DNA of 64,000 nucleotides. Source: Aliiroseovarius sp. F20344. Lineage in GTDB: Bacteria > Pseudomonadota > Alphaproteobacteria > Rhodobacterales > Rhodobacteraceae. Positions 1 to 64,000 of the stretch are shown piece by piece. Under the pieces are notes generated by a model that did not search any database, was not told where the DNA came from, and saw nothing but the letters and a program-made list of their open reading frames with translations. How positions within the stretch are numbered: position 1 is the stretch's first letter; each line of letters starts with the position of its first letter. The stretch spans positions 186,001-250,000 of the forward strand of contig NZ_JALKBG010000003.1 in assembly GCF_023016155.1 (NCBI RefSeq). The letters run 5' to 3'. A program made the position numbers and the translations under genes.

Positions 1-2009
1 GTTTTAGCGACGCTCAGTTCCGGATCGGGTGCATATCCCGTGGTAGCCGAACTTGGCGTGACCGGGGCAAGTGTTCCGGCAACCGGAGTAGCTGTCGCAG
101 AGGCCGTGTTCGCGACTGCGGTCGTAGGATCTGCCGCCGCAGCAAGGGCCGCGACATCTGCCGCTACAAGGATGTAGTTGGCGGTGAAGACCTCGGTCTC
201 GCCCGGTTTGATGATGCCATCACCCGTGGTCTGCCAGAACAGATCCGCCCCTGCATGAGGCGACCCATCAAATGTTGGCCCCGTGTCCAAAGGGGTGAGT
301 CCCGTGATGTCCACGTTGCCGGTGTTTGTGAACTCAACTTCATAGCTGATCACATCCAGCGGCGCGGGTGGGTCAGAGAAACTGGTGGATGCCACGGACT
401 TGGCAAATGTCATCGACGGCGCGGCGGAATAGCCCGTCGTATCGGTGCTTGGCGTGATCGTCGGCAAACTGCCGGAAGCAGGCGTGCCACTAGCCGTCGC
501 GCTGTTGGCTATGGCGGTGGTGGGATCAGCCGACGCTGTCAATTCTGCGATATCTGCTGCGACCAAGGTGTAGGTGGCCGTGAACGTCGCAGTATCACCC
601 GGCAAAAGGGTTGTGCTGTCAGATGTGGCCCAAACAAGGTCCGTGCCGGCATGGGCGCTGCCGTTGATGGTGGGTCCCGTGTCGATCGGTGCGACGCCAC
701 TGATATCAACGTTGCCTGTATTCTCGAGAATGACTTGATATTCGATCGTGTCGCCCGCAGCTGGAGGCGTCGACAGGTTGGTTGCCGTCACCGACTTGGC
801 GACCGACATATCGGGTGCTGCCGTATAGCCGGTCGTGGCCGTATCCGGGACCACAGGCTCAAGCGTACCTACAGAAGGTGTACCAGTTGCGGATGCACTG
901 TTAGCAATGGCATCCGTCGTGCTTGAAGCTGCAGTTAGCGCCGCCACATCAGCCGCGACGAGCGTATAGGTTGCTGTAAATGTCGCCGTGTCCCCGGGTG
1001 TCAGCGTCGTGCTGTCGGACGTGGCCCAAACCAGATCGGTACCTGCGTGTGCAGAGCCATCGAATGTCGGGCCATCATCGTCCGGTGCGACATTGCTGAT
1101 ATCAACGTTGCCGTCGTTGCTTAGGACAATTTGATAATCAATCGTATCGCCGATCGCTGGTGGGTTTGACAAGTTTGTTGCGACTACGGTCTTGTCGACG
1201 CCGATCTCAGGCACCGGCGGGAAGGAAATCGCCAGACCTGCGATCATAAACGCGGAATCGTAGGCCCCGTCGCTTTGGTCTGCCAAAACGATCTTCATCG
1301 TATAGGTCTGGCCAGCAACGACACTTACCGGCACAGCATAGGACTGACCGGCATTGTAGTCGGTTGCAAAGGAAAGTGTGCTACCCGTATTGCCGTTGTT
1401 GATGGGAGGTGGGTTAGTAAGAGCATCCACCTCTACCCAACCGCTTGGGGTCCCGATCGCCTGAACAAGAACACCGTCGATAAACACAGCACCGATATCA
1501 CTGAACCCGGCAAAATAAAAATCGGGATATTCTTCCGTCAAAAATGTGATCGGTACAGTGAAGCTTCCCGTCTGGTTTGCGGTAAAGTTAACAATCAAGC
1601 CCGCAGCATCAAAGTAGTTGGCAGGCACCAACCCAGCCAAATCCGCATCACCGGGCCGCCCAAGACTGCGGTTGATAAAGTCGTTTCTAGTGTCACCGTC
1701 AGTGAAATCACTGACTCGCGCGGTCGAAAAAATAACGCCTGTGTCCGTCGGAGCTACACCCGGTGCACCCGTCAAACCGTTCGACCAAGTCGCACTTTGA
1801 TTCACACCGCCAATGCGTGTGGCACTGTTCACAGTCAGACCTAGACCAAACAATTCGTCAGCCATGTCGTTGGCAGAGGCGCCCAAATTGAATGAAATCT
1901 GCGCATTAGCCGGCCCAGCAGTCACCACCACTATGAATACGACCAGCGTCGCGGCCAATTGTCGTCCGAGATTTCGACCTAATCGCGCCCAAGCGTTCAG
2001 TAAGACCAT
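1..2009 (-). CDS. Secreted choice-of-anchor-L / DUF11-like repeat protein (C-terminus beyond window)
   Basis: The minus-strand frame is open from position 2009 to the window edge, about 669 codons with no stop. From the ATG at 2009 the protein begins with an arginine-containing n-region, then a hydrophobic stretch (LVVFIVVVTAG) and a likely cleavage site after ANA, so it should be exported. Residues of roughly 40-235 resemble the choice-of-anchor L domain: FLTEEYPDF, a VFIDGV strand, and an end like KIVLADQSDGAYDSAFM. From 1211 downward follow tandem DUF11/DUF7507-like beta repeats of 132 residues (NTGNVDIS, PGDTATFTATY). An in-frame ATG at 2042 is an alternative start; neither has a good ribosome site. 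I infer a surface or matrix protein. No sorting or secretion signal can be judged because the C-terminus is missing. Confidence 0.85.
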   Translation of the reverse strand, partial: MVLLNAWARLGRNLGRQLAATLVVFIVVVTAGPANAQISFNLGASANDMADELFGLGLTVNSATRIGGVNQSATWSNGLTGAPGVAPTDTGVIFSTARVSDFTDGDTRNDFINRSLGRPGDADLAGLVPANYFDAAGLIVNFTANQTGSFTVPITFLTEEYPDFYFAGFSDIGAVFIDGVLVQAIGTPSGWVEVDALTNPPPINNGNTGSTLSFATDYNAGQSYAVPVSVVAGQTYTMKIVLADQSDGAYDSAFMIAGLAISFPPVPEIGVDKTVVATNLSNPPAIGDTIDYQIVLSNDGNVDISNVAPDDDGPTFDGSAHAGTDLVWATSDSTTLTPGDTATFTATYTLVAADVAALTAASSTTDAIANSASATGTPSVGTLEPVVPDTATTGYTAAPDMSVAKSVTATNLSTPPAAGDTIEYQVILENTGNVDISGVAPIDTGPTINGSAHAGTDLVWATSDSTTLLPGDTATFTATYTLVAADIAELTASADPTTAIANSATASGTPASGSLPTITPSTDTTGYSAAPSMTFAKSVASTSFSDPPAPLDVISYEVEFTNTGNVDITGLTPLDTGPTFDGSPHAGADLFWQTTGDGIIKPGETEVFTANYILVAADVAALAAAADPTTAVANTASATATPVAGTLAPVTPSSATTGYAPDPELSVAK
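24..1211 (-). repeat. Three tandem 396-bp coding repeats (132 aa each), a fourth starting
   Basis: Counting from the proline codon that opens each unit (PEIGVDK, PDMSVAK, PSMTFAK, then PELSVAK at 23), units span 1211-816, 815-420 and 419-24. All three are exactly 396 bp. Each unit carries the same order of motifs: GNVDI, a GPT(F/I) strand, AHAG or PHAG, PG(D/E)T, VAAD(V/I)A and TTGY. The first two are very similar (both contain TDLVWATSDSTTL). The third is more diverged. Confidence 0.9.
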
Positions 2010-2042
2010 TATGAAGGCAAAAACTCTTCCAAACGAAATCAT

Positions 2043-2905
2043 AAAGGCGCTTTCCCGATTACCTATGACATAGGGGAAGGAAAAGTTGGAATGGGCGCAA
2101 ATTCATGCACCACTTACTCTACTATCCCCAAACGTCAATTTTGGTTAACATTCACTTCAACGGATATGAGGTCAATTAACCAAGGGGAAACTGTCGGATA
2201 ATCTAGCCATAAATGTGGTGATAGCTGTAAATTGGTCACAGCTCTACCGTATGTTGATTACACGAGTTTTTGGCCCTTATCCGACAATCACAAAAGCTGC
2301 ATTTACTTGGCCGGCCGCCGCACCTTTTCACGACGATAGTTTTTTATTTAGGCAAAACATTACAACACATTACACCGGGGTCATCTTGCGGGCTTCCAGC
2401 CTTCTTTTCCTTGGCAAACCCTGCAAAAGCTACGTTGCAAAAACCTATCTATAAGTTTAGCAGTTTGCCCTTTTTGAACACATTGTTTTCTAAAGGTGCC
2501 GACAGCCATGTTTAATTGCCTCAAACTACCTGTCTGCTGCTTCGGAAATGAAGTCATACACTTGTAAGGTGATTTGAGCAGTCATTCGGCGCGAAACGCA
2601 GCCCTTTCGGGGAGACTACTTCCTGTTTTTTTCACCTACCAAGCCCTCGGCTCTTAAAGCTTTCGACGCGAAAAGAGACAGACAATCGCAATGGCAAAGT
2701 CAGACCAAATACATCGGTTCATGACCCGGAAATCGCCAGATGGATTGCTCGCGCGCCCCTTCAGTTGAGAACTCACGTCGATAGGGCTTCGATCTTGGAT
2801 TCTGGGCGGCGGGATTTTCCGTTTTGGGAATTCCAATCCCGCCCCACCTTTGGACCCCGGGGCCCCAGGTTTCAGATCCTATCAGCGAAACACAGAAAGC
2901 GTTCG
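2043..2905. other. 863-bp stretch without a convincing gene
   Basis: This is the longest non-coding stretch in the window, and part of it (about 2090-2560) is clearly richer in A+T than the flanking genes. Short open frames exist but have no ribosome sites or recognisable motifs. It must contain the promoter of the repeat protein on the minus strand. Near the end of kynU lies an inverted repeat, GGCGGGATT at 2808-2816 and AATCCCGCC at 2835-2843, enclosing a GGAATTCC palindrome. It could form a hairpin after kynU but has no T-run. I found no tRNA-like or known RNA fold. Confidence 0.6.
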
Positions 2906-4144
2906 TTAGGTTACGGCCTCGCGGACCAAGTACTTGCTGTTGGTCCAAACCTTACGGCGCATGCAATCCGCCATAACCTCGACGGAATCGAACAGATCGA
3001 CGAAGCGAAGATAGAAGGGTGCGAAGCCAAAGCGCATGATCCCGGGCTCGCGGAAATCTCCGATCACGCCCTGTTCGATCATTGCCCGGACCACCGGATA
3101 GCCGTCTTCGAAATACAAGGACACATGGCTGCCGCGCTGCTCTGCCTCGCGCGGAGAGACAAGCTCAAGCGACGCCAGATCCGGGTGCTGCTCGACCAGT
3201 TTGATGAACAGATCCCCCATGGCTTTGCTTTTCTCGCGTACTTTGGCCAAGTCGACCTGATCGAAAAAGTCCAGCGCGGCTTCAACCCCGCGCAGTCCCA
3301 GAATGCCCTGCGTACCAACCAGAAAACGGCCAATGCCCGAGGCTGGGCTGTATTTGTGATCAAACGCAAAGGGATTGGCATGGCCCCACCAGCCAGACAA
3401 GGGTTGGACCGCCTTATCTTGATGTCGCGTGGCCACATAGATAAAGGCCGGCGCGCCCGGCCCGCCCGAAAGGTATTTATAGGTGCAACCGACTGCGAAA
3501 TCCGCCTCGATCGCATCAAGTTCCATCGGCACGATGCCGGCCGTGTGACACAGATCCCAGATCACCAATGCTCCCGCGTCGTGGGCCATCTTGGTGACTT
3601 TGGCCATATCCACCATACGCCCGGTCCGGTAGTCCACATTGGACAAAAGCACCACGGCCACCTGATCGTCGATCAGATCCTCAAGCGCGTCTGAATCCTG
3701 TCCCAACAAGCGCCGTGTCATCCCACCGCGCGCCGACATTGCCCCTTCCGAAATATACAGATCCGTCGGGAAGCTGTCTTTTTCAGATACAATGACTGAC
3801 CGATCTGGCCGAAGCGCCATTGCTGCCCTGAGCGCCTTGTAGATGTTGATTGACGTCCCATCGCACACAAGGGTTTGGCCCGGCCCAGCGCCGATCAGAC
3901 GTCCAAGGCGATCCCCCAAACGACCGGGAAGCGTGAACCAATCCGCATCTGTCCAGCTTTTGATCAGCCCTTTGGCCCATTCCTCTTCAATCGTACGCGA
4001 CAGTTTCTGAACGGCCCCTTTGGGCATTGCCCCCAGCGAGTTGCCATCCAGATAGATAATGCCTTCGGGCAAATGAAACTCGGACCGAAGGGCGGACAGA
4101 TCATCCTGCCGGTCCAGTTCAACACAATCTTCACGTGTCAGCAT
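2906..4144 (-). CDS. kynU: Kynureninase
   Basis: This PLP enzyme hydrolyses L-kynurenine to anthranilate and L-alanine (or 3-hydroxykynurenine to 3-hydroxyanthranilate) in the cytoplasm. The 412-residue protein has the usual family length. It shows the N-terminal YLDGNSLG motif near residue 31, the DLCH segment near 197 and the PLP-lysine motif CTYKYLSGGPG with Lys at about 223. The ATG at 4144 is preceded by AAGGAG at a suitable distance. The gene diverges from a GntR-kynA-formamidase operon, so all three steps from tryptophan to anthranilate are encoded here. A shared control region lies at 4145-4242. Confidence 0.96.
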   Translation of the reverse strand: MLTREDCVELDRQDDLSALRSEFHLPEGIIYLDGNSLGAMPKGAVQKLSRTIEEEWAKGLIKSWTDADWFTLPGRLGDRLGRLIGAGPGQTLVCDGTSINIYKALRAAMALRPDRSVIVSEKDSFPTDLYISEGAMSARGGMTRRLLGQDSDALEDLIDDQVAVVLLSNVDYRTGRMVDMAKVTKMAHDAGALVIWDLCHTAGIVPMELDAIEADFAVGCTYKYLSGGPGAPAFIYVATRHQDKAVQPLSGWWGHANPFAFDHKYSPASGIGRFLVGTQGILGLRGVEAALDFFDQVDLAKVREKSKAMGDLFIKLVEQHPDLASLELVSPREAEQRGSHVSLYFEDGYPVVRAMIEQGVIGDFREPGIMRFGFAPFYLRFVDLFDSVEVMADCMRRKVWTNSKYLVREAVT

Positions 4145-4188
4145 GGGGCGCTCCTTGCGGTCATTTGATATACGTCCCTACCGGCATT

Positions 4189-4219
4189 GCAAAATAATAT
4201 ATGATATGCAAGATAATAT
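4189..4219. promoter_or_regulatory. Direct repeat GCAARATAATAT, candidate GntR operator
   Basis: The two copies are GCAAAATAATAT at 4189-4200 and GCAAGATAATAT at 4208-4219, a 19-bp period, in the gap between divergent kynU and the GntR gene. This A+T-rich block differs strongly from its surroundings. It is well placed to control both directions. Binding by the adjacent regulator is inferred from position only. Confidence 0.5.
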
Positions 4220-4242
4220 TTGAAATGACAGGGGAGGCCCGC

Positions 4243-5007
4243 GTGGATCAGGCTCATAAATCTGCTGCTGGAGAAATCTATACCGAGATAAGACGGCTCA
4301 TCTTGTCGGGCGACCTACGGGCTGGCCAGAGCCTGAAGGTGGCAACGCTGCATAAGCAATTCGGCTTCAGCGCGACCCCCCTACGCGAGGCGCTGAATAG
4401 GCTCTGCGCAGAACATCTTGTGGTGAATGCTTTTAATCAGGGGTTCAGCGTGGCCCCGATCTCGCTGGAAGAGCTGGAAGATCTGGGCCAAATTCGCTTG
4501 GCTCTTGAGGTCGATATGTTGAAGGCCTCGATGCGCGAAGGGGGTGAGGACTGGGAAAGCCGTATCGTCGCCGCGCAGTATCAGCTGAGCAAATGGTCAA
4601 CACCCGAGATTTCCTGGGACCCTGAGATTTTTGAACAGTGGGACACACGACACCGGAATTTCCATAGCGCACTGACCTCTGGCTGTTTGTCCATCTGGAT
4701 GAACCGCATGATGGAACAGGTGGAAACGCAGCTTACCCGATATCACAGCAACATCCTGTCACGCGCCCGCCGCCTAGCCAAAGAACAGCCTGAGCTGGAG
4801 CAGAGGATCAATCAACTGCTCGCCGATGTCATGGGGCTTGAGGTGCATACCCCCCTTATGAAAGCAACGCTGGACCGGGACGAAAAGGCTGCGGCCCGTC
4901 TGATGCGGGACCACATTCAGATGACGTCTGACGTCTTCCAATCCATCCAAGTGCTCTTTCCGGAAAGCTTAGAGACGGAACCTAATTCTAAGGAAATGTC
5001 GCGATGA
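4243..5007 (+). CDS. GntR-family (FCD) regulator of the kynurenine genes
   Basis: The protein has an N-terminal winged helix (about residues 8-75: EIYTEIRRLILSGDLRAG, then TPLREALNRLCAEHLV) and an all-helical FCD ligand domain. I chose GTG at 4243 because GGGGAGG lies 5 nt upstream (4231-4237). The earlier ATGs at 4201 and 4225 would extend the protein into the A+T-rich repeat that looks like an operator. The gene overlaps kynA by 4 nt, so regulator and enzymes are co-transcribed. I infer that it represses kynU and its own operon in response to kynurenine or tryptophan. Alphaproteobacterial kyn genes are often controlled by Lrp-type regulators, so a GntR here is a variation. Confidence 0.85.
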   Translation: MDQAHKSAAGEIYTEIRRLILSGDLRAGQSLKVATLHKQFGFSATPLREALNRLCAEHLVVNAFNQGFSVAPISLEELEDLGQIRLALEVDMLKASMREGGEDWESRIVAAQYQLSKWSTPEISWDPEIFEQWDTRHRNFHSALTSGCLSIWMNRMMEQVETQLTRYHSNILSRARRLAKEQPELEQRINQLLADVMGLEVHTPLMKATLDRDEKAAARLMRDHIQMTSDVFQSIQVLFPESLETEPNSKEMSR

Positions 5008-5888
5008 GCAAAAAAGACGATCGCCTATTGCAGCGGGGCATTGAAGAGACGCTTGTCACCAATTTCGCAGAGAAACATCGCGACAGCTATGGGGATTTTC
5101 TTCAGCTGAAAACCCTGCTGAACATTCAGCGGACTTTTCAGGACCCCGCCGCCCCCGATGAAATGCTCTTTGTGATCATTCACCAAGTCAGCGAGCTTTG
5201 GTTGAAACTGATGCATCACGAGCTGTGCGAGGTGCGCCGCTACGTCCAAGAACATAAGATCGGTGAGGCTCTGAAGAAGATCGACCGCATCAAAGCAATC
5301 CAGCGCCAGTTGATCGCGGCTTGGGAAACGCTTTTGACGATGACGCCCGTCGACTACATGAAATTCCGCGATGCGCTTGGATCGTCGTCCGGCTTTCAAA
5401 GCTATGGCTACCGTCAGATCGAGTTCATCCTAGGCAACAAGGATCCTGCGACCTTGAAAGTGCACGCCCATGACCCGGAGGTGATGGAACAGTTGAACAA
5501 CGCGCTTACCAAACCGTCGCTGTATGACGAGGTTCTGGCCCTGTTGTCACGACAGGGGTTCGATGTGCCTGACGATCTTTTGGACCGTGATTTCTCGCAG
5601 ATCTACGCTGGCGATCCGCGCATCGTGAAAATCTGGGTCGAGGTCTATCGCAATCCGGACCAGCACTGGGATCTCTACTCATTGGCTGAAAAACTGATGG
5701 ATGTTGAAAGCCTTTTCCAGCGTTGGCGCTTTGACCATGCAACAACTGTTGAGCGTGTGATTGGCATGCAAAAGGGAACCGGTGGTTCCAGCGGTGTCGC
5801 CTTTCTGCGCAAGGCACTTGATCTAAGGTTCTTCCACGACCTTTATGATATGCGATCCGAGTTGTTTTATGGGAGCAGCGAGACGTGA
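5004..5888 (+). CDS. kynA: Tryptophan 2,3-dioxygenase
   Basis: This heme enzyme oxidises L-tryptophan to N-formylkynurenine, the first step of the pathway. At 294 residues it has the family length. Key motifs are the FVIIHQVSELW segment with the substrate-contacting His60, Arg123 followed by GSSSGFQS (127-134), the heme-ligand His in RWRFDHATTVE (about 246), and KGTGGSSG (258-265). It overlaps the GntR gene upstream and the formamidase downstream, each by 4 nt (ATGA), so the three genes form one operon. Confidence 0.97.
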   Translation: MSKKDDRLLQRGIEETLVTNFAEKHRDSYGDFLQLKTLLNIQRTFQDPAAPDEMLFVIIHQVSELWLKLMHHELCEVRRYVQEHKIGEALKKIDRIKAIQRQLIAAWETLLTMTPVDYMKFRDALGSSSGFQSYGYRQIEFILGNKDPATLKVHAHDPEVMEQLNNALTKPSLYDEVLALLSRQGFDVPDDLLDRDFSQIYAGDPRIVKIWVEVYRNPDQHWDLYSLAEKLMDVESLFQRWRFDHATTVERVIGMQKGTGGSSGVAFLRKALDLRFFHDLYDMRSELFYGSSET

Positions 5889-6703
5889 TGTATCGTGGTT
5901 TCACCTCAGAAGAGCTTGAAAAGGAGTATTCACCAAGTTCAATGGTCGGCGGGGACATCACGCCTTATCTGACGGCCTACAAAACTCTCAGTGCGGAACA
6001 GCGCGATCTTCTGACTGTTCGTGAAAACCTGAAATTCGGGCCCAGCGAAACACATCTTCTTGACTTCTTTCCGGCTGTGGATGCCGATGCTCCGCTACAT
6101 GTGTTCATACACGGCGGTTATTGGCAGGCGCTTAGCCACCGTGACTCAGCGTCCATGGCGGGGTTTGTCACACAAAGCGGCAGCGCCTTTGCTACGCTCA
6201 ACTACACGCTCGCGCCGGATGCTCGTTTAGATCAGATGGCCAAGGAATGCTGTGATGCTCTGGTTTGGCTGGCCAAGCAACGAAGCGAACTTGGATTTGA
6301 TGCAACGCGCATCACCCTGTCAGGTCACAGCGCTGGGGCGCATCTGGCAAGCCTTGTCGCAAGCCGTTTTGAAGAGGTGCTTCAAATCGCAGGGATCGAG
6401 ATCAAGAACCTGATCTTGATCAGCGGGATATATGATCTGGAGCCTATTGCAGAAACATCCGTGAATGACCCACTTCAACTGACACCTTCCGAGATCGAGC
6501 AGCTTTCCCCCCTCGCCCATGTGCCGACCAGCGCGCAGAAGGTGAGCGTGTTGGTTGCTGAACTCGATACGGCCGAGTTTGTTCGTCAAAGTCGGGAATA
6601 CGCAGAAAAGCTTCGCAAGAACGGCGTCAATGTGTCCTTCGAGCTTAAGCAAGGCATGCACCATTTCGACATCATTCTACATGCAGAAACGTTTCTTGTG
6701 TGA
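5885..6703 (+). CDS. Arylformamidase (kynurenine formamidase), alpha/beta-hydrolase type
   Basis: It is likely to hydrolyse N-formyl-L-kynurenine to kynurenine and formate. It has an HGGYW oxyanion motif (76-80), the nucleophile elbow SGHSAGAH (Ser149) and a late MHHFD that probably supplies the catalytic histidine. This is the AFMID-like alpha/beta-hydrolase type, not the metal-dependent cyclase-type KynB. Position in the operon directly after kynA supports the role. The stop lies 8 nt from the convergent LysR gene. Confidence 0.88.
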   Translation: MMYRGFTSEELEKEYSPSSMVGGDITPYLTAYKTLSAEQRDLLTVRENLKFGPSETHLLDFFPAVDADAPLHVFIHGGYWQALSHRDSASMAGFVTQSGSAFATLNYTLAPDARLDQMAKECCDALVWLAKQRSELGFDATRITLSGHSAGAHLASLVASRFEEVLQIAGIEIKNLILISGIYDLEPIAETSVNDPLQLTPSEIEQLSPLAHVPTSAQKVSVLVAELDTAEFVRQSREYAEKLRKNGVNVSFELKQGMHHFDIILHAETFLV

Positions 6704-6711
6704 CCTAAGCT

Positions 6712-7623
6712 TCATGCCTTCTGCGAAAATGGATCGTTGGGCGTGTGAAGGCGCAGGTGCCTCATGAATACTCTTGCGATGCGCGGAATGGGTCGGCTGC
6801 TCGAAGTCACAAAATAGCTGTGATACCGGATGGGCGATCGGAACGGGACAAACGCCAGGTCATCCGAACGATAGTGAAAAAGTGGGAACGGGTTGATTAC
6901 GGCCAGCCCCACGTTTTCTTTCGCCATATCAGCTGCCGCGAACGAGGTTGAAACCTCGGCCACGACGTTTGGTTCGGCGCGGACTTGATGCAAAAGGCGT
7001 TCCAACTGTCCACGACGCTCGTGCCGATAGGATAGGGCCACCATGTCTTCGCCGTGCAGGTCCTCGGGCAGGATTTCCTTTCGCGTCGCCAAGGGGTGAT
7101 CCGGAGCCAAGACACACACGGCTGACGATTTTCGGTACGGCAGAAGTTGCAGTTCCGACCGCTTGATCTCGACACCGATTACTCCAAGATCAAATCGATC
7201 CTCTATGACCCCGCGGGTGACTTCGTCTGAGGTATTGACCTCGAAACTGACATGAAATTCCGGGTTCATTTTCAGAAAGCTGCTGATCGATGAAATCAGA
7301 AAACGGTGCGCATAGGTTGGTGGTGCAATGAGACGTAGGTTCTCGCGTATTGGCTCAGTCGGCCCATCAATACGGCTGAGTGCTTCGAAAAGCGGATCGA
7401 GCCGTCGATTAAGTCGGACGGCCGCCTGCGTTGGGGCCAATCGACCTGATTCCCGTTCAAACAAAACGTATCCAAGCTTGCTTTCGAGATTCGAGATCGA
7501 ACGGCTGATTGCTGATTGAGATATCCCAAGCTGTCGGGCCGCTCCGGTTGTCGTTCCAGCCAACATAACAGCCCGCAAAGCGTTGTATTCCGAGATTGAA
7601 TGGTGAGTTTTTGACTTACTCAT
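6712..7623 (-). CDS. LysR-family transcriptional regulator
   Basis: The protein has an N-terminal helix-turn-helix (AVMLAGTTTGAARQLGISQSAISRSI) and a LysR substrate-binding domain with about 300 residues in total. I prefer the ATG at 7623 over the GTG at 7638, because the GTG falls inside a dyad that looks like the regulator's own binding site. It diverges from the dipeptidase and oligopeptide transporter genes and probably controls them. The inducer is unknown. Confidence 0.88.
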   Translation of the reverse strand: MSKSKTHHSISEYNALRAVMLAGTTTGAARQLGISQSAISRSISNLESKLGYVLFERESGRLAPTQAAVRLNRRLDPLFEALSRIDGPTEPIRENLRLIAPPTYAHRFLISSISSFLKMNPEFHVSFEVNTSDEVTRGVIEDRFDLGVIGVEIKRSELQLLPYRKSSAVCVLAPDHPLATRKEILPEDLHGEDMVALSYRHERRGQLERLLHQVRAEPNVVAEVSTSFAAADMAKENVGLAVINPFPLFHYRSDDLAFVPFRSPIRYHSYFVTSSSRPIPRIARVFMRHLRLHTPNDPFSQKA

Positions 7624-7630
7624 AAGTAGA

Positions 7631-7649
7631 TATTCCACGAATAGGAGTA
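7631..7649. promoter_or_regulatory. LysR-type dyad with T-N11-A core
   Basis: TATTCC (7631-7636), seven bases, then GGAGTA (7644-7649) form an interrupted dyad TAnTCC-N7-GGAnTA. It contains the T-N11-A spacing typical of LysR operators. It lies just upstream of the preferred LysR start and about 80 bp before the dipeptidase. Binding is inferred. Confidence 0.45.
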
Positions 7650-7726
7650 TGATAAAAACGCATAGCTATTTCATAAGACAATACCATTTTCTTTGCTACA
7701 GTTACTTCAACTTGGGAGAAATTATC

Positions 7727-8785
7727 GTGTCTGCTGCTGCGCCATTGGTCTTTGATGGTCACAATGATGTCCTGCTGAAACTCTACCGCGCAGGCGGAAT
7801 GGGGCAGGCAACTTCGTTCGTAGACGGGCGAAGCGGCGCTATTGATCTGCCCAAAAGCAAGGTCGGAGGGTTTGGCGGCGGGTTCTTTGCGGTCTTCGTG
7901 CCGTCCCCCACGGATCTAGATCACAAAATCCAAGAAATGACCAAAGACACCTACGATCTGGAGCTGCCCGAGGCAATTGATTGCAGCGACGCCTTGCCAG
8001 TTGTCGCTTCTCAGATAGCCATTCTGCTTGAGCTGGAGCGTATGGGCACGTTGAAAATATGCCGCAGCGTGGCAGACATGCGCGCAGCCTTTGCTGCAGG
8101 AAAGATGGCGGCCATCATGCATATGGAGGGCGCTGAAGCGATTGATGCCGACTTGCATATGCTTGACGTTCTTCATGCAGCAGGCCTGCGATCCATTGGC
8201 CCTGTCTGGAGCCGCCCAACCATCTATGGGCATGGTGTCCCGTTTCGGTTCCCGTCCTCCCCGGATATCGGCGATGGATTAAGCGACCACGGACTAGCGC
8301 TGATCAAACGGTGCAACGTGCTGAAGATCATGGTGGATCTTTCGCATCTGAATGAAGCCGGGTTCTGGGATGTGGTGCGTCATTCCGAGGCCCCATTGGT
8401 CGCAACGCATTCCAATGCGCACGCAATCACACCCCATTCCCGCAACCTGACCGACGATCAATTGCGTGCAATTGCGGAAAGCGACGGAATGGTTGGATTG
8501 AACTTTGCTGTGGCCTTTTTGCGAGAAGACGGCAAGATGCTAGCAGATGTACCGATCTCGCAGATGCTCAGACATCTGGATCATCTGATTGGTATCTTAG
8601 GAGAAGACAGAGTCGGTCTTGGCTCTGACTACGACGGAGCAGTCGTACCGAAGGAGTTGACCGAAGTGTCGGCCCTTCCAAAACTTAGACAGGCAATGAA
8701 TGAGCACGGGTTTGGTGAGCATCTCATCAAGAAACTGTGCCACGAAAACTGGTTCCGTGTGCTGGAAAAGACCTGGGGGTCATGA
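7727..8785 (+). CDS. Membrane dipeptidase (renal dipeptidase, peptidase M19)
   Basis: This is a zinc-dependent dipeptidase family that cleaves L-X or D-X dipeptides. Metal-binding motifs are present in order: DGHNDVL (His12, Asp14), MHMEGAEAI (bridging Glu), VDLSH, ATHSNAHAI and GLGSDYDG. GTG at 7727 is chosen as start because GGGAG lies 9 nt upstream and the DGHND motif is normally close to the N-terminus. The longer frame from 7649 would add an unlikely N-terminal extension. No clear signal peptide is seen, so a cytoplasmic enzyme acting on imported dipeptides is likely. The transporter follows 43 nt downstream. Confidence 0.92.
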   Translation: MSAAAPLVFDGHNDVLLKLYRAGGMGQATSFVDGRSGAIDLPKSKVGGFGGGFFAVFVPSPTDLDHKIQEMTKDTYDLELPEAIDCSDALPVVASQIAILLELERMGTLKICRSVADMRAAFAAGKMAAIMHMEGAEAIDADLHMLDVLHAAGLRSIGPVWSRPTIYGHGVPFRFPSSPDIGDGLSDHGLALIKRCNVLKIMVDLSHLNEAGFWDVVRHSEAPLVATHSNAHAITPHSRNLTDDQLRAIAESDGMVGLNFAVAFLREDGKMLADVPISQMLRHLDHLIGILGEDRVGLGSDYDGAVVPKELTEVSALPKLRQAMNEHGFGEHLIKKLCHENWFRVLEKTWGS

Positions 8786-8828
8786 TGGCAGAGCGGACCA
8801 GATCCAACGTTAACAGAGAGGTTATTCA

Positions 8829-10430
8829 ATGAACTCCCTAACACGATTTATGTCCGGTGCAGCCCTTGGGCTTGCCCTGGCCGTCACTTCGGTGCCAGCG
8901 GCATTTGCTGAAACGCCAGCCAACATGTTGGTGATCGCAAACCGGATTGACGACATCACAACCCTGGACCCGGCAGAAAGCTTCGAGTTCGCCGGTTCAG
9001 ACGTCAGCCGCAACATCTATCAAAAGCTGGTCAACTTTGACCCCGCCAATCTGGATGCGGGCTATCAACCCGAAATCGCGGAAAGCTGGACGGTGTCAGA
9101 CGATGGCACGACGATCACTTTCACGATCCGCGATGGCCTGAAGTTCCATTCCGGCAATCCGGTGACTGCGGCAGATGTCGAGTTCTCGCTGCGCCGTGCC
9201 GTGGTGCTGAACAAGACACCGGCGTTCATCCTGACCCAATTTGGTTTCACTGCTGACAATGTCGGTGACACCATCGTTGCGGATGGCAATACGGTCACGA
9301 TCAAAACCGACAAGCCTTATGCGACGTCATTTGTGCTGAACTGTTTGACCTCCACCATCGGCGGCATCGTCGATATGAAAACCGTGATGGCCAACGAAGC
9401 TGATGGCGACATGGGCAATACGTGGCTGAAGACCAATTCAGCCGGTTCTGGTGCCTACAAACTGGTCAGCTGGAAGCCAAATGAAAGTGTGACGCTGCAA
9501 TCGAACCCTGACTTCTATCTGGGCGCTCCGGCGATGGAACGTGTGATCGTTCGCCACGTGCAGGAAAGCGCATCTCAGCGTCTACTACTTGAACGTGGTG
9601 ACATCGACATGGCTCGCAACCTGAACCCTGAAGACGTAGCAGGTGCGCGCGATGCTGAAGGTGTTGTGATCCATGACGAATTGCGTGGCCGATTGATGTA
9701 CCTTGCCTTCAGCCAGAAGCATCCAGAACTGTCCAAGCCGCAAGTGCGTCAAGCGATGAAGTATCTGGTGGACTATGAAGGAATGCAGAATAGCTTCCTG
9801 AACGGTCAATATACCATTCACCAGAACTTCCTTCCGCGTACCTTCTTGGGCGCTGTGGATGAGAATCCATTCAGCTTGAACATCGAAAAGGCAAAGGCAC
9901 TTCTGGCCGAAGCTGGTGTACCTGAAGGTCTTGAACTGACCGCAGGTGTGCGCGAGGCGCAAGAGCGGATCGAGATCGCTCAGACGTTCCAGAACGCATT
10001 GGCGCAAGTTGGAATCAAGCTGAACGTCACCGTCGGAACGGCGAAACAAATCCTAGGCGAATATCGTTCGCGGAATTTGGACGTCTATATTGGTGCATGG
10101 GGCCCGGACTATCCTGACCCGCACACCAATGCAGGCACGTTTGCCTATAACCCCGACAACTCGGACGAAGCGAATGCCACCGGACTTCTGGCATGGCGCA
10201 ACAGCTGGGACACTGGTGGTCTGACCGACAAAACTGCCGCTGCTGTGGTCGAGAATGATCGTGATGTACGTCAGCAGATGTACAGCGACATTCAGGCCGA
10301 GTTCCGCGAGACCTCGCCTTTCGCCGTCATGTTCCAGAAAATCGAACAGGCTGCGATGCGCGACAATGTTCAGAACGTGAATCTGGGTGGTGCGACCACT
10401 GCAGTTTCTTACTGGCCGATCACCAAATAG
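8829..10430 (+). CDS. Oligopeptide/dipeptide ABC transporter, periplasmic binding protein
   Basis: This is a family 5 extracellular solute-binding protein of 533 residues, DppA/OppA type. It starts with a signal peptide (GLALAVTSVPAAFA) and carries the typical SWTVSDDGTTITFTIRDGLKFHSG segment and the ADVEFSLRR helix. AGAGAGG precedes the start. It is the first transporter gene after the dipeptidase, and its stop directly abuts the next start. I infer that it captures dipeptides or related peptides; family members can also bind opines or heme, so the ligand is not certain. Confidence 0.92.
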   Translation: MNSLTRFMSGAALGLALAVTSVPAAFAETPANMLVIANRIDDITTLDPAESFEFAGSDVSRNIYQKLVNFDPANLDAGYQPEIAESWTVSDDGTTITFTIRDGLKFHSGNPVTAADVEFSLRRAVVLNKTPAFILTQFGFTADNVGDTIVADGNTVTIKTDKPYATSFVLNCLTSTIGGIVDMKTVMANEADGDMGNTWLKTNSAGSGAYKLVSWKPNESVTLQSNPDFYLGAPAMERVIVRHVQESASQRLLLERGDIDMARNLNPEDVAGARDAEGVVIHDELRGRLMYLAFSQKHPELSKPQVRQAMKYLVDYEGMQNSFLNGQYTIHQNFLPRTFLGAVDENPFSLNIEKAKALLAEAGVPEGLELTAGVREAQERIEIAQTFQNALAQVGIKLNVTVGTAKQILGEYRSRNLDVYIGAWGPDYPDPHTNAGTFAYNPDNSDEANATGLLAWRNSWDTGGLTDKTAAAVVENDRDVRQQMYSDIQAEFRETSPFAVMFQKIEQAAMRDNVQNVNLGGATTAVSYWPITK

Positions 10431-11489
10431 ATGTCGGCTAGTGACACCAATCAAGAGAGGCGCCGCCGCGCGCCTCTCTTCCCTTGGATAAAGGGAACTC
10501 TCCTGACGCTCGGGTCGATCGCAGTGACGATGCTTGGGCTGTTGTTTGTGACATTTGTCATTGGACGCGTCATGCCGATTGATCCTGTGCTGGCCATTGT
10601 TGGCGAACGCGCCTCGCAATCGACTTATGACGCTGTCTATGAACAGTTGGGCTTGGATAAGCCGTTGATTGTTCAATTCTTTTATTATTTATGGGACGTT
10701 GTGCGCGGTGACTTTGGAATGTCGCTATTGAATGCCCGTCCCGTATCCGAAGACATAGCGCGCGTGTTCCCGGCGACGATGGAACTTGCCACCTTAGGTG
10801 TCTTTGTCGGCATCGTGCTTGGCGTACCGCTGGGCGTGGTTGCCGCGGTTAATCGTGGGTCGTGGATCGACCAAATCGCGCGGGTTGTCGCGCTGGTTGG
10901 ATACTCGATGCCTATCTTTTGGCTAGGCCTGATGGGGCTGCTGGTTTTCTATGGTGTACTTGGTTGGGTCGGCGGACCCGGTCGGCTGGACATCTTCTAT
11001 CAAGACATCGTGCCAACGCGCACTGGAATGATCTTGCTGGATAGTGCCCTCGCGGGCGAGTGGTCGGTCTTCCGAAACGCTTTCTCGCACATCGTGCTTC
11101 CCGCATCGCTCTTGGGCTATTACTCGCTGGCCTATATCAGCCGAATGACACGATCCTTTATGTTGGAGCAGCTATCAGCGGAATACGTCACCACGGCGCG
11201 GGTCAAAGGCCTGTCTGAACGTGCCGTAATCTGGCGCCACGCGTTCAAGAACATCCGCGTGCAGCTGATCACCGTCATCGCGCTGAGCTATGCCAACCTT
11301 CTGGAAGGGTCCGTTCTGACCGAGATCATCTTCTCTTGGCCCGGTATCGGCAGCTACATCACCACAGCGCTTTTAAGTGCCGATATGAACGCCGTTTTGG
11401 GGGGGACAGTGGTTGTTGGGCTTATTTTCATCTGCCTGAATATCCTGTCCGATCTTCTGTATCGCGTATTTGATCCGAGGTCGAAATGA
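10431..11489 (+). CDS. Oligopeptide ABC transporter permease (DppB-like)
   Basis: This inner-membrane permease has a first transmembrane helix near residues 20-45, a periplasmic loop with FGMSLLNARPVSEDI, and further helices ending in the EAA-type loop (YVTTARVKGLSERAVIWRHAFKN). Its ATG follows the binding-protein stop with no gap, and its end overlaps the next permease by 4 nt. It pairs with the DppC-like protein to form the channel. Confidence 0.93.
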   Translation: MSASDTNQERRRRAPLFPWIKGTLLTLGSIAVTMLGLLFVTFVIGRVMPIDPVLAIVGERASQSTYDAVYEQLGLDKPLIVQFFYYLWDVVRGDFGMSLLNARPVSEDIARVFPATMELATLGVFVGIVLGVPLGVVAAVNRGSWIDQIARVVALVGYSMPIFWLGLMGLLVFYGVLGWVGGPGRLDIFYQDIVPTRTGMILLDSALAGEWSVFRNAFSHIVLPASLLGYYSLAYISRMTRSFMLEQLSAEYVTTARVKGLSERAVIWRHAFKNIRVQLITVIALSYANLLEGSVLTEIIFSWPGIGSYITTALLSADMNAVLGGTVVVGLIFICLNILSDLLYRVFDPRSK

Positions 11490-12412
11490 GCGATGTGACG
11501 TCCCAAAATCAGAGCTGGCGTGAATGGCTGACAACCGACGCGCCGACGTCCAGACGTCATGCGCGGCTGGCCAATTTGTATCAGGGGTGGCTTACGCTCC
11601 GGGCGAACTCCATGGCCATGTTTGGGCTGGGCATTTTGCTGGCACTTTTACTGGTAGCTTTACTGGCCCCTGTCCTGTCTCCGCATGATCCGTTTGAACA
11701 AAGCCTCGGCAATCGACTGCAACCGCTGGGCACCGAGGGTCACATTCTGGGAACAGACAGTTTAGGCCGGGATATCCTAAGCCGTCTGATCTATGGATCC
11801 CGTATTACGCTTTACATCGTGGCTCTTGTCGCGCTGATCGCCCCTGTGGCTGGGCTGCTGGTTGGCACAGTCGCTGGGTATGTCGGCGGTTGGACCGACA
11901 CGATCCTGATGCGCATAACCGATATCTTTCTGGCCTTCCCGCGCCTTGTGCTGGCATTGGCCTTTGTCGCAGCCCTAGGGGCTGGGATCGAGAACGCCGT
12001 GCTGGCAATCTCACTCACCGCATGGCCTCCATACGCAAGGATTGCGCGGGCGGAAACTCTGACGATCCGGTCTGCGGACTACATCAGCGCTATTCGCCTG
12101 CAAGGTGCAGGAGCCTTACGGATCATCACCAAGCATATCTGGCCCCTGTGCATCTCGTCCCTGATTGTGCGGGTCACGCTGGACATGGCTGGGATCATTC
12201 TGGCTGCAGCTGGTCTGGGATTCCTTGGTCTTGGCGCGCAGCCGCCCAGCCCAGAATGGGGTGCGATGATCTCGGAAGGTCGTCGTTTCATTCTTGATCA
12301 CTGGTGGGTCGCGACTGTGCCGGGACTTGCCATTTTCACCGTCTCCTTGGCCTTCAACCTGCTGGGAGATGGGCTGCGCGACGTGCTGGACCCGAAGGAT
12401 GGAAGTCAATGA
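11486..12412 (+). CDS. Oligopeptide ABC transporter permease (DppC-like)
   Basis: This is the second permease of the complex. It shows the N-terminal OppC-type helix (MAMFGLGILLALLLVALLAP), the LGTDSLGRDILSRLIYGSR segment diagnostic for this subfamily, and the EAA loop (YISAIRLQGAGALRIITKHI). It overlaps both neighbours by 4 nt, which suggests translational coupling. Confidence 0.93.
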   Translation: MSDVTSQNQSWREWLTTDAPTSRRHARLANLYQGWLTLRANSMAMFGLGILLALLLVALLAPVLSPHDPFEQSLGNRLQPLGTEGHILGTDSLGRDILSRLIYGSRITLYIVALVALIAPVAGLLVGTVAGYVGGWTDTILMRITDIFLAFPRLVLALAFVAALGAGIENAVLAISLTAWPPYARIARAETLTIRSADYISAIRLQGAGALRIITKHIWPLCISSLIVRVTLDMAGIILAAAGLGFLGLGAQPPSPEWGAMISEGRRFILDHWWVATVPGLAIFTVSLAFNLLGDGLRDVLDPKDGSQ

Positions 12413-13260
12413 GCTTGCTTGAAGTCGAAAACCTTTGGGTACGGTTCCCCACCCGTCAGGGCATCTTTGATGCGGTACGCGGCGTGTCCTTTACGTTAGA
12501 ACGTGAACGGCTGGGCATCGTCGGAGAAAGTGGGTCTGGCAAGTCAATGACGGGCCGCGCCATCCTGCGCTTGATCCGCAAACCCGGAATAGTCGAGGCC
12601 GACGCGATCCGCCTTGAAGGCCGCAATCTTCTGGATCTGACTGAACCCGAGATGCGCAAAGTTCGTGGGCAGAAGATATCCATGGTGATGCAGGATCCGA
12701 AGTTTTCATTGAACCCGGTGATGACGATCGGCGATCAGATCATGGAAGCCTATTTGTTGCACAACAACACGTCGAAGGCACAGGCCCGCGCCAAAGCCAT
12801 CGCTATGTTGGAAGCCGTGTCCATCCGCGACCCCGAACGCGTCATGCGCGCTTACCCGCACGAGATGTCAGGCGGCATGGGGCAGCGGATCATGATTGCA
12901 ATGATGCTGATCCCGGACCCTCAGATCCTGATTGCGGATGAGCCAACCTCGGCTTTGGACGTGTCGGTTCAACGGCAAGTGCTGGATATCATGGACGGGC
13001 TGGTGAAAGAGCGCGGCATGGGTCTGATTTTTATTAGCCATGATCTGAATTTGGTGTCCGAGTTCTGCGACCGCGTTCTGATCATGTATGCGGGCCGGAT
13101 TGTCGAGGTCTGCGACGCGGACAAGTTGCACCAAGCAAAGCATCCCTACACCCAAGGGCTGTTGAACTCACTTCCCCGACTGGACCAACCAAAGAAGCAC
13201 CTAGAGGTTCTGAAGCGTGATGACGCTTGGGCCGATGGTGAAAGCGTAGGGGGAAGCTGA
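12409..13260 (+). CDS. Oligopeptide ABC transporter ATP-binding protein (DppD-like)
   Basis: This nucleotide-binding subunit has Walker A GESGSGKS, signature MSGGMGQR and Walker B ILIADEPTSALD. I place the start at the ATG at 12409, which overlaps the permease stop (ATGA) and gives MSLLEVENLWVRF, the usual N-terminus. A longer frame reading into the permease gene is spurious. The C-terminal region (HPYTQGLLNSLP) belongs to the oligopeptide subfamily, though the final FeS/zinc-type extension seems short. Confidence 0.93.
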   Translation: MSLLEVENLWVRFPTRQGIFDAVRGVSFTLERERLGIVGESGSGKSMTGRAILRLIRKPGIVEADAIRLEGRNLLDLTEPEMRKVRGQKISMVMQDPKFSLNPVMTIGDQIMEAYLLHNNTSKAQARAKAIAMLEAVSIRDPERVMRAYPHEMSGGMGQRIMIAMMLIPDPQILIADEPTSALDVSVQRQVLDIMDGLVKERGMGLIFISHDLNLVSEFCDRVLIMYAGRIVEVCDADKLHQAKHPYTQGLLNSLPRLDQPKKHLEVLKRDDAWADGESVGGS

Positions 13261-14009
13261 TGACTGCTTTGACCATCAAGGACCTGAACGTTTGGTTCGG
13301 CACGGATCGAGACCGCGTAGACGCGGTTAAGTCAGCAAATTTTGACGTGGGCATTGGTGAAAGCTTTGGTCTGGTTGGCGAAAGCGGATCGGGCAAGTCC
13401 ACCATCCTCCGAGCGATTACCGGGCTTGCCCCCACCTGGTCGGGTGAGATCACCGTAGAAGGCAAGCAAATAACTGGCGCCACGCGGGATCGTGCGTTCT
13501 ATAAAACTGTCCAGATGGTGTTTCAGGATCCTTACGCCTCGCTTCACCCACGTCATACGGTTGATCAGGTTCTCAGCGAAACGCTCCACCTTCATGGCTT
13601 CAAAGACATCAACGCGCGGGTCGTCAGGCTGCTGGATGATGTCGGGCTGGGGGGCAAATTCCGCTTTCGCTATCCGCACCAGATTTCGGGTGGTCAACGC
13701 CAAAGGGTTGCCGTCGCGCGCGCACTGGCGGGCGAGCCGGATATCTTGCTGCTGGACGAACCCACATCCGCGCTGGACGTCTCCGTGCAGGCTGAAATCC
13801 TGAACCTTCTGACCGATCTGCGCGACGAACACAAACTGACCTATCTCATGGTTTCACATGATTTGCCTGTGATCGGGCATATGTGCGACCGGCTTGCCGT
13901 CATGAAAGACGGCGAGATTGTAGAGGTGATGGAGACCGACGATCTGCGCCACGGCACAGCCAAACACGACTATTCAAGGTCGTTGCTAGCTGCGTCTGCG
14001 GTGGCGTAA
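13260..14009 (+). CDS. Oligopeptide ABC transporter ATP-binding protein (DppF-like)
   Basis: This is the second ATPase, 249 residues, with Walker A GESGSGKST, Q-loop VFQDPYASLHP, signature ISGGQRQR and Walker B ILLLDEPTSALD. The start overlaps the previous stop by one base. It is shorter than typical DppF proteins (about 320 residues) because it ends soon after the KHDYSRSLL segment, so the C-terminal oligopeptide extension is reduced. It closes the operon. A weak stem GTTCCC/GGGAAC at 14048-14062 lies in the gap to the convergent gene. Confidence 0.92.
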   Translation: MTALTIKDLNVWFGTDRDRVDAVKSANFDVGIGESFGLVGESGSGKSTILRAITGLAPTWSGEITVEGKQITGATRDRAFYKTVQMVFQDPYASLHPRHTVDQVLSETLHLHGFKDINARVVRLLDDVGLGGKFRFRYPHQISGGQRQRVAVARALAGEPDILLLDEPTSALDVSVQAEILNLLTDLRDEHKLTYLMVSHDLPVIGHMCDRLAVMKDGEIVEVMETDDLRHGTAKHDYSRSLLAASAVA

Positions 14010-14091
14010 CTGAAAGAGATTGAACGTAAGCTATCGCTAAGGGCGTCGTTCCCACGGGGAACCACGCACGTCGACATCTAGGCGTTGTCGC

Positions 14092-14616
14092 TCACTTCTT
14101 CTCAAACACGATAATTGCCTCACCGATGCGAACACCGTAGCGCGATACGTAGGCACGATTTAGCACCCGATCATCGTCAAGCAGCCACATCCAATCATCG
14201 AAATCAACGCGCATCGTTCCCTTCCGAACCGGCAGGTCGATGCGATAGATCCAGTTGAAGGTATCCCCTTTTTCCTGACCTGTTGCTATTCCCAGAACGC
14301 CGGGGGCTGTACCTTTCCAAGTGTCCTCGCCGGTCTTTTCCAGCGTCCAAATACGTTGTTCTGTTTCACCATCGTCGTAGGTGAAATCCTCGACAAGTGT
14401 CAGGTTGCGACCATCCCAAGTACCTGAGATTTCAACATCGAATCTGCGTTGGACTGTCCCAAACCGGTCTTGAAACTGACCATATGCGACGGTTTCGCCT
14501 TCAAAGAATTCCTCAAGGTTGAGCGAACGGTTGGAAAGAGTTTCGTCCTCCAGATCCGGGGTTCCGGAACATGCAGACAATGTGAGCAGTGCTATCAGAG
14601 CGAGTGTCTTCTTCAT
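14092..14616 (-). CDS. DUF3833 lipoprotein (first of two)
   Basis: This 174-residue protein begins with a lipoprotein signal (LALIALLTLSAC, lipobox LSAC with Cys about 16). The DUF3833 body shows FFEGETVAYGQFQDRFG, LVEDFTYDDGE and a late WMWLLDDDRVLNRAYVSRYG. The function of the family is not established. The start at 14616 has GAGGA upstream; a longer frame running to 14988 is an artefact reading through the neighbouring gene. It is the last gene of the operon that starts at 20126, and it is probably anchored in the membrane facing the periplasm. Confidence 0.88.
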   Translation of the reverse strand: MKKTLALIALLTLSACSGTPDLEDETLSNRSLNLEEFFEGETVAYGQFQDRFGTVQRRFDVEISGTWDGRNLTLVEDFTYDDGETEQRIWTLEKTGEDTWKGTAPGVLGIATGQEKGDTFNWIYRIDLPVRKGTMRVDFDDWMWLLDDDRVLNRAYVSRYGVRIGEAIIVFEKK

Positions 14617-14666
14617 GGGTCTGTTTCCTCTGTTCGTGGCTCGTTCATCCGAGCGGTTCGTCGCGG

Positions 14667-15383
14667 CTAACGCTTGCGCCTTTGCAATACGAAGCCAACG
14701 GTCAGCGCCGCGATGCCGGCGGCTGACAGCGCTATGACCGGCCAATTTCCTGTTGGAACGTTTGCTGCAATCACCCCGGAAAGGGCCCAGATAATGGCTG
14801 TTGGGTAAGCCCATTCTGAAGGCCTGCAGGACTGGACTGCGAGAGCAGCCAGCAAGACGACCGCTAGCATCGTCAATGCTGCGGCCTGAGCTGACAACAC
14901 GCCGTAGCCGCTTAGAACTACGCCAGTCCCAACCCCCGTCGCCGCCGTCAGCCAGCCAGCATAAAGCGCCACCGGACGGACCTGCCAAACGCGGTCCTCA
15001 TACCCGGCGCGCAGCATGGCAACGATTGCAAAGACTGCCATCGCAAAGATCATGACCGTCGCCAAAACTGGCGCAGCGTTCGCAGCTGTGATCCAGAAAG
15101 TGCCAAGGCCAAGGCTGATCAGCAAAGGCGTTCGCATCTTTCGCCAATGAGGGTCATGTGAGGCGTTGAGCCCGCCCCAAACCGCGCCTGCAATCAGCCA
15201 GATGTAGATCACGCCCCAAATGCTGAACGCCCATCCTGCGGGTTGGACAGGCCAGAACTCCAAAACGACGGGGAACTGCTCGGGCCGATAGCCCGCAAAG
15301 TCGCGGGTTAGGAATGGGGACAGCGCAAAGGCCACCGTTGCCACCAAAACTGCGATCGCGAGAAAGGGAGTATTCCTTGTCAT
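14667..15383 (-). CDS. TspO/MBR-like (tryptophan-rich) integral membrane protein
   Basis: This 238-residue, strongly hydrophobic protein has about seven predicted helices. WPVQPAGWAFSIWGVIYIWL near residue 45 matches the W-x-P-x-x-x-F-x-x-x-W pattern of TspO-related proteins, but the protein is longer than true TspO (about 160 residues). It sits between two DUF3833 genes. TspO in Rhodobacter affects porphyrin and oxygen-dependent control, but this long form is not characterised as far as I know. Its presence in an RpoE-linked operon suggests a membrane or tetrapyrrole stress role, which is inference. Confidence 0.8.
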   Translation of the reverse strand: MTRNTPFLAIAVLVATVAFALSPFLTRDFAGYRPEQFPVVLEFWPVQPAGWAFSIWGVIYIWLIAGAVWGGLNASHDPHWRKMRTPLLISLGLGTFWITAANAAPVLATVMIFAMAVFAIVAMLRAGYEDRVWQVRPVALYAGWLTAATGVGTGVVLSGYGVLSAQAAALTMLAVVLLAALAVQSCRPSEWAYPTAIIWALSGVIAANVPTGNWPVIALSAAGIAALTVGFVLQRRKR

Positions 15384-15416
15384 GCCGTCGGTCTTTCGTG
15401 TTTGGATGAAACGCGA

Positions 15417-15977
15417 TTACTGCTGTGCAACGCCATCCGGGCGCATCGTTGCAATCAGCTCGGCTACCTTGATGCCGAACTTGCGCATCTCGGACTTGTT
15501 CATGATCACGCCGTTTTCCGTCAGATAAAGCCAATCGGTCACGGACAAGGAGTGGCCACCGGCCTCTTCGGGCAGCACAATGGTGTATTCCATCTTGATG
15601 GTTGATCCCGAGACGATGCCGCGCGCTTCTCCGATAATGTCATCGGCCGTGGCGGTGAATGTGTTGCCCTCCCCCATTTTCAGGAACCATTTGCGGCTCT
15701 GCTGCTTGCCGTTGGAATAGGTGAAATCCTCGCTCAGCGTTCCGGTGTCACCGTCCCATTCACCCACCATCTTCGCGACAAAGCTGTTGGTCACTTTGCC
15801 CGTCGGTCCATAGATCAATCCTTCGGACAGGATTGGGCCTGACAGGTGCGTTTTCAGCGCAAAGGCGGGATCCGTGCTTGCATAGTCCCCCGGGCTTTGC
15901 GCGCGGAAGCTCAGGAACAGCGATTTGGCAAACATCACCAAAAGCACCAGCAGGGGAAGGATGGTCAGGAGTTTCAT
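15417..15977 (-). CDS. DUF3833 protein (second of two)
   Basis: This 186-residue paralogue of the gene at 14092 shares the ISEGLIYGPTG/FEGETVAYGQF region, LSEDFTYSNGKQQSRKW, and WLYLTENGVIMNKSEMRKFG near the end. It has an N-terminal hydrophobic anchor (ILPLLVLLVMFA) without an obvious lipobox cysteine, unlike its partner. The start overlaps the MFS gene stop by 4 nt. Two differently anchored DUF3833 copies in one operon suggest divided roles, though the function is unknown. Confidence 0.85.
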   Translation of the reverse strand: MKLLTILPLLVLLVMFAKSLFLSFRAQSPGDYASTDPAFALKTHLSGPILSEGLIYGPTGKVTNSFVAKMVGEWDGDTGTLSEDFTYSNGKQQSRKWFLKMGEGNTFTATADDIIGEARGIVSGSTIKMEYTIVLPEEAGGHSLSVTDWLYLTENGVIMNKSEMRKFGIKVAELIATMRPDGVAQQ

Positions 15978-17203
15978 GTGGTTTGACCCTCAGAGGGGAG
16001 CGCAAGGACAAGGGCCATTGCGCCAAGTTTCAGGATGCAGGGAATGACAGCGTACGAGATGTTCAAAGTGGTCAGCGCTTGGGCACTGTTGGGCGCGCCA
16101 GGTGCGAACCCGTTGCGTTCAAGCAGGGGCAGGACAAGGAAGGCTGCCAGCGCAAGGCCAAGCTTTCCGGCGAAAGACCAAATGCCGAAAGCCAGAGACG
16201 GCTCCAGCCCCGCACGGTTCAATGCGACCGAGAACATGGCTGGTAGGATTACCATATCAGCCCCAAGTGCTGCACCAGACGCGATGCAGACCAAGGCAAA
16301 CCCAACAAGGTTTCCGGGCGCCAGAAACGCCGCACCAACGAAGCCAAGAATGGCAAGTGGCATGGCGATCAGCAGCGTGAGTTTCGGCCCCACATGATGA
16401 CTTGTCCGTGTCCACAGCGGCAGACTTAGACCCGCGCTGAGGAAGAAGAGGATCAGCAGCGGCCCGGCCTTGCCCGGCAGTTGCAGGCGATCTTCGACGA
16501 AGAACAGAAACAGGGTTGATGTGATGGCGACAGGCAGGCTGTTGACCAATGCCAGTACCAACAGACGCAACGCGCCGGACTGGCTGAGGCCACCCAGTGA
16601 AAGGGGCTGACCCGGAATGGGCTGGCGCCGCCAGATCGGGAAAGAAATGGCGACACATACCAACGCAAGCGCGCCAAGAAACAGACCAAAGGCCGGATAG
16701 CCCTGTGCGCTTGCCCCCATTGCCACGAAGATTGTTGGCACGATCGACGCGACAACCACGCCGGTCAGCATCCCGCCTTCGCGGAAGGCGGCCAAGGTCA
16801 TCATGGCGCGTGGCGTCGGCGTGGCAGCGAGTGTCGCACTGCGAGCGTAAAGCAAGATCATACCGAGGCTGTAGGAAGAAAAGAGCAGCACAAGAATTGC
16901 GATGATTTGGGCAACGACATTTGGGCCCGCGTTCAAGCCAAACAAAAGTGGAAAGCCTATCGCAAGTCCGATGGCCGCCGTGACCGCAAAGGCACTTTGA
17001 GCGTTCGGCCAACGATCGATGGCCCAGCCGATCAGCGGATCCTGAACCAGATCAACAAGGCGGATCACCAGAAGAATTGTACCCACAGCGCCTAAGCCAA
17101 TGCCCAAGTTCAGCGACGCAAAACGCGGCAGATGAATGTAAAGCGGAATGCCCGCCGCTGCCAGCATCAAGGCATAAAGGCTGACACGCGGGTACAACAT
17201 CAC
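15974..17203 (-). CDS. MFS transporter of the GPH/MFS_2 type
   Basis: This 409-residue inner-membrane protein has twelve likely helices. The RLVDLVQDPLIGWAIDRW motif near residue 48 is characteristic of the glycoside-pentoside-hexuronide cation symporter family. It overlaps the genes on both sides by 4 nt (stop/start ATGA). Similar MFS genes occur beside cyclopropane-synthase and amine-oxidase-like genes in RpoE regulons. I infer a lipid- or lysophospholipid-related substrate rather than a sugar, but nothing in the sequence proves it. Confidence 0.85.
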   Translation of the reverse strand: MMLYPRVSLYALMLAAAGIPLYIHLPRFASLNLGIGLGAVGTILLVIRLVDLVQDPLIGWAIDRWPNAQSAFAVTAAIGLAIGFPLLFGLNAGPNVVAQIIAILVLLFSSYSLGMILLYARSATLAATPTPRAMMTLAAFREGGMLTGVVVASIVPTIFVAMGASAQGYPAFGLFLGALALVCVAISFPIWRRQPIPGQPLSLGGLSQSGALRLLVLALVNSLPVAITSTLFLFFVEDRLQLPGKAGPLLILFFLSAGLSLPLWTRTSHHVGPKLTLLIAMPLAILGFVGAAFLAPGNLVGFALVCIASGAALGADMVILPAMFSVALNRAGLEPSLAFGIWSFAGKLGLALAAFLVLPLLERNGFAPGAPNSAQALTTLNISYAVIPCILKLGAMALVLALPSEGQTT

Positions 17204-17694
17204 TCGCCCTTCAGTTTACTGGTGAAGGATTTCGAGCGGGTCTTGTCGCCCAGAAAAATGCCCATGAAGTGGGTTTTGATTTGAGGGTGCGAGAGCGTGC
17301 AGGTGCGCTTGCCATTCAGCCAGAATGCAATCTTGTTCTGGCCTTGAGACACAGCCGTGTAGCGGTCCCCTTTGCGCACATCGTCAAAGCAGATTTCAAG
17401 TTGGCCGCGGACTGGAACGCTAGATCCCAACCGTGCAAACTCGCGCATGGTGCCTTCCACAAGATCGAACTCTGTCAGGTTGCGCATGTATTGCAGTTCA
17501 AGCCCGAAATCTTTGTTCCAGTCCAAAGGCGCGCCGGATTGGGTGAACAGCCTTGCTTTGTAAAGCGGGAAGCCCACAAATCGGAAGGTCGCAGCCCCCC
17601 TCAGCTCTGCATCAGGCAGCGCGGATTCGACCGTGTTGGCCTGAGCAGCGACGGGAGCCAGAAGAAGCCAAAGGAGAGCAAGAGAGCTACGCAT
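17200..17694 (-). CDS. Chalcone-isomerase-like periplasmic protein
   Basis: The 164-residue protein has a clear signal peptide (LALLWLLLAPVAAQA). The body has the bacterial chalcone-isomerase-like (Chalcone_3) pattern: LRGAATFRFVGFPLYKARLFT, FGLELQYMRNL, and FMGIFLGDKTRS at the C-terminus. In eukaryotes the fold binds fatty acids, which would fit a lipid-modification operon, but no catalytic role is known for this bacterial group. It overlaps the methyltransferase gene by 8 nt. Confidence 0.82.
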   Translation of the reverse strand: MRSSLALLWLLLAPVAAQANTVESALPDAELRGAATFRFVGFPLYKARLFTQSGAPLDWNKDFGLELQYMRNLTEFDLVEGTMREFARLGSSVPVRGQLEICFDDVRKGDRYTAVSQGQNKIAFWLNGKRTCTLSHPQIKTHFMGIFLGDKTRSKSFTSKLKGE

Positions 17695-18844
17695 GGGTCA
17701 GCTCCACTTGGACCACATTCGTGTGGCCGACGGCGAACGAGGCTGCGCAAATCTCGAGGTAATATTGCCAATTGCGGAAGAAGCTTTCGCTGTATCCCAT
17801 TTCAGAAATCCGGCGTTTTTGCGCAGACAGGCGTTCGGCCCAGATCCGGCAGGTTTGTGCGTAGTCCTGTCCAAAAGCAAAGTTGTCTCGCACCGCAAGT
17901 CCGGCATCATTGGCTTGTTTCGCAATCACGCTGTCGGAAAGCAGCATGCCGCCGGGAAAGACATATTGGCGGATATAATCGGACGAGGTTTTGTAGGTCT
18001 CAAAGAAGCTGTCTTTGACGGTGATCGCCTGCAACATCACGCGCCCACCTTCGGCAAGGCTGCGTTTCAGGGTCGAGAAGTAGCTGGGCCAATACCGCGT
18101 GCCCACAGCCTCGATCATCTCGATCGAGACGATGTTGTCGTATTTTCCGTCAATGTCGCGATAGTCGCGCAATTGAATATCGGCGCGCCCATCAAGGCGG
18201 CATTCGGCATAGCTGTGCTGATTGCGCGAGATGGTCACGCCCGTGACATCCCGGCCTTCTTGGCTGGCATGCTCTGCGAAGCCACCCCAACCGCAGCCGA
18301 TTTCCAACACCCGCTCGCCGTCGCCCAACCGCGACAAGGCACGGTCGTTCTTGCGGGTCTGCGCGCGCGCAAGATCGTTGTCGCCATCGTCGAACAGGCC
18401 GGATGAATAGGTCATGCCATCATCAAGCCAAAGCGCATAAAACTCGTTGCCAACATCGTAATGGGACCGGATGTTCTTACGAGATCCGCGACGTGAATTG
18501 GCGCGCATCACCGTATCAACCAGCCTGAACTTGGCCTTGTGAAACGGGCTAGCCTGATCATAGGCGCCAAGGTGGTCGCGGTTGTTCATCGCAAGAGCCA
18601 TCAGTCCTTCGACAGAGGGCGTGTCCCACATTCCCTGCACATAGGTTTCACCCAGACCAACCTGTCCATGCGCGGCCATGGCCGATACGGCGGACCAGTC
18701 GCGAATGACCATTTCGGCCTCGGGTCCGGACGTCCCGAAATGATAGCGTTCGCCCTCGGGCGTGCGCAGAGTCAGTTGCCCCTCACGCAGTCGCTCGCAT
18801 GTCGACAGAAAGTTCGACTTCAGGGCTTTGTTCGTGAAACGCAT
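17687..18844 (-). CDS. Cyclopropane-fatty-acid-synthase-like SAM methyltransferase
   Basis: This 385-residue enzyme of the CFA/mycolic acid methyltransferase family acts on unsaturated acyl chains of phospholipids. It has the SAM site VLEIGCGWGGFAEHA, the preceding HYDVGNEFY/DDGMTYSSG segment and the SIEMIEAVG motif. The ATG at 18844 has AAGGA upstream. A longer frame to 18949 lies inside the FAD gene. Start and upstream gene overlap by 62 bp. Products could be a cyclopropane or a methylated unsaturated acid; in Rhodobacter a related protein starts furan fatty acid synthesis. Confidence 0.9.
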   Translation of the reverse strand: MRFTNKALKSNFLSTCERLREGQLTLRTPEGERYHFGTSGPEAEMVIRDWSAVSAMAAHGQVGLGETYVQGMWDTPSVEGLMALAMNNRDHLGAYDQASPFHKAKFRLVDTVMRANSRRGSRKNIRSHYDVGNEFYALWLDDGMTYSSGLFDDGDNDLARAQTRKNDRALSRLGDGERVLEIGCGWGGFAEHASQEGRDVTGVTISRNQHSYAECRLDGRADIQLRDYRDIDGKYDNIVSIEMIEAVGTRYWPSYFSTLKRSLAEGGRVMLQAITVKDSFFETYKTSSDYIRQYVFPGGMLLSDSVIAKQANDAGLAVRDNFAFGQDYAQTCRIWAERLSAQKRRISEMGYSESFFRNWQYYLEICAASFAVGHTNVVQVELTHA

Positions 18845-20126
18845 GATCCATTCCTTTAAATTGGTGACTTTTGGTAAGCGCGCGGACGATACGCATTGCG
18901 CTGGCGATGCCATCTTCGTGGAACCCATGCCGGTTCCAAGCGCCGGCAAACCACGTGTGGTTCTGGCCCTGCATCTGACGAATATCTTGCTGAGCCTTCA
19001 GGGCAGCCTTGTCGAACACGGGGTGCTGGAACTCGACCTCGTCATAGATCGCATCCTGCGGGATAGGTTTAGAGGGGTTTAAAGTGACGAACAGCGGATC
19101 GTTTTCAGGGATGGCCTGAAGCTTGTTCATCCAATAGGTGACTCCGATATCGCCCTCTTGTGACCGATAGGACCAGCTTGACCAGCAGGCTTTGCGCTTT
19201 GGCATCTGCCCAGTATCGCAATGAAGCACCGCTGTGTTGGGCTGATAGCGGATGCTTCCAAGGGCAGCGGCCTCAACTTCGGTGGCGTTTTCGCCCAGGA
19301 TCTTCAATGTCTGATCAGAATGGCACGCAAGGATCAGTTCGTCGAAAGTCGAAAGTTCCGCGTCGCCGGTATGGATGTGAACGCCAAAGTCGTCACGCTG
19401 CACATGCTTAACAGGGGTGCTCGTGCGAATTTCGCAGCCTCGCGCGACCAACGCGGCCTCAAGCCTGCGGACATATTCGATGCTGCCGCCCTTGACGGTC
19501 CACCACTGGTGTTCGCCCGCCCCGGCCAATAGCGCATGGTTGCGGAAGAACTGCACCAGAGATTTCGCAGGGAATTGGTCCACTTCGGCAACAGGCGTTG
19601 ACCAGATCGCGCCACACATTGGCATCAGGTAGTTATTGCGAAACCACTTTCCCAATCCCAGCTCTTCCACCAGTTCGCCAATGGTTTTCTCATCATCCTT
19701 GGCGGCGGCTTCAGCGCGTTTCCCAAACCGAACGATATCGGCAATCATTTTTAGGAACTGGGGGCGCAGCAGGTTGCCCTTTTGGGCCGTGATGGCGCCA
19801 AGTGTGTTCAGTCCATACTCCAGCTGACCATCATTGATGCTGGCGCCAAAGCTCATCTCACTTTTGATCACCGGCACATCAAGGTCGCGGAACAACCGTG
19901 TCAGGAAAGGATAGGTCACGTAGTTGAAAACGATAAAGCCCGTGTCGACCGGTTGATCGCCATTCTTGCCCGCCATCACCGTGCGCGCATGACCGCCCAG
20001 CCTGGGTGCCGCTTCAAACAGAGTGACATCATGAAAAGGCGCAAGGTAATAAGCGGCAGAAAGCCCCGAAATGCCGCCGCCGACGATGGCGATCCTTTTG
20101 CGGGGGCCGTGGGTTTGATCGTACAT
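18783..20126 (-). CDS. FAD-dependent amine-oxidase-like oxidoreductase
   Basis: The protein starts with a dinucleotide-binding site IAIVGGGISGLSAAYYL and a second conserved GGHARTV segment, as in the NAD(P)/FAD amine-oxidase/desaturase family that accompanies CFA synthases. It ends with HTWFAGAWNRHGFHEDGIASA, which closes the FAD site. The ATG at 20126 has GAGGA at a good distance and lies about 24 nt after the predicted transcript start of the RpoE promoter at 20156-20185. I infer a fatty-acyl desaturase or oxidase acting with the methyltransferase, possibly in furan fatty acid synthesis. Confidence 0.88.
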   Translation of the reverse strand: MYDQTHGPRKRIAIVGGGISGLSAAYYLAPFHDVTLFEAAPRLGGHARTVMAGKNGDQPVDTGFIVFNYVTYPFLTRLFRDLDVPVIKSEMSFGASINDGQLEYGLNTLGAITAQKGNLLRPQFLKMIADIVRFGKRAEAAAKDDEKTIGELVEELGLGKWFRNNYLMPMCGAIWSTPVAEVDQFPAKSLVQFFRNHALLAGAGEHQWWTVKGGSIEYVRRLEAALVARGCEIRTSTPVKHVQRDDFGVHIHTGDAELSTFDELILACHSDQTLKILGENATEVEAAALGSIRYQPNTAVLHCDTGQMPKRKACWSSWSYRSQEGDIGVTYWMNKLQAIPENDPLFVTLNPSKPIPQDAIYDEVEFQHPVFDKAALKAQQDIRQMQGQNHTWFAGAWNRHGFHEDGIASAMRIVRALTKSHQFKGMDHAFHEQSPEVELSVDMRATA

Positions 20127-20155
20127 GCTGTCCTCGCCTTTAGAATGGTATGAAG

Positions 20156-20185
20156 CGATTACGTAAGGCCTTGGCATCTGGATCA
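20156..20185 (-). promoter_or_regulatory. RpoE-type promoter for the FAD/CFA operon
   Basis: On the minus strand the site reads TGATCC (20185-20180), 18 bases, TAATCG (20161-20156). The -35 matches that of the rpoE promoter at 23856-23861 exactly and the spacing is the same. Start of transcription is expected near 20149, leaving a leader of about 24 nt before the FAD gene. Confidence 0.72.
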
Positions 20186-20214
20186 TTTTTGTTTGGAATA
20201 ACTTTCACCTAAAG

Positions 20215-20244
20215 TGATCCAAACACCCCTCGCACGCGTAGAGG
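20215..20244 (+). promoter_or_regulatory. RpoE-type promoter for the DUF1365-SDR pair
   Basis: TGATCC (20215-20220), 18 bases, TAGAGG (20239-20244). It is divergent from the promoter at 20156-20185; the two -35 boxes are 29 bp apart. The expected start of transcription (about 20250) falls on the start codons at 20249/20252, so the message would be leaderless or nearly so. Confidence 0.65.
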
Positions 20245-20248
20245 TCAT

Positions 20249-21022
20249 ATGATGCTGGAACATATTCAGGCCCAAACCCACCACGCACGCCGTGGAGCGC
20301 TTAAGAACGCGTTCACCTATGGGGTGGACTACGTGCTGACGGATCTTGGCCCGGTTGCCCCGCGTCTGATCTCTCGCAATCGCTTTAACCTGTGGTCTTT
20401 GTGGGACTACCGCCATGGCGGCACCCGCGACAATGGGCGCGGCGTGGAATGGTTTCGATCCATTCTTAAGGAGCGCGGGCTGAAGACGGAGAACGCTGAA
20501 CTTCTGCTGCTCACCCAGCCCAGTTTCCTTTGGTTCCATTTTAACCCGGTCAGCTTTTGGATTGCGCTGATTGACGGCACCCCGCGCGCTTTTGTAGCCG
20601 AGGTCAACAGCACCTTTGGGCAGCGGCACTGCTATTTCTGCGCGCGAGAGGATTTTGCCCCCATCCAGAAACGCGACACGTTGATTGCAGAGAAGCTCAT
20701 GCATGTCTCACCTTTCCAGAAGATCGCCGGTCACTACGAATTCAATTTCGGCATGACCGACGACAAGATCGACATTCGCATCTCATTCAAGAATGGCGAT
20801 CATGGAGTCTTGGCCACCTTGGCCGGAGACCGCCGCCCTGCAACCAGCGGATCGCTGGCTTGGGCTGCGATCCGTCGCCCATTGGGGGCTGCAAGGGTTC
20901 TGGCGCTGATCCATTGGCAGGCTGCGATCTTATACTTCAAACGTGCACCATTCTTGAAAAAACAAAATCCACCTGAACACCTTGTCAGTGACGGACGAGA
21001 TCTGCGCGGAGCTGAAAAATGA
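20249..21022 (+). CDS. DUF1365 family protein
   Basis: This 257-residue protein of a family that is widely linked to CFA synthase and amine-oxidase-like genes. Family features seen are the N-terminal THHARRG...AFTYGVDYVL, the LLTQPSFLWFHFNPVSFW segment with its NPVSFW signature, EVNSTFGQRHCY, and KLMHVSPFQ. Its biochemical role is not established. Two consecutive ATGs (20249, 20252) are possible starts. The gene diverges from the FAD enzyme and overlaps the SDR gene by 4 nt. Co-regulation by RpoE points to membrane lipid modification under oxidative stress. Confidence 0.9.
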   Translation: MMLEHIQAQTHHARRGALKNAFTYGVDYVLTDLGPVAPRLISRNRFNLWSLWDYRHGGTRDNGRGVEWFRSILKERGLKTENAELLLLTQPSFLWFHFNPVSFWIALIDGTPRAFVAEVNSTFGQRHCYFCAREDFAPIQKRDTLIAEKLMHVSPFQKIAGHYEFNFGMTDDKIDIRISFKNGDHGVLATLAGDRRPATSGSLAWAAIRRPLGAARVLALIHWQAAILYFKRAPFLKKQNPPEHLVSDGRDLRGAEK

Positions 21023-21744
21023 CGCATTTTTCCGGCAAAACCTATTGGCTCATCGGGGCCAGCGAAGGCTTGGGACGGGCTTTGGCAAAACGGCTGGATG
21101 AAGAAGGTGCGCGCGTGATCCTGTCCGCGCGCAATGCTGATCGTCTTGAGCAGTTGCGTGGCGACTTGAATGACGCGCAAGTGGTGCCACTGGACGTGAC
21201 CGACACGGATGCTGTTCGCAATGCCGCCGCCACCATCGGCTTGCTCGATGGTGTGATCTACAACGCGGGCGCTTATGAGCCTATGCGTGCCACCGAATGG
21301 GACAGCGATGCTGCACTTCGGATGAGCGATGTCAATTTCACCGGCGCGCTGCGCGTGTTGGGGGAAGTCGTGCCTGGCTTCGTGCAGAACGGACAGGGAG
21401 ATATCACGCTGGTTGGATCTTTGGCGGGCTATCGCGGATTACCCGCTGCAATCGGCTACGGAGCCAGCAAAGCAGCACTGGTCAGCTTGGCCGAGACCAT
21501 GCGCTTTGACCTTAAGGGAACAGGCGTCACTGTACGTCTGGTGAATCCCGGCTTCATCAAGACCCGCCTGACCGAGAAGAACAGCTTTCGCATGCCGATG
21601 CTGATGACGCCCGAAGCCGCAGCAGAGCGTGTGTTGTCTGCCATGCGAAAGCGCCGGTTTCGCACGGATTTTCCTGCACCGTTTTCTTGGGCGATCCGCT
21701 GCGTGGAATACCTACCAGACATTCTCGTGTATCGCGGGAAGTAA
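21019..21744 (+). CDS. Short-chain dehydrogenase/reductase
   Basis: This 241-residue SDR has a nucleotide site GASEGLGRALAK, an NAG motif (VIYNAGAYEP), a catalytic Ser in GSLAG and the YGASKAALV active site (Tyr and Lys). It overlaps DUF1365 by 4 nt and should be co-transcribed from 20215-20244. SDRs of this group accompany the RpoE-controlled lipid genes in Rhodobacter. The substrate is unknown. Confidence 0.92.
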   Translation: MTHFSGKTYWLIGASEGLGRALAKRLDEEGARVILSARNADRLEQLRGDLNDAQVVPLDVTDTDAVRNAAATIGLLDGVIYNAGAYEPMRATEWDSDAALRMSDVNFTGALRVLGEVVPGFVQNGQGDITLVGSLAGYRGLPAAIGYGASKAALVSLAETMRFDLKGTGVTVRLVNPGFIKTRLTEKNSFRMPMLMTPEAAAERVLSAMRKRRFRTDFPAPFSWAIRCVEYLPDILVYRGK

Positions 21745-21783
21745 GAGCGTCGGCTCTTCAATCGAAGAACCTCAGTCACCTAC

Positions 21784-21821
21784 AAAAAAGGCCGACGCAC
21801 TTCAGAATAGAAGGCGTCGAC
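21784..21821 (-). terminator. Rho-independent terminator after the fasciclin gene
   Basis: On the minus strand GTCGACGC (21821-21814) pairs over all 8 positions (one G-U) with GCGTCGGC (21798-21791), then CTTTTTT follows. It lies 43 nt past the fasciclin stop. Confidence 0.65.
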
Positions 21822-21833
21822 CCTTGGGGGAGT

Positions 21834-21856
21834 GCTTCGGCCTTTGGGGCCGAAGC
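21834..21856. repeat. Perfect 9-bp inverted repeat between SDR and fasciclin
   Basis: GCTTCGGCC (21834-21842), five bases, GGCCGAAGC (21848-21856). It is strong but has no T-run on either side. It may protect 3' ends or assist the terminator next to it. Confidence 0.5.
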
Positions 21857-21863
21857 AGGGGGA

Positions 21864-22379
21864 TTAGTGGCAGGCAGGGCGTTTGCCGGGCAGCAGCACT
21901 TTGTCGATGACATGGATCACGCCGTTGTCGGCTTTGATGTCTGCAATCACCACGTTTGCCATCTCGCCGGTGCCATCGGCGATCTTCACACCGTCTGAAC
22001 CTGCTGTGATGCACAGGCGTTCACTGGCTAGGATTGGTTTGAAGTAGTTTGAGCCTGCGGGGATCATGCCAGCCATCAGTTTGCGATCATCTACGTGGTA
22101 GAGCAGCACATTGGTCAGCTGGCCTTTGTTTTCAGGTTTCAGCAGCGTCTCAACAGTGCCCTCTGGCAGCGCGGCGAAGGCATCATTTACAGGAGCGTAA
22201 ACAGTGAACGGACCCGGACCAGAAAGAGTCTCGGCCAGACCAGCAGCAGTCACAGCGGCAACGAGGGTCGAGAAACGGTCGTCAGCGGCAGCAATCTCGA
22301 CGATGTTATCTGCGTGGGCAGAAACGGCGGAAATGCTGAGTGCGGCAGCAGCGAAGGCGGTTTTGAATTTCGATTTCAT
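21864..22379 (-). CDS. Secreted fasciclin (FAS1) domain protein
   Basis: This 171-residue protein has a signal peptide (AFAAAALSISAVSAHA) and a single FAS1 domain: the H1-like FTVYAPVNDAFAALP, LLYHVDD in the middle and VIADIKADNGVIHVIDKVLLP at the end. The start at 22379 has GGAG upstream; a longer frame to 22454 overlaps the promoter. It lies between chrR and the SDR gene. The promoter at 22438-22467 suggests RpoE control. FAS1 proteins mediate adhesion or bind small ligands. Role in oxidative stress is inferred from context only. Confidence 0.92.
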   Translation of the reverse strand: MKSKFKTAFAAAALSISAVSAHADNIVEIAAADDRFSTLVAAVTAAGLAETLSGPGPFTVYAPVNDAFAALPEGTVETLLKPENKGQLTNVLLYHVDDRKLMAGMIPAGSNYFKPILASERLCITAGSDGVKIADGTGEMANVVIADIKADNGVIHVIDKVLLPGKRPACH

Positions 22380-22437
22380 TGTAAGAACTCCATGTCGGTA
22401 AGCGCGTGTAGCGCGGTTTGATTTCGTGTTCGTACAA

Positions 22438-22467
22438 GGGTTACGAGGCAGCACTTTCGTTGGATGA
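22438..22467 (-). promoter_or_regulatory. RpoE-like promoter for the fasciclin gene
   Basis: On the minus strand TCATCC (22467-22462), 18 bases, TAACCC (22443-22438). The -35 differs by one base from the TGATCC of the other three sites. The predicted start near 22432 gives a leader of about 53 nt. Confidence 0.5.
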
Positions 22468-22505
22468 CTTCCTCACGTATTCGTGATCTAAATTATTGAT
22501 AATAA

Positions 22506-22538
22506 AAAATAAACCACCGAAAATCGGTGGTTTATTTT
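22506..22538. terminator. Strong terminator after chrR
   Basis: A perfect 15-bp inverted repeat (22506-22520 and 22524-22538) with a 3-base loop encloses a GC core (CCACCGA/TCGGTGG) flanked by A-rich and T-rich arms, so it can work in both directions. It lies 22 nt past the chrR stop and separates rpoE-chrR from the fasciclin gene. Confidence 0.85.
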
Positions 22539-22559
22539 GGTGTTACGATGTGGGAAATA

Positions 22560-23195
22560 TCAGATCCGGAACAGCGGTTGTAGTAGCCTCGGCATCAGCG
22601 CACTGAAGCGCAATCGCGCGTCCGTAGCAGCAAGGCAGATACATGCATCACCCGGATCGGCAACCGGCGTGTGTTCCAGCGTTTCGTCGGCAATCTCAAT
22701 ATCGCCCACACCGAAACGGCCGGTTTCGTCACTGAAACTTCCTTGCAGGACAAGCGTCATCTCAAGCCCGTTATGGCTGTGATCCGGAACGGCTTGGCCA
22801 GATGGGATGTACAAAAGCCTGACAGAGCCATGGGCATCAGATGACAGGATGTCCTGCCGAACGCCCATGCCCAATTTCTTCCACTTGGGCGCGCGGCCTT
22901 GCATGGCTTCCATAACCGGGCCGGGATAGATCCCGTTCCGTTCAAAGACAGGTTCCGGCGTAAAGGGATTGTCCAACTGCGCAAGGATGCTGTCCTTAAG
23001 CGACGATGACACCGCCACAGCGTTGGTATCTTCCAATACGGCCCCACCGACAGCCTGATGCGCCTCAAGCGCCACGCGGCACTTCGGACACAGCGACACA
23101 TGGCTGGCCACGGCCACAGCAAACGCATGCGGAAGCGTTCCTGCTGCATAAGCCGCCAACATGGCGTCGGGGACGTGATGGTTTATGGCACTCAT
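22560..23195 (-). CDS. chrR: ChrR anti-sigma factor (zinc anti-sigma domain plus cupin)
   Basis: It binds RpoE and holds it inactive until singlet oxygen or organic peroxide appears. The N-terminal zinc anti-sigma domain keeps its ligands: His6 or His7, His32, Cys36 and Cys39 (SHVSLCPKC). The C-terminal cupin keeps all four metal residues known in Rhodobacter sphaeroides ChrR: His139, His141, Glu145 (DHSHNGLE) and His175. Length (211) and residue positions are nearly the same as in that protein. The start overlaps the rpoE stop by 4 nt. Complete conservation predicts a working singlet oxygen response. Confidence 0.95.
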   Translation of the reverse strand: MSAINHHVPDAMLAAYAAGTLPHAFAVAVASHVSLCPKCRVALEAHQAVGGAVLEDTNAVAVSSSLKDSILAQLDNPFTPEPVFERNGIYPGPVMEAMQGRAPKWKKLGMGVRQDILSSDAHGSVRLLYIPSGQAVPDHSHNGLEMTLVLQGSFSDETGRFGVGDIEIADETLEHTPVADPGDACICLAATDARLRFSALMPRLLQPLFRI

Positions 23196-23752
23196 TGTTT
23201 GAGGTCCTTCAACTCGTGTCTCAAACGTTCCAGCCCCAGCCGGATACGTGACTTAATGGTTCCTAAAGGAAGCCCGGTCTGGGCGCTGATCTCTTGATGT
23301 GTCAGCTCGCCCAAATAGGCCTTCTCGATGATCTCTCGCTGCTCTGGTTTCAGATTGGCGAGGGCTTGTTTCAACTGTCCGGCCTCTTGTTCAAGGCCCA
23401 GTATCTGGCTGGCGTCCGGTTCCATGCCCGGCTCTTCTTTCAGCTCTTCCGGCATCGGCCGGTTTTCTTTCCGCGCAATGTCGATCTGACGATTGCGTGC
23501 GATCTGATAAATCCAGGCCGAGACCTGCGCACGGTGAGGATCGAACATCGATGCTTTGCGCCAGATGGTCAGCATCACGTCCTGAACGATCTCTTCAGCC
23601 TGATGCGCCGACGCCCCAGAACGAATGATGAAGCCCTTCAAACGCGGTGCGAAATGGTCGAACAAAGCAGCAAAGGCTGTGCGATCTCGGTTGTCCCGAA
23701 CGGCCAGCATCCACATGGTCTGTTGCGAATAGTCAGTTTTGCTCTGCGACAC
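23192..23752 (-). CDS. rpoE: RNA polymerase sigma factor RpoE (ECF, singlet-oxygen type)
   Basis: This group IV sigma factor has region 2 (FAALFDHFAPRLKGF, VSAWIYQIARNRQIDIARK) and region 4 (PEQREIIEKAYLGELTHQEISAQTG). The pairing with chrR marks it as the ECF11-like family. I choose GTG at 23752 (186 residues) because it follows AGAGAG and matches the short N-terminus of the family. In-frame ATGs at 23827 and 23776 are possible, but 23827 would lie at or before the expected transcript start of the promoter at 23832-23861. It should direct its own promoter and those at 20156, 20215 and 22438. Confidence 0.93.
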   Translation of the reverse strand: MSQSKTDYSQQTMWMLAVRDNRDRTAFAALFDHFAPRLKGFIIRSGASAHQAEEIVQDVMLTIWRKASMFDPHRAQVSAWIYQIARNRQIDIARKENRPMPEELKEEPGMEPDASQILGLEQEAGQLKQALANLKPEQREIIEKAYLGELTHQEISAQTGLPLGTIKSRIRLGLERLRHELKDLKQ

Positions 23753-23831
23753 AGGCTCTCTTTCTTGGCGAGGCATCACGCGTACGCTTCTTGCGCTGCT
23801 CGGGCTATCTAAGGTCTGTGTCAACATATCT

Positions 23832-23861
23832 TAGTTACGCAGACCTGTGAAATTTGGATCA
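23832..23861 (-). promoter_or_regulatory. Autoregulatory RpoE promoter of rpoE-chrR
   Basis: On the minus strand TGATCC (23861-23856), 18 bases, TAACTA (23837-23832). TGATCC is the -35 described for R. sphaeroides RpoE promoters. Transcription should begin near 23825, about 70 nt before the GTG start chosen for rpoE. The remaining stretch to 24081 carries only a weak A+T-rich stem (AAACAC 23895-23900 with GTGTTT 23911-23916, then T-run) and the DadA-like gene's promoter region. Confidence 0.75.
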
Positions 23862-24081
23862 CAATTTCACGGTAAGCTGCCGCGATTTTCTCGTAAACAC
23901 TTATTTCGGGGTGTTTTTTTGCCATTTATTTCCGCCTGGCAGATGTCCAGAAATTGCACGCGCCAGCCACTCGGACCTGCCTGCGTTAAACTTGACAAAC
24001 ACTTGGCCATGCCCATCGTACCAAGAAAACCATGGCGATCATCCCCGCTACAATCTAATGCACCACTGCCGAGGAGCAATA

Positions 24082-25338
24082 ATGCTGACGAAACCGCAAG
24101 CCGATTTCGATCTGATTGTCGCTGGGGCTGGCATGGTAGGTATGTCCGCCGCGCTTTATGCACAGATGGAAGGGCTGAAGGTCGCAGTTTGCGATCCAAA
24201 TCCACCGGGATCAGGTACAACCTACGGGTCCGCTTGTACCATCGCCACCTATGCCTGCATTCCGGTCAACAGCCCGGCAATCATTAGGTCCTTGCCTCAA
24301 TTGCTACTCAGCAAAGACAGCCCGTTAAGCTTCAACCTTCTACACGGGATAAAGAACCCGCGTTGGATGCTGTCATTTCTGAACAACTGCCGTGCCTCTC
24401 GGGTCCGGCACATCACCGAAGCTTTGGGAGAATTCCTGTCCCACGCAGATGCCGGTCTTGACCCTCTGATATCCGCAGCCAATGCAGAAGATCTGATCGT
24501 GAGCAATGACTGCCTGTACGTATGGTCGTCCCGTGCCGGATACGAAGGCGCGAGTGAAAGCAATGTCATGCGCCGGGAACAGGGTGTGGATTTTGACGAA
24601 CTTTCCCCGGATGAGGTGCGCGCGCTGGAGCCCAACCTGAGACAGCCCATCTATCGTGGACTGAATTTCAAGGGTGCGCGCCACCTTACCAATCCGCAAG
24701 AGCTTGTGACTCGTATGTTGCGCCGGTTCGAGGCATTGGGCGGCACGTATCTTCCAGCGCGGCTTGATCGCTGCCAGCCAGATCCGAACGGCGTTACGGC
24801 GTGGCTCAGCGATGGATCCGAGCTTCGTGGTCGATATTTCATACTAACAGCAGGCGCGCGATCGCGGCAGATACAGGGCACCGGAGCGGAATCTTTGCCG
24901 CTGGGAACAGAGCGCGGCTATCACATCTTGTATCGTAACCGCGCAGAGCTTTTATCCCGTCCCGTCGGCTGGGCCGAAGCCGGGTTTTATGCCACCCCAA
25001 TGGCGCAGGGATTGCGCATTGCAGGAACGGTCGAGATCAATGACATCGACGCCCCCTTCAATCATGGCCGCATCGAGTACCTGACTCGAAAATCGCATGA
25101 GATGTTCGGTGACCTTAGCACCCCCGATGACACGTGGTTGGGGCATCGTCCTACACTGCCGGATGCACTGCCCGTGATAGGGGCCTCCCCATCCTCAGAC
25201 CGAATGATATATGCCTTTGGCCACCAACATATCGGCCTAACGCTTGGTGGGGTAACCGGGAAAATCGTGACGGATCTGGTCCAACAAAGGCCCCCACATT
25301 GTGACATCGACAGTTTTGCGCCGCAGAGGTTCCGGTGA
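24082..25338 (+). CDS. FAD-dependent amino acid oxidase/dehydrogenase (DadA-like)
   Basis: This 418-residue DAO-family flavoprotein has the FAD-binding site LIVAGAGMVGMSAALYA, then GSGTTYGSACTIATYACIPVNSP, where the PVNSP stretch resembles the D-amino acid dehydrogenase group, and a C-terminal FGHQHIGLTLGGVTGK closing the flavin site. ATG at 24082 has GAGGAG upstream; the frame extends back to 23854 without a ribosome site. It precedes the DctB-like kinase on the same strand and may feed on the TRAP transporter's substrate. That link is inferred from position. Confidence 0.88.
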   Translation: MLTKPQADFDLIVAGAGMVGMSAALYAQMEGLKVAVCDPNPPGSGTTYGSACTIATYACIPVNSPAIIRSLPQLLLSKDSPLSFNLLHGIKNPRWMLSFLNNCRASRVRHITEALGEFLSHADAGLDPLISAANAEDLIVSNDCLYVWSSRAGYEGASESNVMRREQGVDFDELSPDEVRALEPNLRQPIYRGLNFKGARHLTNPQELVTRMLRRFEALGGTYLPARLDRCQPDPNGVTAWLSDGSELRGRYFILTAGARSRQIQGTGAESLPLGTERGYHILYRNRAELLSRPVGWAEAGFYATPMAQGLRIAGTVEINDIDAPFNHGRIEYLTRKSHEMFGDLSTPDDTWLGHRPTLPDALPVIGASPSSDRMIYAFGHQHIGLTLGGVTGKIVTDLVQQRPPHCDIDSFAPQRFR

Positions 25339-25396
25339 CACGAACTTAAAGATCCGGCAGGTTGATTTTTCTATTGGTTCCCGTCAAGTCATAGGC

Positions 25397-27112
25397 ATGC
25401 GTGCGATTTATTCGATCTTATTGGTGGCAGTTGCGCTTCTGGCTACAGGGCTTCATTGGGCGTCATTCACCTACTTCAAATCGCAGGAAATTGCGAAAGC
25501 AGAGGCACGTTTGTCGCTTTATCGCAGCACACTTGAAAGCGAATTGCGCCACTTCGCGCACCTGCCCTTTCTTTTGTCGCTGGATCCTATGGTGGTCCGT
25601 GCCCTTTCTGATGGATCCATCGAAGCGTTGGACAAAAGACTGGCGCGCTTCGCACATAGCGCAGGCCTTGATGCGATCTATTTAATGAACAGCGACGGGC
25701 TGACCATTGCCGCATCCAATGCACAAAGTCCACGCAGCTTCAAAGGCCAGAACTACTCGTACCGGCCCTATTTCCAAGCGGCTCAAAGGGGGGAACTGGG
25801 CGAGTTCTACGGGATCGGCGCGACCACAGGCATTCCCGGTTACTTCTATGCGATGGCTGTGCGCCGACCCCAGTCGGATGCCACTGGGGTTGTTGCGATC
25901 AAAATTGATTTGTCGCGGTTGCAGGATGATTGGCAAGCCTCGGGCGAACGGATCATTTTGGCCAATGCGGACGGGGTGGTCCTGTTGGCCTCGGAACCAA
26001 GCTGGCGATACAAAACGCTCGCACGCCTTACTGCAACTCAACGCGAAAACATCATGCAGTCACGCCAGTTTGGGAACGAACTGCTGGCCTCGCTGGATTG
26101 GTCGCCAAACACCCTGCAACAAGCCGCCAGAATTGGAGATAAGGAACTTCTGTATCTCAGCACTTCAGATCTGCCCAACGGCTGGTCACTTCACTTCTTT
26201 GTGCCAGATGATCCGGCTTCAACGCGGGCTTGGCTGACAACAGGCACTTTCCTAGCGCTTGTTTTGTTGAGCTTCAGTGCGTGGCAAGTTAGCCGGTTAC
26301 GCCGGGTGCGCACCGCACTGTTTGCGTCCGAACGCGAAGAGGCAGAGCTGCGTTTGGCCAACGAGCGTTTGGCTGTGGAAATCGAAGAACGACGCACCGC
26401 CGAGCGGACACTGCAGAAGACCCAGACCGAGCTTGAGCGCGCGGGCCGGCTTGCCGCACTTGGGCAGCTTGCCTCATCCGTCACACATGAATTGGGCCAG
26501 CCTATAGCAGCCATGCGAAACCAGTTGGCGGCGTCGGAAATGACCGATGGCCCCACAACCCTGAACGAAAAGATGCAGGGGTTGGTGGCACGCATGGAAA
26601 GCATTACGCGGCAGTTAAAATTCTTCTCCCGCAAGGGACGCGACAGCTTTGAAGTGTTTGATCTGAAAGACGCAGCACAAGACGCGCTGACCTTGTTGGA
26701 GCCGAGCATTCATGCCCGTGCAGCAACGATTGACGTACAAGGCCCCGAGCATGCGCTGATGCTTTGCGCAAACAAATTGCGAATTGAGCAGGTGCTGACC
26801 AACATCGTTCGAAATGCGCTTGATGCCGTGGAAGAGCAGGATGAAAAGATCGTAACGATCACGATGGGGGACACGCCTGAAACCGTTTGGTTCGAGGTCG
26901 CGGATACCGGGCACGGGCTGGGGGATCATTCCCTTGACGACCTGCGCGAGCCCTTTACGACGACACGCGAAAGCGGCGAAGGTATGGGATTGGGGCTAAC
27001 AATCTCGGCAGGGATTGTGTCTGATCACAATGGGTCGATCACCGCGAAGGACCGGCCCGATGGCGGCGCGGCTTTCCGTGTTAGCCTTCCTAAGAACGAG
27101 GCGGAGATATGA
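25397..27112 (+). CDS. DctB-like sensor histidine kinase
   Basis: This 571-residue membrane kinase has a TM helix (SILLVAVALLATGLHW), a periplasmic double-Cache sensor (about residues 30-280, with the YRPYFQAA and YFYAMAVR motifs), and a second TM (LTTGTFLALVLLSFSAW). A coiled-coil linker, an H-box (SSVTHELGQPIAAMRNQL), and N, G1 (ADTGHGL) and G2 (GEGMGLGL) boxes follow. ATG at 25397 starts just before the first TM; it has only a weak ribosome site. The 3' end overlaps the regulator by 4 nt. DctB proteins sense C4-dicarboxylates, and this one probably senses the ligand of the nearby TRAP system. Confidence 0.9.
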   Translation: MRAIYSILLVAVALLATGLHWASFTYFKSQEIAKAEARLSLYRSTLESELRHFAHLPFLLSLDPMVVRALSDGSIEALDKRLARFAHSAGLDAIYLMNSDGLTIAASNAQSPRSFKGQNYSYRPYFQAAQRGELGEFYGIGATTGIPGYFYAMAVRRPQSDATGVVAIKIDLSRLQDDWQASGERIILANADGVVLLASEPSWRYKTLARLTATQRENIMQSRQFGNELLASLDWSPNTLQQAARIGDKELLYLSTSDLPNGWSLHFFVPDDPASTRAWLTTGTFLALVLLSFSAWQVSRLRRVRTALFASEREEAELRLANERLAVEIEERRTAERTLQKTQTELERAGRLAALGQLASSVTHELGQPIAAMRNQLAASEMTDGPTTLNEKMQGLVARMESITRQLKFFSRKGRDSFEVFDLKDAAQDALTLLEPSIHARAATIDVQGPEHALMLCANKLRIEQVLTNIVRNALDAVEEQDEKIVTITMGDTPETVWFEVADTGHGLGDHSLDDLREPFTTTRESGEGMGLGLTISAGIVSDHNGSITAKDRPDGGAAFRVSLPKNEAEI

Positions 27113-28401
27113 CCAGCTTCCGGGTGTTGATCATTGATGATGATAGGTTGATGCGGAATTCTCTGGTCGATCTGATAGAAGCCTCGGGTTGGATCGCCAA
27201 ACCTTTGGCGCGGGCCACAGATGCAGCCAGATGGATTGCACAATTCCAGCCGGATGTCATTTTGTCAGACGTGCGCATGCCAGGCATGACAGGCCTTGAT
27301 CTGCTGAAAAGCCTCGACGCGGCCCCGCCAATTGTTCTGATCTCTGCCCACGGAGATATCCCAACAGCCGTCGAGGCGATGAACCACGGCGCTTATAGCT
27401 TTGTTGAAAAACCGTATGATCCCAAGCGCTTGCTTCTGATCCTATCCCACGCCGCCGAGCAGTATCAAATGCGTCAAAGCAACGATCGGCTCAAGGAGCG
27501 CCTACACCAGCTTTCTGGTTTGGACCGCGTGCTTCTGGGGCAAACGCCCGAGATGCAGCGGCTAAGGGATGCAATTGCGATGGTCGCCCTTAGCAACACA
27601 TCGGTCTTGGTTCAGGGCGAAACCGGCACTGGAAAAGATCTTGTTGCACGGGCCATTCATGACCTATCGTCCCGGTGTGACGCCCCTTTCGTCGCCGTGA
27701 ACGCAGCGCAAATCAATGCCGAGAACCTGCCCAATCTGGCGCGCAGCGCGGCGGGCGGCACTTTGTTTTTAGACGAAATCTGCGCATGCCCACCTGATCT
27801 TCAACCCGTGCTTCTAAGGCTCGCAGATGCAGGGGAAGTTCTGGATGCCGCGCTAGGAACTCCGGAGAATATAGATCTGCGCATCATCGCTGCCACCAAC
27901 GAAGACCCGCAAGACGCGGTGGCGCAAGGCCGTTTGCGCCAAGATCTGATGTTTCGGTTGAACGGCTTTTCTCTGCACTTGCCCCCTCTTCGGGCGCGTC
28001 CTGACGATGTGGTTCTGCTGGCTGTTCGGTTCCTTCATGACTTCGCCGCGCTGTACGAGATCCCGGCACCAGAATTGATGGATGCGGACACATCGGCGCT
28101 GATCGCGCATAACTGGCCCGGCAATGTGCGCGAGCTTCGGCAGGTGGCAGAACGGTGTGTGATGATGGCCAAGCAGGGTCTTGGAACCATGCGGGAAGCA
28201 CTTTCAGGGGCGGCGCTTGATCCGACAGATCGCCCCGGTCTGCGCGAGGCCGTTGCGGCGTTCGAACGTCAGATGATCAGCAAAGCCATCCAACAGCACG
28301 CGGGCCGAATGGACGACACCGCTGCGGCACTTGGTATTGGTCGGCGTACCCTGAACGAAAAAATTGTCAAACTGGGTCTCGATAAAGACGCGCTCTTATA
28401 G
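27109..28401 (+). CDS. DctD-like response regulator lacking the GAFTGA loop
   Basis: The receiver domain has IIDDDR, phospho-acceptor Asp54 (ILSDVRMPG) and Lys101. The AAA+ domain has Walker A GETGTGKD (170-177), Walker B GGTLFLDE (216-223), and NWPGNVREL near 335-343. The C-terminal Fis-type helix-turn-helix is DTAAALGIGRRTLNEKI. The region between FVAVNAAQINAENLP and the Walker B (about 200-215) is about 20 residues shorter than in family members, and the sigma-54-contacting GAFTGA motif is absent. It should therefore not act through sigma-54 in the usual way. No TGGCAC-N5-TTGC element is seen before the TRAP genes. Confidence 0.92.
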   Translation: MTSFRVLIIDDDRLMRNSLVDLIEASGWIAKPLARATDAARWIAQFQPDVILSDVRMPGMTGLDLLKSLDAAPPIVLISAHGDIPTAVEAMNHGAYSFVEKPYDPKRLLLILSHAAEQYQMRQSNDRLKERLHQLSGLDRVLLGQTPEMQRLRDAIAMVALSNTSVLVQGETGTGKDLVARAIHDLSSRCDAPFVAVNAAQINAENLPNLARSAAGGTLFLDEICACPPDLQPVLLRLADAGEVLDAALGTPENIDLRIIAATNEDPQDAVAQGRLRQDLMFRLNGFSLHLPPLRARPDDVVLLAVRFLHDFAALYEIPAPELMDADTSALIAHNWPGNVRELRQVAERCVMMAKQGLGTMREALSGAALDPTDRPGLREAVAAFERQMISKAIQQHAGRMDDTAAALGIGRRTLNEKIVKLGLDKDALL

Positions 28402-28422
28402 CCCTGCGGAAATCCGCAGGGC
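28401..28422. terminator. Hairpin at the end of the DctD-like gene
   Basis: GCCCTGCGGA (28401-28410) and TCCGCAGGGC (28413-28422) form a perfect 10-bp inverted repeat starting on the last base of the regulator stop codon. There is no T-run directly after it, so it may slow or partly stop transcription ahead of the TRAP operon or act as a 3' stabiliser. Confidence 0.45.
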
Positions 28423-28513
28423 AGCCCACACCACCCCGGCAGTTTTCTTCATACGCATTTACCTTCAGATGCTGTTTACTCACTCCATAATGAATTCTGG
28501 GAGGAAATCAGAC

Positions 28514-29524
28514 ATGAAGAAATATCTGAACGGTGCCGTTGTCGCCACCATCGCCGCAACTTTTGCAGGACAAGCGCTGGCCACGGAATGGAACGTGTCC
28601 CTGTGGGGCAAACGCCGCGCTTTCACTGAACACGTCGAAAAACTGGCTGAACTGGTGTCGGAAAAAACCGGGGGCGAGTTCACGCTGAATCTGTCATATG
28701 GCGGCCTAAGCAAGAACCGAGAAAACCTCGACGGTATCTCGATCGGCGCGTTTGAGATGGCGCAGTTCTGCGCCGGCTATCACCGCGACAAAAACCCTTC
28801 GATCACTGTACTTGAGCTGCCTTTCCTTGGCGTAAGCTCACTTGAGCAAGAAGTGGCTCTCTCGATGGCTGTCTATAAGCACCCGGCCACCGTTGCCGAT
28901 CTTGCACGTTGGAATGCAACGCCGCTGATGCCATCGCCCTTGCCGCAGTACAATATCGTAGGTGGCGGTGACGCACCTGCGTCGCTGGGTGACTTCAAAG
29001 GACTTAGCGTTCGGGCCACTGGTGGCATCGGGAAAGCGATGGAGACCATTGGCGCCGTTCCGACCTCTATGTCCGCGTCAGAAGTTCGTCAGTCCATGGA
29101 CAGCGGCGTTGTGAAGGCCGTAGCTTTTGCGCCCCATGCGCATATGTCCTATGGCACGATCGAGAATGCCACCTGGTGGACGTCGAACCTGAACCCCGGC
29201 ACGGTGAACTGCCCGGTTGTGGTCAACTCAGATGCGCTGGCTGATCTTAGCGACGATCATCGCGACGCCCTTATGGGATCGATCGACGAAGCTATGGATC
29301 ACTACCTGGCCAACTACAACGGCGCGACAATGGATGCCTGGGGCCCCGCTCTTGAAGAGCGCGGCATCGAGGTTGTGACATTCTCGGACGACGAGATTGC
29401 AGCCTTCAAAGAAGCCGCCGCTGCCCCTGCCGCTGCTGCATGGATCGAACAGAACACTGCCGCAGGCCTGCCTGCACAAGAGCTGTACGACCTCGTCACC
29501 GGCATGATCGCAGACGGGCAATAA
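28514..29524 (+). CDS. TRAP transporter solute-binding protein (DctP family)
   Basis: This periplasmic receptor of 336 residues has a signal peptide (GAVVATIAATFAGQALA). The family arginine segment GLSVRATGGIGKAME is present and should bind the carboxylate of the ligand. GGGAGG precedes the ATG at 28514; upstream frame codons back to 28364 are not used. Clear DctQ and DctM genes follow after a hairpin. Substrate: an organic acid, not readable from sequence. Confidence 0.92.
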   Translation: MKKYLNGAVVATIAATFAGQALATEWNVSLWGKRRAFTEHVEKLAELVSEKTGGEFTLNLSYGGLSKNRENLDGISIGAFEMAQFCAGYHRDKNPSITVLELPFLGVSSLEQEVALSMAVYKHPATVADLARWNATPLMPSPLPQYNIVGGGDAPASLGDFKGLSVRATGGIGKAMETIGAVPTSMSASEVRQSMDSGVVKAVAFAPHAHMSYGTIENATWWTSNLNPGTVNCPVVVNSDALADLSDDHRDALMGSIDEAMDHYLANYNGATMDAWGPALEERGIEVVTFSDDEIAAFKEAAAAPAAAAWIEQNTAAGLPAQELYDLVTGMIADGQ

Positions 29525-29536
29525 CCCGTAGATCCC

Positions 29537-29568
29537 ATGAGCCCGCACCGGTCTTGGCGCGGGCTCAT
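29537..29568 (+). terminator. Intercistronic hairpin between DctP and DctQ genes
   Basis: ATGAGCCCGC (29537-29546) and GCGGGCTCAT (29559-29568) form a perfect 10-bp stem followed by CCCTTTCTTC. Such hairpins after the binding-protein gene commonly lower the amount of membrane components relative to the receptor. Confidence 0.6.
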
Positions 29569-29594
29569 CCCTTTCTTCATCGCATGAGGCATCC

Positions 29595-30218
29595 ATGGCG
29601 ACCGCATCCCTTGTGCTGAGTGACGACAGCCTCCTCAGCAGAATTGATCGTGCATTCTTACGTATCGAACGCACCTTTTGCCTGATCAGCGGGCTGGCTG
29701 TTTTTTCGCTGATGATCCTTGCAGTGGTTTCGGTTGGAGGCCGCAATGCGCTGGGTTCCCCACTGCCGGGCTATGTCGATTGGATCGAACAGGCCATGCC
29801 GCTGATTGCCTTCATGGGAATTTCGTTTGTGATGCGCGAAGGCGGGCACATTCGCATGGACATTGTTGTGGGTCGACTTAAGGGCCGAACGCTGTTCACC
29901 GTCGAGTTAATCACAACATTGGCGGTTCTCGCTTTGATGATCCTGATGCTTTGGGGATCATGGGCGCATTTCCAACGCAGTTTCGATTTCGGCGCTCCGA
30001 TGTGGAGTCGCGACAGCTCGATGGATATTGCGCTGCCGATCTGGCCCGCGAAGCTGATGGCACCCTTGGCATTTGGTATCCTGTGTGTGCGGTTGTGCCT
30101 TCAGGTTTGGGCCTATCTTCGCGCCATTCTAACCGGGAACCCGATTGCGATCCCGCTACCCGCTGACGCCGCCACACAGGCGCAGATGGAAGCCAACCAA
30201 CTGGAAGAGCAAAGCTGA
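29595..30218 (+). CDS. TRAP transporter small permease (DctQ family)
   Basis: This 207-residue membrane protein has four likely helices. Family signs are the SLMILAVVSVGGRNAL helix, WIEQAMPLIAFMGISFVMREGGHIRMD (the E-x-x-H-I-x-x-D type motif) and a last helix near residue 155. The stop overlaps the DctM start by one base. Confidence 0.92.
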   Translation: MATASLVLSDDSLLSRIDRAFLRIERTFCLISGLAVFSLMILAVVSVGGRNALGSPLPGYVDWIEQAMPLIAFMGISFVMREGGHIRMDIVVGRLKGRTLFTVELITTLAVLALMILMLWGSWAHFQRSFDFGAPMWSRDSSMDIALPIWPAKLMAPLAFGILCVRLCLQVWAYLRAILTGNPIAIPLPADAATQAQMEANQLEEQS

Positions 30219-31618
30219 TGGAACCTATCGAAATCGGACTTTGGGTCACTGGTGGCCTCCTGATCATGGTCTTCCTTGGGATGCGCGTGGCGTTTGCAGC
30301 GGCTCTTGCTGGGATGATCGGTCTTGTCTGGATTTTCTGGGCCAAAAAGGACTATGGGCTTGATGATTTCGGATGGGCGCTTGGCGTTGCGGTCAAAACC
30401 GCAGGTCAGGTGCCACACTCCAAAGTCTCCAGTCAGGCCTTGTCCCTGATCCCGACTTTCATCCTAATTGGATACCTTGCCTACTACGCGGGCCTTACAA
30501 AAGCACTGTTCGAAGCTGCAAAGCGCTGGATTGCGTGGGTGCCCGGTGGACTTGCCGTGTCGACGGTGTTTGCAACGGCCGGGTTCGCTGCCGTTTCTGG
30601 GGCATCGGTCGCAACCTCGGCAGTTTTTGCGCGCATCGCAATTCCCGAGATGTTGAAGATCGGATACGACAAAAGGTTCGCAGCAGGGGTCGTGGCGGCA
30701 GGTGGCACGCTTGCCTCTCTGATCCCGCCATCCGCGATCCTTGTGATCTACGCCCTGATCGTTGAACAGGACGTGGGAAAACTGCTTCTGGCTGGATTTA
30801 TCCCCGGCGCGTTCTCGGCCTTGATCTACGGTCTTTTGATCATCGGGATGGCTCTGGTGATCAAAGGATTTGGCCCGCCGGTGACGGGCTACACGTGGAA
30901 AGAGCGCTTGGTCTCGCTTCCACCAGCCCTGCCCATCGTCTTCGTGGTCGTGACGATCATTTGCTTTGTCTACAACCCGTTTGGAGGCGACGCTTGGGGC
31001 ACCCCAACAGAAGGCGGCGCAATCGGAGCATTCGTGGTCTTTCTAATGGCGCTTTATCGCGGCATGCGGTGGGCGCAATTGAAAGAGGCATTGCTGGAAA
31101 CCGCCAAGCTAAGCGTCATGATCTTTACCATCATCTGGGGCGTTCTGGTCTACGTGCGCTTCTTGGGATTTGCCGACTTGCCCAGCGCATTCTCGGACTG
31201 GATCACGTCCTTAGAGATGTCGCCCATGTTGATCCTTGTTTGCATCTTGCTGGCCTATGCGGTGCTGGGAATGTTTATGGATGCTATCGGAATGCTGCTT
31301 CTGACACTCCCCGTTGTCTATCCCGCCGTGATGGCCCTAAACGGCGGAGAGTTCGTCAGCGCCGCTGACAGCACGTTCGGCATGTCAGGGCCTATGTGTG
31401 CAATCTGGTTTGGCATACTCGTCGTTAAGATGGCCGAGTTCTGTTTGATCACCCCACCCATCGGCTTAAACTGCTTTGTGGTGGCAGGCGTTCGGGACGA
31501 TCTAAGCGTGCAGGATGTGTTCAAGGGCGTGACGCCGTTTTTCATCGCAGATGCCATTACGATCGCCCTGCTTGTCGCGTTCCCGGCCATTGTACTTTGG
31601 CTGCCCAGCCTGGCGTGA
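30218..31618 (+). CDS. TRAP transporter large permease (DctM family)
   Basis: This 466-residue permease has about twelve helices and performs sodium-coupled import with DctQ and DctP. Family motifs include the GASVATSAVFARIAIPEMLKIGYD segment, AAGGTLASLIPPSAILVIYALI near residue 165, and FMDAIGMLLLTLPVVYP in the second half. The next gene is convergent and ends 56 nt away; I see no clear terminator in between. Confidence 0.93.
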   Translation: MEPIEIGLWVTGGLLIMVFLGMRVAFAAALAGMIGLVWIFWAKKDYGLDDFGWALGVAVKTAGQVPHSKVSSQALSLIPTFILIGYLAYYAGLTKALFEAAKRWIAWVPGGLAVSTVFATAGFAAVSGASVATSAVFARIAIPEMLKIGYDKRFAAGVVAAGGTLASLIPPSAILVIYALIVEQDVGKLLLAGFIPGAFSALIYGLLIIGMALVIKGFGPPVTGYTWKERLVSLPPALPIVFVVVTIICFVYNPFGGDAWGTPTEGGAIGAFVVFLMALYRGMRWAQLKEALLETAKLSVMIFTIIWGVLVYVRFLGFADLPSAFSDWITSLEMSPMLILVCILLAYAVLGMFMDAIGMLLLTLPVVYPAVMALNGGEFVSAADSTFGMSGPMCAIWFGILVVKMAEFCLITPPIGLNCFVVAGVRDDLSVQDVFKGVTPFFIADAITIALLVAFPAIVLWLPSLA

Positions 31619-31673
31619 ATTGGTGCCAAACAGACAGAATTCGGACAACAAGGAAGAGCCTGGGACTTAGCAA

Positions 31674-33650
31674 CTAAAGTTTCAGCCCAATCTTTCGCCC
31701 TTCGTAGAATGCAAATGGCGCTTGTCTGGGGGCAACGCAGTCGCCGACCTGATGAAACTCCGACTTGGCCTCGTGCAAGTCGTCGGCGACCATCGTGAAC
31801 GAAGTGTTCGTCGTCGCAAGGACCAGTGTATCCGCTGGCACAAGCTGGCTTTCGTCATTCAACAACGACCTTACCGTGGCCCCTTCTGCCCCCCATCTGT
31901 CGATCACGGTTTCTGTTTGGAAGCGCGCACCGTAGCCCGACAGGGCTTTGCGGGCGCGGTGATCTGCCGTGGTGCGGATCAATTCTTTGCCCACCAGCGC
32001 ATCAGGTGTGACAATGGTGACGTCATGCCCTTTTTCCGCAAGATGCCAGGCTGTACCTACACCCCGCCAGTTGCCGCCTTCATCCAAAATCACCACGCGC
32101 TGGCCAATTGGAACTTCGCGACGCAGCACCTCTTCGACCGAGACAACGTTTCCCTGTTCCAGCCCCGGAAGCTCTGAAATCTCAGGGCGAAAGCGCTGCC
32201 ATCCAGTGTTCGCAGGTAAGGACCCGGTTGCAACCACAACCTCATCCGCTGCAAAGGCTGAAATGTCGTCCGCATCCATGAAGTGATTGAGCCGAACGTC
32301 GACACCCAGTTGTTCAAGTTGCCGTTCATACCAATCCAAAAGTTCGAGGATCTGACCGCGACGGGGTTGCAGCCCAGCCAGTCGAAATTGCCCTCCAATT
32401 AGCGGTGCCGCCTCGCAGATGGTAACCGTGTGACCACGTTCTGCCGCGACTCTGGCGGCTTCCAAGCCAGCTGGCCCTGCGCCAATGACCAAAACTGTTT
32501 TCGGATCAGACGAGGACTTAAGCGGCTCGCCACCCCATTCCCATTCGCGGCCAGCTGATGGATTGATAAGGCACGAAATCCAGTAATCGCGGGACCGACG
32601 CCCCCAACACATTTGATTGCACGAAATGCAGCCGCGAACATCTGCATCACGACCTTCGGTTATCTTGCGTGCCAGATGTGGATCCGCGATCTGACCACGA
32701 ACAATCGACACCAGATCCGCCTGACCCGCCCTGAGCACATCGCGCGCGTTATCCGGCGTTCTGATCTGGCTTTCAGATTGAACGCGTGCGGTCTTGAGCT
32801 GGGCCTTGAGCTGAGTGGTGACGTCGACGCTCAGCTTCTCGCCATACACAAAACTGGGCATCACTTTATCGAATTCCAGATAACTTCCAGACCCGCAGGT
32901 CACATAGTCAAGCTGACCCGTTGCATCATGCACTTTCGCGATATCCACCAGTTGTTCGACCGACAACGCAACCGGTTCGCTGGGGGCGATGCTGATCGAC
33001 AAGCCAATGATGAAATCCTCGCCACAGGCTTTACGAATGCCGTCTTGAATACGCAATCCGAACCTTAGCCGGCTTTCCAACGATCCACCCCAACGGTCTG
33101 TTCGCGTGTTCGATGTAGGGCGCCAGAACTGCTCGATCAGCGAATGATATGCGGCCCAAATCTCAACCCCGTCAAACCCTGCTTTTTGGCAGCGCACCGC
33201 CGCGCGTATGAACCCAGCGATACACTCCTCAATCTCGGCATCCGTCAAGGCATGACTGCCGTCACTGTCATGGTAGCTGGGCTGCCCAGAGGGCGACACG
33301 TTCGGTGCATAGGATAGGTCCGCATCGCCGTGCTGCCCGATATGGTAAAGCTGCTGAAGTATAACCGCACCTTCTGCTTTGCATGCTTCGGTGAGGCGTT
33401 GAAAGCCGGGGATAACGTCATCGTCATCAACCCGAAAATTTCCCCGGGTCAGAACTGCGTATTGGTCCGTCGGCATAGGCTCGACCACAATCATGCCTGC
33501 GCCACCGCGCGCGCGTTCTAGATAGTATTGCAGGTGCTGTTCTGCTGGCAGGCCCAATCGGGACATATTCGCGGTATGCGCCCCAAAGACAATACGATTG
33601 CGCAGGGTGCAATGGCGAAGCACCAAGGGCTCAAGAGCGGGATCGTTCAT
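31674..33650 (-). CDS. Old-yellow-enzyme / FeS NADH:flavin oxidoreductase
   Basis: This 658-residue protein of the 2,4-dienoyl-CoA reductase / trimethylamine dehydrogenase family has an N-terminal FMN TIM barrel (AYHSLIEQFWRPTSNTRTDRWGGSLESR, a variant of the usual HGYLLxQFLSP), the 4Fe-4S cysteines in CISCNQMCWGRR...SCLINP (C-x2-C-x3-C-x11-C), and a C-terminal FAD/NAD part (VLVIGAGPAGLEAARVAAERGH). ATG at 33650 has AAGGA upstream. Relatives reduce enoates or demethylate methylated amines such as stachydrine. It is the last gene of the minus-strand cluster from 38542, 75 nt after the aldehyde dehydrogenase. Confidence 0.92.
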   Translation of the reverse strand: MNDPALEPLVLRHCTLRNRIVFGAHTANMSRLGLPAEQHLQYYLERARGGAGMIVVEPMPTDQYAVLTRGNFRVDDDDVIPGFQRLTEACKAEGAVILQQLYHIGQHGDADLSYAPNVSPSGQPSYHDSDGSHALTDAEIEECIAGFIRAAVRCQKAGFDGVEIWAAYHSLIEQFWRPTSNTRTDRWGGSLESRLRFGLRIQDGIRKACGEDFIIGLSISIAPSEPVALSVEQLVDIAKVHDATGQLDYVTCGSGSYLEFDKVMPSFVYGEKLSVDVTTQLKAQLKTARVQSESQIRTPDNARDVLRAGQADLVSIVRGQIADPHLARKITEGRDADVRGCISCNQMCWGRRSRDYWISCLINPSAGREWEWGGEPLKSSSDPKTVLVIGAGPAGLEAARVAAERGHTVTICEAAPLIGGQFRLAGLQPRRGQILELLDWYERQLEQLGVDVRLNHFMDADDISAFAADEVVVATGSLPANTGWQRFRPEISELPGLEQGNVVSVEEVLRREVPIGQRVVILDEGGNWRGVGTAWHLAEKGHDVTIVTPDALVGKELIRTTADHRARKALSGYGARFQTETVIDRWGAEGATVRSLLNDESQLVPADTLVLATTNTSFTMVADDLHEAKSEFHQVGDCVAPRQAPFAFYEGRKIGLKL

Positions 33651-33725
33651 TTGGGTCCTTCCAATCCATCGCAACTCACCGTGGCTGAGATCATTGCGAT
33701 CAGTTTCTGCGTGATCGCCGAACTG

Positions 33726-35189
33726 TCAACGCATAATGAACGGGTCCGGAATTGGATCATCGCTTGTGCGCAGCCAGACGGTTTTGATCGTCGTGTAGTC
33801 GAGCAGGGCCTGCAGCCCACCTTCGCGACCGTGACCTGACAAGCCATAGCCACCAAATGGCGCGATTGGACTGACGGCGCGGTAGGTGTTCACCCAGACA
33901 ATGCCCGACCGAATGGCATTGATCATACGATGTGCGCGCGTCAGGTTCTGCGTGAACACACCAGCAGCCAATCCGAACTCCGTATCATTGGCCATTTCGA
34001 TTGCCTCTGCCTCGTCTTCAAAGCTGAGTACAGACAGAACCGGACCAAAGAACTCATTACTTAAACAGGGCGCGTCCGGCGCGTTGGCGCAGTCAATAAT
34101 AGTCGGCGGGAAGTAGAAACCATCGCCTTCCAACGCCACGCCTCCGGTCACCAGTTTCGCTCCTACGTCCAACGACCGTGCGATCAGATCTTTCGCAGTC
34201 TCACGCTGACGCATCGTGCACAGTGGCCCAACTTCGGTCGCCATATCATCGGGCGCGCCAATCACAATCGCTTCTGCCTTAGCCTTCAGGCAGGCCAGAA
34301 ACTCGTCTTTGATCGACGCGTGAACCAGCAAGCGTGAACCAGCTACACAGCTTTGCCCCGTTGCGGCGAATATGCCCGACACCTGAGCATTTGCCGCGCT
34401 TTCGATATCCGCGTCGTCAAACACGATGAAGGGGGATTTGCCACCAAGCTCGAGCGACGTAGTGGCAAGGTTCTCGGCCGAGTTACGAACAATATGGCGC
34501 GCCGTTTCCGCCCCACCTGTGAACGCCACATGGTCAACTTTCGGATGGCGTGTCAAAGCAGCTCCAGCATCCGGCCCCCCTGTAATGATGTTCAGAACGC
34601 CCTTGGGAAAGCCAACCTGATCAAAGATCTTGGCGAACTCCAACATAGGTGCGGGGCCATCTTCGGATGCTTTCAGAACCACCGTGCAACCCGCCGCCAA
34701 GGCAGGGGCGATCTTTACGGCAGACAGAAATAACTGAGAGTTCCACGGCACAACTGCTGCAACGACACCAACCGGTTCGCGCCGCAGCCAGACTTCCATA
34801 TCCGGTTTGTCGATCGGCAGATGCGCGCCTTCGATCTTGTCCGCCAGTCCCGCGAAATAGCGGAAGTATTCGGCGACATAAGCGATCTGCGCGCTGGTTT
34901 CCCGGATGATCTTGCCGGTGTCACGGGTTTCGATTTCGGCCAGCCGTTGAGCGTTCTCGGCCACTAGGTCCGCAAGTGTCGAAAGCAATTTACCCCGCGC
35001 CGTTGCCGTCATTCCTGCCCATTCAGGAGAAAGGAACGCGCCTTGCGCTGCTTGAACGGCAGCATTCACATCATCTTCACATGCATTTGCCATCAGCGCC
35101 CATACCTGCCCCGTGGCTGGATCGAGGCTTTCAAATTGCGTCGCGCCATCCGAAAACTGACCACCAATATAGTGCTGAAAGATCTGCAT
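33726..35189 (-). CDS. NAD(P)-dependent aldehyde dehydrogenase
   Basis: This 487-residue ALDH has the PWNSQLF cofactor site, AFTGGAETARHIV, the catalytic Glu in LELGGKSP and the catalytic Cys in GQSCVAGSR. Start ATG at 35189 lies one base after the stop of the monooxygenase gene; a longer frame inside that gene is not used. In this cluster it probably oxidises an aldehyde formed by ring opening or hydrolysis, by analogy with TgnC in trigonelline degradation. Confidence 0.93.
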   Translation of the reverse strand: MQIFQHYIGGQFSDGATQFESLDPATGQVWALMANACEDDVNAAVQAAQGAFLSPEWAGMTATARGKLLSTLADLVAENAQRLAEIETRDTGKIIRETSAQIAYVAEYFRYFAGLADKIEGAHLPIDKPDMEVWLRREPVGVVAAVVPWNSQLFLSAVKIAPALAAGCTVVLKASEDGPAPMLEFAKIFDQVGFPKGVLNIITGGPDAGAALTRHPKVDHVAFTGGAETARHIVRNSAENLATTSLELGGKSPFIVFDDADIESAANAQVSGIFAATGQSCVAGSRLLVHASIKDEFLACLKAKAEAIVIGAPDDMATEVGPLCTMRQRETAKDLIARSLDVGAKLVTGGVALEGDGFYFPPTIIDCANAPDAPCLSNEFFGPVLSVLSFEDEAEAIEMANDTEFGLAAGVFTQNLTRAHRMINAIRSGIVWVNTYRAVSPIAPFGGYGLSGHGREGGLQALLDYTTIKTVWLRTSDDPIPDPFIMR

Positions 35190-35190
35190 C

Positions 35191-36243
35191 TTACCCCCCA
35201 TGCCCCTGTTCGAATGCTGGCATGACTTCATTGATAAACCGCTCAAGCGACGCTTTCTTGCGTTCAAAAGTCATAGAGCTGTCGATCCAGAACGAATACT
35301 CATCATACCCCAATTCTTCGTATTTCTTCAGACGTTTGATGACCGTTTCCGGTGTGCCAATCACCAAATCGCGTTCCATTGCCTCTGGCGAATAGAACGG
35401 ATGTGAAGCGATCTCTTCCTCCGAAAGCGGGTCGATTAAGCCTTGCGATATATCGCGCTTGTTCATGAACCAAGCACCGAAGTAGCAGTAAAAACGGTTC
35501 AGTTCCTCTGCGCCAAGCTTGGCGTCCTTATCACTATCAGCAACATAGATGTGCTGAAGAAGCATGATCTTTGGACGAGGATGCTCGGAAAACTTTTCAC
35601 AGGCATCGTTGAATTTCTGCATCAAGCTTTCCACCTCGGCCTCGCCGTTCCAAAGCGGGGTCACCTGCACGTTACATCCGTTCGAGACGGCAAATTCGTG
35701 ACTGTTCGGATCGCGTGCGGCAATCCAGATCGGAGGGCCGTCTTTTTGCATCGGCTGCGGGGCTGATGTGGTGCTTGGGAACTGGAAGAACTCGCCGCTA
35801 TGGGCGTAGTCACCTTTCCAAAGCTGCTTCACTGCAGGAACCAATTCGCGCATCCGCTGTCCTGCTTCCCACGCATCCATTCCTGGCATCAAGCGTTCAT
35901 ATTCGAACGAATAGGCCCCGCGCGCGATCCCTACGTCAAGGCGGCCATTCGTAATAAGGTCGGTCATCGCCGCCTCACCCGCCAACCGGATAGGGTGCCA
36001 GAACGGAGCCACCACAGTCCCGGTCCCAACGCGCACATTCTTTGTGTGATTTGCGACGTCGACAAGGTTCAGAAATGGGTTGGGTGCAATGGTGAAATTC
36101 ATCCCATGGTGTTCACCCGTCCAGATGGCATGCATGCCGCCCTCGTCAGCAATTTTGCAGAGCTCGATGAACTCATCATACAGCTGCTTCTGGTCTTGAT
36201 CGGGCGATATCCGTTCCATATGCGCGAAAAGAGAGAACTTCAT
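35191..36243 (-). CDS. Luciferase-like (LLM) flavin-dependent monooxygenase
   Basis: This 350-residue oxygenase of the bacterial luciferase family uses reduced FMN from a partner reductase. Typical features are the N-terminal strand SLFAHMER, AIWTGEHHGMNF near residue 42, VRVGTGTVVAPFWHPIRLAGEAA, and VGIARGAYSFEYERL. The gene lies 2 nt after the flavin reductase stop, so the two form a natural two-component oxygenase. The luciferase-like family includes RutA (uracil) and TgnB (trigonelline); the substrate here is not known. Confidence 0.93.
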   Translation of the reverse strand: MKFSLFAHMERISPDQDQKQLYDEFIELCKIADEGGMHAIWTGEHHGMNFTIAPNPFLNLVDVANHTKNVRVGTGTVVAPFWHPIRLAGEAAMTDLITNGRLDVGIARGAYSFEYERLMPGMDAWEAGQRMRELVPAVKQLWKGDYAHSGEFFQFPSTTSAPQPMQKDGPPIWIAARDPNSHEFAVSNGCNVQVTPLWNGEAEVESLMQKFNDACEKFSEHPRPKIMLLQHIYVADSDKDAKLGAEELNRFYCYFGAWFMNKRDISQGLIDPLSEEEIASHPFYSPEAMERDLVIGTPETVIKRLKKYEELGYDEYSFWIDSSMTFERKKASLERFINEVMPAFEQGHGG

Positions 36244-36245
36244 GA

Positions 36246-37163
36246 CTACCCCTCTGTTGTCAGCGGACGCACTTTGCCGCTTATCTGATTGCCGTAATAA
36301 ACCCCGAAATTCCCCATGCGATTTTCCCGCGCGAACCGATCCAGCATCGTGCAGATCACCGGATCTGCGACGCTCATCAAAGTGGTTTCACCAAGGTCGG
36401 TAAACTTGCCCTTGGTACTGGTCGGTCGGCTGGCTTGGCATAAGAACGAGATATGTTGCGTTTCGCGCGCTTCATCTTCGTAGACCGAATAGACAAATCC
36501 GGGTTCGGCCTCGACGCCAACGTCCGAAATCAGGCGCTTTAGCGTTTCGGTTGCTCCGCTGCGGCCCAGTTTGCTTTCGGGAAGGGTCAGTCTTCCATCT
36601 TCATTACCCAATAACAGCACCTTGCCATCATATTCGATCAAAGCGGAAATCATCAGGTCGGCGCTGTTCGTGACGGCCTCAGCCTCCGCGGCAGGGGTGA
36701 CATAGGCCCCACGGGCGTATCCAAGGCCGGGGTGTGTTGTTGTATCAAAGGCTTCCACCCTGCCGATCAAAATCAGGTGGTCCCCGGCGTCCACCCGATT
36801 GAACATCGAGCAATCGAACCAAGCTGCAACACCCGAAAAGATGGGGGACCCTTGTGGGCCACATGTCCAATCAACCGTGGCAAAGCGGTCCTCAACCGGG
36901 CTTGCGAAAGTATTAGACACCTTCATTTGATCTTCGGCCAACACATTCACCGCAAAGCCTTCAGCCGCGTTGAACGCAGCGAAGTTACGCGAACTGTTGG
37001 CAAGGCAGACCAGCACTAATGGCGGATCGAGCGAAACCGAGGTGAACGAGTTTGCGGTAAAGCCAATTGGCTGCCCAGATGCATCATGCGTGGTCACAAC
37101 CGTGACCCCGGTCATGAAGGTCCCAAATGCATTGCGCAGGGCGCGCGGGTCGATCTCAGACAT
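36246..37163 (-). CDS. Flavin reductase with a degenerate Nudix-like C-terminal domain
   Basis: Residues 1-160 are a DIM6/NTAB-type flavin reductase: FGTFMTGVTVVTTHD, GFTANSFTSVSLDPPLVLVCL, then NVLAEDQ. It supplies reduced flavin to the LLM oxygenase next door. Residues of about 165-305 look like a Nudix fold (ALIEYDGKVLLLGNEDG, LPESKLGRSGATETLKRLI), but the catalytic REUXEEXGU box is not conserved, reading KRLISDVGV. I infer a regulatory or docking domain. The gene overlaps the hydrolase upstream by 8 nt. Confidence 0.9.
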   Translation of the reverse strand: MSEIDPRALRNAFGTFMTGVTVVTTHDASGQPIGFTANSFTSVSLDPPLVLVCLANSSRNFAAFNAAEGFAVNVLAEDQMKVSNTFASPVEDRFATVDWTCGPQGSPIFSGVAAWFDCSMFNRVDAGDHLILIGRVEAFDTTTHPGLGYARGAYVTPAAEAEAVTNSADLMISALIEYDGKVLLLGNEDGRLTLPESKLGRSGATETLKRLISDVGVEAEPGFVYSVYEDEARETQHISFLCQASRPTSTKGKFTDLGETTLMSVADPVICTMLDRFARENRMGNFGVYYGNQISGKVRPLTTEG

Positions 37164-37968
37164 TTCGATCTCCTACGATTGGGGCATTAAGCCAATTGGA
37201 CAAGGCAGCGTTCACAAGCGTTGGTGCCGTCAGGTTTACCATATGTCTGTGCCCTTCAATCACTACAGACCGACCATTCACGGCTTCTTCGGCCATGGCT
37301 TTGGCCATTTCAGGGGTCGAGTTTTGATCCCCGTCGCCCGTCAGCGCCAGCATCGGACACATGATTTCACCCATTCGATCCGCATAGGTCGCGTCACCGC
37401 GTGCAAAGGCATTATAGGCTGTCGCGTATCCATCCAGATCAACATCTGACAGCCAGTTCGAGACCTGAGCACGCGCAGCTTGGTCTTCCGCGCTTTGACC
37501 AAACCAACGGGTTAGGGGCGTTTCCAGATCATACCCGCCGCCACGGATTTCATCAGCACGTGCGATAACTGCTGCGCGTGCAGTATCGGTGCGACGATGA
37601 ACTCCGTTAAGTAGCGCCACACGGGTGACCAAATCGGGATGTGTTATCGCAAGGCCGCTTGCAATCAGCGCCCCCATCGAATGCCCTGCAAGGGCAACCG
37701 GACCAAGATCCAGCGCCCGCAAGACCGCCTTCAACCAGTCCACAAAATCGGGAAGCTGCGCGTCTTTGGATAGAGGATCGCTGCCGCCATGTCCCGGCAT
37801 GTCCACCGCAACAACGCGATGTGTGCTCGACAGATGCTCGATCTGTGGACCCCAAGCAGCAGATTGCATGCCGACGCCATGAACCAAAACCACAGGATCA
37901 TCTGACCCAGCGATCTGCGCCGTGACTTCACCGTAGGGCTTAGACAGCTGCAGGGTTGTCGACATCAT
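37156..37968 (-). CDS. Alpha/beta hydrolase
   Basis: The 270-residue hydrolase has an oxyanion motif VLVHGVGMQS, a nucleophile elbow AGHSMGALIAS, a probable acid in LTGDGDQNS and a catalytic His in IEGHRHMVNL. It overlaps DUF1185 by 29 nt at its 5' end and the flavin reductase at its 3' end. It probably hydrolyses an amide or ester intermediate, as RutD- or TgnD-type proteins do in comparable pathways. This is inference from context. Confidence 0.92.
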   Translation of the reverse strand: MMSTTLQLSKPYGEVTAQIAGSDDPVVLVHGVGMQSAAWGPQIEHLSSTHRVVAVDMPGHGGSDPLSKDAQLPDFVDWLKAVLRALDLGPVALAGHSMGALIASGLAITHPDLVTRVALLNGVHRRTDTARAAVIARADEIRGGGYDLETPLTRWFGQSAEDQAARAQVSNWLSDVDLDGYATAYNAFARGDATYADRMGEIMCPMLALTGDGDQNSTPEMAKAMAEEAVNGRSVVIEGHRHMVNLTAPTLVNAALSNWLNAPIVGDRNV

Positions 37969-38542
37969 GACCCAGTTCCTTCAGATCCTGATAGCGATCT
38001 CCGATCCGGTGATGGGGTTGACCGCCGATGGACGCGCCCAGCGCTATGACGATTTCATCCGGTGCGGGGGCGTCGGCGATCTGTGTTTGGATGGTCAGGT
38101 AGTGACTACGACGCCCGGCATCATGTTTGTCCATCAAAGGAATTTGCAACGACGCATTCGCCGGACCGCGCGTGTTGGTGAAAGACAGATAGGACTTCGC
38201 CCCCACGGCCTCGCGGTAGAAGTTTCCAAACTGCAACGTGTGGATCAGGGCCGAGCCGTGTTCGACTTCCCCGTTCACACCAACAATGGCCGATTTTCCA
38301 TACCCTTCGACCTTGTCCCCGCCGCCCGCGGCATCAAGGACCATACCTGTCAGCAACTGCCCCAACCCCGGCGCACAATCAAGGATCGCTGGCTTCAGGT
38401 TTTCGACAAAGCCCTGCCCGGCCCACGGGTTACGGATCACAGCAATTGCTGCAATCATGGTCAGCGGCGTTTCTGCGACTTTCCCACCTTCGATCAGGTT
38501 GTTTTCAACGTGCAAAAGGGTTTTGCGGATTTCTGCGGGCAT
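37940..38542 (-). CDS. DUF1185 ("amino acid synthesis") family protein
   Basis: This 200-residue protein of a poorly described family has a conserved ETPLTMIAAIAVIRNPWAGQGF near the N-terminus, KSAIVGVNGEVEHGSALIHT in the middle and IGDRYQDL near the C-terminus. ATG at 38542 has GAGGT 6 nt upstream. It is the first gene of the operon after the palindromic operator at 38575. No catalytic role is established for the family; repeated occurrence beside LLM oxygenases suggests a pathway enzyme or isomerase of small amides or lactones. Confidence 0.85.
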   Translation of the reverse strand: MPAEIRKTLLHVENNLIEGGKVAETPLTMIAAIAVIRNPWAGQGFVENLKPAILDCAPGLGQLLTGMVLDAAGGGDKVEGYGKSAIVGVNGEVEHGSALIHTLQFGNFYREAVGAKSYLSFTNTRGPANASLQIPLMDKHDAGRRSHYLTIQTQIADAPAPDEIVIALGASIGGQPHHRIGDRYQDLKELGHDVDNPAAV

Positions 38543-38574
38543 GATGCACCTCACTACGACTCAGTCGCCGTATC

Positions 38575-38586
38575 ATGGTATACCAT
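38575..38586. promoter_or_regulatory. Perfect palindrome ATGGTATACCAT, candidate GntR operator
   Basis: The 12-bp perfect dyad contains TGGTATACCA, which fits the TNGTNNNACNA-like pattern bound by FCD-type GntR proteins. It is midway between the DUF1185 start (38542) and the GntR start (38644), so it can control both directions. Binding by the neighbouring regulator is inferred. Confidence 0.68.
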
Positions 38587-38643
38587 AATCTTGTATGTCA
38601 ATAATTCCTTGCCCACACACCGCGCGACTGGTATCCATCCGGC

Positions 38644-39324
38644 ATGAACAAACCCGTGCTTTCAAGAATAACGCAGCCCCCCGCAACATTGCGCGATATT
38701 GTTCAAGACCGCATGCGGGATGCGATCATTGAGGGGCACTTCAAGCCCGGTGAACGGCTGGTTGAACGCCCGCTTTGTGAACAACTCGGCGTGAGCCGCA
38801 CCGTTATCCGCGAGACTATTCGCTATCTGGAAGCCGAAGGTCTGGTCGAGATACTTCCGGGTCGCGGTCCCATCGTCGCGGAAATGACGTGGGACGATGC
38901 CAAGCAGATTTACGAGATCCGACGCATGCTTGAAACAGCGGCAGCACGCACCTGCGCTTTGCGGATCACGCCTGATCGCAAGAAAACGCTCAAGGCCGCG
39001 TTGCAGCAACTTGAACTGGCTTTCGATGATCCCGTTCCCGGAAGCCTTTTTCGCGCCACCGCTGATTTTTACGCAGAGATTTTTGAGGGTGCAGGTCAGG
39101 ATATTGCCTGGACCATCGTACAGCGCTTGAATGGGCGGATCAGCCGGTTGCGCATGCTAACGCTGGCGACAACTGATCGCGCACAGCCCGGTTTGAAGCA
39201 CATGCAAGCAATTTGCGCGGCGATTGTCTCGGGCGATGCGGATGCGGCTGAAACGGCTGTGCAGAACCATCTGAATGACACCACCGCAATTGCCGAACGC
39301 CTGTTGGCCGAAGAAGATGAGTAA
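38644..39324 (+). CDS. GntR-family (FCD) regulator of the heterocycle-type cluster
   Basis: This 226-residue regulator has an N-terminal winged helix (DAIIEGHFKPGERLVERPLCEQLGVSRTVIRETIRYLEAEGLV) and a FCD ligand domain. In the FCD metal site the Asp of ATADFYAEIFE is kept but the residue four later is Glu, where His is usual, so the metal or ligand site may differ. It diverges from the six-gene catabolic operon and is followed at 2 nt by DUF1330. I infer repression via 38575-38586, released by a pathway substrate. Confidence 0.9.
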   Translation: MNKPVLSRITQPPATLRDIVQDRMRDAIIEGHFKPGERLVERPLCEQLGVSRTVIRETIRYLEAEGLVEILPGRGPIVAEMTWDDAKQIYEIRRMLETAAARTCALRITPDRKKTLKAALQQLELAFDDPVPGSLFRATADFYAEIFEGAGQDIAWTIVQRLNGRISRLRMLTLATTDRAQPGLKHMQAICAAIVSGDADAAETAVQNHLNDTTAIAERLLAEEDE

Positions 39325-39326
39325 CG

Positions 39327-39617
39327 ATGCCTAAAGCCTATTGGATTGCCAATGTGACGGTTACCGATCGCGAAGCCTATCAGGGATATCAGGCCGTCGC
39401 TCCGGAAGCCTTTGCGCGGTTTGGTGCCCGTTTTCTGGCGCGTGGCGAGGCGGAAACTCTTGAGGGCACCGATTGGCAGCGACGTGTCATCATTGAGTTT
39501 GATAGCATCGACCAAGCGCGCGCCTGTTACCAATCAGAAGAATACCGAACAGCCCGTGCCAAACGGGCCGGAGCATGCGACGCAGACATTGCCCTTATCG
39601 AAGCGTTGGACAATTAA
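39327..39617 (+). CDS. DUF1330 domain protein
   Basis: This 96-residue ferredoxin-like alpha/beta barrel protein has the family N-terminus YWIANVTVTDREAYQGY and a late AKRAGACDADIALIEAL. Its role in the family is unknown; it is common in degradation clusters. Only 2 nt separate it from the GntR stop. Confidence 0.9.
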   Translation: MPKAYWIANVTVTDREAYQGYQAVAPEAFARFGARFLARGEAETLEGTDWQRRVIIEFDSIDQARACYQSEEYRTARAKRAGACDADIALIEALDN

Positions 39618-39628
39618 GGAACCGCTTT

Positions 39629-40033
39629 ATGGAAAAATCGAACCCAAACCTGTTTGAGGTCGGACTGGAGCGCCGCAAATCCACGCTTGGCGCGGAGTAT
39701 GTTGAAAAGAATCTTGAGGCCGCAGATGAGTTTAACCGCGGATTTCAAGAGGCCATGACCGAATGGTGTTGGGGCTTTGGCTGGGGCGATGATGCCATCG
39801 ACGCAAAAACACGTTCCCTGATGAACCTCAGCATGATCGGCGCGCTTGGTAAGATGCACGAATGGGAGCTGCATTTGAACGGCGCCATCAACAACGGCTG
39901 CACGATGGAGGAAATCCGTGCGGCCATTCATGTGATCGCGATTTATTGCGGTGTCCCACAAGGGGTGGAGTGTTTCCGCATCGCTCGCAAAGTGCTTGAA
40001 GACCGCGACTTGCTGCCAAAAAATTCGGCGTAG
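39629..40033 (+). CDS. Carboxymuconolactone decarboxylase family protein
   Basis: This 134-residue protein of the AhpD/CMD fold begins at ATG 39629 (AAGGA upstream). It shows GDDAIDAKTRSLMNLSMIGAL and the CMD active-site region TMEEIRAAIHVIAIYCGVPQGVECFR. The typical AhpD C-x-x-C redox pair is not present, so it resembles the decarboxylase side more than the peroxidase side. It probably acts in the divergent pathway. Its stop abuts the convergent kinase stop with no spacer. Confidence 0.9.
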   Translation: MEKSNPNLFEVGLERRKSTLGAEYVEKNLEAADEFNRGFQEAMTEWCWGFGWGDDAIDAKTRSLMNLSMIGALGKMHEWELHLNGAINNGCTMEEIRAAIHVIAIYCGVPQGVECFRIARKVLEDRDLLPKNSA

Positions 40034-41482
40034 CTACCTTCGGCAAATCTCAAGGCAGGCACGCAGCCCGTGCTGTCCAGTTTCAAAGTAAAGCCGCCCA
40101 CCGTGCTGTTCAGCGACGGTTGCAACGATGGTCAGCCCCAAGCCGAACCCGTCAATCGCACGCGTGTTATCCCCGCGTTTGAACGGGGCCACGACCGCTT
40201 CGATGTCTTCGGCAGACATGCCCGATCCTTCATCCTCAACAACAATCGTGGCATGCTCTGGGGTCGCCGTCATCTGGACCGAGGCACGACGCCCGTATTT
40301 CAATGCATTGTCGATTAGGTTCGAGATTGCGCGCTTCAAAGACACTGGGCGCGCCATAACCAACATGCGCTGTTCATCCGGCAGCGCCGCCAAGCCAGAG
40401 GTTGCGGCAAAAACGGATCGTCCCCCTTCACCACTGGGATTTTGCAGGGCCACAAGTGACACCGGCCGCTCCATGTCCTGATAATCGGCCACCAACGCAT
40501 CAACGAGCGAAGTCAACGACAGCTTGCGCGGTGTCTCTTCGTTAAGTTCCGCCCTTGTATAGGTCAGTACGCTTTCAATCATCTCGGTCATGCTGTCGAT
40601 GTCTGCTTCCAGCTTTTCGCGCAGGTCGGTTTCCTTGATCAACGCGGTACGCAGGCGAAGACGTGTGGCGGGTGTTCCCAGATCATGACTGACACCGGAC
40701 AGAACCATTGCGCGTTTGGACAGCTGCGCGCGTTCCTGTTCAAGGTGAGCGTTTACCGCCAACACTGTCTGTCGCAGTTCGGCTGGACCATGAACATCAT
40801 AGCTGTCTGGACCGCCAAGCCGACCCCGTTCCCGTAAGGCGTTGGCAAATCGGTCGAAATGCGCAGATGTGTCCAGAACCACCGTCGACAGGATGGCGAC
40901 GGCAACCAAAGTCAACAGGACGGCAGCGAGCCGCAAATCGGCCGGAGCGGCATCGCAGCCCCAAATAGATTGCCCATCAATGCGCACCCATGGCTGCACA
41001 CCCATGCGGGCAAACAGCACCGGGTCAGCGCAATATGTCGCCAGAAGGCGCGTTACATTCCCGAATTTCTGTGCCGCCGTCTGACCTTCATTCGACACCA
41101 GTTCCGACACGGCATACTGAAGCTCGCCCGATACGATGCCGACATTCAACGACGACCCTGAAACAGGGTCACGCCCCGCACCGATGATCGAGATATTGGT
41201 TACAATCGCAGGCGTCGGAATGCCTTGCAGCCGGGAAAACTCGCCCCGCGTCGCCAACACCGCGTCTTCATTGGACAGCTTGGACACAACCACCCCATCT
41301 GGTGGTTCTGCCCCGACGCGCAAGGATTCATAAAGCGATACACCGGTGACATAACTGCGGGTCAGATGGTCTTGCCATGCTTTGGTTGAAGAGAACCAAA
41401 GCCAGCCTGCACCGAACGCAGCGGTAAAGCAGCCAAGGATCAACAACAGTCCAAGCGTTCGGATCTGCAACCCGCGGCTCAT
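40034..41482 (-). CDS. Sensor histidine kinase of the glucose-type ABC system (GtrS-like)
   Basis: This 482-residue kinase has a first TM near residues 8-30 and a second near 183-203, a periplasmic sensor between them, a HAMP-like linker, H-box LSGVSHDLGTPATRLRLR, N-box ISNLIDNALKYG and G-box GFGLGLTIV. It overlaps its response regulator by 4 nt and stands divergent from gtsA-like genes. In Pseudomonas the GtrS-GltR pair controls gtsABCD, so the same logic probably applies. The periplasmic domain is not one I can assign to a known ligand. Confidence 0.87.
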   Translation of the reverse strand: MSRGLQIRTLGLLLILGCFTAAFGAGWLWFSSTKAWQDHLTRSYVTGVSLYESLRVGAEPPDGVVVSKLSNEDAVLATRGEFSRLQGIPTPAIVTNISIIGAGRDPVSGSSLNVGIVSGELQYAVSELVSNEGQTAAQKFGNVTRLLATYCADPVLFARMGVQPWVRIDGQSIWGCDAAPADLRLAAVLLTLVAVAILSTVVLDTSAHFDRFANALRERGRLGGPDSYDVHGPAELRQTVLAVNAHLEQERAQLSKRAMVLSGVSHDLGTPATRLRLRTALIKETDLREKLEADIDSMTEMIESVLTYTRAELNEETPRKLSLTSLVDALVADYQDMERPVSLVALQNPSGEGGRSVFAATSGLAALPDEQRMLVMARPVSLKRAISNLIDNALKYGRRASVQMTATPEHATIVVEDEGSGMSAEDIEAVVAPFKRGDNTRAIDGFGLGLTIVATVAEQHGGRLYFETGQHGLRACLEICRR

Positions 41483-42216
41483 GCAGAGCCTTCTACGTCT
41501 ACGTCTGTTGCGAAAACATACCCGATGCCGCGTTCAGTGCGCAAAAGCTCGGGCTGTTTCGGGTCACTTTCAATCTTCCCGCGCAAACGCCCAACCAGAA
41601 CGTCGATGGCGCGGCCGGATGCCTCTGCGCCCTGCCCCTCACCTGTCACATCTAATGAGGTGGCAATCTCTTCTCGGGTCAAAGGGATATGCGGATTGGC
41701 CAGAAGAACCTTCAGCAGTGCTGTTTCCTTGCGCGATAGAGCGACTTGAAACCCTTGGGGCGACGTCACCTCATCTAGCTTGGCGTCATAGGTCCAACCG
41801 GCAAAGCGAAACGTCGAGACACTTCGACGATAAACCAGAGACGCGCTTCGCTTGGCGCGAGATAGAACTGCGCGCACACGTGCCAAAAGCAAATCGGGGT
41901 TAAAAGGCTTGGCGATATAGTCATCCGCCCCCACCTGATACCCCGCCATACGGTGATGATCGGCAGACAAGGCCGAGACGAGGATAATAGGGACGTCCTG
42001 TTCATCACGCAGACGCGCGCAGATCTCGACACCGTTTTCATCGCCCAGCATCACATCCAGCAATATCAGGTCGACTCGCCCATTTGTTAAGTGCTCCATG
42101 ATCGCGCTTTCGCTATCACAGGGCAGGGCAATGAAACCGTTCTGGCGCAGATACTGGGTCATCATGCCCCGCGTATCTACGTCATCATCAACGACCAGAA
42201 GTCGTGGAATCGCCAT
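41479..42216 (-). CDS. OmpR-family response regulator (GltR-like)
   Basis: This 245-residue regulator has a receiver domain (LLVVDDDVDTRG, phospho-acceptor in LILLDVMLGDENG, Lys in YIAKPFNP) and an OmpR-type winged helix (SRKETALLKVLLANPHIPLTREEI, RAIDVLVGRLRGKIE). ATG at 42216 has GGAGG upstream; earlier in-frame ATGs reach into the regulatory region. It likely binds the phased repeats at 42269-42314 to control the transporter. Confidence 0.9.
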   Translation of the reverse strand: MAIPRLLVVDDDVDTRGMMTQYLRQNGFIALPCDSESAIMEHLTNGRVDLILLDVMLGDENGVEICARLRDEQDVPIILVSALSADHHRMAGYQVGADDYIAKPFNPDLLLARVRAVLSRAKRSASLVYRRSVSTFRFAGWTYDAKLDEVTSPQGFQVALSRKETALLKVLLANPHIPLTREEIATSLDVTGEGQGAEASGRAIDVLVGRLRGKIESDPKQPELLRTERGIGYVFATDVDVEGSA

Positions 42217-42268
42217 GTCCGTGTTCCTCCCTCGGGACCATGAAACCAAATTCATTGTCCGCTTGTCT

Positions 42269-42314
42269 GTAACAGCGTGCAACAAAATCAAGGCTTGCGT
42301 AACATCAAGTAACA
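42269..42314. promoter_or_regulatory. Four helically phased G(T/C)AACA repeats, candidate regulator site
   Basis: GTAACA at 42269, GCAACA at 42279, GTAACA at 42299 and GTAACA at 42309 are placed 10, 20 and 10 bp apart, all on one face of the helix. This is the arrangement expected for dimers of an OmpR-type regulator. The block lies between the divergent regulator (42216) and gtsA (42441). Confidence 0.62.
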
Positions 42315-42440
42315 AATTGGCTGAAATTCTACGCATAGAACCCGTGATTGGCTGCATCAGCCATTGCGCAAAGCCGGGTAAGATCGGCAGGCTTGGGACA
42401 GCGTCGCCAAATGTTTGGTGACCTAAGGGAGGAAAATCTG

Positions 42441-43685
42441 ATGAAAAAATCCGTATTCGCGGCCGTTTCGGCTATTGCTGTAACTTGCGCCATGCCCGCC
42501 ATGGCCGAGCCTCAGGCAGAAGTTCTGCACTGGTGGACATCGGGCGGTGAAGCCAAGTCTGTTGCCGTTCTGCAAAAAGAATTCGCCGATAATGGCGGAA
42601 CGTGGACCGACATGCCGGTTGCTGGTGGTGGTGGTGATGCTGCCATGACTGCACTGCGCGCACGTGTTCTGTCGGGCAACGCACCGACCGCCGTTCAGCT
42701 GAAAGGCCCTGCCATTCAGGAATGGTATGAAGAAGGCGTTCTGGCCGACATCTCGGCCGTAGCAGAAGCCGAAGGCTGGGCAGACGTTCTGCCTGCTTCG
42801 ATCGCAGGTCACATGAAATGTGAAGGCACTTGGTGTGCTGCCCCCGTCAACGTTCACCGCGTGGACTGGATTTGGGCCAACGCTGACGTTCTGGAAGCAA
42901 ACGGCATCGCAATGCCAACCACCTGGGACGAGTTCAACGCCGCCGCTGACAAGCTGGCAGCTGCCGGCATCACCCCGCTGGCCCATGGTGGTCAGGCATG
43001 GCAGGACGCCACCGTGTTCGAAGCTGTTGCATTGGGCATCCTTGGCGCAGACGGCTTCAAGAAAGCCTTTGTTGATCTGGACATGGACACTCTGAAGTCC
43101 GACAAAATGGTCGCCGTCTTTGACCAGATGCGCAAAATGCGCGGTTATGTCGACGACAACTTCTCGGGTCGTGACTGGAACCTTGCCACCGCGATGGTCA
43201 TGAATGGCGAAGCCGCCTTCCAGATCATGGGTGACTGGGCCAAAGGTGAATTCCTTGCCGCAGGCAAAGCGCCGGGCGAAGACTTCCTGTGTGCTTCGGT
43301 TCCGGGTGATGGCTTCCTGTACAACGTTGACAGCTTTGCCATGTTCAACGTGGATGGTGACGACAAGAAAGCTGGTCAGGACCTTCTGTCCAAGCTGATC
43401 GTTGGTCAAAACTTCCAGAAAGTGTTCAACCTGAACAAAGGTTCGATCCCGGCACGTGTAGACGTTGCCCTGGATGATTTCGACAGCTGTGCACACCTGT
43501 CCGCCAAAGACATGAGCGAGAGCTCGGACAACGGCTCGCTACTGCCAAGCTATGCCCACGGCATGGCGCTGCGTGGTGCGCAGTCGGGTGCAATCACCGA
43601 TGTGGTGACCGCACATTTCAACTCGGACATGTCCTCGGCTGATGCTGTGAACCAGCTGGCCGACGCCGTCGCAAACTCCATGTAA
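42441..43685 (+). CDS. gtsA: Glucose/sugar ABC transporter binding protein (GtsA-like)
   Basis: This 414-residue periplasmic protein has a signal peptide (AAVSAIAVTCAMPAMA). It shares the hallmark pieces of the Pseudomonas glucose-binding protein: EVLHWWTSGGEA, WTDMPVAGGGGDAAMTALRARV, APVNVHRVDWIW, AHGGQAWQDAT, YVDDNFSGRDWNLA and MGDWAKGEFLAAGKAPGEDF. GGGAGG precedes the ATG. Glucose and possibly mannose or other hexoses are likely substrates. A stem follows the stop. Confidence 0.9.
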   Translation: MKKSVFAAVSAIAVTCAMPAMAEPQAEVLHWWTSGGEAKSVAVLQKEFADNGGTWTDMPVAGGGGDAAMTALRARVLSGNAPTAVQLKGPAIQEWYEEGVLADISAVAEAEGWADVLPASIAGHMKCEGTWCAAPVNVHRVDWIWANADVLEANGIAMPTTWDEFNAAADKLAAAGITPLAHGGQAWQDATVFEAVALGILGADGFKKAFVDLDMDTLKSDKMVAVFDQMRKMRGYVDDNFSGRDWNLATAMVMNGEAAFQIMGDWAKGEFLAAGKAPGEDFLCASVPGDGFLYNVDSFAMFNVDGDDKKAGQDLLSKLIVGQNFQKVFNLNKGSIPARVDVALDDFDSCAHLSAKDMSESSDNGSLLPSYAHGMALRGAQSGAITDVVTAHFNSDMSSADAVNQLADAVANSM

Positions 43686-43693
43686 ATCTCCCT

Positions 43694-43724
43694 GGCCTCG
43701 CGTCTGACTTTCTGGTGCGGGGCC
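43694..43724 (+). terminator. Hairpin between gtsA-like and permease genes
   Basis: GGCCTCGC (43694-43701) pairs with GCGGGGCC (43717-43724), 8 bp with one G-U. It lies just after the binding-protein stop and has no long T-run, so it would reduce rather than stop read-through. Confidence 0.45.
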
Positions 43725-43748
43725 TCCTTATATTCAGGGATCGTTACA

Positions 43749-44621
43749 ATGACCGAATGGCTTGAACGTCATATCCCCAAGATGGTGCTTGCACCCTCTT
43801 TCATCGCCATCCTCGTATTCGTTTACGGCTTCATTGCTTGGACCGCTTGGGTGTCACTGACCCGCTCGCGTCTGCTTCCAAAATACGAGATCGAAGGCAT
43901 CATCCAATACGAGCGCCTGTTCGCATCGCCCCGGTTTGATACCGCGATGATGAACCTTTTCATCTTCGGCACGCTCTTCATCATCATCTCGATGGTTCTT
44001 GGCCTGCTGATCGCCATTCTGCTGGATCAGAAAATCCGCACCGAAGGCGTGTTGCGCACGATCTACCTTTACCCCATGGCGCTTTCGATGATCGTCACTG
44101 GTACCGCATGGAAGTGGATCATGAACCCCGGACTGGGCATCGAAAAGATGGTCCGCGACTGGGGGTTCGAGAACTTCAGTTTCGATTGGGTGATTGACCC
44201 CGACATGGCGATCTACGCCGTTGTAATCGCCGGTGTCTGGCAAGCGTCTGGCTTTGTTATGGCACTGTTCTTGGCCGGTCTGCGCAGCGTGGACGGAGAG
44301 ATCATCAAGGCCGCACAGGTCGATGGTATCCCCAGCTGGCGCATCTATTCCGCCATCATCATTCCGTCGATGGCGCCCATCTTCCTGTCAGCCTTCATCG
44401 TGCTGGCTCACCTCGCCATTAAAAGCTTCGACCTTGTCATCGCTTTGACCGGAGGCGGTCCCGGCTATGCCACTGATCTGCCTGCGACCTACATGTATGC
44501 CATGGCGTTCTCGCGTGGTGACATCGGACAAGCGGCAAGCTCTGCCATGGTGATGATGGCTGTCGTCTTCGCGATCATCGTTCCGTATCTTTACTCAGAA
44601 CTAAGGGTGAAACATGACTGA
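43749..44621 (+). CDS. gtsB: Sugar ABC transporter permease (GtsB-like)
   Basis: This 290-residue CUT1-type permease has six likely helices. It shows the EAA loop EIIKAAQVDGIPSWRIYSAIIIPSM and the ALTGGGPGYATDLPATYMY motif typical of MalF-like subunits. It overlaps the second permease by 8 nt. Confidence 0.9.
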   Translation: MTEWLERHIPKMVLAPSFIAILVFVYGFIAWTAWVSLTRSRLLPKYEIEGIIQYERLFASPRFDTAMMNLFIFGTLFIIISMVLGLLIAILLDQKIRTEGVLRTIYLYPMALSMIVTGTAWKWIMNPGLGIEKMVRDWGFENFSFDWVIDPDMAIYAVVIAGVWQASGFVMALFLAGLRSVDGEIIKAAQVDGIPSWRIYSAIIIPSMAPIFLSAFIVLAHLAIKSFDLVIALTGGGPGYATDLPATYMYAMAFSRGDIGQAASSAMVMMAVVFAIIVPYLYSELRVKHD

Positions 44622-45510
44622 TATCTCGCTTTCCCCCGCCCACGGCCCGTCGCGTAATTGGGGCAAGATCGCCCTGCGCTGGCTTCTGTTCACCCTGCTT
44701 GGCATCTTTGCCCTGTTCTATCTGATGCCGCTTTTCGTGATGGTCACTACCTCGCTGAAAAGCCTCGAGGAGATCCGCACCGGCAGCCTTGTGGCCTTCC
44801 CTCGCGAAGTCACGTTCGAGGCATGGCGCACCGCGTGGTCCGGCGCCTGTACCGGCATCCAGTGCGAGGGTCTGCGCCCTTACTTCTGGAACTCGGTGAT
44901 CCTTGCGATCCCAGCGGTTGCGATCTCGACCATTCTTGGTGCGATCAACGGCTATGTGATAGCGCAATGGAAGTTTAAAGGCGCAAACCTGATCTTCTCA
45001 CTGATGCTGTTTGGCTGCTTCATCCCGTTTCAGGTGGTGCTGCTTCCGATGGCACGCATGCTGGGCATGATGGGCATCGCTGGCACCATTCCGGGGCTGA
45101 TCTTCGTCCACGTGATCTATGGCATTGGGTTCACCACGCTGTTCTTCCGCAACTACTATGTGTCGATCCCACAAGAGCTGGTGAAAGCCGCCAAGGTGGA
45201 CGGCGCGGGCTTCTTCCGGATCTTCTGGTCGATCTTCCTGCCCTTGTCGCTACCGATCATCGTCGTGACTGTCATCTGGCAATTTACTCAGATCTGGAAC
45301 GACTTCTTGTTCGGGGTGTCCTTCAGTCAGGCTGGAACGCAACCCGTCACTGTGGCGCTGAACAATATCGTCAATTCAACCACCGGCGTGAAGGAATACA
45401 ACGTGGATATGGCTGCAGCGATCATCGCCGCCCTTCCCACGCTGCTTGTCTATGTCGTCGCTGGCAAATACTTCATCCGCGGACTGACCGCGGGCTCCGT
45501 GAAAGGCTAA
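44614..45510 (+). CDS. gtsC: Sugar ABC transporter permease (GtsC-like)
   Basis: This 298-residue MalG-like permease has the KSLEEIRTGSLVAFP segment after the first helix and the EAA loop ELVKAAKVDGAGFFRIFWSIFLP. The C-terminal ends in KYFIRGLTAGSVKG, which is the usual MalG-type ending. The ATPase follows after 4 nt. Confidence 0.9.
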   Translation: MTDISLSPAHGPSRNWGKIALRWLLFTLLGIFALFYLMPLFVMVTTSLKSLEEIRTGSLVAFPREVTFEAWRTAWSGACTGIQCEGLRPYFWNSVILAIPAVAISTILGAINGYVIAQWKFKGANLIFSLMLFGCFIPFQVVLLPMARMLGMMGIAGTIPGLIFVHVIYGIGFTTLFFRNYYVSIPQELVKAAKVDGAGFFRIFWSIFLPLSLPIIVVTVIWQFTQIWNDFLFGVSFSQAGTQPVTVALNNIVNSTTGVKEYNVDMAAAIIAALPTLLVYVVAGKYFIRGLTAGSVKG

Positions 45511-45514
45511 ACCC

Positions 45515-46612
45515 ATGGCTCCTATTCTGGATATCAAAAACCTCTACAAGAACTATGGGTCTGTCGAGATCCTTAAAGACATCAACGTCACGATCGAACC
45601 GGGGGATTTCCTGGTGCTGGTTGGCCCATCAGGCTGCGGCAAGTCCACGCTTCTGAACTGTATCGCTGGGCTTGAGCCGATCACCGACGGCACGGTAGCC
45701 ATTGGTGGGCGCGACATGACACATGTCAGTCCCAAGGATCGCGACATCGCCATGGTATTCCAATCCTACGCGCTTTACCCGACCATGTCGGTGGCCAAGA
45801 ATATCACCTTCGGTATGAAAGTGCGCGGTGTGGACGCGGCAACGCAGGAACAGAAGCTTCAGGAAGTGGCACAACAGCTGCAGATCGAACCCCTTCTGCA
45901 GCGTCGCCCCGGTCAGCTTTCAGGTGGCCAGCGGCAGCGTGTCGCGATGGGCCGGGCGCTGGTGCGTGACCCGAAGCTGTTCTTGTTCGATGAACCGCTG
46001 TCTAACCTCGACGCCAAGCTTCGCGTCGAGATGCGGACCGAGATCAAGAAACTGCACCAGAACCTGAACGCGACCATGGTCTATGTAACCCATGACCAGA
46101 TCGAGGCGATGACCCTTGCCACCAAAATCGTCGTTCTGAAAGGCGGCGTGGTGCAGCAGATCGGATCCCCGGCGGAAATCTATAACCGTCCAGCAAACCT
46201 GTTTGTTGCGGACTTCATGGGCAGCCCTGCAATGAACCTGATCCCGGCGCGAGCAAAGGCCAATGGCAAAGGTACTCAGATCGAGATTGAGCGCGCTGGC
46301 GCAGCCCCACTGGTGCTGACCGACACCCACGCCAAGAACTTGCCAGAAGACGTAATTCTGGGTCTGCGACCTGAGGATATCGCCGAAGCGGGCTTCCGTG
46401 CTGGCGAAGATGTGCAAGAAGCCGATTGCATGGTCGAAATGGTCGAACCTGCGGGTGCTGATACCTACGTGGTGTCTCATCTAGGGGGCAAGCAAGTCAC
46501 TGCACGTTTGCACGCAGAAACCAGTGCCAAATCGGGCGAGAGTCTCTCTTTGGCGTTTGATCTCAGCAAAGTGTCCTACTTCGCACCGGAAAGCGGTGAA
46601 CGGCTGAACTGA
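45515..46612 (+). CDS. gtsD: Sugar ABC transporter ATP-binding protein (GtsD/MalK-like)
   Basis: This 365-residue ATPase has Walker A GPSGCGKST, Q-loop VFQSYALYPTM, signature LSGGQRQRVAMGRALV and Walker B LFLFDEPLSNLD. The C-terminal TOBE-type region (VILGLRPEDI) is typical of the MalK/UgpC group. Its stop is 16 nt from the convergent AbrB-like gene. Confidence 0.92.
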   Translation: MAPILDIKNLYKNYGSVEILKDINVTIEPGDFLVLVGPSGCGKSTLLNCIAGLEPITDGTVAIGGRDMTHVSPKDRDIAMVFQSYALYPTMSVAKNITFGMKVRGVDAATQEQKLQEVAQQLQIEPLLQRRPGQLSGGQRQRVAMGRALVRDPKLFLFDEPLSNLDAKLRVEMRTEIKKLHQNLNATMVYVTHDQIEAMTLATKIVVLKGGVVQQIGSPAEIYNRPANLFVADFMGSPAMNLIPARAKANGKGTQIEIERAGAAPLVLTDTHAKNLPEDVILGLRPEDIAEAGFRAGEDVQEADCMVEMVEPAGADTYVVSHLGGKQVTARLHAETSAKSGESLSLAFDLSKVSYFAPESGERLN

Positions 46613-46628
46613 TTATGTCGCGCCGGGG

Positions 46629-47648
46629 TTAGGTCTTGTGCAATACACGACCAATCACCGGCGCGAACATGACGACCAGTACGATCCGAAGCACGTGATG
46701 CGTGACCACATAAGCGAGGTCAGAGCCAGCGATGATGGCGATCACCACCATCTCGGCCTGACCACCCGGCAGGAAGGCCAATAAAGCGTCCAATGAGGGC
46801 GCAAGCCCTAGCCCAGCCACCAATGCAAAAAACAATAGTGAAATGGTGCCTAACAGCACGGAATAGGCGAGGCCTGCGAAGACACTTTCGCGGACCTCTT
46901 TTCGCGTGATGCGAACGTATTTCACACCCACAGCGATGCCGATGAAAAACTGTGCGGCCTGAATGATCTCGGCAGGTGGTCGCGTTTGGATCACACCGGT
47001 CAGAGATAGAACAGAGGTCAAGATCATCGGCCCCAGTATGGATGCACCGAATAGACCGATCCGCTCGAAAAACTTCCAGCCAACAAGCCCTGCGATGATC
47101 ATCAGTGCGATCTGGGTGGGCGCAATATCGGTCATGGGCTGGCCCGGCGCGACATTCAGATCCAAGTTCCACACCAGCTGCATTGCAAAGGGCGCGCAGC
47201 TGACCAAAACAACAATTCGGGTCGCATGAATTAAGGACAGTGCCCGCGGATCGCCCCCAGCCTCTTCCCCGAAGATCAGCATATCCTGCAACCCACCTGG
47301 CATGGCGCTATACCACGCGGTCACAGGATCAAGTTTGAAGACATAGCGCAGAAATGGGAACCCAATCACCGCAACAGTCGCGATGAACAGGGGCACTATC
47401 AGCAAGGATCCGGCGATTTCAGGCATGCGCCCCAACAGCTCTGGCGTGATGGACGCACCTACGGCGACGCCCAAAAATGTACGCATGAAAATACCAAACT
47501 GCCCCGCCCCCTGCAGAGATGCCCCCGACAGCGCCGCGATCAGACATGCAAACATCGGGCCCAGCAGAAACGGCAAAGGCAGCCCGAGGACATAGAACCC
47601 CAGACTGCCAACTGCCGCGATAAGGAATGTTAGAGCACGATCCATCAT
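46629..47648 (-). CDS. AbrB-family integral membrane protein
   Basis: This 339-residue protein has about ten helices and two copies of the AbrB duplication motif (FLLGPMFACLIAALSG / FGASILGPMILTSVLSL). The SAMPGGLQDMLIFGEEAG and AFLPGGQAEMVVIAI segments each end a half. The family is annotated as putative ammonia monooxygenase-like or transport regulator, but its role is not proven. It follows tctA by 18 nt on the same strand, so a role with the tricarboxylate transporter is likely. Confidence 0.85.
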   Translation of the reverse strand: MMDRALTFLIAAVGSLGFYVLGLPLPFLLGPMFACLIAALSGASLQGAGQFGIFMRTFLGVAVGASITPELLGRMPEIAGSLLIVPLFIATVAVIGFPFLRYVFKLDPVTAWYSAMPGGLQDMLIFGEEAGGDPRALSLIHATRIVVLVSCAPFAMQLVWNLDLNVAPGQPMTDIAPTQIALMIIAGLVGWKFFERIGLFGASILGPMILTSVLSLTGVIQTRPPAEIIQAAQFFIGIAVGVKYVRITRKEVRESVFAGLAYSVLLGTISLLFFALVAGLGLAPSLDALLAFLPGGQAEMVVIAIIAGSDLAYVVTHHVLRIVLVVMFAPVIGRVLHKT

Positions 47649-47666
47649 GAGCTCGGTTATAAGTGA

Positions 47667-49181
47667 TCAATCCCCATCTGCGATCCCTTCTGCGCGAAGA
47701 CGGGCGCGGCGTGCGCGGAAACTGGGCAGGAAGACCAGAAGGGCTGCGATGACCAGAAGGCCCAACGTCATGGGACGTTCCCAAATAAAGCCAATGCCAT
47801 CATACAGTTGCATTGAGCGCGAGAAGTTGTCTTCCAGCATGCCACCCAGAATGAACCCGATCAGTAGCGGGGCCAGCGGATAGTCTGCAAAACGAAGTGC
47901 CGTCGCCGCGACCCCAAAGCCCACCAGAAGCAGCAACTCGGTTGCGTTGTTCTGGCCGATATAAGCCCCCATCAACGTGAAAAAGAGGATGAATGGGATA
48001 AGGTAGTTGCGCGGGATCGACAGCACTTTGGCGATGTATGGGATGAGCGGCAAGTTCAGGATCAGCAAAACCAAATTGCCGATGAACATCGACATGATAA
48101 CGGCCCAAAAGATCTGCGGCTCATCAAGCATCAGACGCGGACCGGGTGTGACGTTCAGCGCAATCAACGCGCCCAGCAAGATCGCGGTTGTGCCAGAGCC
48201 GGGAATGCCAAGAGTCAAAAGTGGCACAAAAGACCCGGTGCAGGCAGCGTTGTTCGCGGTTTCGGGTGCGGCAAGCCCTTTGATCGATCCCTTACCGAAC
48301 TCTTCTTGCTCTTCTTTGGTGGCCAGATTGCGCTCGACGGCGTAGCCAAGGAAACTGGCAATCGTAGCCCCCGCGCCAGGCAGGACGCCGATGAAGAAGC
48401 CCTGCAACGATTGGCGGCCAATCACGGGCGCGATGGATTTCGCCTCGGCCCCTGTGATGCGAAGATTCTTGATCTCGCCATCTTGGCTTTCCTGTGTGGT
48501 TTTGGGCTTCAGCACCAAGAACAACGCTTCGGGCAAAGCAAACATGGCCATCGCAAGCGTGATAAAACCAAAGCCCGATTGCAGGTCCATGATCCCCATC
48601 GTGAAGCGCGGCATGTTGAACAATGCACCTTCGCCCACAGTAGCCATGATCAGTCCCAGCAAAGTCATCATAAGCGCCTTGGCCACCTGCCCCGTTCCAG
48701 CGAACGCAGCAATAGCCGACAAGCCAACCACCATCAGGGCGAAGTATTCAGCGGAATGAAACAGCAGCGCGACCGAGGACAAGGCCGGTGCAAAAACCAT
48801 CAAAAGAAGGGCGCCGATGCTGCCCCCGGCAAAACTGGCGATTGCAGCAATGGTAAGGGCCTTCCCGGCCTCGCCTTGTTTCGCCATAGGATAGCCGTCA
48901 AAGCTTGATGCAACTGTCCCGGCAACCCCCGGTGCGTTCAACAGGATGGACGAGGTCGACCCACCGAAAATGGCACCGTAGTATACGCCGGCCAACAGGA
49001 TCAGCGCGGCTGACGGATCGCCCATCGAGATGGCAACGGGGATCATAATCGCGATAATTGACATCGGGCCAAGACCCGGCAGCATTCCGATGAATGTGCC
49101 GATCAGACAACCGCCGATCACCATCAACAGGTTTTGAATGGAAAGGGCCGTTTGCAGGCCAATCAGAAGTCCTTCGAGCAT
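47667..49181 (-). CDS. tctA: Tripartite tricarboxylate transporter large permease (TctA)
   Basis: This 504-residue membrane protein has about twelve helices. TctA signatures are the GMLPGLGPMSIIAIMIPV motif near residue 33, GVLPGAGATIASFLGYAVER near 265 and TLGIPGSGTTAILLGAL near 323. It forms the channel with TctB, and uses the cation gradient to import the acid bound by TctC. It lies 4 nt after tctB. Confidence 0.94.
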   Translation of the reverse strand: MLEGLLIGLQTALSIQNLLMVIGGCLIGTFIGMLPGLGPMSIIAIMIPVAISMGDPSAALILLAGVYYGAIFGGSTSSILLNAPGVAGTVASSFDGYPMAKQGEAGKALTIAAIASFAGGSIGALLLMVFAPALSSVALLFHSAEYFALMVVGLSAIAAFAGTGQVAKALMMTLLGLIMATVGEGALFNMPRFTMGIMDLQSGFGFITLAMAMFALPEALFLVLKPKTTQESQDGEIKNLRITGAEAKSIAPVIGRQSLQGFFIGVLPGAGATIASFLGYAVERNLATKEEQEEFGKGSIKGLAAPETANNAACTGSFVPLLTLGIPGSGTTAILLGALIALNVTPGPRLMLDEPQIFWAVIMSMFIGNLVLLILNLPLIPYIAKVLSIPRNYLIPFILFFTLMGAYIGQNNATELLLLVGFGVAATALRFADYPLAPLLIGFILGGMLEDNFSRSMQLYDGIGFIWERPMTLGLLVIAALLVFLPSFRARRARLRAEGIADGD

Positions 49182-49185
49182 ACGA

Positions 49186-49671
49186 TCAACCTCCTACAAA
49201 GCCGGGTAATGGGCGCAGGTAGATGCCCAGAACTTGCTGCACCAGATACCAAACGACCAGTGTCGCAAACAACGCGATGGGGATCATAAGAGCCCATTTG
49301 CGTTCACCCAAAATGAACGACCCGAGGATCAGGAAAGCCGCGGTGGAGAAGATGAACCCAAGCGGGCGTAGGCAAATCGCATAGGCGACCATCAACGCCA
49401 AAAGCAACAAGGCTTGCCCCAGTTTGTATTCACCAAGCCGACGGTAATCGATGTCGGCTTCTTTCGGTTCCGACTTTTCCATCCCGGACAAGATAACCAA
49501 CGATGTCAGAAGCCCCAACACGGATAGGACCTTTGGGAAGGTACTAGGCCAGATCGGGTTGCGTTTCATGAACGGCGCAAGCGCACCATCCATCGTGAAC
49601 CAAGCGGCGTATCCATAAGCCAGGCATACTCCGACAAGTATCAGCGCGATCCAACGATCAAGTGCCATCAT
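49186..49671 (-). CDS. tctB: Tripartite tricarboxylate transporter small permease (TctB)
   Basis: This 161-residue protein has four predicted helices, with the WPSTFPKVLSVLGLLTSLVI segment and CLRPLGFIFSTAAFLILGSFILGER. It lies between tctC and tctA, after a terminator-like hairpin. Confidence 0.9.
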   Translation of the reverse strand: MMALDRWIALILVGVCLAYGYAAWFTMDGALAPFMKRNPIWPSTFPKVLSVLGLLTSLVILSGMEKSEPKEADIDYRRLGEYKLGQALLLLALMVAYAICLRPLGFIFSTAAFLILGSFILGERKWALMIPIALFATLVVWYLVQQVLGIYLRPLPGFVGG

Positions 49672-49690
49672 CCCCTCCCGAATTCAGTAG

Positions 49691-49721
49691 AAAAATGGGC
49701 AGAGCGCGTAACGCTCTGCCC
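49691..49721 (-). terminator. Attenuating terminator between tctC and tctB
   Basis: On the minus strand GGGCAGAGCG (49721-49712) and CGCTCTGCCC (49706-49697) form a perfect 10-bp stem with a 5-nt loop, followed by ATTTTTCT. This is a classical rho-independent terminator placed after the binding-protein gene, which should give far more TctC than TctBA. Confidence 0.85.
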
Positions 49722-49734
49722 CATCAAGTAAGGC

Positions 49735-50721
49735 TTACAGGAAGCCCAGCTTTTTCATCAGATCACCAATGACCTGCTCTTGCTCTTCCAGGAAAGCTTT
49801 GAAGTCATCGCCCGAATTGTGGATGTTCACCCAACCGTTGCGCGCGCGCACTTCTTCCCATTCCTCGGTTGCATACATGTCAGCAAGGGCTTTTTGGTAC
49901 ATGGCCAGCTTGTCGTCAGGCAGACCCGGAGCTGCAAAGAACCCGCGCCAGTTCACGAAGCTGGTGTCGATGCCCTGTTCTTTCATGGTCATCGCATCGG
50001 GGGCAGCCGGAACGCGTTCGTCCGACGTGACGCCGATGATCTTCACTTCGCCTGCATTGGCCAGATCAACCGCTTCCGAGAAACCGGTCGACAGGGCAGC
50101 AATCTCGCCCGACAGAAGGGCTGCCATGGCTTTACCACCCGCGTCATAGGGGATGTATTTCACGCCCAGCGCATCTTTGCCTGCGGCCTCGAATGTCATG
50201 GCCGCAACCAAGTGGTCCATGCCGCCGGGAACCGATCCGCCACCAACTGCGGTGGCGCTTGGGTCGGCGTCATAAGCTGCCATTAGGTCTTCCATCGAGT
50301 TGATGGGGCTGTCTTTGCCGACGACCATCGCGGCATAGTCACCGATGGTGCCTGCAACCAGTGTCAGGTCGCGGAAGTTGTGCGGGAACACACCGGTCAG
50401 CGAGCGGATCACAATGGGGGTCGAGTTCACCATCAAGGTTCCGTGGTTGCTGTCGGCGTTTTCGATCAGAAAGCCGATCGCCTTACCGCCGCCGCCACCT
50501 GACATATTCTCGTAAGATGCGGTGCCTGCGATACCAGCATTCGTCAGCGCCTCGCCGGTGCCACGGGCTGTGCCATCCCAGCCGCCGCCAGCGCCGCCGG
50601 GGATCAGAAAGTGAATGCTATCGACTACTTTGTGTCCGTCTGCTGATGCAGGTGAGGCAAAAGCCATCGCGGCCAAAGCGGTCGCCATAAGGGCACGGCG
50701 GCCCAGTGAAAATGTCGTCAT
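49735..50721 (-). CDS. tctC: Tripartite tricarboxylate transporter binding protein (TctC)
   Basis: This 328-residue periplasmic receptor begins with a twin-arginine-like n-region (LGRRALMATALAAMAFASPASA). Family motifs are HFLIPGGAGGGWDGTARG, ENMSGGGGGKAIGFL and the carboxylate loop GGGSVPGGMDHL. ATG at 50721 has GGGAGGA upstream. It diverges from the TctDE-like sensor genes. The ligand is a di- or tricarboxylate by family, otherwise unknown. Confidence 0.92.
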   Translation of the reverse strand: MTTFSLGRRALMATALAAMAFASPASADGHKVVDSIHFLIPGGAGGGWDGTARGTGEALTNAGIAGTASYENMSGGGGGKAIGFLIENADSNHGTLMVNSTPIVIRSLTGVFPHNFRDLTLVAGTIGDYAAMVVGKDSPINSMEDLMAAYDADPSATAVGGGSVPGGMDHLVAAMTFEAAGKDALGVKYIPYDAGGKAMAALLSGEIAALSTGFSEAVDLANAGEVKIIGVTSDERVPAAPDAMTMKEQGIDTSFVNWRGFFAAPGLPDDKLAMYQKALADMYATEEWEEVRARNGWVNIHNSGDDFKAFLEEQEQVIGDLMKKLGFL

Positions 50722-50784
50722 GATTTCCTCCCAATTTGACAACTGTCCGAAAGGCGGCTCAGTTAACCGAGGTAACCACAGCAA

Positions 50785-50805
50785 CCTGACACGGACCTGT
50801 CACGG
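50785..50805. promoter_or_regulatory. Direct repeat CCTG(A/T)CACGG, candidate TctD site
   Basis: CCTGACACGG at 50785-50794 and CCTGTCACGG at 50796-50805 have an 11-bp period, about one helical turn, in the 107-bp gap between divergent tctC and the regulator. AACC also recurs at 50765, 50774 and 50783, period 9. OmpR-type regulators bind such direct repeats; the assignment is inferred. Confidence 0.5.
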
Positions 50806-50828
50806 CTGTTTCGAAATGAACAAGGCCC

Positions 50829-51494
50829 ATGAAATTCCTTCTGATCGAAGACAACAAAGAACTGGCAAGCGCGGTCTGCGCCCGTATGCAAATTGACGGC
50901 CATGTCGTTGATCATGCTGAATGTTTTCAAGACGCTATCGCATTCGCAGACACCGAGGACTATGATCTGATATTGCTGGATATCATGTTGCCCGATGGTG
51001 ATGGCCGCACCTTTCTGAAACACCACCGTTCACGGCAGAAGGACACACCTGTGATTGTATTGACCGCGCGGTCGCAGGTGTCAGACAGAATCAGCATTTT
51101 GGATCTTGGGGCGGATGACTACGTGACGAAACCCTTCGATCATGAAGAACTTCAAGCCCGCTGCCGAGCCGTTCTGCGTCGCAAAGCGGGCACGACGCAA
51201 AGCACCATTCAGCTGGGAAATGCGACGTTCGATCCCGTGGCGGGCAGCCTGACGGTTGACGGAAAGCCAATCACGCTGCGCAACCGTGAGCTTCGATTGC
51301 TTGAACTGTTGATCAACGCGCCTGGGCAAATCTTTCCCAAACACAAATTGTTTGACCGACTATTTGCCTATGACGAAGACGTCTCGGAGAATGCGATCGA
51401 AGTTTATATCGGCCGGCTGCGCAAACACTTAGAGACCTCGGATCTACGCATCACAACCCTGCGCGGATTGGGGTACCGGTTGGATCATGGCTGA
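50829..51494 (+). CDS. tctD: OmpR-family response regulator (TctD-like)
   Basis: This 221-residue regulator has LLIEDNKELA, phospho-acceptor Asp51 (LILLDIMLPDGDG), LTAR and the Lys of YVTKPFDH, then a winged helix with LRNRELRLLELLINAPGQIF and ENAIEVYIGRLRKHLE. It diverges from tctC and overlaps the kinase by 8 nt. TctD activates tctCBA in response to citrate-like acids. Confidence 0.92.
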   Translation: MKFLLIEDNKELASAVCARMQIDGHVVDHAECFQDAIAFADTEDYDLILLDIMLPDGDGRTFLKHHRSRQKDTPVIVLTARSQVSDRISILDLGADDYVTKPFDHEELQARCRAVLRRKAGTTQSTIQLGNATFDPVAGSLTVDGKPITLRNRELRLLELLINAPGQIFPKHKLFDRLFAYDEDVSENAIEVYIGRLRKHLETSDLRITTLRGLGYRLDHG

Positions 51495-52854
51495 GGGAGT
51501 CAACGTCACCGGATCACTGCGGAACCGATTGGCAGTAAGCCTGATTGGCGGTGCAGCCGTTTTGACAATCCTGCTGTTTATCGTCGTGCGCGCATATGCA
51601 GCCCAGATCGCGCAACAAGGGCAAGACAGCATCCTTGCGGCTTCGGTCAGCTCCATTCTGGACGCGGCCATTTTACGCGAGGGGACTGTTGAAGTTGACT
51701 TTCCCTACGCATCTTTTTCCATGCTCAGCACCGACGCTGACGACCGAGTTTTTTATGCGATATATCAGGATGATAAGCTATTGTCCGGGTACGAGGGTCT
51801 TCCGCACACACCTGAAGGTGCGATGGCACGCACCGTCCATCAAACCGCCAGCTATGACGGCGTCGCGATCCGATCCGCCACCGATGTCCGAACCTTGGTC
51901 GGGGCTGATACGCGCACGATCATTTCGGTCACAGTTGCCCAAACTCAAGACGCCTTGCAGGTCACGCTCGCCGATATCTCGCGCAATGTGGCACTGTATG
52001 GCACTGGGTTCTTTTTACTGTCCGTTCTGCTGTCCTTCTGGGCCACGGCCACGACCATCAACCCGCTTAAACGCCTTACAAGTTCTGTCACCAAGCGCGG
52101 CCCGAAAGATCTAAGCCCCGTGGCCAGCCCAGTCCCGGTCGAAATGGCGTCACTTGTTGCATCGCTTAACCGTTTGATGGGGCGGTTGGACACGTCGTTG
52201 CACCAGTCCGAGGATTTCATCGCCGAAGCTGCCCATCGCGTCCGCACCCCTTTGGCGACGGTCCGTTCGCATGCAGAGGCAACGCTTCAGCGTGTGGATC
52301 GGGATGAAAATCGGCAAGCCATGCGGGCGATGATCCGCGCCATCGACGAAAGCTCACGTGCGGCGGGGCAGCTTTTGGATCACGCCATGACCACCTTCCG
52401 TGCCGATCATCTGGAGCGCACGAGCATTGATCTTGTTGAGCTTCTGAACGAACTGGTTTTGCGTCTGTCCCCTGTGGCCGAAATGAAAGACATCAATCTG
52501 ACGATCATCGCGGACGAACCCGTGATAGTCGAAGGCGACAGCATTCTGCTGCAAAATGGCATCCGCAACTTGATCGATAACGCGCTGAAGTACTCGCCAG
52601 CAGAAAGTGACATCACCATCCGTGTCGCCGCGAGCCCGAGACCTTCCATTCAAATCCGGGATCAAGGACCGGGTTTCCCATCAGAAGGGATCGAAGACCT
52701 GCTGACCCGCTTCTCTCGCGGAGACAACGTAAAAGGCATTATCGGATCAGGACTCGGGCTTACCATTGCACAAGACGTGGCCATCGCCCATGGCGGAGAG
52801 ATCAGCTTGGAAAACCAACCCGGAGGCGGTGCATGCGTTACATTCTCGCTTTAA
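51487..52854 (+). CDS. tctE: Sensor histidine kinase (TctE-like)
   Basis: This 455-residue kinase has TM helices near residues 17-38 and 160-184, an N-terminal periplasmic 2CSK-type domain, a HAMP-like linker (TTINPLKRL), H-box EAAHRVRTPLATVRSHAE, N-box IRNLIDNALKYSP, G-box DQGPGFP and GSGLGLTIA. It is followed by an overlapping gene (22 nt) for a periplasmic binding protein, so signalling may need a soluble ligand-loaded partner. Confidence 0.9.
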   Translation: MAEGVNVTGSLRNRLAVSLIGGAAVLTILLFIVVRAYAAQIAQQGQDSILAASVSSILDAAILREGTVEVDFPYASFSMLSTDADDRVFYAIYQDDKLLSGYEGLPHTPEGAMARTVHQTASYDGVAIRSATDVRTLVGADTRTIISVTVAQTQDALQVTLADISRNVALYGTGFFLLSVLLSFWATATTINPLKRLTSSVTKRGPKDLSPVASPVPVEMASLVASLNRLMGRLDTSLHQSEDFIAEAAHRVRTPLATVRSHAEATLQRVDRDENRQAMRAMIRAIDESSRAAGQLLDHAMTTFRADHLERTSIDLVELLNELVLRLSPVAEMKDINLTIIADEPVIVEGDSILLQNGIRNLIDNALKYSPAESDITIRVAASPRPSIQIRDQGPGFPSEGIEDLLTRFSRGDNVKGIIGSGLGLTIAQDVAIAHGGEISLENQPGGGACVTFSL

Positions 52855-53840
52855 TTCTATGCTTCTTGCCGAGTTTTTCAATCGCCCAGGAATGGGAAGA
52901 CAAACAGCTTTTCCAAGGGGAAAATGCCCGTAAAACTCTGCGTGTGCTGTCCAGCACCGACACCGCATTTTTCGCCCCGATTGTTGAGCAGTTTTTGGCC
53001 CGAAACCCTGATTGGTCCATTGAGTATCTGGTGACCTCAACCGCGCAGATCGACCAGCTATTGCGCGAAGACCCCGACCGTTTCGACATCGTGATTTCCA
53101 GCGCCATGGACCTTCAGCTGAAACTGGTCAATGACGGGTTTGCGCGTGCCTTGCCCGGCATCGCTCACCCGAGCTGGGCACAGTGGCGTGGGCGCTTGTT
53201 TGCCTTCACCACAGAGCCTGCAACCATCGTCATCAACAAAGCTGCATTCAACGGGAAACCAATCCCCCAGACCCGGCAAGAACTCATTCTGGCGCTGCGG
53301 CAGGAACCTGATCTTTTCCGGGGCCGCATTGGCACCTATGACGTGCGGCAATCCGGCCTTGGCTATCTTTTTGCCACGCAAGACGCGCGGGCTTCGGAAA
53401 CCTTCTGGCGCTTGACCGAGATTATGGGAAGTCTTGATGCCCGGCTATACTGCTGTTCGGGGGAAATGATCGACGACGTGGCCTCGGGCAAGCTTCTGGT
53501 GGCTTACAATGTTTTGGGCAGCTACGCCGCGACGCGTCAGTTGAATGATGACAGGTTCGAGATCATCCTGCCTTCCGATTTTCCAACCATGATGATGCGC
53601 ACTGGGTTTGTGTCTAAACACACGCAACACCCAGACGCGGCCGAGGCATTCATTCAGAATATGATCGATATTCAAACCAGCGGCGCTGGGGCGGGCTCCT
53701 CCCGCTTGCCACCGCTTTACCAAACATCCGAAACCGCCAGCCCATCGGTTATCGTGCTTGAACCGGCCTTGATGACGTATCTGGACAAGCTTAAGCGCCG
53801 GACTTTTGTGAAGGAATGGATGAACGCGGTGATACAGTAG
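52833..53840 (+). CDS. Periplasmic solute-binding protein overlapping tctE, possible sensor partner
   Basis: This 335-residue protein has a signal peptide (YILALILCFLPSFSIA) and the shape of a family 1/iron-type ABC binding protein (VLSSTDTAFFAPIVEQFLARNPDW, RFDIVISSAMDLQLKLVNDG, TTEPATIVINKAAFNG). No permease or ATPase follows; instead it starts inside tctE, with 22 bp of overlap. A vicinal YCCSGEM pair near residue 208 could form a disulfide. I infer an auxiliary ligand-sensing subunit of the kinase. An orphan transporter receptor is the other option. Confidence 0.85.
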   Translation: MRYILALILCFLPSFSIAQEWEDKQLFQGENARKTLRVLSSTDTAFFAPIVEQFLARNPDWSIEYLVTSTAQIDQLLREDPDRFDIVISSAMDLQLKLVNDGFARALPGIAHPSWAQWRGRLFAFTTEPATIVINKAAFNGKPIPQTRQELILALRQEPDLFRGRIGTYDVRQSGLGYLFATQDARASETFWRLTEIMGSLDARLYCCSGEMIDDVASGKLLVAYNVLGSYAATRQLNDDRFEIILPSDFPTMMMRTGFVSKHTQHPDAAEAFIQNMIDIQTSGAGAGSSRLPPLYQTSETASPSVIVLEPALMTYLDKLKRRTFVKEWMNAVIQ

Positions 53841-53942
53841 GACTACCTCGGGTCGATATGCTTGCTCTGACCCGCCAGTTCTGAATAATAGCGCTAACAT
53901 GTTCCGAGACTTCCCAAACACCGCAGTCACAAAGAGTGCCAA

Positions 53943-55223
53943 ATGACGGATCAAAGCATCAAGGCACTTCGCCAGATCGCCTGGCATATATTTCAGTCCG
54001 CAGTCGAAACTGCGGATCCTGCGCTTGCGATGAAAACCGCACTATCTAGCTCTCCCTTCCCTGTGCTTACCGCGAACGGAAAGTACATTGTGGTCGGGAT
54101 CGGCAAAGCCGCACCTGCCATGATGCGCGAAGCTTTGGGTCAAATCGCTGGCCCCTACACAGCGCTTTGCATCACACATCCGGAAAACACCGAATCCGCC
54201 GGGGATGCCGCCCTCATGTACGGCGCGCATCCCGTTCCGGACGACACAAGCTTGTCTGCTGGTCAGGCGGTTGCTGATCTTCTGGCCGAAGCCGGCCCTG
54301 CTGACCAGGTCATTGCGCTGATTTCGGGCGGCGGGTCGGCGTTGATGGCCTTGCCCGTGCCCGGCATCTCGATCGCGGACAAGGCAAAGGTCAGTGAGTT
54401 ACTTCTGGGTGCTGGGATCGACATCACTCAGATGAACCTTGTTCGCCAACAGCTTAGCGAACTGAAAGGCGGAGGCTTTCTGCATCACGCAGCCCCTGCT
54501 CCGGTTCGCGCCTATATCCTGTCGGATGTAATTGGCGATGATCTTCGCGCGATTGCAAGCGGACCAACCGTTGCCCCAATTGGTACTCAGGAAGATGCGC
54601 GTGAGATTTGCCTGCAAGCCGGGGTTTGGGGTGAGTTGCCAGCATCTGTGCGAGATCACCTGTCGCGATCAGAAGTAAAGACGCAACCGGCTCCCCCCTC
54701 CGAGAACCACTTGATCGGCTCGAACCGTCAAAGCTTGCAAGCCGCTGAAAAAGCCGCCACGGACGTTGGCTCTGTGCACGTCGTTTCGGACCACCTGATA
54801 GGAGATGTTAGAGACGCCGCCACCCTTCTTCTTGACGCAGCCGAGGCTACACCATCAAGCGCCGTGAGCGTTTTGCTGGCAGGCGGCGAAACCACCGTGC
54901 AGCTAACCGGCTCGGGCAAGGGTGGCCGCAATCAAGAGCTTGCGCTTCATGTGGCGGTGGGTGCCGAGAAACGTGGCCTGTCAGGCGATTGGATATTCCT
55001 AAGCGGAGGCACAGACGGGCGCGATGGTCCCACCGACGCCGCAGGAGGGATTGTCGATGCGTCCAGCCTTCAAAGAATGAGAAACGCAGGCGTGGATCCC
55101 ATTACGTTGTTGGATAACAACGATAGCTACGCCGCCCTTTCTGCCTCTAAAGATCTATTGATGACAGGGGCCACGGGCACCAATGTCGCTGACATCCAAT
55201 GCTTTCTGATTTCGAAACCCTGA
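53943..55223 (+). CDS. Glycerate 2-kinase / MOFRL family (GckA/TtuD-like)
   Basis: This 426-residue protein has an N-terminal DUF4147 part (VVGIGKAAPAMMREA, ALISGGGSALMALP, SELKGGG) and a C-terminal MOFRL domain (VLLAGGETTVQLTGSGKGGRNQELAL, LSGGTDGRDGPTDAAGG). Such proteins phosphorylate D-glycerate to 2-phosphoglycerate; older annotation as hydroxypyruvate reductase (TtuD) is common. It belongs to the glyoxylate/serine cycle region of metabolism. The gene stands alone, 102 nt after the binding protein and convergent with the PHA hydrolase. Confidence 0.9.
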   Translation: MTDQSIKALRQIAWHIFQSAVETADPALAMKTALSSSPFPVLTANGKYIVVGIGKAAPAMMREALGQIAGPYTALCITHPENTESAGDAALMYGAHPVPDDTSLSAGQAVADLLAEAGPADQVIALISGGGSALMALPVPGISIADKAKVSELLLGAGIDITQMNLVRQQLSELKGGGFLHHAAPAPVRAYILSDVIGDDLRAIASGPTVAPIGTQEDAREICLQAGVWGELPASVRDHLSRSEVKTQPAPPSENHLIGSNRQSLQAAEKAATDVGSVHVVSDHLIGDVRDAATLLLDAAEATPSSAVSVLLAGGETTVQLTGSGKGGRNQELALHVAVGAEKRGLSGDWIFLSGGTDGRDGPTDAAGGIVDASSLQRMRNAGVDPITLLDNNDSYAALSASKDLLMTGATGTNVADIQCFLISKP

Positions 55224-55249
55224 CAGACTTCGGCACCTCAATTGGCGTT

Positions 55250-56083
55250 TTAGCCCTGACCTAGGAACTCCGTAATCTCGGCGCCGACTTCGTGTCTTTG
55301 TGTGTACATCAGAAGATGGCCCGCAGGATAAACATGCAGTTTCGAATTCGGCAGCATATTCGACAAAAGGATCTGATTTGCGATTGGGATCAGCCCATCG
55401 AACTGCCCCGCAATCACCAATGCGGGCTGCTTGAGGGTGCGCAGCCACGGCAAGCTGGTCCAGCCACACATTGCCCGCACTTGCGCGAAGTAACCTTCGG
55501 GGCTGGGTCGGATCGCGTGTTTCGAATACTCGCGGAAATCAGCCGGGGCCAAAAGCGCTTCACCGCCATACATCAGCGGACCAATGAAATTGCCATAAGC
55601 CTTGCTGGTGAACCGCAGTGGGAACATGATCTCGGACAGGGCGATGGGTGTGCCCCACCAACTGCCCACGCCGCCTGCCGAACAGATTGCCAGCACCAGC
55701 TTGGACACACGGTCAGGAACCGTATGCGCAATCTGCTGCGCAAGCGCCCCGCCCCAAGAAATCCCAAGTATGTCGAACGCTTTGATGCCGATTTCATCGA
55801 GAACTCGTAGCGTGAATTCAGCGTAATCCGGGATCGTCGAAATCTTGTCGATCATATGCGAACGGCCCGTTCCCGGCATGTCGATCGCGATCAGGCAGCG
55901 GTCACTGATCTCATCCAGCAAGGGCAATAGCACTTCGATGGATTGGGCAAGGCCGTTGCACACCAGAAGCGGCGGCAGATCCGAGTTTACGACCCGATGG
56001 AGGTAGCGGATTTTTGCACCGTCTACCTCAATCATGTGAAATTCGGATTGGTCGATGGTGTCGATCGCCTCTTGCACGCCCAT
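55250..56083 (-). CDS. PHA depolymerase-like alpha/beta hydrolase (PhaZ-like)
   Basis: This 277-residue hydrolase has the nucleophile elbow GISWGGALAQQIAHTVPDRV, which matches the intracellular medium-chain PHA depolymerase group of Pseudomonas, an Asp in AGQFDGLIP, and a His in YPAGHLLMY. The start overlaps the phaC stop (TAATG). Operon position makes PHA mobilisation likely, though related hydrolases exist. Confidence 0.85.
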   Translation of the reverse strand: MGVQEAIDTIDQSEFHMIEVDGAKIRYLHRVVNSDLPPLLVCNGLAQSIEVLLPLLDEISDRCLIAIDMPGTGRSHMIDKISTIPDYAEFTLRVLDEIGIKAFDILGISWGGALAQQIAHTVPDRVSKLVLAICSAGGVGSWWGTPIALSEIMFPLRFTSKAYGNFIGPLMYGGEALLAPADFREYSKHAIRPSPEGYFAQVRAMCGWTSLPWLRTLKQPALVIAGQFDGLIPIANQILLSNMLPNSKLHVYPAGHLLMYTQRHEVGAEITEFLGQG

Positions 56084-57708
56084 TAACGCTCGCCCTCATG
56101 CACATAGGTGCCGGGCGCATCGGCCAAACGTTTGTACTTTCGGTTACCCAAGGTTTTTGCGGGTGCGCTAAGTACTGCCGGGTTGTTTTGGTCAAGCCAT
56201 TCCAACCAATGTGGCCACCAGCTTCCCTCGGTCAGGTCAGCGCTTTCATGCCAATTTTCGGCGCTGGAGCTGTCCTTGCCATCCACCCAAAACTTACGAC
56301 GAGTCTTGGCGGGATGGTTGATCACCGTGCCGGACACGTGACCGCCCGTGGTCAGGACAAACTCGGTCGGGCCGGACACCAAATCGGTTGCTGTGAAAGA
56401 TGTTTTCCACGGCACGATATGGTCGCCGTCTGCAGCCAAGAAATAGCAGGGCACGTCAATGTTGCGCGTATCGACCGGAGTTCCACAAATGGTCAGTGCG
56501 CCCGGCTTTTTCAGCTTATTCGCCATGTACATTTCTTCCACGAAAAAACTGTACCAATTGGCTGGCAGGTTCTGCGTGTCGGCGTTCCAATACAGCACGT
56601 CAAACGGCGCGGGTGATTTGCCCATGAGATAGTTTGAGACCACGAAGCCCCAAATGGATTCGTTGACATGCAGCATCGCCATGGCATTGGCGATGTCACG
56701 TCCCGGTGCAACTTTTTCAGATTTGAGACGCTGATTGTAGGCTTCGACTTGTGGCTCGTCGATGAACACATTGATCTGCCCTGAATCCGAGAAGTCGATC
56801 ATCGTCGACAGGAAGGTTGCAGTCCCCAGCTTTGCTTTCAGATCCTCAGGCATGACGGCCAGCGCGGCGACCAGCATCGTTCCGCCATTGCACCAGCCCA
56901 GCATATCCACCGCGTTGGATTTCGAGACTTCAGAGGTGACACGCAGAGCCTCGAATATGCCATCCGAAACATACTCGTCCCAGCCCAGATCGCCCATCTC
57001 GGGGCTCGGGTTACGCCATGCGATCATGTAGACGCTCTGCCCTTGCTCAAGCAGATAGCGGATCATGGATTTCTTTTCGTTCAGGTCGAAGATGTAGAAC
57101 TTGTTAACACAAGGCGGCACGATCAGGATCGGAGCCTTACGGGTTTTCGCAGCAACGGGTTTGTACTGGATCAGCTCGATCAACTCGTTGCGATAGATGA
57201 CCGACCCTGGAGTAGTGGCAATGTTCTTACCAACTTCAAACGCTTCCTCGTCAGTCGTGCTGATATAGCCCTTCTCGAGGTCAGACAGCATGTTTTGATA
57301 GCCATCAATTAGGCTCTGCCCACCGGTTTCCTGCGCAAGCTGCTGTGCTTCGGGATTGGTAGCAAGGAAGTTCGAAGGTGACATGTTATCGGCGGCGATA
57401 CGTGCATAGAAGCTGAGCTTTTCCTGTTCGTGATCCGACAAACCAGCATTGTCCGCCATGTCCACCATCGCTTTTGCGGTCAGCTCGTACGAATGGCGCA
57501 AAAGCGGGAAGATGCCCTCGTTCCAAGCGTCCCCGCGAAAGCGATTGTCCTTTGAAGGCTCAATAGCATCGCCAGCTTTCAAAGCCGTGGTCATCCATAG
57601 CTTCGCCATATCCTGTTGATAGGACATCCAGGTTTCGGCCCAAACACCCATTGGGTTCGATCCTGGTTTCCCCATCTCTTCAAGCATCTTGAAAAAGTCC
57701 TTGGACAT
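56083..57708 (-). CDS. phaC: Poly(3-hydroxyalkanoate) synthase
   Basis: It polymerises hydroxyacyl-CoA to storage polyester on granules. The 541-residue protein has the lipase-like box GWCNGGTM with catalytic Cys273, Asp429 (ADGDHIVPW) and His457 (TTGGHVSG). The N-terminal half contains the class I/II pattern PPCVNKFYIFDLNE. It lacks the longer N-terminal extension of some class I enzymes, as it is about 50 residues shorter. The next gene is the depolymerase-like hydrolase, so synthesis and breakdown are co-transcribed. No phasin or PhaR gene is visible here. Confidence 0.93.
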   Translation of the reverse strand: MSKDFFKMLEEMGKPGSNPMGVWAETWMSYQQDMAKLWMTTALKAGDAIEPSKDNRFRGDAWNEGIFPLLRHSYELTAKAMVDMADNAGLSDHEQEKLSFYARIAADNMSPSNFLATNPEAQQLAQETGGQSLIDGYQNMLSDLEKGYISTTDEEAFEVGKNIATTPGSVIYRNELIELIQYKPVAAKTRKAPILIVPPCVNKFYIFDLNEKKSMIRYLLEQGQSVYMIAWRNPSPEMGDLGWDEYVSDGIFEALRVTSEVSKSNAVDMLGWCNGGTMLVAALAVMPEDLKAKLGTATFLSTMIDFSDSGQINVFIDEPQVEAYNQRLKSEKVAPGRDIANAMAMLHVNESIWGFVVSNYLMGKSPAPFDVLYWNADTQNLPANWYSFFVEEMYMANKLKKPGALTICGTPVDTRNIDVPCYFLAADGDHIVPWKTSFTATDLVSGPTEFVLTTGGHVSGTVINHPAKTRRKFWVDGKDSSSAENWHESADLTEGSWWPHWLEWLDQNNPAVLSAPAKTLGNRKYKRLADAPGTYVHEGER

Positions 57709-57798
57709 GCTGAGCCCTTCCTGATTCCGATCTATCGCGTCGTATTATCCGACCGAAATGCTTCACGAGTTTTTCAGAACCCGCAATTACCCCATTTT

Positions 57799-58287
57799 TC
57801 ACTGGTCCTGCACGCGTGCGTGATCGATCTTCTCTTGAAGCCTTTCGTCTATCTCGGGGATCAAGGACGCCAAGCCGTTGATCAGACCTGCGATATCCGC
57901 GATGGGGACCCGATCTTCGATCTGCGACAGCATCAGGCCTCCATAGACCTCCCACATGCGGGCACGAAGCGCTTTTCCTGCCTCCGTGATCCGAAGGACC
58001 CTGCCCCGGCGATCACCGGGGGCTGGGCACTGAGTGACCAATTCATCATCTACCATCCGGCGCAGTGTGCGCGACAGATTCGGCTGATCAAACAGCGATT
58101 GCCGCTCTAGCTCATTCTGGCGCATCCCCTCTTCTGCACGCTCAAGTGCCCATAGGATGTCGTACCATGCGGCCGACGGAAGCCCTGCGCGTTTCAGTTC
58201 GGACTCGAACTTTTGAGTTACGTGCTTGTGCGCTTTGTTCAGCAACACCCAGATTGCGGTCGTCTGATCGTTTGGCTTCTTGTCCAT
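57799..58287 (-). CDS. MarR-family transcriptional regulator
   Basis: This 162-residue winged-helix regulator shows LKRAGLPSAAWYDILWAL, the recognition-helix region LERQSLFDQPNLSRTLRRMVDDELV and the beta-wing PAPGDRRGRVLRITEAG. It diverges from yceI with a near-perfect operator at 58338-58361. On its own strand it lies 90 nt ahead of phaC. No redox cysteine of the OhrR type is present near the N-terminus, so peroxide sensing is not indicated. Confidence 0.92.
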   Translation of the reverse strand: MDKKPNDQTTAIWVLLNKAHKHVTQKFESELKRAGLPSAAWYDILWALERAEEGMRQNELERQSLFDQPNLSRTLRRMVDDELVTQCPAPGDRRGRVLRITEAGKALRARMWEVYGGLMLSQIEDRVPIADIAGLINGLASLIPEIDERLQEKIDHARVQDQ

Positions 58288-58337
58288 CTCACATTTCCGT
58301 TACGGCCACAGCAGCGGGCTTTCATTCAAGCGTTAAT

Positions 58338-58361
58338 TTAGATACATGCACATGTATCTAA
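58338..58361. promoter_or_regulatory. Perfect 11-bp inverted repeat, MarR operator
   Basis: TTAGATACATG (58338-58348), two bases, CATGTATCTAA (58351-58361). The 24-bp dyad with core ATACATGCACATGTAT is typical of MarR boxes. It lies between the MarR gene (58287) and yceI (58408). Confidence 0.8.
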
Positions 58362-58407
58362 TATTTCTTCCCTCGTTGCCATGCAACATGACAAAGGAGC
58401 CACCACA

Positions 58408-59007
58408 ATGAAACCTCTACTGACAGCCGCCGCTTTGGGTTTGGGCCTTGCCACTGCCGGAACCGCCACCGCCGAGATCTACAAGTTTGACCCCGGCCAC
58501 ACCGAAATCCGCTTTTACTACAACCACGCCGGACTGTCGGAACAGTCTGGCCAATGGAAGGTCATCGGAGGCGAAGTCGATTTTGACCCGGCCAATGTTG
58601 CGGCCACCAAGGTCACCGTCACTGTGGACCCAGCCAGCGTCGACACTGGCGTAGGCCCGCTGGACGACCACCTGAAAAGCGCCGATTTCTTTGACGTTGA
58701 AGCCTTCCCCGAGATCACATTCACCTCGACCGGGGTCGAGCAAACGTCCGATACCACCATCACGCTGGTGGGCGATCTGACCATCAAAGACAACACCAAG
58801 CCGATCACCATGAACTTCACCCTGAACCACAACGGCCCGCACCCGCTGGGCGAGTTCTTCGACTATTATCAAGGCGAATGGCTTGGCGTTCAGGGCACGG
58901 GTGACATGCTGCGCTCGGATTATGGAGTGGGCATGTTCGCACCTGTGACGTCCGATGAAGTGCGTCTGGAAATCGCGGCCGAGCTGCGTGCGGGCGGCTG
59001 GGAATAA
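58408..59007 (+). CDS. YceI-family periplasmic protein
   Basis: This 199-residue lipocalin-like protein has a signal peptide (LGLGLATAGTATA) and YceI features: FDPGHTEIRFYYNHAGLS, HLKSADFFDVEAFPEITFTS, GDLTIKDNTKPITM and SDYGVGMF. Such proteins bind isoprenoid-type lipids such as ubiquinone. AAGGAG precedes the ATG at 58408. It lies 3 nt before cytochrome b561, a frequent pair, consistent with quinone-linked electron transfer under MarR control. Confidence 0.93.
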   Translation: MKPLLTAAALGLGLATAGTATAEIYKFDPGHTEIRFYYNHAGLSEQSGQWKVIGGEVDFDPANVAATKVTVTVDPASVDTGVGPLDDHLKSADFFDVEAFPEITFTSTGVEQTSDTTITLVGDLTIKDNTKPITMNFTLNHNGPHPLGEFFDYYQGEWLGVQGTGDMLRSDYGVGMFAPVTSDEVRLEIAAELRAGGWE

Positions 59008-59010
59008 GCC

Positions 59011-59583
59011 ATGCGGCTTACCAACACGACACAAAGCTGGGGGGCGCTGGCGCGCCTCCTGCATTGGGCGATCGCAGGGATCATCCTGTATCAATTGGGG
59101 ATGGGCGTTTGGATGACGAAATTTGTCACCGACGCTTTGGCTCAATTTCCATTGATCCAAACCCATAAAAGCTGGGGTTTCGTGGTATTCGCCCTGGCTG
59201 TAATCCGCGTGATTTGGCGGCTGCTGAATCGCAACGCGCCAGCGCTGCCCGACCACATGCCGCCGCTGGAAAAGCTGGCGGCAAAGCTGGGGCATCTAGG
59301 ACTTTACTCGCTGATGTTCATCATGCCGCTGTCGGGGTGGCTGATGGCCTCGGCCTCGCCGCTTCAGGACCGGTTCGGCGTGAAGAACAAGGTGTTCAAC
59401 TGGTTCGAGATGTACGATCCATTTGTTCCGGGCAACGAAGCCCTGTCGACCTTCTTCGCACAGGTGCATTTCTATTCCGCCATTGCACTTGGGGTCCTGT
59501 TGGTGGGCCATGCGGGTGCTGCACTATGGCATCATGTCCATCACAAAGACGATGTGCTGAAACGCATAACTTGGGGAAGATAG
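59011..59583 (+). CDS. Cytochrome b561 (diheme membrane cytochrome)
   Basis: This 190-residue protein has four helices and conserved histidines in LLHWAIAG, QTHKSWGF, VHFYSAIAL and LVGHAGAALWHHVHHKDD that should bind two b-hemes. It follows yceI in one operon and probably reduces quinone or passes electrons to periplasmic partners. A bidirectional terminator follows. Confidence 0.92.
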   Translation: MRLTNTTQSWGALARLLHWAIAGIILYQLGMGVWMTKFVTDALAQFPLIQTHKSWGFVVFALAVIRVIWRLLNRNAPALPDHMPPLEKLAAKLGHLGLYSLMFIMPLSGWLMASASPLQDRFGVKNKVFNWFEMYDPFVPGNEALSTFFAQVHFYSAIALGVLLVGHAGAALWHHVHHKDDVLKRITWGR

Positions 59584-59594
59584 ACCCCAAATGA

Positions 59595-59621
59595 AAAGGC
59601 CCGACAATTTGCCGGGCCTTT
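59595..59621. terminator. Bidirectional terminator between cytochrome b561 and PotC-like genes
   Basis: AAAGGCCCG (59595-59603) and CGGGCCTTT (59613-59621) form a perfect 9-bp stem with an A-rich and a T-rich arm between convergent genes, so it can stop transcription from both sides. Confidence 0.8.
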
Positions 59622-59643
59622 ACTTCTTCAAGCAGTAGAATGA

Positions 59644-60915
59644 TCAGTTGCTGTCATTCCCGATCGAGTTCGGATCGAATACATTTCCGAAACCGGAATT
59701 GTTTGACGATCCTGCAACACCTTCATCCGCCGCGCCGTCTTCTTCGTTCTGCAGCGTGTTCGGAGCGAACACCCCGCCGAAGCCCGAGTTGTTGGACGGT
59801 TTCGGAGCCGTCTGGGTTGCCCCTCCTTCCGCACCTTCGGCGGCTGCTTTTTCGGCCGATTCCTTAGCACGACGATCGCGCAGTTCTTGAATGCGCTTCT
59901 CGGTTTCCAAACGCTTTTGTTCCTGCACGTTGGCGATGCATTGATCAGGACTGTAAGTCATCGCTGATCCGATCACCGTCACCGTACCAATCAAAAGCAC
60001 GATAAGCGCGATGGCTGCCGGGTTGCGGCTGATCAGGCCGGGAACCTCAATCTTGCCAGCCAGCTCGCCCACTGTCGCATCCTTACGCGCGTCCGCGATC
60101 ATCGCTTTACGCTTGATGTTCGCCTCGTTCACAAGCGCGAAGAACACCGTCAGCGCCACGATCATGAAAGCCAGGGCCGAGATCGCCGGAGTGATCCCAT
60201 AGCGTACTTTCTGAGCCAGCTCGATCGTCAGGGTCGGGTATTCACCAAAGGTGAACGTGGTGGTGTTGTAGTTCTCGAACGAAGCAAGGAACGCCAGCAC
60301 CGCCGCCGACAGGATCGCGGGCATCATGAAAGGCATCAGTACCTTGCGGAACGCCTGAGCATGGGTTGCACCGAGGTCCAACGCGGCTTCGGTCAACGCC
60401 ATATCATAGCGTTGAAGACGCGCCACCAAGACCAGCATACAGTAGCTGGCAATGAAGGTGGACTGACCGATGATGGTCAGAAACAGCCCGTTTGACAGGA
60501 AGCTATCTGCACCCAGCCCCAACATGCGGTTGATCCGATCCCAGAACACCAGTGTCGAGATACCAATCACAACGCCTGGAATTAGGATCGGAGCGATGAT
60601 GATCGTGTAGTAGGTCGCCCGAAGCTTGGGCCAGATCTGCGTGAGCATCAGCGCACCCGCAAGACCCATTGCGACAGACAAGACTACCGTACCCATTCCG
60701 ACAAGGATCGAGTTCTTGATCCCGTTCAGAATGCGCTCGTCCTGAAATAGCGCTCCGAACCACTCGAACGTTAGGCATTCCCACGGCGTTGCCCGCGGAA
60801 AGCTGGGCGAGTTGAACGCCGTGATCGACATGATCACGAGGGGGCCAAGCAGATAGGCAAAGAAGATGCCCAGATAGACCCAGATAGATACGCGAATGAT
60901 TTTATCGGAGGTCAT
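59644..60915 (-). CDS. ABC transporter permease (PotC-like) with long C-terminal extension
   Basis: Residues 1-270 are a normal PotC-type permease with six helices and the EAA loop EAALDLGATHAQAFRKVLMP (176-195). Residues 271-423 are extra: a helix (PAAIALIVLLIGTVTVIG, about 299-316), a charged coiled-coil-like stretch (QEQKRLETEKRIQELRDRRA), and a tail with a repeated motif SNNSGFGGVFAPN (374-386) and SNNSGFGNVFDPN (404-416). The usual length is about 270. The start overlaps the first permease (ATGA at 60912-60915). The added helix would place the tail in the periplasm. A frameshift or fusion is unlikely because the frame is continuous and coding-like. Confidence 0.9.
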   Translation of the reverse strand: MTSDKIIRVSIWVYLGIFFAYLLGPLVIMSITAFNSPSFPRATPWECLTFEWFGALFQDERILNGIKNSILVGMGTVVLSVAMGLAGALMLTQIWPKLRATYYTIIIAPILIPGVVIGISTLVFWDRINRMLGLGADSFLSNGLFLTIIGQSTFIASYCMLVLVARLQRYDMALTEAALDLGATHAQAFRKVLMPFMMPAILSAAVLAFLASFENYNTTTFTFGEYPTLTIELAQKVRYGITPAISALAFMIVALTVFFALVNEANIKRKAMIADARKDATVGELAGKIEVPGLISRNPAAIALIVLLIGTVTVIGSAMTYSPDQCIANVQEQKRLETEKRIQELRDRRAKESAEKAAAEGAEGGATQTAPKPSNNSGFGGVFAPNTLQNEEDGAADEGVAGSSNNSGFGNVFDPNSIGNDSN

Positions 60916-61832
60916 TTGCCAATATCCCCCATGTTCACTTTGAACACACGCATCAGGGCAAGCACCAGAAGGATACAGGTGACAAGCAGAACGATCGCGT
61001 AGGCCGCGCCTTGTGGCCAATCAGAGTTGTCATTGAACTGCTGATAAATCAGCTGGGTAAACCAAAGCGACGATGGACCCCCTAGGATCTGGGGTGCGGC
61101 CAGCGCACCGGCAGACAGCATGAACACCATCGTACAGCCCGAGCTGATGCCCGGCTTGGCATAGGGAATGACCACCCGCTTGTGGATCCGCCACCAAGGG
61201 GCACCAAGGTCACGTGCGGCCTCGATCTGGTTGTGATCAAGGCTTTCTATCACGTTGTAGATCGGGAAGATCATCAGAAGGATATAGGCGTATCCCAGAC
61301 CCGCATAGAGCGCGATGTCATTGCGAATGAAGTCAAAGGGCGTATCAAATATACCAGACCCCACAAGCAGCGTGTTTATGACCCCACTTTCGCCAAAGAT
61401 GATGCGCAACGCGAAGGCGCGCAGGATCTCGTTGATCCAATAGGGGATGATCAGCATCAGCGCGAAAACACGGATGTGGTTGCCCTTGGTCTGTCCAAGA
61501 TAGTAGGCAATCGGATAGCACAGGATCAGGTTAAACAGCGTCACACAGACCGCCGCCACCAGCGTGCGGAAGAACACTTTCAGGTCCACCGCGTTGTAAT
61601 CCTGCGACCCGCCTTCTGGGCCATAGATCAGGTACTTATAGTTCTCAAGCGTATAGATATCCTTCGGCCCGCCGATCTCGGGAGGGGGAAGGTTCGGACG
61701 GAACGAGAAGTCGAGCATCGACAGCTGCGGAAGAATGATCAGGCCAACGGTCCAGAAAAGGACCAGACCCAACATCAGGGATCCCATCAGCGTGCCGTTC
61801 CGGTTGAAGAATTCCTTCAGGAAACTTGGCAT
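60912..61832 (-). CDS. ABC transporter permease (PotB-like)
   Basis: This 306-residue permease has a first helix near residues 16-36, then a periplasmic loop, and the EAA loop QIEAARDLGAPWWRIHKRVVIPYAKPG. It is typical of polyamine/opine-type transport systems. It lies 11 nt after the ATPase gene. Confidence 0.92.
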   Translation of the reverse strand: MPSFLKEFFNRNGTLMGSLMLGLVLFWTVGLIILPQLSMLDFSFRPNLPPPEIGGPKDIYTLENYKYLIYGPEGGSQDYNAVDLKVFFRTLVAAVCVTLFNLILCYPIAYYLGQTKGNHIRVFALMLIIPYWINEILRAFALRIIFGESGVINTLLVGSGIFDTPFDFIRNDIALYAGLGYAYILLMIFPIYNVIESLDHNQIEAARDLGAPWWRIHKRVVIPYAKPGISSGCTMVFMLSAGALAAPQILGGPSSLWFTQLIYQQFNDNSDWPQGAAYAIVLLVTCILLVLALMRVFKVNMGDIGK

Positions 61833-61843
61833 CGCTCCACTCC

Positions 61844-62956
61844 TTATTCCGCGGCCAATTCGCCGGCGGGAACCGCAACGGCGTTGTTCACGTCATATTC
61901 CAGCGTCATATCCTGACCCGAATGGTCATCAAACGACTGGCCGTGGTTCGGTATCGCGACCTTCAACTCTTTGCCTCCGTCGCCTTCCATGAAGATGTTG
62001 AAGGAATTGCCTTCGAACTCTTCGTGGTTGACCTTTGCGGTAACAAAATGATCGCCCTGCGTGCCGGTCGGTGCCAGCGACAATGCCTCGGGACGAATGA
62101 ACATCATCGCCTCGTCACCCGCTTTCATCGTACCCTGATTGGCGGTCGAGATACGCGACAGCAGGTCACCCGAGCGGTTGGTGCGGATCAAGGCCTGATC
62201 ACCTTTGACCTCAAGCACCTTACCGCGGAAGACGTTGTTTTCGCCCACAAAGCTGGCTGCGAATGCGGTCGCCGGGTCGTTGTAGATGGTCTTGCCATCG
62301 GCGATCTGGTCGATCACACCGGCCCGCATCACCGCGATGTCGTCCGACATGGTCAACGCTTCGCCTTGGTCATGAGTGATGTAGATGAAAGTAATGCCCA
62401 CACGTTTCTGAATTTCACGAAGTTCGGTGCGCATATGCTGACGCAGCTTTAGGTCCAGCGCCGAAAGTGGCTCGTCCAACAGCAGCACATCGGGTTCGGC
62501 GCACAGCGCACGGGCAATCGCCACACGCTGGCGTTGACCGCCCGACAATTCCGACGGCAGTTTGTCGCCCTGACCGGGCAGCGCGATCATATCCAGCAGT
62601 TCGTCGGCGCGCTTGCGACGCTCTTTGGCGGACGCACCCGCGATCTCCATCGAGAATGTGATATTTTCCCAGACCTTCATCAGGGGAAACAGCGCAAGGT
62701 TCTGGAAGATCAGCGCAGTGGGGCGTTTGTTGGGGCCAATGCCCTTCATATTGTTGCCACCGATCAGCACGTTACCTTCGCTGGGCTCTAAAAAGCCCGA
62801 AACAGCGCGCAGGATTGTGGTCTTGCCACACCCCGATGGTCCTAGGAACGAAAAGAAATCGCCCCCTTTGATGTGCACATTCGCGTCGCGCACCGCGACG
62901 AAATCTCCAAAGCGGATCCAGAGGTTCTCAAGATCTACGCCTACTCCGGCACTCAT
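61844..62956 (-). CDS. ABC transporter ATP-binding protein (PotA-like)
   Basis: This 370-residue ATPase has Walker A GPSGCGKTT, Q-loop IFQNLALFPLM, signature LSGGQRQRVAIARAL and Walker B VLLLDEPLSALD. The C-terminal TOBE_2 region is typical for PotA (FIRPEALSL). ATG at 62956 has GGGGAGAG upstream; in-frame ATGs at 62971 and 62986 are less suitable. Confidence 0.92.
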   Translation of the reverse strand: MSAGVGVDLENLWIRFGDFVAVRDANVHIKGGDFFSFLGPSGCGKTTILRAVSGFLEPSEGNVLIGGNNMKGIGPNKRPTALIFQNLALFPLMKVWENITFSMEIAGASAKERRKRADELLDMIALPGQGDKLPSELSGGQRQRVAIARALCAEPDVLLLDEPLSALDLKLRQHMRTELREIQKRVGITFIYITHDQGEALTMSDDIAVMRAGVIDQIADGKTIYNDPATAFAASFVGENNVFRGKVLEVKGDQALIRTNRSGDLLSRISTANQGTMKAGDEAMMFIRPEALSLAPTGTQGDHFVTAKVNHEEFEGNSFNIFMEGDGGKELKVAIPNHGQSFDDHSGQDMTLEYDVNNAVAVPAGELAAE

Positions 62957-63041
62957 ATGGTCTCTCCCCATGAACGGGCCGATCACGCGCTGAGATCAGG
63001 CGTGCGACCGTGTTTCCAGACGTTTCAGTCAGGTTAGTGAC

Positions 63042-63069
63042 GCGCCCCCGCCTAGGGACGGAGGAGCGC
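63042..63069 (-). terminator. Hairpin between binding protein and ATPase genes
   Basis: GCGCCCC (63042-63048) and GGAGCGC (63063-63069) can form a 7-bp stem with one G-U on the minus strand. It lies 15 nt after the binding-protein stop and has no T-run. It may lower read-through. Confidence 0.35.
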
Positions 63070-63083
63070 AATTTTCAAGTCGC

Positions 63084-64000
63084 TTAAGCGCTCTTGAACT
63101 TGTTGACGAACTCGGTGCGCACGTCGGCGTACCAAGGTGCTTCAGCAGGCCATGGGTTCAGGTTGGCCAAGCTGTCACCCGGATAGGCTTCCGAGAAGTT
63201 CTTCTTGTACGTGTCACCCGAATAGGTGTCGGCACCCAGCACCGGCGAGTTATAGCCGTGGCTGTCAATTGCGACGCCTGCAGGCTGCTGACGATAGGCG
63301 TATTCGATGAAGGCATAGACTTGCTCATCATTCGTAGCGCCTACCGGCATCGACATACCGTCGACCCATGCCATCGCACCTTCAACTGGAGCTTGATAGT
63401 GCACAGGCTCTCCCGCCGATTTCAGGGCCAGCGGCGGACCATCCCATGTCTGACCGACCACGACACCTTCGTTCAAAAGACCGTTCTTCTGAGTATCAGC
63501 ATCGTTCCAGATCAGCTTGATGCGCGACTTGCGTGCGATACACCAGTCTGCGATCTGACCCCAAACTTTGCGCATGGTGTCTTCGTCGTTATAGGCAGCC
63601 CAGACAGAACCCGGCTCCATCTCGCCCGACGCTTCCATATAAAGACCAGCACCCAGCATCATCGAGTGTGCGCGGCCCATGGTTTTGCCAGCGTTTTCTT
63701 CAGACCAAACGTCGCCATAGCTGGGCGCATCACCCGCCGGCAGCCATTTGTCGGTGCGGTAAGCGATACCTTCAGTACCCCAGATATGCGGCAGCCAATG
63801 GGCACCGCTGTCACCGAAGTTCCAAGCATCGGTACCGATTTTAGCCATGGCCGGGTTTACGGCATCGATGTTCACTTTTGCCAGATCGAACGGCTTCAGA
63901 AGCTCAAGCGGCTCCCACTGCAGCGAACGGTTGTTGGTGGGCGATACGATGTCGAAGCCCTGACCCTTGGTCGCTTTCATCTTGTTGATGATTTCTTCGT
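63084..64000 (-). CDS. ABC transporter binding protein (PotD/opine-like), 5' end beyond window
   Basis: The frame enters from the window edge with EEIINKM and continues for 305 codons. The Met codon at 63980 is internal, not the start. Features are DIVSPTNNRSLQW, GDSGAHWLPHIWGTEGIAYRTD, and WVDGMSMPVGATNDEQVYAFIEYAYRQQPAG, all as in spermidine/putrescine or opine binding proteins. The signal peptide lies outside the window. It heads the binding protein-ATPase-permease-permease operon on the minus strand. Confidence 0.92.
   Translation of the reverse strand, partial: EEIINKMKATKGQGFDIVSPTNNRSLQWEPLELLKPFDLAKVNIDAVNPAMAKIGTDAWNFGDSGAHWLPHIWGTEGIAYRTDKWLPAGDAPSYGDVWSEENAGKTMGRAHSMMLGAGLYMEASGEMEPGSVWAAYNDEDTMRKVWGQIADWCIARKSRIKLIWNDADTQKNGLLNEGVVVGQTWDGPPLALKSAGEPVHYQAPVEGAMAWVDGMSMPVGATNDEQVYAFIEYAYRQQPAGVAIDSHGYNSPVLGADTYSGDTYKKNFSEAYPGDSLANLNPWPAEAPWYADVRTEFVNKFKSA

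Follow-up and report, generated by a model that had tools for sequence, protein, structure and literature searches.

The nine-gene cluster at positions 31674 to 40033 of a 64,000-nt stretch of DNA from Aliiroseovarius sp. F20344 (contig NZ_JALKBG010000003.1; the whole stretch is referred to as the window) is very probably, from its sequence, an operon for trigonelline degradation in a marine bacterium of the Rhodobacterales type. It resembles a typical copy of the known tgn set, with one extra enzyme gene beside its end that relatives lack at that place. Trigonelline (N-methylnicotinate) is a compound of plants and plankton. The original prediction had described nine genes with their strands, families, and gaps, as well as a palindrome, all of which were seen in the open reading frames, Pfam matches, and coordinates. 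The nine genes were all present on the strands described. The minus-strand genes matched PF06684 AA_synth/DUF1185, alpha/beta hydrolase, Flavin_Reduct, Bac_luciferase, Aldedh, and Oxidored_FMN plus Pyr_redox_2, with intergenic gaps of -29, -8, +2, +1, and +75 nt by coordinates, and the plus-strand genes matched GntR/FCD, DUF1330, and CMD. The features are as follows.

37940 to 38542, minus strand: TgnF-like protein (PF06684, AA_synth, formerly DUF1185); Pfam 225 bits, 68% to its positional counterpart on the Acinetobacter PK01 plasmid
37156 to 37968, minus strand: TgnD-like alpha/beta hydrolase; Pfam, 57% to the PK01 hydrolase
36246 to 37163, minus strand: TgnA-like flavin reductase; 46% to annotated TgnA of PK01
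35191 to 36243, minus strand: TgnB-like LLM flavin monooxygenase, putative ring-opening component; 76% to annotated TgnB of PK01
33726 to 35189, minus strand: TgnC-like aldehyde (lactone/lactol) dehydrogenase; 69% to annotated TgnC of PK01
31674 to 33650, minus strand: OYE-type FMN/4Fe-4S/FAD flavoprotein, 3' of tgnC; Pfam, outside the conserved cluster
38576 to 38585, no strand: palindrome TGGTATACCA, a probable operator for GntR; seen in 68 of 74 spacers of related loci
38644 to 39324, plus strand: GntR/FCD regulator, probable cluster repressor; Pfam, homologue in 80 of 83 loci
39327 to 39617, plus strand: DUF1330 protein, frequent accessory gene; Pfam, homologue in 54 of 83 loci
39629 to 40033, plus strand: CMD-fold protein, occasional accessory gene; Pfam, homologue in 25 of 83 loci

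Homology of the core to tgn genes

A plasmid of Acinetobacter sp. PK01 carries the same gene order around annotated tgnA-tgnB-tgnC, and the divergent GntR and DUF1330 genes are also found there. The PK01 tgn names are those of the NCBI annotation, and likeness to the studied tgn genes of A. baylyi ADP1 (TgnA to TgnF) is read through the PK01 copy. A figure legend of PMC11354265 gives Q6F9F6 as the accession of TgnB. On that basis the window has homologues of TgnA, TgnB, and TgnC, a hydrolase at the place expected for TgnD, and a TgnF-family protein. The identities of the LLM oxygenase (76%) and the dehydrogenase (69%) place these proteins with TgnB and TgnC. That of the flavin reductase to annotated TgnA is only 46%, which counts against the tgn reading, but its position is identical; its best PDB relative was 3rh7 (E 2e-89). 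The hydrolase, with a GHSMG nucleophile elbow at residues 95 to 99, has a fold and a place that fit TgnD, and this is its putative role, although the PK01 hydrolase that it resembles is itself without a tgnD annotation. Its PDB relatives include 3kxp, an alpha-(N-acetylaminomethylene)succinic acid hydrolase with a similar substrate (E 1.4e-12), which other hydrolases outscore.

The DUF1185 gene had been thought to fall outside the Tgn set. However, TgnF is described, second-hand in a passage of PMC7913881, as a DUF1185 homologue that stimulates TgnE, and a DUF1185 gene heads 80 of the 83 homologous clusters; these two observations rule it out as a foreign component. The window gene gave the single PF06684 match in the whole genome, and passages of PMC2954203 and PMC7913881 also place DUF1185 outside tgn clusters.

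The cluster differs from the ADP1-type set, as represented by the PK01 copy, in that it lacks a succinic-semialdehyde dehydrogenase (SSADH) gene, has no PK01-like cytosine permease alongside, and has an added OYE gene. The best SSADH candidate, a possible source of TgnE, lies on another contig and is 54% identical to the PK01 SSADH. The CMD protein is 46% identical to the PK01 CMD protein that adjoins the SSADH gene there.

Homology to annotated TgnA, TgnB, and TgnC thus upholds the idea of a Tgn-kind unit of LLM oxygenase, flavin reductase, aldehyde dehydrogenase, and hydrolase, for which the original prediction had named trigonelline as one candidate substrate. The accompanying claim of a new pathway variant is unlikely to hold, and a novel N-heterocycle pathway is ruled out because the core is the known tgn cluster.

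Conservation of the cluster

The order DUF1185-hydrolase-TgnA-TgnB-TgnC was intact in 80 of 83 related loci, far beyond chance. Of the 80 loci with a GntR homologue, 78 had it divergent from the DUF1185 gene and no more than 2.5 kb away. DUF1330 homologues were less frequent (54 loci, 52 of them with the gene next to DUF1185, on the divergent side), as were CMD homologues (25 loci, on the divergent side in 17). Some loci had additional genes, for a BCCT betaine transporter (17/83) or an SSADH-like dehydrogenase (15/83). Across 60 records spread down the list of LLM matches, identity fell from 67% to 55%, then to 42 to 41%, and finally to 31% or less with half of the query covered. Clusters of the same order with lower-identity partners exist (G002, G005, and L136), and therefore gene order alone is no proof of substrate. 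In a tree of LLM proteins (88 rows, without the duplicate row L076 or copies of the window itself), the branch of the window protein neighboured copies from Acinetobacter, Xanthomonas, and Paraburkholderia, with the deeper forks partly unresolved. The window row was placed within an open 31-row fork, and one open fork joined the Acinetobacter TgnB branch (10 rows), L069 with L078, L136, and the 74 rows that include the window.

Sinorhizobium meliloti 1021 pSymA has the DUF1185, hydrolase, flavin reductase, LLM, and ALDH genes ordered as in the window and preceded by a GntR homologue, at identities of 43 to 75% to the window (LLM, 70%; ALDH, 75%; DUF1185, 70%; GntR, 43%). The pSymA GntR homologue is on the core's own strand, whereas the window GntR is divergent, and neither a DUF1330, CMD, or OYE match nor an exact TGGTATACCA was found in the 25 kb compared. 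According to a methods passage of PMC4207669, which concerns the whole megaplasmid, growth on 10 mM trigonelline is confined to the S. meliloti strain that carries pSymA. Leisingera and Ruegeria plasmid clusters have the five-gene core and a divergent GntR gene, as in the window; OYE, DUF1330, and CMD genes were not found by tblastn in two of them (L004 and L005) and are not annotated in L135, the gene table of which is perhaps incomplete. In passages of PMC8269262, trigonelline supported better growth of Ruegeria pomeroyi than homarine did.

The palindrome and probable GntR control

The spacer between the DUF1185 and GntR genes contains the perfect palindrome TGGTATACCA. By itself this sequence is not significant, with two matches (one mismatch or fewer) in the window, 0.59 expected, and 12 of 100 shuffles reaching two. 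It is, however, conserved in 68 of the 74 spacers of related loci that could be measured and is also present at the PK01 locus. A promoter-like site at 38601 to 38572 reads into the minus-strand operon, and the palindrome overlaps the spacer of this site and the start of its second hexamer. This conservation and placement suggest that TGGTATACCA is likely the GntR operator.

The OYE-type flavoprotein gene

The gene downstream of tgnC is probably either a passenger or an addition made locally. No OYE homologue of at least 40% identity was near any of the 83 related loci. Among 390 genomes of the order, 95 had the LLM gene, at least 42 had the OYE gene (a lower bound, as at most three OYE candidates were scored per genome), and 12 had both, compared with 10.2 expected (P = 0.31), so co-occurrence was no more than chance. 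Within those 12 genomes the two genes were adjacent only in this one. The original prediction was correct in placing the OYE outside the Tgn set, but the 83 loci and 390 genomes give no reason to consider it a part of the pathway. The protein resembles the 2-naphthoyl-CoA reductase/2,4-dienoyl-CoA reductase family in its domain arrangement and in a Cys motif suited to a 4Fe-4S cluster, but differs in the residues that align with the catalytic Tyr and His of dienoyl-CoA reductase.

It is unlikely that the OYE is instead a functional member of an extended tgn operon, for example one that works on a trigonelline intermediate, or on a second betaine, as an N-demethylase or ene-reductase. The gene does lie on the tgnC strand, 75 nt downstream of tgnC and with similar GC content, and no terminator-like site separates the two on the minus strand, where the scan yielded no more sites than shuffled sequences did; the hairpin in the spacer folded no better than shuffles (z = -0.11). 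Homologues at 59 to 62% identity are often in regions for betaine or imino-acid catabolism, with another OYE at most about 3 kb away in five of eight genomes, a proline-racemase-family gene in three neighbourhoods (L122, L124, and L138), and betaine ABC transporter genes in two (L140 and L141), but the L139 neighbourhood (1 of 4 annotated) lists no betaine gene. In L061, G002, and G005, more distant OYE-family genes (26 to 31%) are some 3 to 14 kb away from LLM clusters, and in the latter two they stand next to Rieske oxygenase genes. If the flavoprotein were a true extra tgn step, a betaine-type demethylase or reductase altering the fate of the N-methyl nitrogen, this lineage would have an extended trigonelline pathway, a prospect that the distribution of the gene makes improbable.

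Alternative substrates

Homarine (N-methylpicolinate) is a marine isomer of trigonelline. The relatives of the cluster are mostly marine, and in passages of PMC8269262 homarine was reported to exceed trigonelline in seawater particles, a figure that an author correction describes as overstated for homarine. However, degradation of homarine rather than trigonelline by this cluster is very unlikely given the 76% identity of the LLM protein to annotated TgnB and its place in the tree, and PMC8269262 also contains the argument that opening of the homarine ring by TgnA/B is sterically unlikely. A passage of PMC13390433 cites a 2026 publication on a homarine pathway that involves Mgd. Neither homarine nor an unknown osmolyte is needed as a substrate to explain the cluster.

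The comparison with both tgn and rut gene sets proposed in the original prediction yielded a match to tgn but not to rut: a Rut-like pyrimidine pathway is extremely improbable, as the weak similarities of the reductase to the RutF model (93.8 bits; cut-off, 254.75) and of the hydrolase to the RutD model (65.6 bits; cut-off, 238.5) fell below the cut-offs and no RutA model was among the 25 of 30 LLM families listed.

Proposed pathway and possible fate of methylamine

The trigonelline reaction sequence attributed to Perchat et al. 2018 is said to run from ring opening through a hydroxybutyrolactone and (N-methylformamido)methylene-succinate to succinic semialdehyde. In Aliiroseovarius sp. F20344, TgnA would reduce flavin for TgnB, which would use it together with O2 to cleave the pyridinium ring with no hydroxylation step beforehand. 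TgnC would convert the resulting hydroxybutyrolactone to (N-methylformamido)methylene-succinate, from which the TgnD-like hydrolase would release succinic semialdehyde, methylamine, formate, and CO2. An SSADH encoded elsewhere, aided by TgnF (DUF1185), would then form succinate for the TCA cycle. GntR bound to TGGTATACCA would keep the divergent units repressed until the substrate or an intermediate is present. The OYE gene would belong to a separate flavoenzyme and have ended up downstream, where it is perhaps co-transcribed.

This genome gave nothing close to the BCCT transporter, the best matches being at 37 to 40%. The TRAP transporter at 28364 to 31618, a possible trigonelline uptake system, is accompanied by a DctB/DctD-like pair of its own; 2 of 83 loci (L037 and L060) have homologues of its three subunits (69 to 92%) near tgn, and a third, L048, has a homologue of DctP alone.

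In the relatives set (n = 61), 12 genomes have a close LLM homologue, and 11 of them, this one included, had no match above the curated cut-off to the type III glutamine synthetase model, a proxy for GmaS, which begins the N-methylglutamate route. A check for methylamine dehydrogenase was uninformative, with no matches even in controls. The OYE as a fix for the missing methylamine route is not supported, because the ten other close-LLM genomes of the same genus also lack GmaS and the two of these with a 59 to 60% OYE homologue (G014 and G019) carry it on another contig.

Because the GmaS model was unmatched in those 11 genomes, the methylamine from trigonelline may be left for other microbes. 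The cluster provides one more well-supported marine tgn cluster, and the core, the DUF1185 gene, and the specific probable operator recur in alpha-, beta-, and gammaproteobacteria.

Gene content and relatives of the cluster

The original prediction described six minus-strand genes (DUF1185, hydrolase, flavin reductase, LLM oxygenase, aldehyde dehydrogenase [ALDH], and OYE flavoprotein) that diverge from three plus-strand genes (GntR, DUF1330, and CMD). The positions of all nine genes, their strands, and the gaps between them matched that description, and Pfam confirmed the gene families named. Comparison of the LLM protein with plasmid records (tblastn) returned 1215 records, including 18 with 80 to 90% identity. 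One match (H27), on a plasmid of Acinetobacter sp. PK01, bears the annotation tgnB, a gene for trigonelline degradation (tgn). Genes for DUF1330 and GntR on this plasmid diverge from genes for an amino acid synthesis protein, an alpha/beta hydrolase, tgnA, tgnB, and tgnC, an arrangement that matches the window. Identities between the window and PK01 proteins were 76% for LLM and TgnB, 69% for ALDH and TgnC, 68% for DUF1185, 57% for the hydrolase, 49% for DUF1330, 48% for GntR, and 46% for both CMD and the flavin reductase and TgnA pair. The PK01 CMD gene is farther from the core, adjoining the succinic-semialdehyde dehydrogenase (SSADH) gene. Plasmids of Leisingera and Ruegeria carry the same five-gene core (DUF1185-hydrolase-TgnA-TgnB-TgnC) as the window. 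Among 88 LLM sequences placed in a tree, the 10-row group with Acinetobacter TgnB branched next to the 74-row group that holds the window protein; both the deepest split and the point at which the window row attaches are open forks.

The cluster was also compared across 83 loci, which were the best 80 of 585 confirmed stretches from a named genome collection plus three plasmid loci (L003 to L005). In 80 of the 83 loci, the five core genes stood side by side in the order given above, and homologues of GntR, DUF1330, and CMD were present in 80, 54, and 25 loci, respectively; these figures describe near relatives because the loci were picked by LLM similarity (71% or more). The exceptions were L058, a 3-kb contig in which DUF1185 and the reductase were not found; L060, in whose tgn cluster (L060:9128-11035) no reductase was found between the hydrolase and LLM genes; and L082, in which DUF1185 was not found and the hydrolase gene begins at the contig end. 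Two loci with Rhodobacterales-like tgn clusters are labeled Nocardioides marinus (L044) and Flavobacteriia bacterium (L076), and the L076 LLM is identical to that of L075. Both are probably mislabeled or contaminated assemblies.

The palindrome expected between the divergent units is present (TGGTATACCA, positions 38576-38585). A promoter-like site directed into the minus-strand operon overlaps it with its spacer and the beginning of its second hexamer, but this site is weak evidence because shuffles gave more promoter-like sites (5.0) than the region did (2). The palindrome was kept in 68 of the 74 spacers that could be measured among the 83 loci (9 were not measurable). A 14-base form, TATGGTATACCATA, occurs at two places in the genome that holds the window at up to two mismatches, and the better one is the window site.

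Other tgn-like cluster types

For matches covering at least half of the query, LLM identity in the spread hit list stepped down from 67% to 55%, then to 42 to 41%, and then to 31% or lower; matches with shorter coverage reached up to 37%. At 55%, a cluster of Aquabacterium olei (L136:6665-11531) has the same five-gene order plus an SSADH gene, with TGGTATACCA directly before its DUF1185 gene. At 42%, the genes of a cluster of Rhizobium leguminosarum (L137:6428-11276) stand in another order and are joined by a CMD gene and an amino-acid ABC transporter. It is possible that these two clusters represent related pathways.

Six of the 12 LLM-bearing genomes in the set of relatives hold an LLM copy at only 67 to 70%. 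Two of these genomes, G002 and G005 (loci L142, L143, L144, and L145), belong to the same genus and keep the five-gene order, with identities of 69 to 70% for LLM, 66% for DUF1185, 41 to 43% for the hydrolase, 42% for the reductase, and 57% for ALDH. Neither a GntR homologue nor an exact TGGTATACCA was found in their stretches (about 30 kb each). Two Rieske oxygenase genes, another ALDH gene, and an OYE-family gene lie 8 to 17 kb from the G005 cluster. Clusters of this type may be sisters of the window cluster that act on the same betaine or a different one, and they show that the substrate cannot be read from gene order alone. The window LLM is 76% identical to PK01 TgnB, versus 64% for the G002 and G005 proteins. 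By this sequence measure, the window copy is of the type closer to TgnB.

Evidence on the substrate from other organisms

The pSymA replicon of Sinorhizobium meliloti (L129) carries the tgn core, as does the window. With 10 mM trigonelline as the sole carbon source, wild-type S. meliloti is described as growing and a strain without pSymA as not growing (PMC4207669). Two features speak against a simple equivalence with the window: in pSymA the GntR homologue shares the strand of the core, whereas that of the window is divergent, and the exact TGGTATACCA is absent from the 25 kb of pSymA compared. In growth comparisons, trigonelline is reported to have served Ruegeria pomeroyi better than homarine did, and the authors judged TgnA/B action on homarine unlikely (PMC8269262). 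In Acinetobacter baylyi ADP1, the TgnE-dependent oxidation of succinic semialdehyde is reported to be stimulated by TgnF, which is described as homologous to the DUF1185 protein HcdD; the same study found no such effect for HcdD (PMC7913881). DUF1185 proteins also occur outside tgn, according to another study (PMC2954203).

Remainder of the pathway

The cluster has no SSADH gene; the best homologue of PK01 SSADH in the genome that holds the window is on another contig (54%). An SSADH-like dehydrogenase was near 15 of the 83 related loci and a BCCT betaine transporter near 17 (Pfam was run on one representative of each), and the window's genome has only distant BCCT homologues (37 to 40%). No type III glutamine synthetase reached the cutoff in this genome. 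A strong LLM match was present in 12 genomes of the set of 61 relatives, own genome included, and 11 of these had no such synthetase above the cutoff. Therefore, methylamine may be released from the pathway.

Two further stretches of the window carry the following genes.

23854-31618, plus strand: FAD oxidoreductase (DAO), DctB-like sensor kinase, DctD-like sigma-54 regulator, and DctPQM TRAP transporter
40034-45510: minus-strand genes for a sensor kinase and a response regulator (Trans_reg_C), adjoining a plus-strand ABC transporter with an SBP_bac_1 binding protein

L037 and L060 carry homologues of all three TRAP subunits (69 to 92%) in the vicinity of tgn, and L048 carries one of DctP alone.

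The OYE gene

The OYE protein, whose gene lies downstream of tgnC, is a full-length FMN/4Fe-4S/FAD type. Its closest solved structures are NCR (2-naphthoyl-CoA reductase, 6qkg) and 2,4-dienoyl-CoA reductase. In our reading of the alignments, the catalytic Tyr and His of dienoyl-CoA reductase are not kept. Homologues at 58% or more were present in 8 other genomes of the set of 61 (one match was partial), and 5 of these 8 have another, distantly related OYE gene no more than about 3 kb away. A proline-racemase-family gene stands between the two OYE genes in L122 and L124; neither it nor a second OYE gene appears in L125 and L127. For plasmid homologues, genes for proline racemase, a betaine ABC transporter, or Ldh-family proteins are annotated in the neighborhood at three of the four loci fetched but not at the fourth.

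None of the 83 loci has an OYE homologue of 40% or more near tgn, the one in L061 being only 31% identical. From the order, 390 genomes were drawn evenly (LLM at E up to 1e-150, OYE at E up to 1e-200); LLM was present in 95 and OYE in at least 42, a lower bound because at most three OYE candidates per genome were scored. Both were present in 12 genomes, including the window's own, versus 10.2 expected (P = 0.31). In 10 of the 12, the two genes either lie on separate contigs, which in draft genomes does not strictly exclude closeness, or have more than 1 Mb between them; in G381 the distance is about 46 kb; only in the window's genome are they adjacent. Given this absence of close homologues near tgn, chance-level co-occurrence, and adjacency in one genome, the most fitting view of the OYE gene is that of a passenger or a very local add-on to the tgn cluster. 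It is one local oddity of a cluster whose predicted function is well supported.
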